Positions 1 through 64,000 of a stretch of 64,000 nucleotides of DNA are shown in pieces. The translations under genes and the position numbers were made by a program. The stretch's first letter is position 1, and the number at the start of each line of letters is the position of its first letter. Below the pieces are notes generated by a model. That model saw nothing but the letters and a program-made list of their open reading frames with translations, searched no databases and was not told the origin of the DNA. This DNA is from Diprion similis (Eukaryota > Arthropoda > Insecta > Hymenoptera > Diprionidae), in contig NC_060112.1 in assembly GCF_021155765.1 (NCBI RefSeq), positions 14,880,001-14,944,000 of the forward strand, given 5' to 3'.

Positions 1-1
1 C

Positions 2-3000
2 GGTAAGCAGCCGAGCACAGTGGAGACCGGTCTCTTCGGATCATCCGATAATTCTGGGGAAGATTTGAGCGCTGGTGAGCCCAGTTTCACAGGGTCTTCA
101 GGAGGTAACCAAGACGCTTTTGCATCAAACGGGTATTTGCCTCCATTCGGAAGTGAGCCCAGCAGTAACGTGCCAGCATTCGCTAAGCCACCGCCAATAC
201 CAAAGGAAGGAGGGCAAAGTGGGTATTCCTTAGTCCGGTCTCAGTTCTGATCATAATCGGAATATCCCAAGTCTGACTTTAGTTACACGATGAAATTTGG
301 TCTGTTCGAATTTCAGTTAGACCCCTCAATGCAGACCCCATCGTCAAAGTTCCCATTCCAAGACCCTTGGAATTCGCACCAGTCACAGTACAGGTCGGAT
401 GTGCTGCCGCACTTATTTGCGTGGAAGAACAATATTGTACCCTAGAGGGAGTGATTAGCCCACAACCGGTGACGTTGACCAAACAACAGATCGAAAGACG
501 AGCTCCTCTTAGCGTGAGTTTTATACAGTATTTTTTTATAGGTATATTATACTTGAGAAACTATATCCACTGTCCTAGATTTAAACTTCTTGTTTTGGTT
601 CATGTTTCATAGCTCTCTGTACGAAACGTTTTGATTATGCGTTAATAAAATTCTATGTATATTGCGTTTTACAGTCGTGCAGAAACGCGGATAATGGCGT
701 TATCGGAAAGTGTTGCCGTGATCCGAACTACGTTGATCCCTGGCCAACGGGTAACCTTCCCGCAAATTACTCTGGAGGTTTTGACGAACAAGGTTTCCCA
801 ACGGTTTGGAACATTACTAAGACTCGCCCTCCTAAGAAGCAGCCGCCTCCAACCAAGGGTGCTTCCATTCAGCCTACCAAAACTGTTGGCTTACCTCCAA
901 CCAAGGGTACCTTCTTTCAACCCACCAAAACTGTTAGACGGCCTCCAAGTAGGGGTAGTTTTGTTCAGCCCACCCAAAATGTCGATGTAATTCCTTCACC
1001 TTCCCAACAAGACGTCAGTGGAGCTCCACCACTCAAACAGCTTAACACTCCAACTAGACAGTTTATTTTTTCAAATCCATTTGGACAAACCGATAATCCA
1101 AATCCATTTCAACCACCCGATTTTTCAAGTATAATTAAAAATATTACCACCGCCATCGGCGGATTCGGCCAGCAATTTTTCCCCACGCAGACTCCCAGCG
1201 CAGCTCCTGTCTCACCTCCATCAAAAAATTATTTTGCATCCGATTCCAACGATAGCCCTACAATAATTGCTCCGCACACCCCAGGAGCTCAGTGCGGTTT
1301 GAGAAATACAGTAAGTGCTTCCAAATGCAATTAGAAGTTTAGGGTTGAATTAGTTAACCTTATTCTGTGCTATTTTCACTAGGTTAAAGTCTTTGCAATA
1401 AGCTTTTGACATTACGGAATTGCTTTTCCTTCAATCCAGTTGATATCTGTTCAGATTTTAACAGATTTTCGATATTTTTGGTATAATTTTTTTTTCTCGA
1501 GTACAGTTAAACGTCATGCTGATTTCATATCAAAGTCTCTTCCATTTTCAATAGTCATTGGTAGCTCTCGTTCGTCAACGTTGACTAATGTTATTTTCAA
1601 CTTTAAAAAAGGTTGAACGCCCAAGCTATCTGGACAGAGATGACGTCGCCTTTGGTGAGATACCATGGCAAGCAATGATTTTGTCAACCACGGATCGTAA
1701 GCTTCTGTGTTCTGGCGCGATCGTATCTCCCAACGTAGTCTTGACAGCCGCTCACTGCGTCTACGGGTGAGCATAATTTTCATCCAACGGTCTTCGCGAT
1801 CAACAATTATTTTGACAGCATTATTTCTAAATAGTGAAATTAACAATTTTTAGTAAATTTATTAGACTGCGACAGACTGAATCGTTTCGTTGGCACTGAA
1901 TAACAATTTTTTAAAATTACCATACGAATGTCTTTTTTGATCCTGATGCATTCGCAATATCAATAAATTGACGAAGCATCTTTAGTAACGTAATTGACAT
2001 GAGAATCTAACACGGCGCATAATTCATGCGTGTGCTATGTTGAAATAACTTTGATATCGTTGCAAATGTTGAAGGATTATCCTCATTTCAAAGTTTCTCA
2101 AAAGTCGTATTATCGCACATGTGAAACTTTAGGCACATACCGACGGATGAACAACCGAAATATTCAAATTAGACCATGGTTTGAAATGGTTTCTGACGGT
2201 ACTGACATTTTTTTATGACAGATTGAGGCCTGAAGAAGTCTCAATAAAATCCGGTGAATGGAAATTGGGGTCCGAAATCCAACAGGAGGAGCCGCTCCCC
2301 TTCGAGATCGTAAAAGTTCAGAACATCGTATCGCACCCAGGTTATAGCACAGGTTCTTCAAGTCACGACCTTGCCATGCTCTTCCTTGTACATCCCATGC
2401 ATCTAGAACAGCACGTTGATACTATTTGCCTGGGTAACATTCCCCAGCCTACGATTGGCAGAAAATGTATCGCTACGGGATGGGGAAAGGTCGTTCTTCA
2501 AGGTATGTCAAAGACTGTCTATAACCATCTTCACCGTTTATTTGTGGCACTTTTGTTACGGACGTGATGAGCACAATCGATCGGTTCATTTTTTAGTACA
2601 TGCGGCTGGTTCCTTGATGCACGGTATTGACGTTGATATAGTACCTCAGGATGAGTGCAGGCAACGCGTCCAGGGCGCTGAATCCCCCGTAGAAATCGAC
2701 AACACCTTGACTTGCGTGAAGGCTCATAAGGAGAGGAACAACATGTGCCAAGTAGATGTTGGTGGCCCATTGGCTTGCGACCGTGGAGACGGTATCTACG
2801 AGCTTACCGGGGTTTACAGCTACGACACCGGATGTTTGCCCACCAATCAGGTAAGATTTTCAATTCTGAATAATCTTCCAAGTTCCATCAGCTTCTAATT
2901 TTCATGATTCGGTTAGGATTTGCATTAGAATTTCTGATTGGTTCTTATTGTTTCGATTTGCAGGTTGCAACCTATGCTTTAATTGACACGAACTGGGTGA

Positions 3001-3125
3001 AAAAGATGTTGGCTTCCCCACCGTCACCAACTTTTGAACAACAAGTCCAGCAGCCAGCACCAGTTTGTGATTGTCAGAAGAGCTATCTTCCACCATCGCT
3101 CAACCAGTACCTTCCGCCAGTGTAA
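2..3125 (+). CDS. CLIP-domain serine protease homologue, scarface/CLIPA-like (5' end outside window)
   Basis: Spliced coding exons: 2-218, 317-513, 675-1310, 1612-1766, 2222-2502, 2597-2850 and 2964-3125 (TAA). All junctions are GT-AG and keep frame; the 218/317 junction uses a GTGGGT donor and is the least certain. The N-terminal part is rich in Gly, Ser and Pro. A CLIP domain follows, split over exons 317-513 and 675-1310, with six cysteines ending in a CC pair (GKCCRDPNY). A Pro/Thr-rich linker comes next, then a chymotrypsin-fold domain beginning near QCGLRNT. The catalytic His (TAAHC, codon 1753-1755) and Asp (HDLAM, codon 2367-2369) are kept. The GDSGGP serine is replaced: the sequence reads VDVGGPL, with Val at codon 2758-2760. 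The product should therefore be a non-catalytic homologue. Relatives act as cofactors in melanisation or, for Drosophila scarface, in epithelial signalling; which role applies here is inference. Family confidence is high, the scarface assignment moderate. Confidence 0.85.
846..989 (+). repeat. 48-bp tandem repeat, three copies, coding
   Basis: Three in-frame copies start at 846, 894 and 942, each with CCTCCAA near its start. They encode 16-residue units of the form PPTKGxxxQPTKTVxx in the linker between the CLIP and protease-like domains of the serine protease homologue. The third copy has diverged most (PPSRG, QPTQN). Confidence 0.85.
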
Positions 3126-3512
3126 ACAGTGACCAAGCGATCAACTCTTGTTGCAATGATGATAATACCTTTCTACCATCGTATGTCGTAAGAGCGGTGT
3201 GAAAATTATACTGCTACCGAACGAGTAATATGTAAAAATGCCATATATTTCCAAAAAGATATGGAAAAACGTTCTTCACGTACCAAAATTTTTGGAAAAA
3301 GAAAATGTAATTTAACGAAATTTAGAACGAAAAACGTGGTAGAACACCCTTGTTTATTTAACCATTCCAATTAAGCTATATTGTATCGCAAGAAAACATC
3401 TCAAACACATTTTCGAAACCCTAAGGTCTGATTTTAATTTATATCGTAACTAAGGATTAAATCTAGACATAGACTTAAATAAAATAGAAATACTTAAGAT
3501 ATACCACGGGGC

Positions 3513-3563
3513 TCCAAATCTTTTGATAATCAAATTCATGTGTACTGTTCCAAAAGATTTGGA
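3513..3563. repeat. 13-bp perfect inverted repeat (hairpin)
   Basis: TCCAAATCTTTTG at 3513-3525 is the exact reverse complement of 3551-3563, with a 25-nt loop. It lies between the two candidate poly(A) signals of the protease-homologue gene, so it may fall within the longer 3' UTR. Confidence 0.7.
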
Positions 3564-4159
3564 TGCCAAAACGATCCTTGGCATATCAAAATCTTGAGAC
3601 AATATTGAAATTTTGATGGAGCCGATGCACCTATTTTTCTAAGGAACTTAATTAAGCTAAGAATAAAATAAAGTTTGATATTTTATTAAAAATACAAATA
3701 CTTGCATAATTTGTTTTATCATTGTGTGCGGAAAGGGGAAGAAAAACGAAATAAGAATATGCATTTCGTAACTGTGATACAAAAAGAAGTTTTATTTCCA
3801 ATATATGCTGGAAAGAATTACGGAAAATCTCTTTCAGATAATATTCGAGTAAGTTGCTCTATACGTCTAATGTTGCTCGACCTTTTGCTTAAATCTACGT
3901 ATGGTTATTATTTGCCCAACTGGCCCAAGCTGAATTCGTTACCATATGGATACCAGATACGTAAATACGGTGTTTTCACGTAACCGAGAGATTGGAGTTC
4001 GCGTTTGGCAACTAATTATGATTCCAGCTCTACGTTCGGATACTGAAATCGTTTCAACATGTATGCCAGGTAAGTATACTTATACATTAAATTCGTAGGA
4101 AATTTATCAATTATACAAATAATTGTTGGGTAGAAACGCCTGCTAGTTTGCGAATATGC

Positions 4160-4320
4160 AACACGTTTTACACAATGTTCAGTCGTGTTGCAGCTGGCAG
4201 GCGACGTCGGCACACGCGCCGTGGCCATGTCACGTGGCAAGTAGATACAAACTCTTTCGTCGGCACCTGTCAAAGCGATCTACGTACGTGGAAGGTAAAT
4301 ATGTGCTGACGTCAATAATT
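4160..4320 (+). promoter_or_regulatory. Candidate promoter and 5' UTR exon of the GDP-fucose synthase gene
   Basis: This is a local GC-rich patch. It contains an E-box in a CLEAR-like context (GTCACGTGGC, 4229-4238) and a perfect CRE palindrome (TGACGTCA, 4307-4314). A donor-like site (GAAG|GTAAAT) after 4294 could splice a 5' UTR exon to the acceptor immediately before the ATG at 4572. No TATA box was noticed. Transcription start is unknown. Confidence 0.35.
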
Positions 4321-4523
4321 GTTCAGTTAAAATTCTTCAATCTATTTCAATATCGTAACAAGTACCGTAGCTCTGGAGAGGCAGAGGAACCACTTTACCA
4401 CCCAGTTCAGGATTCAACCTAACATTCCAATTTTGTAGTCTGTCTTTCGAAATCGAGGTTATGTTCAGAATATTGTTAACAATAAATTCAGGATTCGGTG
4501 GATAGTATTATGCTTTCTTTTAA

Positions 4524-6473
<1,950 letters not shown>

Positions 6474-6939
6474 GAAATTTATGTCTGATATACTGTCATC
6501 ACGATAATTGTGTGAAAAATGGTGCCGCGAACCAGCAGTTCCGAAAATCGATTTTATGGCGTACAGACCTGAAACACTAATAATGTTTTCTGTGCGACAA
6601 TAATCTTTTTAGTGAAATTATAACAGTAAAAATATAAATAGCTAGATGATTTTAGCAACTACACCGTGTTATATTCATACATTATCATTTGTTACAATCA
6701 TACACTCCGCCGCTTGAAACCTAATTAACGGTGACATGAAAATGCTTCAACGAATTTGCGCTGCACCTGATTCACGCTACTGGAGACTGTAAAACGTGAT
6801 TAACCGTAACCATACAAGATTTCGTTGAATCAATCGGAACTCTAAGACCAGTGAATAGACTGACGTTTATAATACTCTCAGACTTGAAAAAATGTATAAA
6901 TATTGTATTATAATATGATATCTGTATTTTTGGGATGAA

Positions 6940-6945
6940 AATAAA
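6940..6945 (+). promoter_or_regulatory. Poly(A) signal of the GDP-fucose synthase gene
   Basis: AATAAA lies 467 nt after the stop codon in AT-rich sequence. It is the best candidate for the end of the fucose synthase transcript. Confidence 0.5.
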
Positions 6946-9360
6946 GTTCATATAATGCTCAGCGTGGAATTACTTGAATATAACGTAACACATACTTTTA
7001 ACAATATAATTTGTCATTTATAATGAAGTTTGTTTTGAAAATATTTTACGGGACATATATTTCAATTCGCCAAACAGTAAGCAGTGTTTTGGATTCTTCT
7101 TTACATTACACGAAACCGCATCAATGTCAGCTGCTAATAAATAAATTATAAGTCAGTCAGCATTCGAATACTTGTTGCAAACTCCGAAGTACACTACCAA
7201 CTTGAAGTCTATTTTATTGTGCTGTCGGCTACATTAAAACTAAAAAACTTCACAGGATATAAATATAAAAAGTTGTATTATTAGCAATCCTACCTAGACT
7301 TCCATACGCGTTTCCCAAACGTGTAGAAAGAGAGCTTACTCCTATTTCCGTAGTGAAATACGAAAAACGTCGAATTAAATTTCGCATGCGGCACTAAAAT
7401 AATTCTTCTTAGCGATTGGGACGTGCTTTAAAATTATTGTTCAAATCCTATATCCCTGCGCGTCAGCGTTGCTATTTTTACGACGCGTGTAATTGAGTCA
7501 ATTGATGCATTCTAACAAAGTTTACGATCAGCCATAAAACCTCGCCCGTTGTTAAAATTTTGCATTCGATCGTTCTCCCTTTTTCTCTATATTCACAATT
7601 ATATCTCTACAGCACTGCGCTAAAAGAATTATATTGCTTCTGTTGGGTAAAGAAAACAAAATATCTGCCAAGGTACCAGCAAAAACACGTACTACCGAAT
7701 GAAAATACGTAATTCCGAATATTTTATGCTGTTGCTAATGACGATGAGAAAAATCAACGTCGTTTACAATATGTATATTACAGCCTTATTAGCGTGGAGC
7801 TTTTGTTAGTACCGTGTGTAAAATAATTAGTCGCACTACAACTCTCTTGATGCTCGAGAGCTCACTGAATCGGTCCAACCTTTAACCGGCACTTTAAATT
7901 AATCGAGCCGTTCTCAGGGGCTAATTTAATTTATTAGCCCAAATAATTTCTCATTATCAATTGTTCGTTCGGTGGTTTTGACTGCGTTTCGTGCAGGATT
8001 AACGATTATATTCAAATATATATCATTATCTTCAAAGTACTGAGAAAATTTACATCGCTGAACAAATACAGGAATAGATGCTTATATCGTAAACATAACG
8101 ATTTATCTCGTTGAGAATTGTATAAAATTCTTTTACAACGTAGTCAGCTATTTTCAAGAATTGAGCACTACCGTTTTAGATATATTACTTGTTCCGGAAA
8201 ATTGTTTTTATTTTTGTTTACATATACACTGTGAAACTCTTATTTCATTGACGATAGATGTATAATAAACAGTTGAGCAGAAATTGTACAAATTTCACAA
8301 AATTTATCCGTTTAACATTAAATATGTACCAATTGTAAAGAGAATTCTGTCTTCTGGTATTTTGATTTTTATTTCAATTTATCGACCTCCTACAATCGAT
8401 AGCTAATCAATTTTCATACAATCACAATCATCCGTCAAACGAAAGTGAGCTTCAGAATGCCCAAACCACGTTTGGTGCAATCCATTTTCTTCATCAGTCT
8501 ATAAAATCAAGGGTTTCAGCAGTAAATTTTCACGCGACTTGTGAACTTAATGCTCCCCGTTCCCCGTGACGCGACATTTATGCTCCGATAAAGTATATTA
8601 TACCTATTATGATATAGCTGTATCAATATCAGCCCTGATTTGGCGAATGAAAAGTTTAAGAATCATATTTACATAGTATACGCAGTATAATGTATACTAC
8701 ATTCGGTTCTTATTGAGGTAAAGTATCGCTGGCGCTTGTCACCCTTCGGTCTTGAAGTACTCGTTTACCTCTAGTACCTCATCTCCTAAGCATTGACTTA
8801 AGACAGGGGTTGAGATGCATAGGGGCAGAAAGAACGAATTTCTCGGGGCACGTCGCAGGCACTTTGAATGTTTCTCAATTCGGATTTCGCACCGAGTAGC
8901 AGCGATGCCGATTAGCCCAATCGGAATGTACGGAAAAAAAACACCCGAATTTGCAATTTTTATATACGACAATTTGTATTTTCCAATCGATGGGGAGTGT
9001 CATTGGTAGTTTAAATCCAAAATTTCAAACAGATTCTGCAATAGCTTCGGTCGTCATCTCGAATTTGTTGAGAATTTGTTTCTGTCAAATAACTCGGTAA
9101 TTTTCGACTTTCGACTAAAAATGGTAATAACTAAATTCGTAGGAAATTTAATTCTCCACAGTTTTGGTTGTAACAATTTTTTGTCTAGGATCGATATTCT
9201 CCGACTTAAATGATAAATTCACAATGGCGGTCCAACTTACTGCAGAATCTGGTCGAAATTGTGGATTTAGACTACCATTGACCCCCCCAACGATTACAAA
9301 AAGAAAATTGTCGTATCTAAATTAGGCAATAATGCCTAATGTACATTTCGACTGGACTAT

Positions 9361-9650
9361 AGATGGCTCGGCATCGCGAAGGGCTGTGCGATGAAAGGTG
9401 GGGGGATGCGAAGGGGGTTCTGCAGAGTTTGCGGCGCGGAGCGCCGGGTGGCTCGACGCAAGCGCCGGGACGCCGAGGGTTGTGCAGTGTGTGCGAGGAA
9501 GCTGCCCTCGACGGACGTCAATCCGTCGGATCCGACGGAGATGGCCGTGGCACGTGGTGCACCGAGAGATTTAACCCTCTGACAAATTCCTCGAGCTTGC
9601 GGCGGTTAAGCGGACGATAGTGCGAGGCTCCAGTGACCGTGACGAGACGG
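9361..9650. other. GC-rich island in AT-rich intergenic DNA
   Basis: A roughly 290-bp block is rich in CG dinucleotides while both flanks are strongly AT-rich. Frames of 63 and 85 codons overlap in it, but both are arginine- and glycine-rich as any GC-rich stretch would be, and neither has a recognisable domain. It may be a distal promoter or enhancer, an unannotated first exon, or a transposon fragment. Confidence 0.4.
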
Positions 9651-11720
9651 GGGATGATAATTTTTAACTACTATACTTGCGTCGCGTACACTTTTACACT
9701 TTGAATTTTTACCGTTTTTCAAACTAATCGAAAAAATTTATTACACAATACACCGTCGGCCGTGATGTTTGGAAAAGTAGTCGATAACGATGTGACGATA
9801 CGCTGCATGCACACCGTTATTAGTATGTACATGACTAATAATTGCAGGAGTCTAAGGTTGTAATGTATTTCGATGTGTGACGCGCGATTGCTGATTGCTC
9901 AAGTGCGTTGCAGGTTGACTCGACGATTTATTCAAACTGCAACGTAAGCCAATCGAGAAACGTTCTTACCACTCGCGCACTTACAGTCAATCCTTTTTCA
10001 ATTTATTACAATACACTTAAATTAACATTATATCGTACTTGACAAGTGTTTCTTCGGTATTCCGTTGCAGATTTACAATAATTTTCAATAAAATAAAAAA
10101 TACCGTGTGTGTGTATGTGTGTGATGTAATAATTAAAGTGGTCTTAAATTTCTCTCTACTTGTCACTGCACCGTATGGATTAACGATTACTTATGTATGC
10201 AACCCGTAATATAAATTATCGAAAATATTTTTAACCGGTTTATAACCGTAATTAACTCGTCCTGGAGGATTGGTTGTGTTATAACTCCTCTTCACGCCTA
10301 GACAAGTTGTTTTACAAACGAACGCTATCAATTTAACACCATGATTTTGAATGATTTGAAAATTCTCCGCAAGGTAACTACTCGCTACGTATATCACGCC
10401 GGTTGAAAGTCCAAGCGTAGTAGAAAAATATAGTAAGTTAGTTCGTGCAGGTATGGACAAATAATTTGATTTTCGGAGCAAGAATATCCCGGCAAAATCG
10501 GACCTCGCCTGTATTTCTGTGTGCAATTACACACTCCTCGCAACCTCGCTGCTCATTCAATACAACGAAACGATCCTCGACGTAACGAGGATGACATAAA
10601 TTCTACCTGAGGCAGGCCTGTTGAAGGCAGCCAGCTCAGTTCGAGGCTTTGCATTGGCACCGTTGCCGAGAAAATCCAGAGAGAAAAAAAAAAAAGAAAA
10701 TGTGACCCTCTGCCCGTCGGTGGCCAGCCACACTTAGCATTACGTTAACGTAAAAATAAGCTTACGCCCGGTTTTTACAGCCAAACTAAACTCGGCTATT
10801 CTTATATTCCTATATAGGTTGCGGTGTATACTTACGATCATTATCGAGTCATGGGTTCGTGGAATCAAATCGATTCATAATATACCTGCCCGCATCCATG
10901 ATCGTCGGTCTTTGGCTTTGGATCGTCGAGTAATTGAGTTCCTCGGCCAAATCGTAACGTTGGGAAGTTTCTTCGATTGTATATCCAAGACTTTTGTACA
11001 CGTGTGGTTTCAAAATCAAGATAATACAGTAATCCATAATTAGCAAAGTCGTCTCGCTTGGCTTCCTTCCTTTCTACAGTACACACAGCCGGGTATATTG
11101 TACGTATCTTGAATTTCTTACCTTAATACAGAATATTTCAGCCTAATTTCAGAAAATTCCGATGCGTATAACGAATTTAAGGTTGGCTAAGCATTAGGAA
11201 GCTTCATCGCGAGACACTTTAAATTAACTAATGAACTTTCATGACTATTTCAAATTGTAAAGGCCGCTTCCTGTTGCGTTCAATTAGATACAGGCGACTA
11301 CTCGCCGAGGTACGACTCTCAGCCACACCGATATACTTTCTTCTGCTTCGGTTTCACCTATTTTTACACCATATTTGTATACCCTACTGGTCATTCTATT
11401 TTTTTTTAACCAAATTATTTGGTGCTCGTGTCAACGTACAATTCACGTATAATTATAGTGGTAGTATAATCTGCATAGTTAATTCGGTGTTACATTAGCG
11501 GGCGGATAAAGTTTTGTCATTGAAAATTTTTGTCTCCTCCAAATGTGAATTATAATGTATACTCGTTGATGTTGTTTAATTACTAATTATTTCCACTCCT
11601 AGGTAATAACAATTTCGGTGGACACAACAGATTATCTTACTCCTGTGAAAAAGAAAGAAATTATTGTTAAAATGCTGCAAATTCGTGCACGTCCGTTGTG
11701 GTCGCGAAATCGAGGTGAAT

Positions 11721-12011
11721 GGATTTCAAGGAATTAATGAGTATCAATAAATTCTCTATTCGATACGTTTAATTTTTAGCAATTTTTTCCTCATTTCGTG
11801 GTAACGGTTTTCCGGTTGGAATAACGCTGACGGGTTGATCATCATTGCTTGATGTGCAAAATGATGGATTTCAATGAATTAACGAGAATCAAGAAATTCT
11901 GTATTCGATACGTTTATTCCTCAGCAATTTTTTTCTTACTTCGTGGTAAAGTTTTTCCGGTTTGGAATAACGCTGACGGGTTGATCATCATTGCTTGATG
12001 TGTAAAATGAT
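11721..12011. repeat. 145-bp imperfect tandem duplication
   Basis: Copy 1 (11721-11865) and copy 2 (11866-12011) both begin GGATTTCAA(G/T)GAATTAA. Both contain ATTCGATACGTTTA, TTTCCGGTT and GGAATAACGCTGACGGGTTG, and both end GCTTGATGTGNAAAATGA. They differ by scattered substitutions and small indels. No third copy was seen. The duplication lies about 0.6-0.9 kb upstream of DAGL exon 1a. Confidence 0.92.
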
Positions 12012-12606
12012 CTTACTTCAAGAGCCTGGACGATATCGGGTATCAGGTATTCCACATGGGTCAGTAGTTTCCTGTACAAACCGTGACATGATACATTTCA
12101 CGGTGGATGAACGCTCGTTTGATAATAAATAAATTACATAAACAGTAACCACTAAACCAGTAAAATAATGCGTATAAATAAGTGAGCTGAATTTATCCGT
12201 AACACACGCTGCATTCTTGATTCGCGAGGATCTTGTGAAAAAACAGCTAATACGAATATTTATACTTAAACCAATATGTACGATGCAAAGAGAGAAAAGT
12301 GGCGTGCAAACACAGCTGTATTTTGAAGTACGTAAGAGTGAAATTGTAAAGTAACAATATAATACGCACAAGTGAATATAGATGGAAACTGTGCAACGTG
12401 TTTAATAAAAGTCGAGTGGATCGAGTAAAGGTGCTGCAAAGACACAGATGAGAGACATGGAAGTAGCGACGCGGCTAAAAGGGCTGCCGAATAGCTCGGA
12501 AACATTAACAATTGGCTCAAGATTTGTGCATATTTTGGCAGACTTTAACGAGCTGTTAATAATGAAGTGCGTCGTTAGAACATAGTATTGGAGATCGGTT
12601 GGGATC

Positions 12607-12701
12607 ATGCCAGGTATCGTGGTGTTCCGACGCCGATGGAGCGTCGGCAGTGACGACCTGGTCGTTCCCGGCGTCTTCCTCTTCGTTCTGCATCTCATAT
12701 G
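12607..12701 (+). CDS. inaE: DAGL first coding exon 1a (alpha-like N-terminus)
   Basis: The exon encodes 31 codons plus 2 nt, beginning MPGIVVFRRRWSVGSDDL and running into the first membrane segment, with donor TG|GTAAGT. Joined to 36317 the split codon is Trp (TG|G), giving HLIWVIVLSV. FRRRWSVGSDDLV is, as remembered, identical to the start of vertebrate DAGL-alpha. The 5' UTR and promoter must lie just upstream; no clear TATA box was seen. Confidence 0.93.
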
Positions 12702-15700
12702 GTAAGTTAAATTGTGTTCAATATAGGTGTGCGTATATGAGGTTGCACTTCTTGACCATCTTGATTCTCGCTTACAAAAGCCTTGAGTTTTGAAACTCGT
12801 TTTAATCTTTCTCCGGAGCTGCAGGCGGATCAATTTTTTAAACTTATTATACATGCACGCCTATATTGCAGCCAATTTCTTATGACTACGTAATATAAGG
12901 TTCACATCCTCATTTTTCAAGCCTTTAACGTGCTCTTGACTGAATCTATTGTAATTATCTAATCGAGTACAATGAACATTATACACGATTGCACTCGATT
13001 ATTCAATTGGCATTTCCGTTGAGCTGTTATTCTTATTTGGAAATTATTTTTATCATTCAACATCTCCGTTCCACCCAACGGATGGATAGGTAGACAGTGC
13101 CGCGTAGGATGGAGTTTCAACCAACTTCTGCGTCAGTGGCGGTTTTGTAAAAGCGTATGCACTCTTATACTGCACTTTGTCCAGACTCAAATGAATGTTT
13201 TCCCTTTTTCCTTTACGCGCTTTTTTCTCAGTCAAAGCTCTGCGGCCGTCACGCCGTTACAGTGCTCTTACTTTCTGTCAAATCCAAAAGAAACGCATGC
13301 AGTGTTCGTTTAGAGTGGGCGAGGATTCGTATAGCGTGCGTCGAATCACTGTAATATTTGCATTCGAGCAAATATCACCCGCGTTATCGCATATTATGCA
13401 CTTTCCGTAATACTGTGATCAATTCTCATATTTTCAGTATTCTTCGTCATCTTCCAGATATCGCTCATCTCTTACGTCTTTCCTGTATCGTATCGACGGA
13501 AAACAGGATGAATAAATGTTGTTTTACAGTCCTTTTTGAATTATACTTTTTTAACTTGAAAAGCGGCCTTCGTGGCAACAACAAAATATGGTATATTGCA
13601 ATTATTAACTCGAAATGAATAATTTGAAATTAAAAACTGAGCAAACCCATGGCAAAAAAAATAAAAAATTTGGCCATTGGATTTCAATAATTAAAATTGA
13701 TTGATAAAATCAAGGTCACTTTATTATCGATGGAATAAAATCATATTTCGTATTGTTAAAATCTTCCCGGGCAAGTCATGTCCCCCTGCACTTTTGTGAG
13801 GTCTCACTCCGTGCCGCTAGAATTTTTTCCCTCCATAGATCGATGCCGGCGGTATACCGTCAACGCTTATCAATACGCGTACATATCTTCATCCGTGACA
13901 CGATATACCCAACTAAGGCACCTGCTTGATAAACGTCTATGTCTATGTCTATACTGCCGTCATTGATGTATCGAAGATCAATGTGAGATTGGGGAAAAGT
14001 TTAACAGAAATCTCAGTGTTGACTGTTACCCAAACGCGTTTAAAACCAGATCTTTGGAGCTCACCGCGGTGTTTGAAAATAGCAGACACGCTGCTGGGAC
14101 AGCTGGGTGACACTCCTGAGTAAGCAGAGAATGTGTGTGCAGGTAGCGTTGACAAGTAAATATCGTGTACGCTACGTAAAACTACCGTGTAAACATATAA
14201 AATTGGTGCAGTATACGAGAATAGTCGTTAAACGTTCGGCCATTTCCGAATCATCGTGTTTATACATTGTTAGTCAGAGGTTGAACCGGTCGTTTGATTG
14301 TTGGATGCATTCCTTCGATCATTTACTGCTCTTCTCTCGTGCCTCAATTCTCCATCTCGAAATAGGTTTTATCACGACGCGTCCGAAGGAACCTCATCGT
14401 CGAAACTTCCCAAGCTGGAAGCTGTGCAGTTCGACTCACTCGATATCCGAGGTTCTTCAGCCAGGCCAGAACTCGGGTTTAATTTAAAACAAGATCCAAC
14501 ATACGTACCCACCTCTCAGCACGCTCCCGCACATGCTGTTTTCGGAGTGGAAGGTCAGTGCCACCAGATTAACGGCTCGCCCGACCGCCTCCATGATCTC
14601 TAGTTTCACGCACGTCTCAAGGCTTCTCAGAGCCCCCTTCAACCATCCAATTTTCCAGACGTCCCGGGATCCGGCATTGCTCCGAATTCGTGTAATCAGT
14701 AGCGCATCATCCACACGTTCATTGTCAGTATCGCTAATTTCTGAGAGCATATGCTTATCAGCATGTTAACTTCCGCGTGTACTTTTGTAGCTGCAGCTTT
14801 TGCCGGTATAAGTAAGCACTTCGCTGCTCTGCTGCAGCAGAATTTGAGAGTGTGGGGAAGAGTTGTCTATATCTGGCGTCGGTCGTGCGTATTGGAGGCT
14901 TTTATCGCAGCAGTCGTCACTCGAGGAAAGTTTCACAGTATATGACCCTGTTCGTCCGCGTGGTACTTCAGTGTTGTTGTCATCGGCGAGTATATAGTAC
15001 TGTCTGCTGTCGAAGTTGACTTTTGGCTAAAGAAACAACGTTGCATTAATTAATTCGTCAATTTAATTAATCACATTTTCATATGTACGGTCATTGAAAT
15101 GCCCAGTTTAATCGCTTTTGGAAGACGATGGAGAATCGGAAGCGACGATCTCTGGATTCCTGGATTCAATTTGGCCGGTCTTCATATTCTCATGTGAGTG
15201 GTCAATTGATACTTTGTAACGATACATCGATCGTTATGTCCTAATCGATTCCGCTTATTATATGTTTATCCTTCAATTTCGTCAGCTTCCGTGAGGATTT
15301 CAGCTAGTCATTTAAATTTTGTGCACAGATTTACCTACCGGTATGATTGCTTCCGGAACTGATTTCACTCCAGAATTACTCGAAAATTGAATCTAACCTG
15401 TATGAATCTACCTAAATGTAGACGGGAGACTTTTTTCACCGTCGGAATTAGATTGTCTTTAATGCGAACCTGCAGGCACATTTGTGTTATAATGTTATAT
15501 AGACTCCGTTACGTCTCCGTTACGTCTTCGTCCGCCGTTGTGTATCAAAATCATTCAGCATGATGCATAATTCATATATTATACCCGCCTAGTCAAACAG
15601 CGCCGATATCACGTATGTAATAACTTTCTGGCCATTAATATTTATAACATTGAAGACGTCTCTGTTTTCGGGTAAAACCTTTCCCAAAGGTTCACTCCCA

Positions 15701-18700
15701 GAAGTTATCCTTCAGTCTCGCTGAGGCCCAGAAAAACCTTCAAGTCTCTTTTATCCTTGCGAATAGATCAGATTTAGTTGTAACGTTTCGTGAGAATGTA
15801 ACACGAGGTTTAACTTTTCCCCAAAAACTAATACTCTCGAAAGATTCGTCTACACGGCCAATTGCTCAACCGAAATCCACTGCATTTGGACATGGAAGAT
15901 TTGGACATTGTACCCAACCGAGGGAGACAAGTAAATGTGGGAATTAGGGAGATGTATAAGCGTGTATGCTCGTTGCCTGTTCATCTCGTCCAGTATTATG
16001 GATTTTCCGGTTAACGACTGTAGGATCCGAAAATTTAGTAGCAGCCAGTTTCGTTCATCTCTTCAATTTCCCTTGAACGTCCGGTTGATAAAGCATCAAC
16101 TAGTCCATGCTATCGACTCAATTACCTTCGAACATACACGGTGGCTCAACCGTCCCGCGATATTTGCTTGCCTTGAATCTCTGTCGACCTTGAAACTAAT
16201 TTCTAGTCTTCCTGCGAGCAGTTAGAAAGTTTAGTCAAATAACGGTCAATAATGCTGCATACATTTTTACCGGCGCAAATTCGTACAACATTTATGCATT
16301 CGTAACAGTTGTTACAGGTGGACATTTTTCGCGGTGTAGCGAACACTTGTAAAATCTATTTATATACGCTATATCTGTACTAATTATACACATAATGATC
16401 TAGGCTATTAAGAAAAGCAAAAAGGTAAAAGTAAGAGTGTCGAGTTAAATATGCGCGGGTTGTATACGGAATATCCAGTTTTCGCTGGTTCTTTTGAATA
16501 TTCAATATCGCTTTGTTCAGTTGAATTGTTAAAGCATATGGAAATAGAGCTTGCGGAATGGAGAAGGTTACACCCTCGCTGGGTAAGGTAATGCTAGGGC
16601 TAAGACTTGGATAGGCCACGTTGTATTTTACAGGCTGAACCATCTCTTCGCTATACACCCACCCACCTGGGTACCTATATTACCATATGCCCCGTGAAAG
16701 CACACGCGAGTAAATCGCACGCTCGAATGACCTTTGAAAATCCATAGATACGGTGCAGGTAGAAGACGCGAAGTCGATGAAAAAATGAAATAACAAAATC
16801 ATGCGACACGAATATAACCTGCGACCTTTTCCCCGTCGTTACGTGTTACTTTTTTGGATCTTTGAAGCATTATGCGACTAATTGGAACTATAACTACCCG
16901 TGTAATTGGCCTGCCCGAACTTTTTTTATTTCACGCAGTCTGTTATAGACTCGAAACGATGAACTTGAGAGTCAGAAGAAAAATTATTGAATTTTACCAA
17001 TGCTGTTTTACCAAATGATGGTTATTCACTTGCGTTTTAAATGTAACTACTCGTGATTTCATAATTTTAGGCAAGTTCGAGTGATTCCTCAACTTGTTAT
17101 ACAATGTTCTGTTGATATCATCCTTGCGTTAGATGAATTTTTTAATCAGCGTATATAGTGTAAGATAAACGAATGACTCGAATTAAGAGTAAAGTCTATA
17201 GTGTCGGATGAAAGCATCTCTTCCGAAAAATTTGTGTTAAATTATGTGAGAGGGTGTTCCACACCTGCGGCAGTGATACATCCTCTTCAAGCATTGCGCA
17301 GCCAGTGCAGTATATACATGTAATGCGGTATGTCGTCACGCGTGAACAGGGAGAGAATTTCTCTCGTAGTGTCTAAAGGTTTTGTTTCATTCCTACTGTG
17401 TTACGAATCGTAACCCTCGAAATCACGTGGCTTGCTTGCACTTGCCCAATTTTCATTTCAACGTAACCACGAGAAGCTTTCTTATCTCGAAATGGAAACA
17501 CGCGTGCCTGTCCGCCAAAAGTTCCGAGACAGTTGGTCACGACTCTTATCTGATTAGCAGATACATCATTGGACATAGTTGCAGAGTCGTGATGACTCGA
17601 GAGAAATCAGGTTACGCACCCGCGTATCGATGGCGCAAATGCTTTGTAAAACGTGTTTCAATTCGCACCTCGTTTCAAGCTCCGTAATGAAGGTATATCC
17701 GTAATTAGAACTTGAAGATACATATGCATCTTCTATGATTCACTGACTCTCTGGATTTAATCAGGCTTTTCAAGTGCCAGAAAGAAATATGTATCTGAAG
17801 TAGCTAATCTCCGTAAACGGCGTTCCGATTAAATCTCTGCATGAAATTATCTCGCATACATATCAGATCTATAAATATCTTTACCGTGTATAGTAAGTTT
17901 ACGCTAATCGACTTACGATATACCACCGATCACCCTGTTTATTGTCATAAATAATTAATATTTGCGTACTACTCGCGATACGCCAAAATCTCCATTCCCT
18001 GTTCCAAAAACTAGGTTTCTCGGCTATTTTCACCTTTTGTCGAAATTCTTTATGCATCCGGCGTGAGTATAACGTGTATCTCCTATTGTTGTACGAAATG
18101 ATTTACTAAGTCTTGCTGCTCGACTTGCAAATTACTGATTAGTCTTTCATGACATTTGGCTGTCTCACCTTTTCCGACGTTATATTCGTGTGAGACAGTA
18201 TATCTTTTTCTCTCTTCTCCGAAACGTCACGTATGCCATATTGTAGACTTCTGCTGGCAAAATTGTTTGCGCGATTTCGAAGTTGAGCCAGCAGCTGCGA
18301 AGTACCAAATAATAAGATTAAAATAAAACGCAAAGCTCTGACAAACTTTTACTTACCCACTGATGCGGATCAAGTCTTGAAGAAGAGGTTTCTCTCAGGA
18401 TTAACTCGCGAAGGACGAGAAGTAGAGTCACGTAGTAAGTCACGCTTTTACGTAGTGAGTTACACGGTAACACCGAGTATTTTCCATCAAGATTAGTAAA
18501 TCATCTCGGTATATAATCAGAATGCGTATTGCTTCAGTAAGAACGGTTAAACGAAAACAAAAGGACTTTGATTAGATTGTTAATATAACGTGAAGGATTG
18601 TATAAATTTTTATCGTAATAGATCGTTTGTAATAGTAGATCAAAAGAATACAAAATAAAAAACGAGATTACTCAAGAGGTGAGATAAAAGAAAATGCGTT

Positions 18701-21700
18701 TCATTCGCGAGGTAGGCTTCACGTGTTCCGGAGCCATGAGAAAACGCAGGGCAAGAAAAAGAATGAAGAGTCCCAGATTGCCTCCTCCAGATCCCTGCAC
18801 ACCAGTTTACAGGCAGGACTGTCTGCGGTTCCTGCAGCAGTTGCAGATGAGATTACTTACGTAGCTTTCGGCACTGCGGCAGAGGGAAAAATTTAAGTTG
18901 AATTCGGTTAATTAGGGAAAATTTAAAGACAAACCTTACTTACGTACAGCAGGTGGCGGATGGTTCATATGGTATAATTCAAACTAATCGACCCGGCGTT
19001 ACCGAAAAGAAAATGAATCAGCACGTAGCCTTCGTACGATAGAAAATTACAGGAACGTCAATTTGTTCAACGAGTTTTTCTTACCAAACGCTAATTGTTG
19101 GTGGGAAAGAAAGTCGGGATTCAATAACGCGGAAAATTTTTATTACGACTAGATTTTTTTACCGCACTGCTTCAGATAACTGGTACGACAGGTTTTCCGC
19201 GTCGGTGAAACAGAATAATAAAAAAAAATGGGGGAAAGAACTATACGTATGTAGAACCATATGGTCGATTGAACAAACGAAACAAATATTCCTCACGCAT
19301 GAATAAAAGTCAAATTCCAGTCATTCTGTCATATGCATAATACGCAGATACGTGCCAATTGAAACACTTCGGCTTTTTGGTCGCAGACGATAATCACAAA
19401 GCAGCGTCTGCTCTCCTAGACGTATATTTCACTTTTCAAATGGCATATTTTTTACCTCGACTGTTTTCAACAGAAATAATCCGAACGAAGTAATAATTGG
19501 TATACGCTTCACCTCACCGATGCTGTCGTTGTTTCGATACATATTTTTTAGCCACTCACTGCTTTATTCTTCAAATCCTCAAGTTTATCGGAAAAGAAGT
19601 TTATTCGAAGCCTTCAGCACTCGACATCGTAGTAATCAGTCGATACAAGTTCAATAAACGTCAAATCATTGCTGTAGGCCACTTCTCAATGCAGTAAAGT
19701 TGAAGTGCTATCTTGTAAATTGGAGACGAATCCATAATAGACTGCAGCAAAATGGCTTGATTATTTTAGTAACGTACCACGTTCAATTCGTTCGTATTAA
19801 ATAATATGTAACATAGAATGTAGGAAGTGATGCGACGGAACAAAATTTCAAGTGAAAGTTTCTTTCTTCTTAAAATCAATAGTACTTTGTACAGGAACGA
19901 GTTTATTTATTTCAAGAGACTAAAAATTTCAGTCTCATTTTCAAAATTCGCCCAATATTTCCTTGTGCGTTCGAACCTTGTTCAAGAAAATGAAAAGAAG
20001 ATAACAATGCAATATCGATAACGCTAAAAGCGTAATGAAGTAATAATTATTAATTTCCACCTGGCGATAAAATCTGCTCAACGATCGTTCAATTAACCGT
20101 CTCGGTGGCAAGTTGATTAGCGCTTTAGCTCTCAACAGCGTTGCAGATAATGAATTAATGCTGATGAATTTTGCTTTATGTTTGTAATAATAATGTGTCA
20201 GACTCTGCCCAACTCTGCACTGTTACACTCGCCTATATTGTATACAGGTATGTATATGAAAAGGAGACTCGAAGCGCCTCATAAATTATAATAGTGGGCG
20301 TCTAGAGTACGTTTGAAAATAAACTGCGCAAACGCGCGCGTCGAATAGACTGGTAGTAGTATCTCATTTTCACCATTATAATATTATGCCAACTCGCTTT
20401 AAGTATAGGTACATGTATTTTGCCTCGCCTGTAAGAGAAACCCGGGTCATAAATACCTGCGGAAACATCTTGGCAGCTTCACAGATTCTCGAAAACTTTG
20501 AACGCATTATAACATCATATACAAATTACTTTATTCTTCCCTTGCGCACTTTTTTCTTCTTTTTAAGTTGAACTTTTTCATCTCGCTTCTTCGTGAAAGA
20601 AACATCACACAGAGCATGACTCTTTCTTTCTTGACGCGTGCAGCGTGGATAAATAACATTACATGCAAATCTCGCTGCAACTATGAGTTCATAGCTGAAC
20701 ATAATACATAATATACGGCACTTGCGCAATTAGCTTTTACAAAACAGCTTCTCATAGTTTTGTCATTTAATGTTCTGACCGCTGCAGCTTAAGCAAAATG
20801 TTGAATTATATAAGTCTAGTAGCTAGTAGCTACGTCATTCAACTCGATTGATTAACAGAGAAAAAAACACCTGCATGGAACCCAGAGATTTGGTTTTTAG
20901 CTTGCAGTGTACTGGTAACATTGCTATTACAACATAGACTGACTCAACTCCGGATGATTAGTGGTTGGCCGAATCGTAGCTTCACTGTACAAAATGGCAT
21001 TATTATCGGGTATAATTATTTAAACCACTCCCAAAAGTAAGAGTGTACAACATCAGTGAAGCGTTAAAATATTCATTTGCATGCGATGACCTCGTATCGA
21101 CTTATGTCATCGCTGCAATCACGTTGGCTATTAAATTCGAGTTAAATTACACTCTCCTAAGTTCTCTTTTCAACTTTATCTAATGTAAACAAACTAGATT
21201 TCATTAATTTTCTTATCTTTTAATTAACAAGTATATAATGTATACACCTGTCATCTCAAGTGTTACCGTTCAATATTCATGAAAATCAAACACCCGATAA
21301 TTATGTAAAATTGACGGTAGAATTTGTCACCTCTTAACCTATCACAAAAATGCAGACGCTGACAATCGTTCAGAAAATTCATTGTACTAAACGAATCACT
21401 ATGAGTTCTTAGTGCAACTTTTCTTCTCATGTGCTCAAAGTTCAATCCGCAGTGGTGTAAAAAAAAAACAAAAAAAAAAAAAACAAAAACAAGAACACTC
21501 GCATGCTGCTTAGAGATCTGAGGGTGCATGTAATTATACAACATACAATTAATCATCTACCCCGAGACCGTGTCTGCAGAAGGGCGCAAATAATATGCAA
21601 GCTCACGTTTTGCAAAGCGCCATTGTTTGAGCGCGGGTAAATACGGGTATGCGGATAAGCGAAAACTCATAGCAAACCGCGCTTTAATCAACTGTCGGTT

Positions 21701-21957
21701 CAAGTTTAACGTATAAATTTACGTTTATTCGTGCTTTTCGTAGCAATTAACAACTGAGTATAACAATAATTGTTTGGATATCTGCATCTGCATTCATAAC
21801 ATACGTTTCTGTCAAAGGTATGTGGCTACGGACGTTCGTATATGAATAATTGAACGATGCTTTGTATTTCAGTTGAGAATTAAACAAATGCATTTCACTT
21901 CTTCAACAATTTTTGGGCCCAACACCTGAAATACGGTGCGTAATTTTTCACCGCCGT

Positions 21958-21990
<33 letters not shown>

Positions 21991-24900
21991 GTCATCGTCG
22001 TCGTCGTCATTCCTGCAGCTCAGTTCCATTATATTGTACGTGGAGTTCTTTGCGGCGAGCTTTTTATCAGCGGGAAAGCGAAACGTGCTTAATCGTGTAA
22101 AATATATTAGTCGTTAAATTGTAATTTATTGGTGTCAGTAAATCTTGTCAAAGTTTGAAAGCTCCTCGGCCGTACTACGGAATACCAACGTTTAAGGTCT
22201 TTAAGAGCTTGAGGCTGTGCAGTGCAGTTACGACCCTATAACAACACGCCTTTTCCTATATGCGGAATTCCACGCATTAAACCGACACACATCTGCCTCA
22301 TTGCCAAGAGCGGGATGATCTATTAAAAGAATCACCTTCAGCTGGACGATCGTATGTGTAATTCAAAAAATCATACGGCGATCGCTTGCTAACCGATCAA
22401 ACATCGTCTTTGGTCTCTGACGCCGCCGCAAGCTTTGCGCGTTAATAGAACCGGATATGCCTAACTTTCTTGTCCGCGTGTCGTCAGCAGGATCATCAGT
22501 GTCTCATCGTATCAACATCAAACGCCGTTGTCTCACCGTTTTATCGAGCAAGAACCGAGAAACTTTTTGAACCGATAAATCCCTTCCCTAAGTTCAATTT
22601 CAAATATACTAGCAGCGGCGTTTGTATGTACAATCCGTCTCTCAGATGATCCGTTTTTTACGACGCGATCTTTAACGCCCTCGTTTTACGCTCGGGTCGT
22701 TCGACGACTACCTGGTTATGAGAACCCATGGAATTTGGGCTTTCACGTGCCCGTATTGACCCGGCGGATAATGCACGCGGCGAAGAGTGTCCGTTGTCTT
22801 CGTGGCCGTTGAGCCTCCCCCGATTTCGGGTGTTGACAGTGCCGATGAGAAGCTCGACGCGCGATTAACGGATAACCGCTTTCACCCTCGGTTATAACGC
22901 TCTCCGTTTATTCGGCGACGACGAGAGCCTCCAAGATATTTTTCTCCTCATCTCGAAAGTGACTTGACGGGGATTTCGTTCAGCCGAGGGTGTGGAAAGT
23001 GGTCGTGCGGGGTGGTCTTGTAATCAGGCAAATAAATAATCCAACGGCCCAGAATTACTCGCACCCCCGGGGTACACTATGTATGTATACGTATACATAC
23101 GTCCGGAAGATACTCCGCTGGAATGACAAAATCCAGGGGCATGTACTCCGAATGATTACGATCGTCAATCTGGAGGAACCCCCGCGAAGAATTGAGGCGC
23201 ACGGCGGAATCGGCTCGGCGGTGGATATAATCAATGCGGCTCTCGCTAATTTTTTATCCTAATTTCTCTCTCTCTCTCTCTCTTTCTTCTGCGGACGATG
23301 ATTTGCTCCGCGGGTTTTTTCTTCGGACCGAACAGTCAAGCCGACCCCCGAGCTTTCGGCGTTTTTGGTTCGGGGGGCATCGCGACAAAGCCGCCACCCC
23401 TGCAGGCACTGGATACGTCATCAACAGTTGAACGTTCAAGTGCCCCTCGCACCCTCGCAGCGGCTCCATGCAAATGGTTACCCAGATTACCCCCGCCTCG
23501 TTTTGCCGTTTCACCCACTCGCTAGGCTTCTACTTTCGTGAACTCGGGGGAGGCTGCAGTGCTGAAGCTAGGGTGGCGTCATGCCGCAGCCAGCCCTTCG
23601 TTATATGGTAAACGAGCCTTTGTCTAACGGGGAGATTTTGCGCCATGGTTTCACCCCACGGGTCTTACTCTATGCGTATAGTTTTTACTTGGTAATATTC
23701 TTCGGGAATACTTTTACCGTAGGTAGGTAGGTACCTACGTGTATATCAGGCCTTGCCCATAGTGCCCATGAAGTTATGAGGAATAGGCGACTAGGCTTTT
23801 AGCGACAGACTGATATGGAACGTCATTATAGACGAGAGATACGATCAGGTTCCCCAGACAAACAGTAAATCTATTATTTTCTCGCCTAGCTTGTAACCAC
23901 GTCGCGTCAGGCTTGCCAATACGACCATTAACGGTACGCCTAACCGAAACTGAAATTTGTTTTCTTACAAGCTTGAAGATTCAAGCAACAATAATTTCTA
24001 TGAAATAATGTACTTTTTTATTCTCTTTGAATTCCTGATGCATCCTTTCACAGTTGAATTTGGAAGACTGCAGCCAGCAACCCCAGCGATCGCGGTGAAC
24101 TCGGAACACTTTCATTCATGCCCGAAACGCAGGCGCAATTAAGCAGGCTGCTGTTTTACCTACAAAACGGGTTTTCCGTTAATGAGAACGCGGGGCGACG
24201 TCCTGCACCTTCATTCACGAGCGAAACCTGGCTGCGTGACATCATTGATACCGCACCCTCCGCTCTGTCGTGCCACATATTTAACATTCTCTTCATAAAC
24301 TGCCCTTTCCTTATGACTCGACGCCCTTTTCACTTCTTCTTCTCTTTTTCTCCTCGGTGATGTAGGCACATTTATCCCGCCTCGAGGCTTCCCGAACCCC
24401 GAAAGGGTTGATCGAGCTTTCATTCGGGATCTCCACTCTGGTAACGGTGCTCAGACTTGAAGACGAGGTTTGACGACGGGTTAAGTTTCACCCTGATATA
24501 CTCCTCCTCCTGTCAAAACGCCTTTTTCACTACAGGGACCATGTCACTCATTGTCAGTTCCTTCGGGGTTAGCTCGCCTGCACCAGCAGACGCTCGCCTT
24601 TTAACATTCGAGTATCATTGACTCTCTCCGATGTCACGTCGTGAAGTCTTTCTTTCACTTCGGCATTGTGTCTGGGCGTCGTGTTCACCTTTCGGTTTGT
24701 ACTCACACTGAATTTACCCAAGTCTTGTCTATTCACCGCCAAACGTCCCTTATACTTCGTTGCTGCGATGCTGGGACGCTTGGAATGTGCTTCAAAACTT
24801 GTTCAATTGAGTCCTTAAAATCTCTCGAGTTTTATCAAGTTTCTTCCCGACCAGAAGCGAGATTCTTCTTCAGACCTGACATAGCGGATTCAGCTACCGT

Positions 24901-27900
24901 AATCTATCGCAAATGTTTTATCGCTCTCATTATAAAAGGAAACAAAGACATCCGCACAGCTGGCCAAGTTCCTCAAGTATCGACGTAGCTGACCTACATG
25001 TGGTATCACGGTTTTTTTTAATATTGCGTTACCGTTTTCGGGAATTAGTAGATCTGTAATTTAATACCGCAATTCCGAGCTTTCTTTACGTCTTTGTAAT
25101 CTGGACAGCTGAAGGAAAATATTTGAAAATAATGATGGCAGTCACGCGAATGGGATTGATTAAGACCGTGACTGTGATATATGTGTAATACATATAAGCG
25201 TTGTTATCCATTCTATGTAATCGAGAAGGTCAGGAACGCATAGCTCGGCGTAGATTTATAAAAATTTCAGTATATCGGGTAGGCCTTGGAATAAATCCAT
25301 AAATTCATGTGATTTTCGGTAAAATTGAACTTGCATAATATGTATAGCCGTAGCTGCATAATTCCGCCGATTCCGACGTTCGCGTCGTTACCACTGTTAC
25401 AAAAAGTACCAAGTTTTCTCCCTCGAAGTTTTTTCCTCTTCCAAACAAAATTCCAAACGCTTCTGTATGCAATTCACCCTAATATTCACCCTGACTATAG
25501 AGAAAGACTTGTTATTCGTACTTGTTGGCGTCTCGTGAGAGTTTCATGGAGTATTCTTCCTGAATAAGTCAAGCATCTTTTGCTCACGTGATTCTATTCT
25601 CGTACCCAGGCGAATTCGGGGATAGGGAGGTGCGCTATATGTATACCTATGATACAGCGCATGAATACCGGAGTGAATGATTTTGGTTCGGGAGCTTTCG
25701 AGAGATCCGTACACTCACACCCCGCGACTTTCGCTCCCCTTTCGGGAATACGAATCTATAAATTTTTGGTCCTCCGGCTAAGAGCGGGAGCCATTTCTCC
25801 GGCAGCGGTCTGATTGATGGTCTATGAGGATCGGAGCAATCGGTTGAGAGAGAAAGATTTTATAATCTATGTAACACTGCGAATCCCGCCTAATAACCGC
25901 GTTGCGTAATCGATAATGAATTACTGTTGCAACAAGCAAATACGTAACAATTTCTTCGTACGACAGATTTCGCCGAACGATTAATTACTCTACAATTTGT
26001 TATGTCGTCACAGTTGGGTAACGGGATTGTTGATTATTCGTAACCGCAATTTATACGCGTGTCTGTACAATGCTCGCGTTTTCTTCAGAGGGTCGAGTGA
26101 TTGGCGTGAAAAGTGATATACAAGCCACTGACTCGGAGTGATTGATAGTAGCAACGTTTGTCTCCGCTCAGCCGTATAAAATCCAATGCCTCTGGTGTGT
26201 GTAGAATATTGGAAAAATTGCGGAGTTGGCGAATTGATTTTAAATTCTGTAGACCCATCGATTAGCGAGGAGGCGCTGTTTTAAATTTTGAATAGGTACA
26301 TGAATGACGAGCGATCGCAGGTCGAGATCCAGCCGATCGTAATCAGAGGTTGTAGATCTAGTATATACGGAATGTTTAATTAAATTACGCCCCTTACGGG
26401 GGGAAAATAACCACGTACACAACGTCGGAACTACTGCAGCACATTTCTAGGGCTGCTTGGAATAAGCCAACGAAATTCAAGCTGATAGTCAATTCAAAAG
26501 CAGCCTACGTAGTTCCTTCGTTAGACCTTTGCGGAATATTCGCTTGAGAATTGATATCATTTCGGAGCGATGTCGTCGTCCCATTCGAAACTATAACTTG
26601 GTCACTTACGTCAGTCGTTTGAAGTCATTGACGAAGCTTGATCGCTCCTCAAAGAAAGAAAAATATACGTTTGTACCTATGATTTAGTCTATTCTGAGCA
26701 CGCGCTCATCGGCTCATAAATACGCGCTACCTCTCGTCATTGGATACAGATTACACGGCTCCATGCCTCTTTCGAAATTCCCCCGTTTACATGATTGTAC
26801 TGGTCACGAGGGACCAGGCTTGACGTTGATATACAGGAATGCAGACACACCGGGTGTGCGGCTGATACCGGTGTAGAAGAAAGGGTCCGTTATCCGAGCC
26901 ATTTGTTACCCTGTCGATACGAGGCAATCGGGGTTCAAGGGCTGCTCTTTTTCTTGTCATTTTCAATGGGCATGCACTGTAGCTTGATTAAAATATGGCA
27001 ACGATAGCCCGGAATCATCTGAACTCGTGTTCGAATAAATCTTAAAAATGAAAAGTAAAATTTCATCTTGAACATTTCCTTAAAACCGAATGAAAATTTG
27101 TACCATCTTACGACCTACGAACGATATGTGCAACTGTCGTGCCATTCGGAAGTCTTTAAAGGTTCAGACTCTGGGAACGAGATTAAATTTTCTCCTTGTA
27201 ATATATTTTTCGCATATATTGTGAAGTGAATTTTCAATGAAAAGGCTCTCCCTTGAGAGGGGAGGGTTTACTTGAGAAAAGAAAAAAGAGACGGAGAGAA
27301 GGAAGACGGCAAAAGAGTATTGAGAATGCAGGGAATTACTTACACGGAAAAACGTATCCTCGTCGTTCTTGAAATTTCAATATTCCGTGCAACTTCATCT
27401 CCGAAATTCGTCTCTTTCGAACCCAGACCCGCCGCCGACCTTCCGATTGTGACCCTTGGGACTTTCATCTTCCCCATACGGGTGTATTTTTTCATTAGGG
27501 TTCTCGCCAGGGAAAGGTTCGCTCGAGAAGTGGATAGGGTAGGTATGGACGGAAGACGAATGCTTGTAATTCCCGCCAGCCAGCGTTGTAACAAATAAAA
27601 CTAAAACTTGATTATCGTTCAGGGATCTTGCTACTCACTTAAGTTCTCTTAACTTCTCTCAGGTCACGCCGGAGGAACAATTTCGTAGATTATAAGCGGT
27701 TATACAGACCTGCACGTTATATCGTTGACTTATTACATACATAATATATTTATTTTCCTTCTTCGCCAGAGGCCAGAGGGAATCACCACCGCTCGATCTT
27801 CAAAACCACACGATTGTCCTAGAAAGATGTCCTATTTGATTGCACCCGCTCAACTCTTTTATGTTCGCCATTTCGTGGATTGCCTATTAAGTGATAACCA

Positions 27901-30900
27901 CGTATACCTGCCTTATACTCGTAACTCGGAACGTTTAAGGTTACGTCTCAAAATCTGATCTTTTATCCACAGGAAAATGAGATTTAGACTCTTTCGTATT
28001 CGTGCTTATGAGTAGCTGCTTTCGCAGTAAATTAAGTCGATTAAATCGCTAATCGACGTTACTGTACAAACCTTGGGAATATATATAATCATATCGCTGT
28101 GTGCAGCATGAACCCTTTGCACTTTGCTGGCGTGAGATTTTCAAAAGCCTCATTTGAACTTCGACAAAAATCTGCAGCTGATTAATCGCGAAGGTATTCA
28201 GCTGAAACGTCTTGGACTAGTTAAGTTTAGGGGTGACGATGAGCGCATTCTGGGAAAGCAAGAACGCGAATGGAATTAGGTATTACATGCCGTTCGTCCT
28301 CCCTTCAAAATCGATTCATATCCGAGTGGATTCGAAGATTATGAGGAGCTTTCTAGGTATTTAAGGTGTGTGGGCTAATATCGTAAAATCAGATCTTAGC
28401 CTCCATAAATTCCTCACAGGGATTTGAGCAATCTTTCAGCTCCCTCAGTCGGCACCCCAAGTCCGCACCGTGTATTTACCGGGCTTTACGATACTCGGTG
28501 TGAAAGTAGCCGATAGCCAATAACCAGAAATGGATATGCTCCAACCCTTCGCCAGCCTTCCTGCCCCTCATCTTTTCTCTATCTGAACCCCGTATTATTC
28601 TCAGGCCGAGGATAGAGTGAAGTCATTTACTCGACCCAGAGATTTCGGGACGCGGAGGACAAATCTCTGCGATGATGAAATCGGGTTCTGTTATCCTGCA
28701 CGCAACTTCGAGGGAGGACTTCGATTAACGTTCCGCTAGGATTTATATTATTTTCCGGAACGCACAGTTTGCGGAAATTGTGCTCCGTGACGGCGTCACT
28801 TGCGCATAAAATCGTTGTCGTAATCTTGCGAAAGTGTGGCTACAATCCTTCCTCTTTCACGAAGATATATATATATTTAGATTGTATATTTCAACCATTC
28901 GGCGAAAATTTATAACTCGCCGTTCTTCCCAAACGCATATACGCAAGGCGTTCCCGCCCTTTCCATCTTCGTCCAGTTTCGGCATCTCGCAGAGAGCGCC
29001 TGAGAGATAAGGAAGCCTAGACCTTAAACCTTCACAAATGTCAGAGGTTACGAGATTTAATACTTCCCTGTCCTCGCGCTTCTCTGCCTTTCTAATTCTT
29101 TGTTCAATGCCATTTGTCACTTGCACGTCGACGGTTTTCATTCTCGTTTCGATACGAAATCGCTGTGGGAATTCATTTATCTTTCACTCTCACTTTTCAC
29201 TCGTTTTTGCATAAGAGATTTATTCTCGTTTCATTTATACATCTATACGATTTACAAATATGATTTATCTTTTTTGTGTAATAAACTGTGAGATTTTATT
29301 TTATATATTCTTGATTTTAATCATAAAAATAGTTCGATTCGGAGATCCTAACGATTTATTAGCAGTACCGTGTATTAGTCGATGAGGATTATGGAGGTAC
29401 CAGCCCATGATAATTAGCTTCCGTGGGGAGAGAGAGAGAGAGGGAACGAGAGAGAAAGATTTATTTGTTGACTTATGTCCTCCTATGGTGGACACGTTCG
29501 GAGTAGTGTTCAAAAATTCGGCCGTTGCGCAGGATTTTGCGACTGTAATGAGCTTGATCAAGAGACGTTCCATAGGCAATAAAAATCTTTCATCAATCAA
29601 TCAATCAATTAATCTCTTTTTCTCTTTTTCTTCCGATACTTCACACGAAGCTCTAGGTGTAATCCACTCATTGCTTGTACTCGAAACGAGACACGATTTT
29701 TTCGGGTGACCTGATTCCACCCCAAAAAAATCAACAACTTAATCATCTACTTCTTTATCCCTTGTAACTTCTTCACGGAAACTCTCTCTCATTCCATGAC
29801 TTCTGATTTTCAACCCAGTTGCGTAAGATGGCTTCTCCGTCTTCGTCCTCCGGGTCGACCTCTTCCAACGTCCAAAAGTTCTCATAATTATATTTCCCCC
29901 ACTGCTTACTCTCTCTTTCTCTCTCTCATATTAGAGAGAGATTTCTGAGAAAGTTTTCTTGATACAGTAGATTCTTGGCAAGTATCTGCACAAGCACCGC
30001 AGAGTATCGATATTTCCTATATCACGTCAACGCGAAGACGATCATCACTGACCGACCTTGATTTTAATTTTACTTTCAAATTTCTCCGCTTACCTGCACT
30101 CCTTCTCATAATCAGACTCAACTCAATCGACTCATCGACAAACATATTCAACGAAGCGGTTTCCCTTATGCTGAATACTCGCTCCTTCGTCATGGGCTTG
30201 CGGTGTGTTTTCCGCGCAGGGGTCGCTACAGTCACGCGTATAGTCGGGAAAGGAGGAAAAGGAGGAAAAGGAGGAAAAGGAGGCGAGAGTAGGCACAGTC
30301 GAGCAGGCCGCATGGAAGGACGTCAGGCGTCGGGCGTCGCGACGCCTGGGTGGGTTGTCGCACCGTGACTATACCGCCGCCGTTACCCCGGTGTAAGGCA
30401 AATCGATAGCCGCTACGCAACCCCAACCTTCGCATCGCATCCCTTCGGGTTCCCGTCTCTCTCGACGACTCGTCGGCTCCCCGTTTTCCCCGTTTTCCCC
30501 GTTATCCCCGCTTTCCCCGCTTTCCCCGCTTCCTATTCCTTCAACCCCGCAGTGCACTCCACTCCACTCCGCTCCACGCTACCCCTCGCACGCAATCTCC
30601 ACCTGGTTTCGGGCCAACATCCGTGACACCGCGTGAACTGCATGCTTCCGACTTTCCTCGAACACCTGTGGACCCACCTGCGTTGCACTATCTATCCTCG
30701 GGCTTGTTATTGTACCTTACTTTACTGCACGCTTCACGAAGCACCTGTCGCAGCAATCATTTCTTCATGATTGTATGATTGGAGGAAATAATTGCAGTGT
30801 ATTATTGAATTTAATACATTATATTCATTCGTTTAGGTGTTTATTTATTCATTCGATTACACCCAACAGTGAGTAACAGGGCCATTTAGCTTAGGCGATA

Positions 30901-33900
30901 CATAGTATACGGTGAAGAACATAAAATCCAAGTTACTCACTAACATGGCGCAAAAAGAGATAAACGAAAAAAGGAAACAATGCAACAACAGCTCGCGAAG
31001 TAATATATACTCGGTCATTACAGACCTCTTTTTCTTTTCTCTTCGTCCGAAAGCTTACGGTTTCAGTTGCTGAAATATGACCGGCGTGGTAGCGTATATA
31101 GCAAATACTTGTGCGATTACGCTGAGAGATATAGTCGTATATACATTTGTTGCCTTCAACCATGAAGTCTGCTTTAATTATTTTTGGATTCACGATTTTG
31201 CCGAAAAACCACAAGATTTTCGGTACTGATATAATTATTCCATAATGCACAACAATTTTGTTAAAATCATCAATAATATCACACGTGCTTGATTATTTCG
31301 ATAATACAGGGTATTTGATGTGTTCGAAAACACCCTGTTACGCGTATATCGGTGGTGCAATGGTACGGTTATTGTCAAATTGCAGAAATTGTACACAACG
31401 TACTGAAAAAAAAGCTGTCCAATTTCAGTTTGTTTTATCTTAAACAGTAATTGTCACTATATGATATTATCAAACGTGTACCTATTTCTCTTAAATGGTA
31501 GATACTTGCGGAATGAAGCAATTAGCACAATAAGAAAACAATTTAGTATGAAACACTGTGATTGCATCAAATAGCACTTAGCATGAAGCTTCCGCGTGAT
31601 TTTAATGGCACTTTTATAGGTACAACTGCATTTATGCAAATATACTTACAATTATTTTAAACAGCAGAAATCTACAGCGATCAATTCATGTGCCTCGTGT
31701 AAAGTCTGACTTGTACAAGTGTGTACGTGTATAGCTAGAGCTGTCGCCTTTGCTTTCCATTAACAAGCTTTGGTCAGGCTTTTCGCAACTCTTGAGATTT
31801 AAACTTTTACCAAGTTATACAAGTATATTCCCCCTGCTTCTTACGTACGACAATTTTTGTTTCCTTTTTCTACTGTTCTTAATCCACTTACATCTTCTTG
31901 TTTAAAGTAATCCTGTAATCGGTTTTGAGACCTTTTTATGGACGTCAATGACGGTTGATAAGTTTAACTCTGCAAGTCTTGGCACAACGAGAAACAGAGC
32001 TCTCTTCTCTTGGCTTTTCTATTTTTCTTTCCTTATTTTTTCTTCATCGAACACTCCGGTTTATCCCAAGCACTTTGCTGTAACGCAGATACTGCGAAGT
32101 TCAACATACACTTACGATCCGTCAAGTACACCGTATATATAGTGTCGATTTGTTTCACACCGTACTGCAGATACAGCGAAATAAATATGCGGAGCCACTC
32201 GCGTCGATAAGTTATCTTGTGGTAATAAATTTTTGAGACAAAAATTATACACATTTGAGAATAGAAACACGTATAAATTTACACTTTCAATTCGATAGAT
32301 TTCACTATTGTGGAATTATTTACGGGATATCATGTGTCGAACATTGTGACAAGGGTCAGAAATTTCGTGTTTGATTTTTATCCACGTTCCTTTATCCTAT
32401 TCCAATTTGCAACGAGAGAGAATTTTTCGAATATCCAAATTCCAGGACGAATGGAAAACGTGCCCTTGCAGGTATGAATTTCAAACAAACTTATAAGCAG
32501 AATAATTGCAGATCTAGGTTGTTGAAACGAAGTCGTATTCTGCACGTAAGGAATGGTGAAATTACGATGAATTGCAATGTATACTACATCGTATAAAAAG
32601 TTTCTTTCATGCTGATCAGACAAACTTTAGCCGAGTGCAGGCAACGAAACGTGCATTTTGGTGATGCTTGCAAACTTTGCGAAATCTGAATGTGTTTCGT
32701 CGTCCTTTACGAGCGATTTGAATGTAGGTATATTACGGTATAAAGTAGAATTGAGCAGAAGTGTTCTTCAGAACTTACAGGGATTTATCACCAAAGCATC
32801 ATCCAAGGCCGAGGCTCCCGGCTCATAAATTTACTTTTGGTCTACCGCACCGCCATTTCGGATAGTACATGGGTAATAGTCTTCCCCAAGGGATAGAATT
32901 CCGAGTGAGTACCGGGATCAGTGCGGTTCTTCCAGAAGAGGGACAGGCTTGAGCAAATTGATTTTAACGATTTGGAACTTGGGAGTCGCGAGGTATTTTC
33001 CGCAATAATTTCGCTCACCTTTACGGTTCGTTTAGCCCAATTTATCAAACGAGAGTTTTCAAACGATCGAAACTTTGTTCGTGGCCGCGTTACAGTCACC
33101 TTTATATTCCGGGGTCAAAACGACGATGACGAACGGACAATGGAGTTGCGGGGATGAAACGGGGACGGGGGCGAATTCTGCCCCATATAAAACCGCACTT
33201 CTGCCAGAGACACGTCCTTCGATACACCGCGAATACGTGACAAGATGGTAGTTTTGTCAACCAGGTCAATGCGGTGCGAAATTATATGGCGTGGAACGTT
33301 TCTGCGTTCCATTTCCCCTCGGTTTGCAGGAAACGCTATAATATAGGTATAATATTACAGGTATACATGTATATATTGAATGTTATAGTTATGTACACAT
33401 CCCGGTCGTAGAACCGAGCATCGCGCAGCGTTCTCTCCGCAAACGGTGAAATGTTGCGAGGGTCCTGAGCGCGTCCCCGATTTGTCACAATGCGCAATGT
33501 GTTTGAGTGGTAATTTGACAAGCTGTGACATAGCGGCGCGAGCACGGCATTCAACGATCCGTTGTCAACGTAGGTATATAATTTAGCGGGGAGTGGTGAA
33601 TCAGGCAAACGCGTCAGCTGGGAAAAATTTGCTACCGACAACCAGAGTCGCTTGAATTGAAATTTAATTCCGTAAAAGGGAGAGAAAAAACCGGACAAGT
33701 GCGAGTGGGACTCGCACCTTGAGGGTTCCGTACAAATTTAATGATTTTTTTCATACGTGATATAACTACAAATTAACTATTTTCCGACGTTTTTCTTTAC
33801 TTGTGCTATACGAGACCTTGCTTCTCTTGAAAATTCTTGATTTTAGGTCAACCGGAAGTACCCTATAGGTTTCGATGAGTGAGTTTGCGAGTATCAAAAT

Positions 33901-36900
33901 ATCTGGTATAAATAGCCGTTTCTTTTAATCGCGTTGGCTTAAAAGCTTGAATTTTTTACGTCTTCAAGGGACCGTAGACTTTAGTATTTAATGTTAATTT
34001 CAATTTGATATCTCTACCCGTTTTTGAGAAAAAGGGTCTTGACAGATACACAGGCAGATAAACGGACAACAAAGTCATCCTATAAGGGTTCCGTTTTTTC
34101 TTTTTGAGCTACGGAACCCTAAAAACGAAGAGAGAAAGCGGGATTCCAAAAATAAACTGCTCCATTATCTCCAGCCCTTAAGGTTCAAGTGAATCCTTGG
34201 CTAGCTAAGAATGGTTCAACAAAAATTTAAGAGCTTGCTGGGAAAATGGGCGGGAACTAAATATGTAGCTCTTGAAGTAAAGAGCTCGTCTGTGTACTGC
34301 GGGGGAACGAAAGTTCGTGAAGGCAATTTGCGACCACTTGTATGTAAGGTATTTTAGCTCTCAGCAGAATTGATTTATTTACCTACTTGTGATACGTATT
34401 TGTCATTGTTAAACAGTTGAAACTGTTGATTAGATGAAAATAAAGTCCTTTCACAGTTTCCAAAGAGGGGACTTTTCGATAACCGGACCGTCAATTTTTT
34501 GTTTTCTCGCTGCGAATGTGTAGTTGCATAATATTTGTGTAAATTTAACTTTCAATGAAATCTAAACATACCGATTATTCAAAGTTTCTCCCACCCTATT
34601 CCGCTTTAATGTTTCAAAACCCTCTTACAACAATTTCTAGTATCAAACCTTACATTACGGACTTCTATTTAATCACACTCACTCAAACGCGTTATTAGAG
34701 GACTTGCATTGCATGTGAACATCTTCAATTGTTCAAACTGGGTCAGCTCACGCTGTAAAAAATGTAAAAATGCCCCTCTCGATATTGTGGCACACCAATC
34801 GTATGATTCTTTGGAAACACAGATCCCTCTAACCAAGTACCGAGGTCTGCAGGACATAAATTTGCAGCTGGATGAAATCAATTACGAAACGAAGAATGGG
34901 GTTTGGATAGTTTCAAATTCACCTTGGTTGGATGCCGATTGAAACCTTGTACACGCCCAACAAGGAACATGTATATACTTGTACAAATTATCAGAAGAAT
35001 ATTTGCTTGAAGCGAATTCAGTGCTGCTCCGCGGTTGACCTCATAACAGGAATCTCGTAAATGTCGCTGTCGGAGGTCTCACGCACGATCGAGCAGAACT
35101 CGCCACAAAATTTGTAGAACATGCTCTACTGGATATTCGATAAACCGTAGACTTCTAGACCTTGTGTGTCGGAAGCTTGTCGACTAGATTGATTCCGCCA
35201 GCGTGCCTCGATACATAACAACGAAGGAAAAGCTCAGTAATTCCCACTGCGGTAAAACGTATATTTCAAATAAAAAAGGGGGGCTGATTCCCGCCTAGAA
35301 ATTTTTTACTTGCGGAACTAAATACCCAACCAATCGACATTTTATTTATAGAGTTTTGTATAGAATAATGTGTTCTACTTCTGATCACCACAAATCTTGC
35401 TTATTTATTTCCCCGTAAACAAAGATGTTGTGCAACTCCGCCCACGCGAATTAATTGTTTTTGAAGATGGGCAGGTCGCACTTGATTGTTCGAAAAAAAG
35501 TTTATCTTCCGCAGACAATCGAGTTAAACAACCTTTGTGGTATATGTATACCGTACAGTTTTATTAATTTTTTGTCAACATATTTTTTCTCGGATTGATC
35601 CAATTCACCGCCAAATGCAGGTTAAAAAAAATGTGGCTGTAAGAAACCAATTTCACCGCGAGCTTCATTTGATAATCATCCGAATAAACCTTTTATTCTA
35701 TTCGACCAAAGTGGTTTCTGCAATTTCATCATACTTCTGATACGATACTAAATTCTGCAGACGTTTTTCCCCCTTGAGAAAGAAATTCCGCATTCCAAGG
35801 GGTGTGGAAGCTGCGCGTTTCTATTCGAGTATCAGAGTTACTCACACAATTTCAATCTATACCACGACATCCTGGAAGGTGTGCATACATGTAGACGTGT
35901 GACGACACATGTCACGACGACCATGGAAACGTTGGCATCGAACTTGCAAGCACTAGTGAACACCTATTGTGGTCGGATTGTACATGCTCTGCGGTATAAT
36001 TAGTGGTCTACACTCTGCATGCAGGCGTATTAACGAGTGTCCGGAACTTGATAACCCTCTAGAACTCACCGGCTGTCACTCAACAAGAATTTTCATTAAC
36101 TTGACTGAATTTGACGTAGCATTATTCTTTCTTCATACAGAAACACCGGTGAAATCGGATTATTTTTCCCATCTTTCTTTTTCTTTTCCTGAAATAAAAA
36201 ACAAACGAATCGCAAATTTTTTTGAGCAAATAAACTGTCTTCTATTTCTAGACACTTGAACCTCGTCGGTGTAAAAAAAGCAAGAGCAACTCTTATCCCC
36301 TTTCGCCTTCCTGCAGGGTCATCGTGCTGAGCGTCCTCTTGGGGGTCCTGGAATGGGACCGCAACGTGAGCTGCGTACGGCTCCTGTGGGAATACGTCCT
36401 CGGATATGTGGTGATCCTCGTCATCTCGATCGTCGTGGAGCTGTCAATCTCCGTCCTCGCGATGAGAGGGAGCATCCTGGACACCGCCCCGAGGGCCCCG
36501 ATGCAGTACTACCTCTACTTTCGCCTGTGTAAGTCACGCTCTTCGTGGTTTGTCATGTAGGAATACGCGGGGAGCGCAGAGGGGGGACGTAGAATGTTGG
36601 TGAAAGGAATGCCTTCGAGAAGCTTTTCATCCGTTTCTCGTCCTCCGTGAATCCGTGCCCTTTGTTGCGTACAATCGCTCCATGAACCTTCGGTAACGCA
36701 GTTATTATGCCCACCTGCGCCTCCCCCGCAAATCGGATTATCCATTAAACCCTAAATGACAAAGTGACATTATCTGACATTTGGCCGATCGATCGGTTCC
36801 TCATGTGTCGGAGCTGAAGCGAGTAATCCGCCCTTAATCGTACTATACTATCGTTCCATTTTCACCGAACCATTGCCGTTTTCATTTCGAGTGTCTCAAA

Positions 36901-39900
36901 AAAACGGTGGCCGATGAAAGATCAGCTTTACAGATCAAAGTAACGGCAGCTCAAAGTTACTGGATATAACGAGTTAGTCTTTGAGGTTTTCTCTTTTCAC
37001 GATTGCGGAACAAGATGAAACACGACAAGACAAATAACCGTTTAATTTGATTTCCCGTTGTCTGGGCTGTTCGAATCGATCAGCGTATAGTGCTTCTAAA
37101 TATTCGCTTCGTTTGTTCATTTCAGACTATCGGATTTGCTCTTGGCCAAGAGCCAGCAAAAAACCGTCGTGATAGGTAGATTCAATCTTGCAATACACCT
37201 GGGGTGTATCTATAATATAACTTGGAGAATTGATCGATTCTGAATTTCGAAAGCACAGAAACTTGGAACGGCGCGAACGCTTCAATCATAACTAGGTATA
37301 TACGTATAATATAATACAATATAAAGCTACACCAGCTGTATCGCCATGCTACAGTTGATCTTCAGACTCATTGTGAATCACGTACACGAGGGTGATTATA
37401 ACGAAATGAAAAGAGTTTCAAAATTGCAATCCGGTTGCCGTCTTACACCAGTGATCCTTGGGATTTCGTTTGTCTTACACCCCCCGAAAAGTTAACGAAG
37501 AGCTTAAGGTTAAGTCCGTCCACTTCCCCCGACAGTTTTCCCGATTTTCCGGAAGCGAGGGACGAATATTAATAAGAGAGTCTGTCCGCACTGACTTCTT
37601 CGGAGGTCCCGACCCCTTCGCCCTCCGACCCTTGTCAGCCTTTACCGCTCCTTGGCAGCCCGACCGAGTCCTTGCAAATCCTTGGCTCCCTAACCAACCC
37701 TGTCCAAAAGAGGCTCGTCACTGGGTACCGAGCACCCGAAATCATCGCTCCTTCTCGGCACGTTTCGGTTCAACGCACATCCCCGTTTTTCGCGAAAGAC
37801 ATCGTACGCTGTTGGCAGCGATGTGAAGAAATTAAGAGTTTGGGGGCTAATTTTAGAGCAGGCTAATTTTCCTAATGAAATATTACGCTTTTTATTATAC
37901 GTAGGGTTTGTATAAATCGCGTAACATCATTTTTGTAAAGGGGATTGTGTGTGTCGAGGCTGCATGTTAAACGTAGAATCGATATTTTTATAAGAAAAGC
38001 TTTACTGTGTCAGGCCTATAAATTCTCTCGCAAACATTCATCCCCTTAGTTACTCACTTGATCGGAAGAAGGTTTTTTTACGGCACGTTTCAGGATGGGG
38101 TGTAAAAAATGATAGGTATTATTTCACTACAAAAAAAGTACGGATCGAGCACCATACCAGGCTGAAAAGATGTTATCAGCAAGTTTTTATTAGTTTTACT
38201 TTAATGTTGACTCGATTCTCGCTCTGCAAAGACGTTATTGTGATGTTATCCACATATTTTTGATTTTTATCGCAGTTTTCCTTTTCATTTTTTCACCGAA
38301 ATTCTCATGTATTTCACTTCATATTCTCATTTCACCCAATTTTCGGTCGCTACTTCACCCCGATGCTTGAAATCAAACCAAGATAATATATTCTGGAGAC
38401 CGAAGTAAGCTCGCTCTCTGCATGATGTAGATTGAAACTCTGATTGAATAATATGAATAACGTGCAGAAAAACACTGTTTTGCTTCCCACAATTTTCCGT
38501 GAAACGATTTAGGGAAGGAATATGCGTGACGGGGATACTCGTAACGTGAATTCGAAAACCACATTGTTGTCATTTGGTTAACGCTGAAAGTGCAGTAATA
38601 AAGTTTACCACCTTGCTTAAACTTTCAGCCCTGATACGTTACTCGGTCGTTATGGCCTTTCCGGTCAGGAGGTTAAAGCTCCATGATCCATAAATCCACC
38701 ATCACTTCGATCATTGCAATATTTTTCCAAATCGAATGTGTAAACGCAGTTGTCTGAATGACAACGTGCAGAGTGGCAATTCAAATCAGGGCAATGTAAG
38801 TTCCCAGCAAAGAATCGAAGCGTGAATCGCATCAAGGGAAAAACTGAGAGAATGGGATATATCATGTCTAGGAATGGCAAAGAACAGCAACAGCAATAAC
38901 GTCTGCCCCAGAGCGGTAAATATGTTGTGGAACAACGTGTACTCTTGAATTTTCTAGTGTTTGCTTTTCGCGTCTCCATGAGATGTTCCTCCATCTTTCA
39001 TTCGTTCATCGTCGATATTTCCCTGGCACTCGTATACTGGTATTGGGTACTTTATCTCGATTTGGCATGAATTTTTTTCTTCTTATTTTTCACAGCGTTA
39101 TTCGAGTCCGTTTGTGGGCTAATATTCGGTACGTCGAGCGCAGTAAATGTCTGATGCAATTGTGGAAAATTGCCGCATCGTTGGTTATGATGCACTATGT
39201 CGCTCTCTCATTGCCAATAACGTAATACTATTATAAATGTTTTACGGATGAAACTTCGGGTTCGACTGATTCATGGACGAAAGGTCGGTGAGTCTGGAAA
39301 CTCGCTCACTAGTCGCAAGGTCGTTCAAAATACTATGGAAGCTTTGAAATTTGCCCCCGGGGTTCGAGAGACAGAGAGAGAAAGAGAATGGGGAGAGGGA
39401 GAAAGAGAGAGGGATTGTCACGGGGTTTGCAGTGAACCGTGACGGATCTGTACGGTCGGAAAGGCGTCGAAATCGATTTATCGAGTCGGGTTTTGGCCAG
39501 AGTCTGCAGTTCCTCACACACACGGGGGTATTAGCCCTCCTCATCAACGGCTCTCTTTTATAGGTCCGACTTTTTTTGCATTCGCCATTTTCCCATTGCC
39601 AAAGCTTTGCAGTGCTAATTCACGTGATCCTAGAATCGCTCTGTTATCTTTCCGATCACGTGTTTCTGATTGCTCTCACCATTCTTAACTCCATCCATTC
39701 TCTGGCGGTTTGCCCCCCTTGCAAAAGTCTGGAGATCCGACGCCTAGAACCCTCCAACAGCCTGAAGTTGCACCAGACTTTTTTGCTATCCATTCTTCCA
39801 CCGACGGTTAGCCCTTTGCTTTCGCCGCAAAAACGGAGCGCTCGAAACGCGGCCAGCTCGTTCCTTCTTGATTAAAAGGTTCCTAGACCCTTGGAAGAGT

Positions 39901-42900
39901 TATATGACTGAAACAATGGAACGGCGAAAGATAATCTGCCCCTAGATAGGTATATATGTTATACCATTGCGATTAAATCTGGGCGAGGTCTATTGTTTTA
40001 TAACTGACATCGAACGTTCACTCGCCTTCTCATATACACTCTGCAGATCATGGTAAATACAGAATCAAAGGTTTTCGGCACAGGAACAATGCCATCCTGT
40101 ACACCGGAAGCCTTTCGGGATTACAATGTTATGGAAAGGGTAGCTCGCCGTTAGGTATCGTTTATGAATTGCCTCCGGTGCGAGGCTTCCGTTCGTTTAT
40201 ACGGCTTCGACGATTGTGTCGATTAAATTCAACCAGATAGTTCATAAAGTGTAATTTGTATATATATATATATATAGTTTCTGGCATCGGTCAGCTTCTT
40301 CTTATACATATACGTATACTTATGCAAATTATATGTTATATAATTTACAGTGGTGATGATCGTCGAGATGGGATGGCTCTGCGCTGGTATTGCGTGGCTC
40401 GTTAAACACTACAGTACCTGCCCGATTGACCAGGCGAAGGGTTTTATTTTGGGTGAGTTAATATAATTGAAACGCTGCTGGCCCCCAAAATTTTGTTAAA
40501 GAGAAAAAAAAGATAGAAACAATCAAAAAAAAAAAAAAAAAAACACGGTAAATTTTCAACGGCTTATTTCAACATCGGATCAATTATTGCAAAACCTTTT
40601 CCGCGGCTAACGACTACTCTCAATTGAAATCAACTGCTAACTGAATTATGAATGCCTGCAACCAGGACTCGTGATTTCGAACTGGTGCGTGTTGGCCTCT
40701 GTGCTGGTCACGGTTTGGTGCACGTTTGACGCGGCTGGTCGATCCTGGGTCAAAATGAAGAAATATCAGCGGAGTATGAGGGAAGCGGAAACGCGGGGTG
40801 GCGGCAGGCTACACTACAAGCGCAGCGGAAGTAGAAACAGGAATTGGAGACAACGGTAATAACGTGGCTATACGGCATATTCGGGTCCACCGATCCACAT
40901 GACTGTGCAGCTTTTTAAATCTGTCTTGATTAAATGTGCCTTAATTTAATTAATTTCACGTTCTCTTTTTCCATTTTTCTTTTTTCTTTCGTTACGTGCA
41001 GAAAAGTGATACGTGCTTATCAGGATAGTTGGGACAATAGATGCAGGCTGCTGTTCTGCTGCATGGGGAACTCGGACAGGAACAGGGTGAGTTGTGGGTC
41101 GGGCTTAGCGTGTTTTTGGAATGTATTCGGAACGCACTTGGACGTTCGCTTTGGGGCCTATCAAACGTCATGCCTCCAGGATTGTATCTTTTTTGTACGC
41201 AGAACTCATTCGCGGATATCGCCCGGCTGTTGAGTGATTTCTTCAGGGACCTGGACGTTGTGCCGTCGGATGTCGTCGCTGGATTAGTACTGCTGAGAAA
41301 GTTTCAGAAGATCGAGAGGGAGCTGATTGTCAAGCAGAGGAAAAACGACACTTACGAATTTCTTTCCGGAGTCCCAGTCACCCCGAGGACCAAATTCTTA
41401 TCCTTGACCGAAGACGGTGATCTTGACCATTTTCAGGCCGCCATTCATTACATGCACTTCGCTCTTGCGGCCTACGGCTGGCCAATGTTCCTCATAACTC
41501 ATTCCACTGGTTTGTGTCAACTCTGCACCAGGTAAGGCGAAGCGTAATTTTTATCGCATTAAAATTAAACTAGAATGGAACATGAAGAATTGCGACTTTG
41601 CTGTCGTTTGACTTTTTGTCGATTGTTAAAATTATCGTGACAACTCGATCGTGAAATTTGTTCAAAGATGTTTCAAGACTCGACAACAATTGTAGAAAAA
41701 AAACTCATCAATTTAAAGTATTTTTGAAAAAGAAAGAATTCTCAAATTTTTTTAGACAAATTCTTACGAAATACACGATTATTTGTTAAAATTGAATCCA
41801 AAGTACAGAGAGAGAGAGAGAAAGAAATTTTATACCTAAAGCATTCTGCGCGCTGGTCTCATGTCTGCAAGGTGTTCAACCCTGAGGCGGAACTTGAGGA
41901 TTACAAAAAGAAAGCCTCGTGAGTGTGGTTATTCTCATTTCCCAGATTGAGGTGCGGCTGTTTCCCGTGCAGAGGAAACGATGACGAGGCGACAGTCGTC
42001 GACGACAATTGCTGCCAGTGTAATTACGCGGCACTTAGACGGATGGTGGAAGTTGGCGAGGTGGAAGTCATCTACGCGACTTACCACGTCGACGTTGGAG
42101 AAACGCCGTTCTTCGTTGCTTTGGATTACACGAGGAAAAAGGTACGAAGACACCGGAACGCGAAACGTGTTCCGCTTTAGGATCATTTCACCACTGGAAT
42201 AGACACCGTTCGTATTACCTAGAAAAACTCCTTTTGACAATGGCTGATTCATGCCTAGGTGGTGGTTAGTATTCGTGGTACTCTCAGCATGAAGGACGTG
42301 TTAACCGACTTGAACGCCGAGGCGGAGGTACTTCCGTTATCACCACCCAAGGAAGACTGGTTGGGACACAAAGGGATGGTCCAAGCGGCCGAGTATATTC
42401 GAAAGAAGCTGCGGGAGGAAGGGATCATCGCTAGAGCATTGGCCAAAGTCAGTTGTTTTCATAAACCGTTTAACAACCTTACTTTATATCACATGATCTT
42501 CATTCCGTAAATTATTCTTCTTCTTCTTATCCAACATACACACACAGGGTGTAAAGTGGAGGCACATTAGAAGCAACGTCTGCAGAGCTGGTGGAATCAG
42601 CAAGCTTTAATTATCGCGACGTAAAAAGACTGATGAAATTTCTCAGCGTCTTCCAGGTGATAAATTTAACAATTTTCTCACTCCCGCAGGATCCCGCAAG
42701 AGGAACGCATCAGTTCGGGTTGACATTAGTCGGCCATTCGTTGGGTGCTGGCACCGCAGCGATTCTCGCAATTTTATTGAGGCAGGAATATCAGGATCTG
42801 TTATGTTTCTCCTTCGCTCCGCCCGGCGGCCTCCTGAGCATGCCTGCCCAGCAGTATACCCAAGAATTTATCACATCCGTCGTTGTCGGTAAGGACGTCG

Positions 42901-45900
42901 TTCCGAGAATAGGACTCAGACAAATGGAAAGCCTTCGTGCGGACCTCATTAACGCCATCAAAAGGAGCGTTGACCCGAAGGTAGAGACCCGCAATTAACC
43001 AGCCCTCCGACCCTTTGTCTTTGCCAAAATTTTCTACCTTTACGGTAGACGGGAGAGAGAATCTCGTGTCTTCCCAACTTTTCGACTTTGTAGCGCAGGA
43101 TCATTCACCCTGACTTGGGTTGTTCCTCTTTCAGTGGAAAACGATCGCATGCTCGGTGATGTGCTGCGGATGCGGTTCGACGCCGACTTCAGCGGCGAAC
43201 CTGGAGGCTGGTGGCTGCATCAGTGAGTACCAGAGGGACAAGGATCAAGCAAGATCTCAAACGGTAGTTCCGAGTGACTCGAGGATCGCGCTGACGCTTC
43301 ACAGACCGCTGTATCCTCCAGGAAGGATAATTCACGTGGTGCGACATCATACTAACAAGAACGAGTGAGTCTGCAATTTCTACTCCGCGCGGCGAATTGT
43401 ATTGTACATTTACATGAGAAAAAAAAATTTATACTTGTCAGGAAAATTTTGCTACCCCAAGGCGTGTGTTGGAGGCGGCTTGTTGTTTGCTCAATTACCC
43501 TGCAAAAGTTTTGGATTGAAAGTATGTTTCCCTTGTTTGCGGGGAAAAGTTGATTGCTTGACAAACTTTAGACTTTCAGTGGAATTGACTTCCGCTGGAA
43601 TTCTACAAATCTTTTTCGAATACTGAATTCACGCTTTCGGTGCAAACTTCCTCTTCTCATGTCTGGATAAAAGTGCATATACAAATAATAAATAAGAAAG
43701 AAAGACACGCCAGCATGTTGATACTAACGCCAATTAACCTGACACATTTCTATTTATAGGCAAAAGTATGAGTCCCGTTGGAGGTATGTTTATCACGATT
43801 AAATATAGTACAACTACTGTTCCAGAAATTATCATATTCTAGGGATTATGCATCTTGGGGACGCTCGCAGCATGCAACCATGGGCCTTATTAATATTAGT
43901 TATATCTATTCACGCGTGTTGTACCAATGTACTGCAATATTTTCCTCTTTACAATCCACGCCCCCCTCCTCCACCCACCCCTCCTGCCGCCGTGTTTGTC
44001 TTCAACCCCATCCATACGAAGTATTGTATTAGTCATGAAAGGCCTTTATAGGATGAGTTACGTGGAAGACTAGGAACCCTTGAAACTTTCAAGTTTTCGA
44101 TTTCAATCTCTTTCGTTGTTCAAATACCTTATTGTTAATATCGTTTGGGGTCGGTATCAAAGTGAAGAATTTCAACGGTTGAACAACCGCTAACTTATGC
44201 TGCCTTCATATCGCGTCATTGGACTTTTGCTCACATGATCCGTACGCTAAACTTTGAGATGATCCAAATGTCTTTTGAACTGGCACCTGCTAGTAATATA
44301 CGCACATTTTCGTCAAATATTTTCTCGCATCATTGATTCGAGAAGCATATGGAATCTGACATGAGTCCAATAACTAGATTCGTGTATGGAAATATCGTCA
44401 GCATAGTCTCAGATGATTTTGTTTGTTTTTTTCATTTCTTACTACTATTATTAGAATAATGCATTTGAAGCAAAATTCTTTTTCTCTGGTCTGAATTTCC
44501 TTACCGATTTCCATAAACGGTTATACATCACAACTGCGGTAACCATAAAAAAAAACCTAACAATTTGCATACAGAATAGCCGTAGAACTTTTTTTAAGAA
44601 GGTGAATGAATCTGATATTTAAATGTATATGAAGCATGTTAGAAATTCAGCGGAGTTATTAATTTTTCATACATGCTAATGCACATTTATTCGCGGTCGG
44701 AGTATTAACATTACTGAAATGCAGCGTATATTAAATATCTCCAAGGATTCCTGGTCCCCCGTAAATAGCGATTTAGTTATTATTCCCAACACTGCATGAT
44801 GGAGTAATGAGTCCGTATAGGTTGCTATAATTGACAATGTATCGTGTGTCCGTTTTAATTTTACGACTTTCAATCTTACCTACACCACCCTTGCATAGCT
44901 TCTACACAGTGGATATCGTGGAAGTCTGTCTCTTCTAATACTGTCGTCCGATTATGACGCCTCCTTCTATCTATCCCAACACAGTGCTGTCCAATACACC
45001 AACAATAATTTTTTCACACCGAGGAACATGCTCTGCGTTTTAAAATTACAGGCAAGTCCTGAGGAAGCGTGAGCCCGTCTATCAGGCCCTCTGGGCTGGG
45101 CCCTGCGACTTTGACGAGGTTTTGATCAGTCCGGTTATGATCCAGGACCACATGCCGGACACGATGTTGAACGCCTTGAACAAGGTAAGCCTAGAGAGCA
45201 ACGGTTCTTCCCTCGTTGTTACCGGTCAGCCGAGAAGAAGGTCGGTCAGTAGGAGTTCATCGGTGAAGCCAGGGTTATACGAGCCCCTCGAGGATAGCAT
45301 TGACGCTCCGGATATCGCCGGGAAAGTTATTCACAAAGACGCGGACCCGATTCCCTCCAGTATCTCAGGGGATAGCCCGACATTCGGCGAACCGGAATAT
45401 CCCCGGACTTCCGTGGATCTCATTAACGTTTCCGAAGACGATCCGCGTTCCAATCGCATAGCGATCATTGCCGACGTCGAGATAGTTTGATTATGCATAG
45501 TCTCTGACAAATTCGAGGTTCCCTCGTCTTTGGTATATTTTTTTTTTCTCACTTGCAATTCGAACCGTTCATTTTTATTTATAAACAACATTTTTTTTAT
45601 CATTATAGTTAGTTAATTTTGGGGGGGGGGGGGGGGGGAGATTACACGTACAAAGGAAATGCGTTACATATGTTACACTGACACGAGCTCGAATTAAAGA
45701 CGATCCATCGCATAAGTATTCGAATTACACGTGAGCGCTTTAGGTATACTTGCCACATAATTACCTATACTGTGCACAGTAGAATTACGCAATATGATCC
45801 AAGGATTTGTTAGGTGAATTTTATTTTCAATTTGGACTCTGACTCCTACTGTGATTGTTCTATTATAATTATTACTGTAATTGTGTCTTTCTTAAACTCT

Positions 45901-48317
45901 GATCGTCTTATCTTTATTGCCTTTAATTATTGCTAAAATATACTACTATTGCTTAGCCGGTATTGATGTACAATAGATATTAATAATTAGACAAATTTTT
46001 GACCACTCTTACGATAGTCGGTTGAGCTTATTTTACTCTTAACATTATTTTTCAGTACTATTGTTATTGTCATTATTATTTGAATATTTATACTATTATG
46101 ATTATTATTATTTTACTTCTGGTTCGAATACAATGTTATATAACGTACTAAATTCAGATAGTACCGGTTGCCATATATCTATAGTAATATGCATGACATC
46201 AGCTGAAAGTAAAACACTGCATGACGAGTAGATTTTAATATACTGTAATACTGTATACTATGCTTTAAGATTGGATTATAGGCTCAAAATTTTATTTATC
46301 ACGCAATGTACTCATTATTGGAGAAAACTATGAGTTCTTATGAGTTTCAAAAGTCACAGTATCCAGTTAATTGCATTTTTTCTCAACATATATATGATAT
46401 ACAGATCACAGACTGATATATAACATGTCACATGCATTTGAATTTATACATAACCGTGATATTTATTAAGTTAATACTTGAAGCAAGAAAAAAACAAATT
46501 TCGTATTTAATTACAATGTATAATTATAATTTATGTTACTGTACACGTTGTTTTTATTTAACTTATCGATTTAAGAAAAAAGTTATAATACCACTTTTTA
46601 TTTGGTCAACTGTACTATGTGCTCCTAATATATATATGCTACTTTTGCCAGGTTTTTTTTTTATATTTTGTTTCTCCTAATCCATTGACTGTTTGTTCAT
46701 CACATATTTTATCGTCTCGGTAGGGAACATTTTCCTTCAAAATTTGTGCAAATAAGGTCAACAAATATGATTAGTAAAATTTGGTCGTTTTGTTCTGAGT
46801 TGCTTAATTTAATCAAACGTTTGTCCATAGCGCTGGTATTGTAGAAAATGACTTTATAATTTTTTTTGTTTAACTGTAATACAAAATGTTCTCGATCAAT
46901 TTTCAGCATGACTATAAGAGAAGACGCGCTTTGTAGCTATATATAACAATAAGCGCTGGCACAGTGTTGTCTAGACTCTACATGACCTCACACGCTTGAT
47001 CTGTGTACACATCTGGGAAATAAATTGATCGATAATATTGCCCAGGTTATAGTTTAGCAACAAAATGATTGATTTTCAGGTAAGGTTTTTACAAGAAAAT
47101 ATCAGGCTTATCGGATACCACAGAAACGTGCCAGAGGGCGCAAACTTTGAAAATAATTTATCAAATAAGAAACAACGTCTGAAATAAAAGTTTCAGTATT
47201 ACAGTTACGAGTTTGATATTTATTCTGCTCACTGAGGATACCGTTTTCTCTTTCGGTAGTCGTATATAATACGGTCTATAAAAAAGTAAACGATCAATAT
47301 CGTCCCATTGAAAAGACTCGTGAGGTCTTTCATGCAATCATTTTATACCTGGACCAAGACCAGCTGTCCGGAACAACTGTGCGAATTTTATCGTGGTTCT
47401 AAGGCTTGAAAATTCCGGATTTCCTTTCTTTCAATTTGATCAAGCGAACCGGTTTAGACCACGATGTGTTATAGATTGAAATTTTGCCTGGATGTACGTA
47501 GACATATTTCTGCCTAGTGATTTACTGTCCTGCCTTCTTGCTTATACCATGGTTATACGTAATCGCGACATTGACAAGGAGAGGTCCCGCAATAAGACAA
47601 ACCAATTTACCTAGAAATTTTTTGACGAACTCTTGTGCCAAAACAAAGCGACCCGTGTTTCGGTGCTTTAGTGAATGGGCATTCGTTAGCGAGTAGAAAA
47701 AGAAATAATGTCGGAAATATGCTATTGCGTTATTTTCCCAAAGCAATGTCACTATGAAACGGAAATTGCCTATAATTTCGTAGTCCTTGGGTCAATTGAC
47801 AATGTATATTATACATACCTTGAACAGCCGTATTTACTTAGATATACAGTTTAATTTCTTCCGAGAGTGGGTGAAATTTTTTTTTATTCAAATCCTTCCG
47901 TCCCATATAGCGCGACCTCACTTTGTGAGCATGGAAACGCGCTTGTCGATCTTGCTCGGAAAATTACTCAGCCTGTTTATGTCCGTATAACGTACACCAT
48001 GAACAAAAGGGAAATGTGGCTGAGGGTGTGTGGTGTGGACCAGGTGTCGGCGTGCAGAGATCGGAGCGCCGAGATGATGGCTGCGAGGTCGTCGCCCCGT
48101 TTACCCTGCACCCATAACTCCGCGGCCAGCATCCAACTCGAAACACGGCAGCGTCCCGACGCCCGCAACGGAGACCGCGACGCCGGCAAGAGTGTCGCAA
48201 CCACTGCCACCACACCCTCCCTTCGCCACGATACAAGGTATTAATGAAATATTGGGTGGGCATGCTTCCTTAAGGTCAGTAGGGAGAAGGTTGTCACTAA
48301 TAAATCTCGATCACCAT

Positions 48318-48352
<35 letters not shown>

Positions 48353-51300
48353 TTTCCGAATCTTACATATAATATGTGTGTACCTATGTTGTAATGTGTG
48401 CCCAACGAATCAGTCTGGCGAGTAATTGGCTATGAAGAAACGACGTCGGCCCGTTTGATACCACGAGAAAAAATTCTTCAGAGTACCTATTTGTCTTCCT
48501 AAGATCGGAAGACCATCGTACATTCGATTGGGTCTGCCTTTCCAGCCAGCCTGGAGTCAATCAGTTCGTAATTATTCAAATTTATGAACTTGTATCACCC
48601 CGTTTCTACGGGACTTTTTATTCACTCGTCTTTTGTATCTGTAATATCAAAGCTTTCGCAGCTCTCATTCTCCACAGCTAAACTTCGTCACTTTTACCCT
48701 TATTCCTGTGCAAATTGTAAATTAAAGCGCAGAACGTTCGAGATAATCTATAGCCTTAAGTACGGTGCTTATAACCGGTTGTATGTAATCTCAAGCTCAA
48801 TTATCGCATCACTCACGTCACGTATAAAGTTTGTAATTTACTGCAAATTTAATTTCCACAGATTTATCGTACGAAATCATTTAAATTATCATTTTTTAAT
48901 TCGTCATCAGCGCACCGCAGGCTTGTTGCGTAATCATTCGTTACAGTGCATCGTACACATATAGTTGCTTGGAGATGTTTGGTTTTTCATGGACTTAAAT
49001 CATGCCGCGATCAGAGCGGTATCTTAATTATTACTTGATAAAAAATTTTCCGGCGTTTTTTACTATCACATCGTAAGCGATATTGTAGTATTCAATTTTT
49101 TTTTTCTACTTATCTAAATTTTCCCACTCTGTAGCTAATAAGTTTATTCTGTTTTTACACAGTTTTATATAACAGCAGTGATTCGTCAGCCGCAGACCAG
49201 TTCATCTGTTTTTGACAAAAAATATTTTTAGACAGGCAAGGCCTCTCTGCCAAAATTTGCGACAACCTTGTCTCTACGTTATTTTACTGGCGGCTGCAGA
49301 ATATCGATTCTTATGCAGCTGGTTTTTCCCACTGCACTTTGTCTTGTGATCGTAACCCAAGGTTTCTTAATTAATTGTATACAACATTGTACGCGGAATG
49401 AATTATCCTTGAAAACAAATATTTTTAAACGTTCTGTCACGATTTACTCACCGATATTAGTAGATTGTGAGGCATGTAAAATACCAAATTTTATGAATTG
49501 CGTCAGACGTGTTTAGGTATCACAGTTTGGAATTGATATTCAGTTACTTGTTGTGCCTTTGCACATAATTATATCAATCATTGTACAATACACGGACAGA
49601 AATGTGTACAAGAGTAACATGTTATACCAGAGAAAAAGTAACGAGTAGATATATACGTAAAGTTGTTCGATGTCGATCAGGCATGGGAATGAGCATTATG
49701 CCGTAAGAATTGGATGTTTATTGTATTTAGTTTCTCTACCTTTTCGTTTTTTTTTTTTTTTTTTTTTGGTATCACTATCATATCGTTGATATCTTAGTTG
49801 CAGTAAGTTCAAATTTATTCTACACGGCTTGTTGGCTTCATCGTTTTACATTACCTGGCACATTTATATTTTCGCTGCATGCAAAAATTCACCTACATAT
49901 CACTCAGGTCATCGACACTCACTGCAACTAATCAATGCTAATGTTTAATCACGATTGGTATTCCCTTTGATAAATATACTTTAATGTTATAAACGTGTAT
50001 CTACCGGTATGTTTCAAAAGTGTCATTACTCATCTATATTTAATCGTTCGGTATAATTTATTGACACGAGTTGTGGAAAAATATACGTAACGATCGTTGC
50101 AGTCAGGATTGTAAACGTAAACGTACTGCTGATTGGTCATAATTCAAATTGGCATTCTTATTCATGTTTGCAAATTACAAGCAGTGAGTTGCTATTTGAA
50201 ATAAAAACTTTGCCGGTGGTAAATAATTTTTATCTCGTTTAGCGCTTTAATGGTTATCGTAAATCCTTTCTAAAAAAAATTCAAATGGCCTTCTGTTATC
50301 TGGAGAAGTTCCATACAGAGAGCTGCTGACCTTCGTACGGAGAATTAGAGTTCGCAAAATATGGGGAAATTAGTTCGCGATGTTCGAAAAAGATTTAGAG
50401 AATCCCGGCTTGAGTTTGAAAAACTTTTTCCTATTGCCAAGTTATAAAACTTTACTCACCCTGTAGAAACATGAAACCCTCTGCTATAACTTCAAAGTCA
50501 GCAACGACTTGCAAGAATTTCTCAGATCACACGGGCTTTTTGAATGGAACATATCGATTTGTACCATGTTTGGCATATGCTATAACGTTCCATCCGGTAA
50601 GAAGGCGGGTAATAGTTTGAATTTAAATTTTTCATTTTTTACCAAAAGAAATTAAACGATATACCTGAACGATTACAATAATTGGCTTTCAATATACCGA
50701 GTAACGTACTCCTGGAGACAGCAAACATTCAAATCCAAGAGAGTCGTATCTGATAAAAAGACTATTATAGTTTAAAATAGAATTTCTCACTTCGTACCAA
50801 GTATACCACGAACTAAAGAATGAAAACATTAAACCCGTAAAAATCTGCGCGACGATATTCGAATAACGATCGACACTCTACCCGTCGCTATATATTAAAT
50901 CCCAACGTGTCCCCCGCGAGGTGCAGATACTCATTAAATTCGTGGAAAAGATCTCGTTGCTCCGGCGCTTTGCGACCCGGTAAAATGGGGCGTCTCCCAA
51001 GAAACTCTAATGAAATTATCCCAGGTTATAACGACGCTGGGTCCAGCGAAGCCACAGAGGACCGGAACGTCGGCGCATACGTCTTCGGCGGAGGCCTCAG
51101 AGGTCCGGGAGGCCGTCGAGGTCCAGGAGGTCGAGATCGAGCCGGAGATGAGGGCCTTGCTGTCCCCGCCGAGTCCCGCCAAGCTTAAAACATCCGCAGG
51201 AACGCCCCCGCACAGATTGTGCCTGGAAACGAGCTTCACGTCCCTCCATAGACCCCCCGAGTTCCCTCAGGACGCGGGGCTGCTGCAGTCCAGGCAAGTC

Positions 51301-53239
51301 TCGAGAGGACTGCGCTGGGAATACGTCGGTGCTGCTGATAGGAGAACGAACGAGGGAAAATTGTAAGAACCGGAAGCTCCGTTATACCCGAAATCTCGAG
51401 GCAGCAGGGATCGAGGCGGTCCCGCATCCCCGTATAAACTACAAACTGCACCCGCACTTACAATTAGGCTAGAATCATCCTTCGTGCACGCAGTTTAACA
51501 CGCCTTTGGCGAATGATCTTCGCACGCTTGCGTTACACATTTCTTCTTTTTTTCTCTTATTTTTCTGTCGAATCACCATCGTGCGTATAATGAGTCGAGA
51601 TTTCTTAGCAACCTTCTTACCGTTCGCCCTGCAATCCTGAGTACTCATCTCGCGTAACCTTCGACCGAACTAACACTTGTTTCTACAGATCCCGAAACTT
51701 GGGAGAGTGGGACAATATTCGAGCTTTGGCGCCCTTGGCCACGCCGGAAACTTTGTCCGAAGCTTCGAGCGATCCTCCGTCCCCTGTTCCTCCCCCGCGA
51801 CCGATGAGGCGGACACCTAAGATTCCTGGGAACTTATCCACCGCCGCTGACGACCTCAAGAATAATCTACACTTTGCGATGTTGTCCGCGAAGAATTACT
51901 TCCTCAAAGAGGAAACTAACGGCAGTCATAGCAGTGGAAATAGCGAGGCGAGCTACGAGAGCGCCAAAAGTCTTGGCGCCGGACTTCCGCCTCCGGTACC
52001 GAGGAGAAGAGACTCGGTCATTGTTAGGAGGTATAATTGCAATTAGACATTGCCGTTATTGTTACTTTTTTTGGTACTTCAATACACTTCTTGGTATTAT
52101 ACTGGTATCGTGACTCGCGGTGTGTAAGTGAAATAAAATTGGAATAGATATGACTTTCTGGGGTGAATTTACATAGCTGCAGGTGTATAGTTTAATTCGC
52201 AAAGAATGCAGAAATCAGCGAGAATAATAACTTGACGCGAGAAATAGCGGTTATATGTAGTTTACTTCAAAAACGTTCGATCTGAAAATTATATACCTCT
52301 GTACAAAATCATCAAATTGTCGCTAATGTTGATTCGGAGAACACAAGATTCATTCTTTCCTGTTTGAATTGAAATTCTATACGTAACAAACAAGTAATAG
52401 GTGAAACATGTTAAATTTTTAACACTAAGAAACGGCGGGTTCTAGTTGATGTAGAATTGGGTAACAATACATTAAAACGTACACGCATACAATGCATTAT
52501 ATAAATAGATATAATTTCTTCGAGTTGGTCGGGAAGTGTTCGGTTAAAACGCACGTGTGGCCTTATCTCAAAAGGCTTGAAACTAGCAACTGTAGAGTTC
52601 ATTCACGCGACAGAAATCGGTACTTACTATAGGTACTCACGAATGTTGTATCTTAATGTTGCAACGGAGCAAAAAAAAAAAAATATTTCTCTTTTGCCAG
52701 AGAACATAGAATTTGTACTGCAGCCTGCTGCAGGGACGATATTTCTGAAAATTCGTCCTCGCCATCCTCGAGAATATCTCACACTTCGCACAGGGTCCAA
52801 GACGACTTCACCAAGGAAGAACACGACACAAACGGATCGAGTTTGGACTTCTACGAAGCACAGGTAAGATTCCAAATATCGTACATCGTAATATCAAATT
52901 ACAGAACGTTGAACTTCTCAGTTCTTGGCTGTAACTAGTTTCTACGTGTGATAATTATAGGATTCGATCGGCCAACGGGAAAGCAGCAACGAAGTCTTTC
53001 TGAGTGTCCGAAGTTCCCCGGAGTGCAAGGGTCTGATGACGCCGGCGATCGACCTGGGGGTCGAATGGAAACGGAAACTTGATCCTCCCAAACTCGGCGG
53101 AGACGCCTCTCTGCCCCTTCTTCACGGGCTGTCGCCAACGCCTCCACACGCGCAGCACAATTCGCCTTTCTTCAACGCGAAACGAAAGAAGTACGTTTAT
53201 CCGATCACGATGGTCGGCAGGGGTGAAAGTAGTGTATAG
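12607..53239 (+). CDS. inaE: sn1-specific diacylglycerol lipase, DAGL-alpha / inaE type (full gene span, alternative isoforms)
   Basis: This multipass lipase hydrolyses diacylglycerol to 2-monoacylglycerol (2-AG in animals) at the plasma membrane; in flies inaE supports phototransduction. Coding exons: 12607-12701 or 15099-15193 (alternative first exons), 36317-36528, 40351-40452, 40666-40855, 41002-41086, 41203-41531, 41946-42141, 42259-42447, 42690-42980, 43135-43364, 43760-43783, 45052-45184, 51025-51362, 51689-52030, 52794-52863 and 52961-53239. These give 1034 codons plus stop, and every phase matches. Four N-terminal membrane segments precede the lipase domain. The catalytic triad is Ser483 (VGHSLGAG), Asp535 (VGKDVVPRIG) and His630 (GRIIHVV). 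An alternative short form ends at 45490 (793 aa). The first intron is 23.6 kb from exon 1a. Function is secure; assignment as the insect DAGL-alpha orthologue rests on remembered sequence similarity. Confidence 0.95.
12702..15098. other. Intron segment between DAGL exons 1a and 1b
   Basis: This is non-coding as far as can be seen. Several open frames of 60-126 codons occur on the plus strand around 14100-14770, but they overlap each other in different frames and lack domain signatures. The segment presumably carries regulatory sequence for exon 1b. Confidence 0.5.
14990..15098 (+). promoter_or_regulatory. Candidate TATA-containing promoter of DAGL exon 1b
   Basis: TATATAG at 14991-14997 lies about 100 bp upstream of the exon 1b ATG. 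That leaves room for a start site near 15020 and a 5' UTR of about 75 nt without an intron. The spacing is suitable, but this is inferred from one motif. Confidence 0.3.
15099..15193 (+). CDS. inaE: DAGL alternative first coding exon 1b
   Basis: A second ATG exon lies 2.4 kb downstream of 1a. It begins MPSLIAFGRRWRIGSDDL and ends in donor AT|GTGAGT. It has the same 95-nt length and the same phase 2 as exon 1a, so it also splices in frame to 36317 (split codon Met). Exons 1a and 1b share 16 of 32 residues, including RRW, GSDDL and PG. Position, length, phase and homology together support a duplicated alternative first exon. Its use in transcripts is not shown by the sequence. Confidence 0.85.
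21959..22010. repeat. Trinucleotide microsatellite (ATC)n grading into (GTC)n
   Basis: About 10 ATC units run directly into CGTCATCGTCGTCGTC. It lies in DAGL intron 1 and is non-coding. Confidence 0.9.
22380..23560. other. CpG-rich block within DAGL intron 1
   Basis: A roughly 1.2-kb stretch is clearly richer in CG dinucleotides than the surrounding intron and includes a CT repeat at about 23265-23290. Several overlapping frames are open on both strands, as expected from base composition, and none shows a domain. It could be an intronic promoter or enhancer. Confidence 0.35.
30247..30284. repeat. 9-bp purine minisatellite (GGAAAAGGA)n
   Basis: About four copies of a 9-bp all-purine unit, GGAAAAGGA, run in tandem. 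It lies in DAGL intron 1. Confidence 0.9.
30480..30532. repeat. 9-bp minisatellite (CCCCGTTTT / CCCCGCTTT)n
   Basis: About six tandem copies of a pyrimidine-rich 9-bp unit drift from CCCCGTTTT to CCCCGCTTT. It sits about 200 bp from the purine minisatellite and has the same period, with the strand asymmetry reversed. Confidence 0.9.
33688..34129. mobile_element. Dispersed non-autonomous element with GGGTTCCGTA inverted ends
   Basis: The left end reads AAACCGGACAAGTGCGAG, then GGACTCGCACC and GAGGGTTCCGTAC. The right end has GGGTTCCGTTTTT followed by TACGGAACCCTAAAAA. AGGGTTCCGTA (33722-33732) and TACGGAACCCT (34110-34120) are perfect 11-bp inverted repeats. An 8-bp direct repeat GAGAGAAA flanks the element (33680-33687 and 34130-34137) and may be a target-site duplication. 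The ends resemble, from memory, a short repeat very common in Lepidoptera and other arthropods. There is no coding capacity. Class (SINE-like or fold-back) is uncertain. Confidence 0.75.
36317..41086 (+). CDS. inaE: DAGL exons 2-5: transmembrane bundle and cytosolic linker
   Basis: Exons 36317-36528, 40351-40452, 40666-40855 and 41002-41086. Membrane segments, after the first one spanning the exon 1/2 junction, are around LGYVVILVISIVVELSISVL, VMIVEMGWLCAGIAWLV and VISNWCVLASVLVTVWCTF. Between segments 2 and 3 is MRGSILDTAPRAPMQYYLY, and between 3 and 4 is the HYSTCP loop, both typical of DAGL-alpha. The end carries a basic stretch and a Cys-rich LLFCCMGN, a plausible palmitoylation site. The four exons join with phases 2, 1, 1, 2 and 0. 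Confidence 0.93.
36529..40350. other. DAGL intron 2 (3.8 kb)
   Basis: No gene was recognised. A 122-codon plus-strand frame at 37458-37826 has no domain signature and is treated as chance. A GA-rich tract lies at about 39361-39415 and a TA repeat at 40259-40276. Confidence 0.6.
41203..45184 (+). CDS. inaE: DAGL exons 6-12: catalytic lipase domain
   Basis: Exons 41203-41531, 41946-42141, 42259-42447, 42690-42980, 43135-43364, 43760-43783 and 45052-45184. Conserved landmarks in order are FFRDLDVVPSDVVAGLVLL, FALAAYGWPMFL, DDNCCQCNYAAL, VDVGETPFFVALDY, VVSIRGTLSMKDVLTDL, DWLGHKGMVQAAEYI, the nucleophile elbow VGHSLGAGTAAI (Ser483), FAPPGGLLS, VGKDVVPRIGL (Asp535) and RPLYPPGRIIHVV (His630), then EVLISPVMIQDHMPD. 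All match DAGL-alpha. The domain is intact. Confidence 0.95.
41532..41945. other. DAGL intron 6 (414 bp)
   Basis: AT-rich with a GA repeat at about 41808-41826. A splice-site-bounded open stretch at 41873-41919 was tested as an exon, but at 47 nt it breaks the frame. Confidence 0.6.
43365..43759. other. DAGL intron 10 (395 bp)
   Basis: AT-rich; contains chance open frames that overlap one another in different registers. Nothing else was recognised before the microexon. Confidence 0.5.
43760..43783 (+). CDS. inaE: DAGL 24-nt microexon (exon 11)
   Basis: It is bounded by TTTATAG| and |GTATGT and enters and leaves in phase 2. Together with neighbouring split codons it encodes EQKYESRWR between HHTNKN and QVLRKREP. 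Because 24 is a multiple of three, skipping it also keeps frame (HHTNKNEQVLRKREP). It lies just after the catalytic-His segment. Support is splice-site quality, phase and composition only. Confidence 0.7.
43784..45051. other. DAGL intron 11 (1.3 kb)
   Basis: AT-rich, apart from a short C-rich stretch around 43970. No gene or repeat was recognised. Confidence 0.5.
45185..45490 (+). CDS. inaE: DAGL alternative short C-terminus (exon 12 extension)
   Basis: If the donor at 45185 (AAG|GTAAGC) is not used, the frame stays open for 101 more codons to a TGA at 45488-45490. The result is a 793-residue isoform. The added tail is Ser/Pro-rich and acidic (SRSSSVKPG, DAPDIAGKVI, SPTFGEPEYP, DLINVSEDDPRS). 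GC content and codon use look coding right to the stop and then drop sharply. Drosophila inaE is known to make a short and a long protein differing at the C-terminus, which fits this arrangement. Confidence 0.75.
   Translation, partial: VSLESNGSSLVVTGQPRRRSVSRSSSVKPGLYEPLEDSIDAPDIAGKVIHKDADPIPSSISGDSPTFGEPEYPRTSVDLINVSEDDPRSNRIAIIADVEIV
45621..45638. repeat. Homopolymer of 18 G
   Basis: An uninterrupted run of 18 G lies 130 nt past the short-isoform stop, within its likely 3' UTR. The exact length could also be a sequencing uncertainty. Confidence 0.85.
48318..48350. repeat. (ATC)n microsatellite
   Basis: About 11 uninterrupted ATC units in DAGL intron 12. Confidence 0.9.
51025..53239 (+). 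CDS. inaE: DAGL exons 13-16: long-isoform C-terminal cytosolic tail
   Basis: Exons 51025-51362, 51689-52030, 52794-52863 and 52961-53239 (TAG) join in phase to exon 12, giving ALNKVITTLGPAKPQRTGTS at the junction. The tail of about 340 residues is disordered: Pro-rich (DPPSPVPPPRPMRRTPKIP, LPPPVPRRR), acidic (EVEIEPEMR) and Ser-rich. It includes stretches that may bind SH3 domains. It ends KYVYPITMVGRGESSV. The vertebrate Homer ligand PPxxF was not found; the closest is PPKLG near the C-terminus. A poly(A) signal follows 89 nt after the stop. Confidence 0.9.
52031..52793. other. DAGL intron 14 (763 bp)
   Basis: AT-rich; a run of A lies near 52670-52683. Nothing else was recognised. Confidence 0.6.
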
Positions 53240-53327
53240 TGTATCGCCGTTAGGAAATGGGACCATTTGTAATTTAGTATAGTCAGGGCTATTCAATAGA
53301 CGGTGAAATTGAATATGACAGTTATGA

Positions 53328-53333
53328 AATAAA
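53328..53333 (+). promoter_or_regulatory. Poly(A) signal of the DAGL long isoform
   Basis: AATAAA begins 89 nt after the stop codon at 53239, in AT-rich sequence. Confidence 0.55.
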
Positions 53334-54622
53334 GAAGGATAAAAATGAAAGAATAATGATGACGCTAACATATAATATATAATATAATGATAAAGTATAA
53401 CAGATTATATATAATAATACAAAGTGTGAAAGTTTGAGTGACAAATATTTTATAGAAACGACAACAAATTTTTTTTTTAAATAACAAATTCATGGTGCCC
53501 ATTCGTTTGATTACAATGATCGAACGGAACAGTGCTTCCGGATCTCGTAGGTTGTTTACTTTTTTGTAAACATGTGTAATACATTGATGTAGTGAAATCA
53601 TAGATTATGGTTGTGATGGCATTTATTCGATTTAAAACTCAATTGTGTGGTAAATTATTTTTTGTCACTTGGTTAAAGTAGTATCAAATTTAAAAAAAAA
53701 ACGTTTTAGTGATTGGTTTTGTTTATTAACGCTAAATTACTAAACGTTTAAATCTGTTAAGAATAAAATGAAAAAAATTAAAAGAAATATGCTTACTTGA
53801 CATTACAATGTGATGAAAATGTCATAATTCAAATGGTATGCGAGAGACGAATGATATGAGTATAATACTCAAGTAGAGATAAAATGTACCTAATTATATT
53901 AAATAATTAATACATAAACTTAAAAGCCATTGTACCTATATAAAGAAAGAGAGGGAGAGAGGTTGAGGAAGACAAGAAAAAAAAAATAAACAAAACAAAC
54001 CTATACCACGTAGTAACAAATTTATACGTTTTAGTTGAAGAAAAAAACCTCTCAAAAGCGTCATAAGATATTACAAATAATAAATGAGATTAGTTTAGAA
54101 ATAAATAGAGTGCTGTTACGTGTTATCATAAGTATTGAGAGAAGAATAAATTTGTATGAAATGAAAACGTGAAACGAATCGTCAGGATTCTGGCTTCACT
54201 GTCAGACAATTTGGAAATGAAAATCGAATAATACGCTGTTTCCCTCTCTAACCGAGGAGCATTCTGGGAGTTTATTCACGACTAACTCCTGCTGCCGTCG
54301 CGTTCAGAAAACGAACGTTAAACCTAACCTCAAATCGATATACTTGAATCTAGCGGTTAGAATTATATTACAGTGTCATATCGGCGTTGAATTTTATTAG
54401 AAAGAGACTCGTTTGACGAATTTTTGTAACCAAAATTGATTGGTTTATGAAAATCAACAATTCAGTTTCGTCCAGCATCATTTAAACGTTCGTTCGACAC
54501 TTCAAAACATTTGACAGCCTTTCGACAAACAGTGTCCCAACAATTGTGCATTGTTGTTTTTTCCATAAAAATGAACTCACTGCTCTTGTAATTGCGCAAT
54601 GCTGATGTTATGATGCACCAGA
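53334..54622. other. Intergenic region between DAGL and the LDLRAD3-like gene
   Basis: Strongly AT-rich with A runs near 53690 and 53980. It must contain the promoter and 5' UTR of the next gene. There is no clear TATA box or open frame of interest. Confidence 0.5.
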
Positions 54623-57600
54623 ATGCAGTATTTCACTGCATTCGTACTGATCCTTTTGTGGACGGTGAAAAAGCTACAATGTGAGTAAAATTTCATTTCA
54701 AATTAACGCGAAATAAGTCCCTGACGTTTTAAGGTTAACTAAATAAAACTTTATCCCGTGATAATAATATTCTCGCTCCTGAAACATGTTTCATTTTACT
54801 GAATTCTTTTATTTCTTAACTATGCAGTTCATCTAGCATCATTACAATAACAAAATGTGAAAACACTTCTAGGTCTTCGCTCTTTTCAACCTATGCAACT
54901 TTATTCATGTTAGAATGAATTACAAGCTTGCGTCGCCTGGGATTATGTTTCTGTAAACAACACTTGTTGGACTTACGGTCTTCATTCTCTGATCTGGGTC
55001 ATGAGCAGTGCTAATTTATACCGTAATACGATATACCTCAGATAATTGTTTATAACGGACCAGATGGCACAGGCTTCCTCGCCCTTTCCAATTTTATTCA
55101 TTTTCTTGAGAACATTGGATTTTCACACTCTTTCGACTATAGTACATTTTCTTTTGAACCATGCTTTATCAACAAATCTTATGGAGACTGAAAAATGTCT
55201 GCAAAGTGTGAAGTGCTCCACTTTTTAGCTTGGATTATTTTGGAACATTCTCAACCTTGAAAAAGTTTTAATCGGATGTCAAACTTACAAAATTCGTAAA
55301 AAATGTATTATTTAAGAAAATATGTTCTTTATTTAATCATTAGGTTCAGACCGGATGAACAATACCGCAGGACACATAGTGAAGCTGGTTGTATCGCCGA
55401 AACCGATCGAAGATGTGGGAATCAGGCCGATTATTCTTAAGAAAGAATCTGAATCTTTAAATTTGACGTGTCGAATTGTTTATCAAAAAACGGAGAGGAA
55501 TGACATTCCATTACCATATGAAGATCCACTGCCAACTTACATCGTTGACTGGAAAGCTTTGAATTCCAATGATAATCGGTCAGTGAATGTTCCTGATAAT
55601 ATTTATCAGTTAACAACTCTCTTGCAATTTTCTCATTTTTATACAATTCAAACTGCAATTAGGTTCAAACGTGGCCAGAATGAGAACAGCGCTTGGCTCT
55701 GGTTTGAGAGCCTCGCGGAAGCAGATGCTGGAGATTACAGCTGTCATGCCATTTCGTTGAACGCGTCAAGACAGCCTAAGGTGTCTGCGGAGATCCATTT
55801 GTCAGTAAAAAACCGTAAGTGTGGCTTTGATTTCAGACAAATGTAGAAAATTTATCGTCCGGATGTTTTTCCAGAGGTCGGAACATGTGGTACAAACTGG
55901 TTCAGGTGCTACTCGTCCCTTTGTATCAGTCGGCGATATCTGTGCGACGGCATGGCCGACTGCGAGGATGGAGAGGACGAATCAGCCGTCGCTGGCTGCG
56001 GTCCGAAACCATGTTTTGGAAAGATATTCTGTGGGAAACGTTGTATGCCACCTGCTTGGTGTTGTGATCTTGGTAACTGTAACGCAAGCTTGCCAATCGT
56101 TCGTCCGGATCCACCTGGAATTATTTCTACCGACCAGCAGCGGTTCAATGATATGGGATTTCTGCAAACTACCATCTACACTGTCATTGGTGAGGTCAAC
56201 TTCTTTCTGTACTCTGTGCTGTTCTGAATGTAATTTTATGGTGCCTGTTTTGGTCTGAAATTTGATTTTAAAAGTGATTATAGTTTTTATCGACATTTGT
56301 CATCTGATATCATATGATTGTTACTTGCGTTGAATTAATATTTACATTTCAGGTTGCGCAATGGCATTCATGTTTATTGTTACAATACTAGTTATAATGA
56401 TATGTAGAGTTCATATGAAACGTGCTATGAATTCGAGATGTCCGCAACAAGTGAGAAATCCAGGGTCGCGACCACGTCATAGCGTCCCATTGTATGACCT
56501 TGATGTGTACTTAAATAGAACCGCGGATATTAACAACCAAGGAGGTAAGAAAAATTCAACTTTAGAAAATATCTGCATTTATTGCCTAATAAATCCTACC
56601 AAATGTTATATGTTTGTCTAGGGGTCACAGTAACTTATAACATCAACAATGGAGTCCAATTTGTTGGAAGGCCTGTAGAGCCACCACCGTATTCTGAAAT
56701 TGCACCCGTTCCCCCAAGGGAAGGCCCTCCACCTCCGTACGTATCCCGCGAAAATCTGCTTGACGCTCCGATCGTGTCAAACTTGAATTCCAATGAAGTC
56801 CAGCGGGCAAATAGTCATAGTTTAACTACGGAATTTATTAACAACGAAGGTACGGGGTCTCGGATTGCTTGTAATTATCCGAACAATCTTAACTCGACAA
56901 GTGTTCATTGTTTTTCGAGTGGTCAGATACCAGGGCCTCAAACTACACCAGGTTTCAATCGTTTTAACATGAGTTTAATTTGTGATAACACGTCGAATAC
57001 GACATTGAATACTTCCACTAGTACAGCTCTTAATACTAGCAGCAATTCGGACTCTAGTAGTAATGATTCTGTCGGGAATTTTGCTATCTGCAGAAACATA
57101 ACGTCGCATTCGCAAAATTTCGAGCCGGAGTATACAGAAACAGATTCGCTCTTGATAGAAAATCGTCGCGACGTTCAAGCTCAGTGTACAGATCGAATTG
57201 TGCGAAGCTCTGATTACCCTGGTACAATTTTGAATGGTCAAATCACTAACGGTATTCAAGATACGGTTTCAGTTTTGAAGAACACCACAAGCGTAGAGGT
57301 TCCTGCCTTGTTATCTGATAGTCACAGTGGTCTAAATCCTAAAGGAACACTAAACAATATCGGTAATAACTTTGATTCGAAAATGAGTACAAATTTTCCA
57401 GTCAACAAGCGGTACGAATCACAAATATCGAAAAACTTGGAACCAGAATCTTCTTTCTTAGACTCGGAATTGAAAATCTCATGCTCAGGTGAAACTAGGG
57501 TAAGTAAGAATGATAATTCGGTTCAGAAGTCAATTCCAGTTGGGATAAATTCGTTGACCAATCAAGACATGGATTCTACCTTGCAGAGGCTTAGCTCCAA

Positions 57601-58198
57601 AACAGTTTTGGACCTGAGCTTACTAGGTGAGTCGTCGAAAAATAATTTGTCAAGAAATAATAGCGAAACTGCGAGATCCTTGCCATTTCATTTAAATTTC
57701 AACAACCCGGTGCACGGTTTCGTAGAATCCGACAGAGACTTAAGTGGATATAACTCGAGTCTAGTAATTGGAAATGGAGATTCAATCAAAACACATCGTG
57801 TATTAGAAATGAATAAACTTTCTGCAAATGACTCTGTGAAATCCTCCAGAATGTGCAAAACTATGAAAGATTTAAGCGATCATATAACAAACGTGTCTTT
57901 AAGTCGTGAAAACCTCGCGTCATGCACAGAGGACTCACCGACTAATGATGATAAAAGTATGGAACGTTTTCCTGGATATTTGAATATAAAAGATGACCAA
58001 ATGCTGAGGGTGCCTTTAGTAGCTGTTGAAGATAGCTCGGTGAATTACAATAATTTAACTGCAAGCCTGACCACAAGTGATATACCGGAAGATGGCAAAC
58101 AGACTATTCAATCTGAAGGCAGTATGCCGATAAGAGAAACTGAACCGTTGGTAATGCCTTTGCGTGAGTCATTTATTGGCGTTCGAAAAGAAGAATGA
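54623..58198 (+). CDS. LDLRAD3-like single-pass membrane protein with Ig-like and LDLa domains
   Basis: Exons 54623-54680, 55344-55814, 55875-56189, 56353-56544 and 56622-58198 (TGA) join in frame to 870 residues. Exon 1 encodes a signal peptide (MQYFTAFVLILLWTVKKLQ). Residues 40-170 resemble an Ig domain: Cys62 (LNLTC), Trp89 (VDW) and Cys153 in ADAGDYSC. One LDL-receptor class A repeat spans residues 181-218 with six Cys and the calcium motif DGMADCEDGEDE. A second Cys-rich stretch, then a membrane segment at about 274-298, follow. The cytosolic part has VTYNINNGVQFV, nearly identical as remembered to human LDLRAD3 VTYNVNNGIQYV, then two PPPY motifs (366-369 and 382-385) that bind WW domains of NEDD4-family ligases. 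The remaining 480 residues are Ser/Asn-rich and disordered. The protein is larger than human LDLRAD3 (about 345 aa). Biological role in insects is unknown to me. Confidence 0.88.
54681..55343. other. Intron 1 of the LDLRAD3-like gene (663 bp)
   Basis: AT-rich; contains only a 60-codon chance frame. The donor TACAAT|GTGAGT and acceptor ATTAG| give the split codon TGT (Cys20). Confidence 0.6.
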
Positions 58199-60374
58199 AA
58201 ATATTTTTAATAACAACTATACGAAAACGATTTTACAAATCCTCGTTGAGGTGGAATTCAAGGAAGTGTTCTTATATCGACGACGTGGCAGTGACCAGTA
58301 TTTTTCCGTTTTGTCAAATTCATTTCTACTGTTGAACGTAAAAATAAGATTGCGGCAGCTAATCAAAATTGATGTAGAAAACAGACAGATGGACAAGCTT
58401 AAACACAAGCAGATTTTCATCCACTAGAAGATTGGGTTGATAATCTACTCCACTTGGCAGTGCATAGACATACATATTGCACTTATAATCAGAAAAGCTC
58501 TAATTCCTCGTCTCACTATTGCAAGCGTATTAGTGCAGCAGTGACAGTAGTTAGCCCAACTTTAGGGAGAAACAAAAAATTAACTCAATTAAAAAAAAAA
58601 CGAAGTCAGTCTTCCCAATTGAAGTTTCTCTGATCCTAAAATATTATCAATTATTTATTTCCTTAATTTTTTCCCCCCACGTTTTATGCGTGTATTTTTA
58701 TTAAGTATTAGAGGCTCATTTCATATAAAATTGTGCAGTCGTTCTTCGCCTATATTTCCGAAGCGGCTAATTTTTTTCTTATCTTCCCCTAGTAATAAGT
58801 AACGTGTCTACCAAATATTAAATCTGTCAGAAAATAACTTTTCGGAGATTTCAATTTTAAACTTTTGTCTACAATAAGGGTGAGTTAACTGCAAAGTTGC
58901 TCATTTCATACGGAATTTTGGAATCGTATTCTTCAGGCAATTTCACACAAGAAATTTTACTTTTGAAATAAACCTTTGAAAATTAATGTGTGTCAACAAA
59001 TTCATACAGCATGAAACGGCTGCACCGTTTGATATAGGATGACCGTATATACATGATTATTCAACTCCACTAATAATAGGTCATGAATTTTATTGAATTT
59101 CTCATGTTTAACAGTTTTTTCACGAATTTTCGAGTAAACATAGTAATTATATAACCGTAACTTAGTTACACGAAATGAAATTCACTCAAATACCTAGGAC
59201 ATAGAAAAAAAAGTTACGATATCTTGCAATAACCATTGTAATGCCTCTATTAAAGCTAATAGACTTTAAATCTAATATTAGATAGTGTCAATCTGTATTT
59301 ACACTATAGACATACGTATTGTTAATCAATTGACTTAGTAATAATTATTAAAGTACAGTAGACAATAAGGGATAAAACGCAAGCATTATGCAGAATGCAG
59401 ATTGTAGATATATTCAAAAGCCGTGTGTAAATATTTTATGCATTGTGTTCAAGAAAAGACTAGCGAATATTTTCGATTGCATCGACATCGGCAGTTATTC
59501 ATATCAATTTTATAAAAGAAGACGGATGAAATGAAATAAAAAAGGAAAGAGAGTAAGGAAATCGGATATGAAAGGAATTGTGTATAATGCAATACATATC
59601 GAGTGAATGATGTTGAAACATAACATCGTACTGCATTGTGATTATTTACATACGTATATAATTATATATGTATGTATGTACAAAGGTTTAGTTGTACATT
59701 TTTTTAGGATTCTGCTTAGAGTTGTTTTTGCGTTTCGTTTTTATCGCGCACAAGCTTTCAGAGGCTCAACTACAGTATACTACATGAATAAGTGCGTTTC
59801 GAATTGACACACATCGATAATATACGTAAATTTACGGGTCGGAAAACCCCCCTGGAAAATCCTAAAAAATGTTATGCGTCAGTGAAAACTGCGAGCGTCA
59901 AACCTCCTGTTAAATTTAAAAATTGTTGAATCGATTGATCTTGGGTTACAACGCCTACTGTAAACTTAAGAATTGAATATTCTAATAGTATCTATACAAA
60001 ATTTTTCCCGCCATTTCCCATAATAATATTGTTTACTATTATACCATGATGTTGAAAATATATTGCCATTTTCAATTACTGTTACATTCCTATTCACATA
60101 TTCATTTCACCTACTCGCAAACTTCGTCATTTTTCCAGATCACCACGCAGGCATATAGGCCTGGATGGCATTGTGTAAAAGCAGATACATCGCTGCCAAA
60201 AATTACTAATGAGTATGGTTGAAAAAGTTTCATCTGGTTTAACAGTGTATGTAATTTTCAATCCGTAATGGTTGCGAGAAATTTTTTTTATCGCTACCTG
60301 AATGTGTTGAACTGCAATAAAAATTTTGAAACGCGCCAGGAAAGAGTGAATAATACATATACAATATATACATG
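58199..60374. other. 3' UTR of LDLRAD3-like gene and convergent intergenic region
   Basis: AT-rich, non-coding. An AATAAA at 59535-59540 could end a 1.3-kb 3' UTR. The neighbouring vanin-like gene ends on the opposite strand at 60375, so the two transcripts converge and may overlap. A short (GTAT)n stretch lies near 59670. Confidence 0.55.
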
Positions 60375-63371
60375 CTAATAAGTAACATGGATTGCACCGA
60401 TGCGTTCATCTCGCTCAAAGTTTCTGCCCCAGACTCCGAAAGTCACTACGTTTTCTGACGGTGTCTCTAGAGATATCTTCGTGTGAACATGGCGCCCCGA
60501 CGTGTGTTGATCAAATGTCCAATTCTCGAGTGGGAACAAATCCGTTAGCACAGTACTTGGTATCATTGTGGTATTGTTGTTGTCGATGTGCGTCGACTCG
60601 ACCTCAATGAAAGTGAAGATCCCCGACGAATTCCGAATGGCCCCACATGATTCGATCGTTTCATTGGCGCACTGATGGATCGCGCAATTCCTGTTGCCGC
60701 ATCTTACTGTCTTACCATCCAGACGAGTGCCGTCGAAAGCGATCAATCGATATATCGTTGGTGGATTCAGGTTCGTAAGATTCACTTTGAATTCACATTC
60801 AATTCCTTCGTGGTGCAATGTCTGCGTCGTATATCCATTCTCTACGATCATTTTCATCGTAGCATTGGCCAACGTTTCGTACTTCATGATTAAACGTTCA
60901 GATTCTTTCCTACGACGAAACCCGTTGCGAATTTTGTATCCTTGATCACTCTGTCGGGACGCATTTGCCACGGTATTTTGCGACTTCTTCGGTACGTCCG
61001 CTATCACCAGTTCCTCGTGATCATCGAATGCCATTAATGCACTAGCGATGCCTTGACGCCCTGAAATACCGGTGTCGAAGCAATTAGTGGAGCGGTTGCA
61101 TACATAAATTTGTAAATATATTTTATAACTCCTTGACATAATTTGTTCTAGAATTTCAGTTCTCGAACAGAGCTAGCGCACGTTTCGTTTCTTTAAATTG
61201 ACTTAATTTGGAAGCCAATATTTAGCTTTTATTCTCAGCTCGATTGATATTCTTTTGATGTCTCTATGTGATATTAATCAATTTTTGAATACTCCTTAGC
61301 CGTGCAACTACCTAAGTAAATGCCACTCCCGGTAAGCCCTCCACGGACAGCGTTGTATCCAGCAGCCAGCATGTTTACATCCTCCGCATAAGAAAAGCCA
61401 GCTTGTACCTGCAGCGCTGTGAGGTGAGCAAAAGTCAAGATCTATTGTACAAACAGCAAACAAGAATCATTTTCAGATAGTTTTCGTTGTCTTATTATAG
61501 CGAAGAATTTCTGAGGTGGAGGGATTGAACGCCTTGGAAATAACATTTTCCGGGCAAACACTGAACGAAAGTGTTCGTACCCGGTGTCTGAACTACTTGA
61601 CTGAAATTTGAATATTTTTTAAAACTTTGTTGGGAAAGAAAAACTAACAATTTTTGAACGGCATTCCGGTAAACCATCCTGAGGTGAAAACAAAGTCCGT
61701 GACATTGAGCTTCCTTCTAACATCCAACCAGGGCCTTTGGAACATGATATCGTAGCAGATAATGTGACCAAAAGTCACGCCGAAGTCCGTCGTGAAGGTT
61801 TCGTTTTGGGGTGTCTTTACGTTTATGTTTCCATTTTCGTGAATTAGATGGTTCTTCCGGGCCCTAGCACACAGAAAAATTTTTTACCTGTTAATATGAC
61901 TGTAGGTGAAAGGCAGTTTCTATCATGATAGGTTAGAGGTGTAAGGTCTCATTTTGCCGGCACTCCTACCGGACAATTTTCTGAAACGCGTGGTAAAAAA
62001 ATGTGCATTGTTTTCTCCGTATTAAAGTTCTAATCGCACCATACTTTTAACCCTTCATCCCCAATTTTATTTCGTGATACATCGTTCCCACTGTTGACAC
62101 TCTGTAGTGCCCGGATGTGCCCGAAAAAAATTTCAAAAAATTCTTGAATACAGACAAGAATATGTTTTCTATATTCGAATAGGTTTTGGATAGAAATATT
62201 TTGCTGATTCTTCGAAAAAAAATCTTAAAGCTAGCTATAATGCGAGCTTTGCAATATCCGCTTAGCACGAAAGTGTACACAGTGGGGATAGAAGGTTAAA
62301 AAGTATCATCACGACGGTAAAAATTAGCAGCTTGGACCTTGAGATTATTCTTCCTTCTCTGTCGAATACAACGTTGCTGATATACAACAAATATCCGTCA
62401 GGTGGACATCCGGCGGTTGAACAAACCTCCTGTTCAATCACGTTGATCACTACGTAGATTCTCTTTCTCTTAGCTGCGCAAGAGATACTTCTGATTGACT
62501 GGAACATTTATTAAGGTGACTTTCCCTTTCACGGTGGGTTCATGTATGCGTATAACATGACAGATGTGAAAACAATCATGTCCATAGCTGGCTCGATTTG
62601 ATCTTGTCTGGACGGTCTCTGATTTGACTGGACGGTCCTGACTGAGAGGGTATCGTTTCGACAAGCCCGTCTCTCATACATTTAACTGTCAATTTCGTAC
62701 GTTTTTATTTAATTCAATTTAATTTTGATTATTTGTTTCCACTTGTGGAGACAAACCTTTCGGAGTGGTTCGGGAGAAACGAACTTGAAACGGTCCTCTC
62801 CCTCCAGCTGACTTACCTCAATCACAGCAATGCTGAAATTAGTGCAAGGCTTGTAATATTGAGAAGGATCAGGGAGCACAGTCGTCCACGGGAGTAAATA
62901 TCTCCTCGATGGAAATGCCAGCGATGTCAGTGGCAATTCAGGGAAGACCAAGATATCCACATTCTGTAAAAGTTATATGAAGCAAGCTTGCCAACGAGTC
63001 GGTCATGTTGCGTAGGAGCTGCAATCCATACTCCCTCATGTTAATTGATAGTCTTATCACTACCTACCTTTTCAGCGGCTTGATCTATGAAGTTCAGAAT
63101 TTTAATTTCATTCGCTTTCATTACTTGCACTGGCTTGAATATGTCCTCAACTGATTTCATTTCTACAACGGCGGCTCTGTATGTCGAATCGCTGGATAAA
63201 GACTTCTAGAAAAAGTAACAGGAAAGCATGCACTTTGATTTTGATCTGATTGGAGTAAATACAAGTTACGTCATCAAACTACAAAGGGCAATCCAATCAT
63301 ACCTGCAACGCATGGTGAGCAGCTAGTAGTAGTAGAGCCAACGCGTAACTAAAAGTGGCCATTGTTTTCAT
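60375..63371 (-). CDS. Vanin-like amidase (pantetheinase/biotinidase family)
   Basis: Minus-strand exons: 63371-63303, 63205-63068, 62963-62817, 62498-62338, 61863-61649, 61416-61312 and 61060-60375. All phases agree and give 506 residues; human VNN1 has 513. The start at 63371 is the upstream of two in-frame ATGs, the other being at 63362. The first 23 residues (MKTMATFSYALALLLLAAHH...) form a signal peptide. The nitrilase domain shows the catalytic Glu78 (DILVFPELPL), Lys175 (SRARKNHLIHENG) and Cys207 (GHIICYDIMF), close to the human positions 79, 178 and 211. Other landmarks are SISCAAKRKRIYVVINVIEQ, NVVFDREGRII, YAEDVNMLAAGYN and LTGSGIYLGRQG. The family hydrolyses amides such as pantetheine or biocytin; the substrate cannot be told from sequence. 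The C-terminus (GAIHVTY) has no hydrophobic tail, so the enzyme is probably secreted and not GPI-anchored. The donor after exon 5 (T|GTTAGT) is the weakest splice call. Confidence 0.93.
61864..62337. other. Intron 4 of the vanin-like gene (474 bp)
   Basis: AT-rich with a chance 77-codon minus-strand frame. No element was recognised. Confidence 0.6.
62499..62816. other. Intron 3 of the vanin-like gene (318 bp)
   Basis: No feature was recognised apart from the splice sites. Confidence 0.6.
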
Positions 63372-63741
63372 TAATCAACTCGTGAAGATATGACCTCTCG
63401 AATGTCCCCAATTTCGTCGAAAAGTCGAAGAGCTGAACGTGCATGTAGCAAATATGTCATGTGCATACGTTGTACGAATAATATGTACGGAAAAAATACC
63501 GTCGAATTCACTAAAACTCTGTCAAAACGAGAGACCAGCACAGTTTTTTGGTAAACTTACTGCAGAAATACTACGAGTTAGATACTAGATCGCCACTTCA
63601 GATACTATGGAGAAAAGGTGTAGTTACAAAAATTACTGTGTTGGGAGAGATTTTTCTTCCTATAGAGATTTTTCCGTATAAAAGACCCGTTGTACACCTC
63701 GAAAACGCGAAGATGCAAAACTCCTATACCGCTCGAGCGCT
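63372..63741. other. Upstream region of the vanin-like gene
   Basis: About 370 bp between the vanin-like ATG and the inverted repeat. It must hold the promoter. An open frame from 63548 on the plus strand runs into the repeat arm and is regarded as chance. Confidence 0.45.
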
Positions 63742-64000
63742 CAGAGTGAAATTTGGACAGTTGATGCCTTATTTTGGCAAAAAGTGGAGCGTCTTTTTAC
63801 TTTTTCAAAATTGTGAAAAAAAATTGACAGATCATCGGCATCATACCGGATAGTTCGATCAGTTCAGTGTAACTGTGAAAATTTGGCCAATTTCTGTGGA
63901 TGGTAACTAATGTGTAAATTTTTTTTCAAAATTTTGAAAAAGTAAAAAGACGCTCCACTTTTTGCCAAAATAAGGCATCAACTGTCCAAATTTCACTCTG
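63742..64000. repeat. Near-perfect long inverted repeat (fold-back element), truncated by window end
   Basis: The left arm 63742-63825 is the reverse complement of 63917-64000 with one clear mismatch in 84 bp and no indel. Every paired position sums to 127742. The spacer is 91 bp. The arms contain GAAATTTGGACAGTTGATGC and AAAAAGTGGAGCGTC. Because the right arm ends exactly at the last base, the outer end may lie beyond the window, although the left flank does not show an obvious terminus. High arm identity suggests a recent insertion or gene conversion. Confidence 0.93.

Follow-up and report, generated by a model that had tools for sequence, protein, structure and literature searches.

A DAGL-alpha (inaE-type) gene of Diprion similis with two homologous first coding exons and predicted alternative N-termini

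Twin first coding exons and the DAGL-alpha gene

Analysis of a 64,000-nucleotide stretch of Diprion similis DNA (NC_060112.1, positions 14,880,001 to 14,944,000; the whole stretch is referred to below as the window) indicated that a DAGL-alpha (inaE-type) gene very probably carries two old, diverged first coding exons, the downstream of which, exon 1b, would serve as an alternative with its own promoter or leader. Exon 1a, the first coding exon of DAGL-alpha (12607..12701, plus strand), encodes the peptide MPGIVVFRRRWSVGSDDLVVPGVFLFVLHLI(W), and exon 1b, the putative alternative first coding exon (15099..15193, plus strand), located 2.5 kb away, encodes MPSLIAFGRRWRIGSDDLWIPGFNLAGLHIL(M). Each is 95 nt long, begins with ATG, is open throughout and ends in phase 2 at a 5' splice site (GTAAGT after exon 1a and GTGAGT after exon 1b, the latter donor having T instead of G at -1), forming an in-frame junction to exon 2 at 36317. 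The lengths, phases and frames given in the preliminary description, as well as its count of 16 shared residues among 32, were all borne out by the sequence. Its view that one DAGL gene has a homologous pair of first coding exons, either of which can be joined to exon 2, is likewise supported, and alternative N-termini derived from exons 1a and 1b are considered very likely. A 95-nt first exon ending in phase 2 is not peculiar to this pair, since a second DAGL gene, described below, has a first exon of the same form.

Each of the two exons encodes the tail at the N-terminus together with the leading half of membrane helix 1, a helix completed by the shared exon 2 (36317..36528, plus strand). 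Because the reading frame of exon 1b contains an upstream stop at 15051, and no AG occurs between this stop and the exon 1b ATG, exon 1b can only be a start exon and not an internal one. According to the proposed mechanism, exon 2 at 36317 would be the acceptor both for a transcript beginning upstream of 1a and for one that begins between 1a and 1b or has a separate 5' leader exon, with two transcription starts or two 5' leaders selecting the first coding exon. Both exons would be transcribed, each driven by a separate promoter, and beyond the first 32 residues the two resulting enzymes would be the same. The predicted DAGL consists of 785 residues with either exon, the predicted downstream exons being identical.

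The remainder of the gene was predicted on the plus strand as exon 3 (40351..40452), exon 4 (40666..40855), exon 5 (41002..41086), exon 6 (41203..41531), exon 7 (41946..42141, where an in-frame acceptor at 41952 is an alternative giving 783 residues), exon 8 (42259..42447, lipase domain), exon 9 (42690..42980, containing the GHSLG catalytic serine motif, at 42732), exon 10 (43135..43364) and exon 11 (45052..45490, with the stop codon and an internal donor after 45184 that could give another tail). The class 3 lipase domain was recovered as PF01764 (E 9.9e-16). Compared with provisional human sequences, used throughout, the catalytic part is identical to DAGLA at 172 of 334 positions and to DAGLB at 124 of 309, with summed tblastn scores of 347 and 233 bits, respectively; the gene is assigned to DAGL-alpha (inaE-type) from these comparisons. 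The 14 matched PDB sequences were other class 3 lipases and feruloyl esterases, with no animal DAGL by name among them, and the Rfam search gave no match. Inside the last coding exon, a good donor (AAG|GTAAGC) at 45184 is followed downstream by an open frame with proline-rich motifs (51609-52046), in which no Pfam match was found; the two together suggest that this gene may have an alternative, longer C-terminal tail.

A second DAGL gene and the affinity of exon 1b

A genome search with the catalytic domain gave five matches, all weak (E 0.0038 to 0.64), which follow the gene order on contig C13 (624931 to 626467, minus strand), and several exons were confirmed in the fetched region at E of 1e-4 or less. 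This locus is a second, compact DAGL gene (C13:624931-627682, minus strand), which had been missed by the lipase-family genome search, a search that was not exhaustive. It has its own first coding exon at C13:627587-627682 with a 95-nt coding part in phase 2 at a GT donor, encoding the peptide MPALKLFGRKWLAATDDLVYPGLFEIFIRIIW, and its likely exon 2 was found as a weak match (E 2.2). An AG following a T-rich run stands just upstream of its ATG, so the 5' leader may be a separate exon. Since its first exon shares 18 of 32 residues with human DAGLB and 12 of 32 with human DAGLA, the second gene is probably DAGL-beta, a label based only on that exon; no confirmation came from the catalytic exons, which have summed tblastn scores of 201 bits against human DAGLA and 161 bits against human DAGLB.

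The existence of this gene bears on the suggestion that exon 1b provides a DAGL-beta-like N-terminus, either captured from a DAGL-beta gene or left over from one. The preliminary description called the 1b N-terminus beta-like, but this was not borne out, exon 1b being nearer to exon 1a (30.8 bits, E 8e-5) than to the first exon of the second DAGL gene (19.1 bits, E 0.57), and that gene possesses an exon 1 of its own. The second gene's first exon is identical to 1b at 13 of 32 residues and to 1a at 14 of 32, and its match with 1a has an E of 0.0016. Against the human sequences, 1b shares 15 of 32 residues with DAGLA and 16 of 32 with DAGLB and thus appears equidistant from the two, while 1a, with 18 of 32, is closer to human DAGLB than 1b is. 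Exon 1b was not found to be nearer to beta than to alpha first exons, the reference beta exon being itself assigned through its similarity to the provisional human DAGLB sequence.

The FG and PGF motifs previously taken as marks of beta are indeed present in exon 1b; nevertheless, at the five diagnostic sites, at which 1a and human DAGLA agree and both beta sequences differ, Gly8 is the only beta residue, three sites (14, 25 and 29) being alpha and one (6) being neither. Apart from Gly8, shared with both beta sequences, a beta origin is favoured by Leu4, found both in 1b and in the second gene's first exon, and by Ile13 and Phe23, which 1b shares with human DAGLB. In the tree test (AU test of five sequences, two of them provisional, over 32 sites, with long-branch effects possible), 1b fitted best when placed on the branch that separates alpha from beta (p-AU 0.91), followed by placements with 1a and with human DAGLA (p-AU 0.19 each); the two placements beside beta fitted worst (p-AU 0.058 and 0.057), although the AU test excludes none of the five. 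A beta origin also draws some support from the second gene itself, which is called beta by its first exon while its catalytic exons score higher with human DAGLA; because those exons score no better with DAGLB, our confidence in twin DAGL-alpha first exons was lowered somewhat and that in a beta origin was raised, the latter nonetheless remaining improbable. Somewhat less doubtful, yet still rather unlikely, is that 1b is a very old DAGL-alpha first exon that branched before the insect-vertebrate split, near the split of alpha and beta, and was kept in this lineage, giving an enzyme form with an altered helix 1 and a distinct location or turnover; the corresponding placement fitted best in the tree test.

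Divergence, constraint and upstream region of the two exons

Exons 1a and 1b encode peptides with 16 identical residues of 32 (16 of 31 when full codons are counted), and their nucleotide identity at codon positions 1, 2 and 3 amounts to 17/31, 26/31 and 12/31, respectively, the difference between positions 2 and 3 having a Fisher p of 5.5e-4. Five of the 31 full codons are identical, eleven differ silently and fifteen differ with a change of residue; the NG86 estimates are dN 0.39 and dS 3.15 (saturated), giving a dN/dS of about 0.12. Within the window the two exons match each other at E 2e-8 to 3e-8. When the 32-residue 1b peptide was searched against the genome with E up to 10, the only places retrieved were 1b itself, 1a and the second DAGL gene's first exon, and each of the three first-exon peptides led to these same three places and to none else at that threshold. 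The likeness of 1a and 1b is more than chance. The near-saturated third positions imply that the duplication would be of some age, and the pattern fits an old duplicate probably kept by selection.

The 600-base upstream flanks of 1a and 1b are no more alike than shuffled sequences, since they score 21 whereas 30 shuffles averaged 20 and reached 25 at most; for the downstream flanks the score was 22 (unshuffled). When 12 exon peptides were searched against the window at a cut-off of E 1, every non-self match beyond that between 1a and 1b had an E of at least 0.31, and no second copy of exon 2 or of other DAGL exons was found in the window above the chance level, the best match in the reversed window having an E of 0.089.

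The upstream regions were scanned for insect promoter motifs. Above 1a there is a TATA match at 12173, above 1b a loose TATA match at 14807, and the initiator TCAKTY had no match above either exon. Six DPE-like matches occur in the 0.7 kb above 1b, where the intron rate of 4.2 per kb predicts about three, so that the motifs above 1b are regarded as uninformative. A 4-codon uORF (15083..15097, plus strand) ends one base before the exon 1b ATG; it is relevant only if the leader includes it, in which case it could lower translation of the 1b form. Upstream of exon 1a, a repeat is present in two copies (11719-12011) with a spacing of about 145 nt, which are 81-86% identical over the reported stretches.

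The lack of a clear core promoter above 1b would suit a decayed duplicate, a relic exon that looks coding yet is unused, as would its changes at conserved positions: of the 12 residues that do not vary among four other first exons (two of these being provisional sequences), exon 1b keeps nine and departs from three (V19W, F24N and W32M). Decay is hard to reconcile, however, with third positions near saturation while 16 of 31 residues, the ATG, the frame and the donor are all kept. In simulations of copies of 1a evolving without constraint, 16 identical residues were reached in 111 of 20000 trials when identity was about that observed and in 0 of 20000 when divergence was greater; when an ATG, an open frame and a GT donor were also required, the numbers were 57 of 100000 at the observed identity and 0 of 100000 at greater divergence. 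We rate disuse of the exon slightly below a beta origin, and as unlikely.

Least credible of all is that exon 1b begins a separate gene instead of being spliced to DAGL exon 2: the joining is predicted from DNA, but the 1b peptide is a DAGL N-terminus ending in mid-helix 1 and needs a DAGL exon 2 for its completion, no further exon-peptide match in the window rises above chance, and the second DAGL gene, which sits on a different contig, has an exon 1 of its own. Moreover, a genome search with exon 1b plus exon 2 as query returned exon 2 at 36317 as the sole strong match, together with three weak ones (E 0.69 to 6.2), in a search that was not exhaustive, having missed the second DAGL gene including its likely exon 2; the acceptor at 36317 thus appears as the only option seen for exon 1b.

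The 1b N-terminus, related systems and neighbouring genes

Under the preferred reading of 1b as an alternative DAGL-alpha first exon, the two enzyme forms may not behave alike in the membrane. Exon 1b has Asn at position 24, at the start of helix 1, and on one insertion scale its best 21-residue stretch scores -0.17 against -3.61 for 1a, making 1b the less hydrophobic; on the Kyte-Doolittle scale the two helices are nearly equal (2.70 for 1b and 2.85 for 1a). A difference of the 1b form in insertion, packing or location may be inferred from these values, and the form could also differ in regulation. Production of both forms would place an enzyme of 2-monoacylglycerol signalling under two promoters and provide it with two N-terminal membrane anchors, and studies restricted to the 1a form could overlook some of the output of the DAGL-alpha gene. 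The Drosophila DAGL enzyme is described as required for photoreceptor responses and as influencing lifespan (PMC3433705, PMC4116436).

Exchange of homologous exons lying in tandem is a known kind of alternative splicing and is mostly ancient; one survey counts 236 events in humans, of which 40 are N-terminal, and 154 genes in Drosophila, the fly set being enriched for plasma membrane terms (PMC9741552). The present gene resembles the N-terminal class of this tandem duplicated exon substitution, in which homologous neighbouring exons interchange while the remainder of the protein stays constant; unlike the events of that survey, the alternative use of 1a and 1b is deduced from DNA only, and DAGL, inaE and lipase are absent from its main text (PMC9741552). 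As tandem duplicated exons are defined, 1a and 1b are homologous, have the same phase and can each be joined to the same next exon. The twin arrangement seen here in DAGL is already known from other genes. In Drosophila inaE, the short and long isoforms presumably differ at the C-terminus. The gene inaE (DAGL-alpha) belongs to the same DAGL type as the gene in the window and has multiple isoforms (PA and PD), one short and one long isoform being named, whereas a twin first exon is unmentioned in the available portions of these reports (PMC4116436, PMC3433705). Apis, Anopheles and Tribolium are reported to retain both DAGL-alpha and DAGL-beta genes, and the present genome likewise has two DAGL genes; the accessible part of that work deals with DAGL gene gain and loss, alternative first exons being outside its treatment (PMC6698658). 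Among the matches listed, within a partial coverage of the literature, no twin DAGL first exons were described.

The neighbouring genes were recognized from open frames, with Pfam matches to five of the nine frames scanned, and their extents are a reading of these frames. Upstream of the DAGL-alpha gene, the window contains a trypsin-like protease (585-3125, plus strand) and an NAD-dependent epimerase that reads as GDP-fucose synthase-like (4899-6473, plus strand), both from an open frame and the Pfam scan. Downstream are a vanin-like protein (60378-62972, minus strand), read from an open frame with a CN_hydrolase match below Pfam's cut-off, and, closer to the DAGL-alpha gene, a long-tailed LDL-receptor class A protein (55337-58198, plus strand), identified by open frame and Pfam scan.
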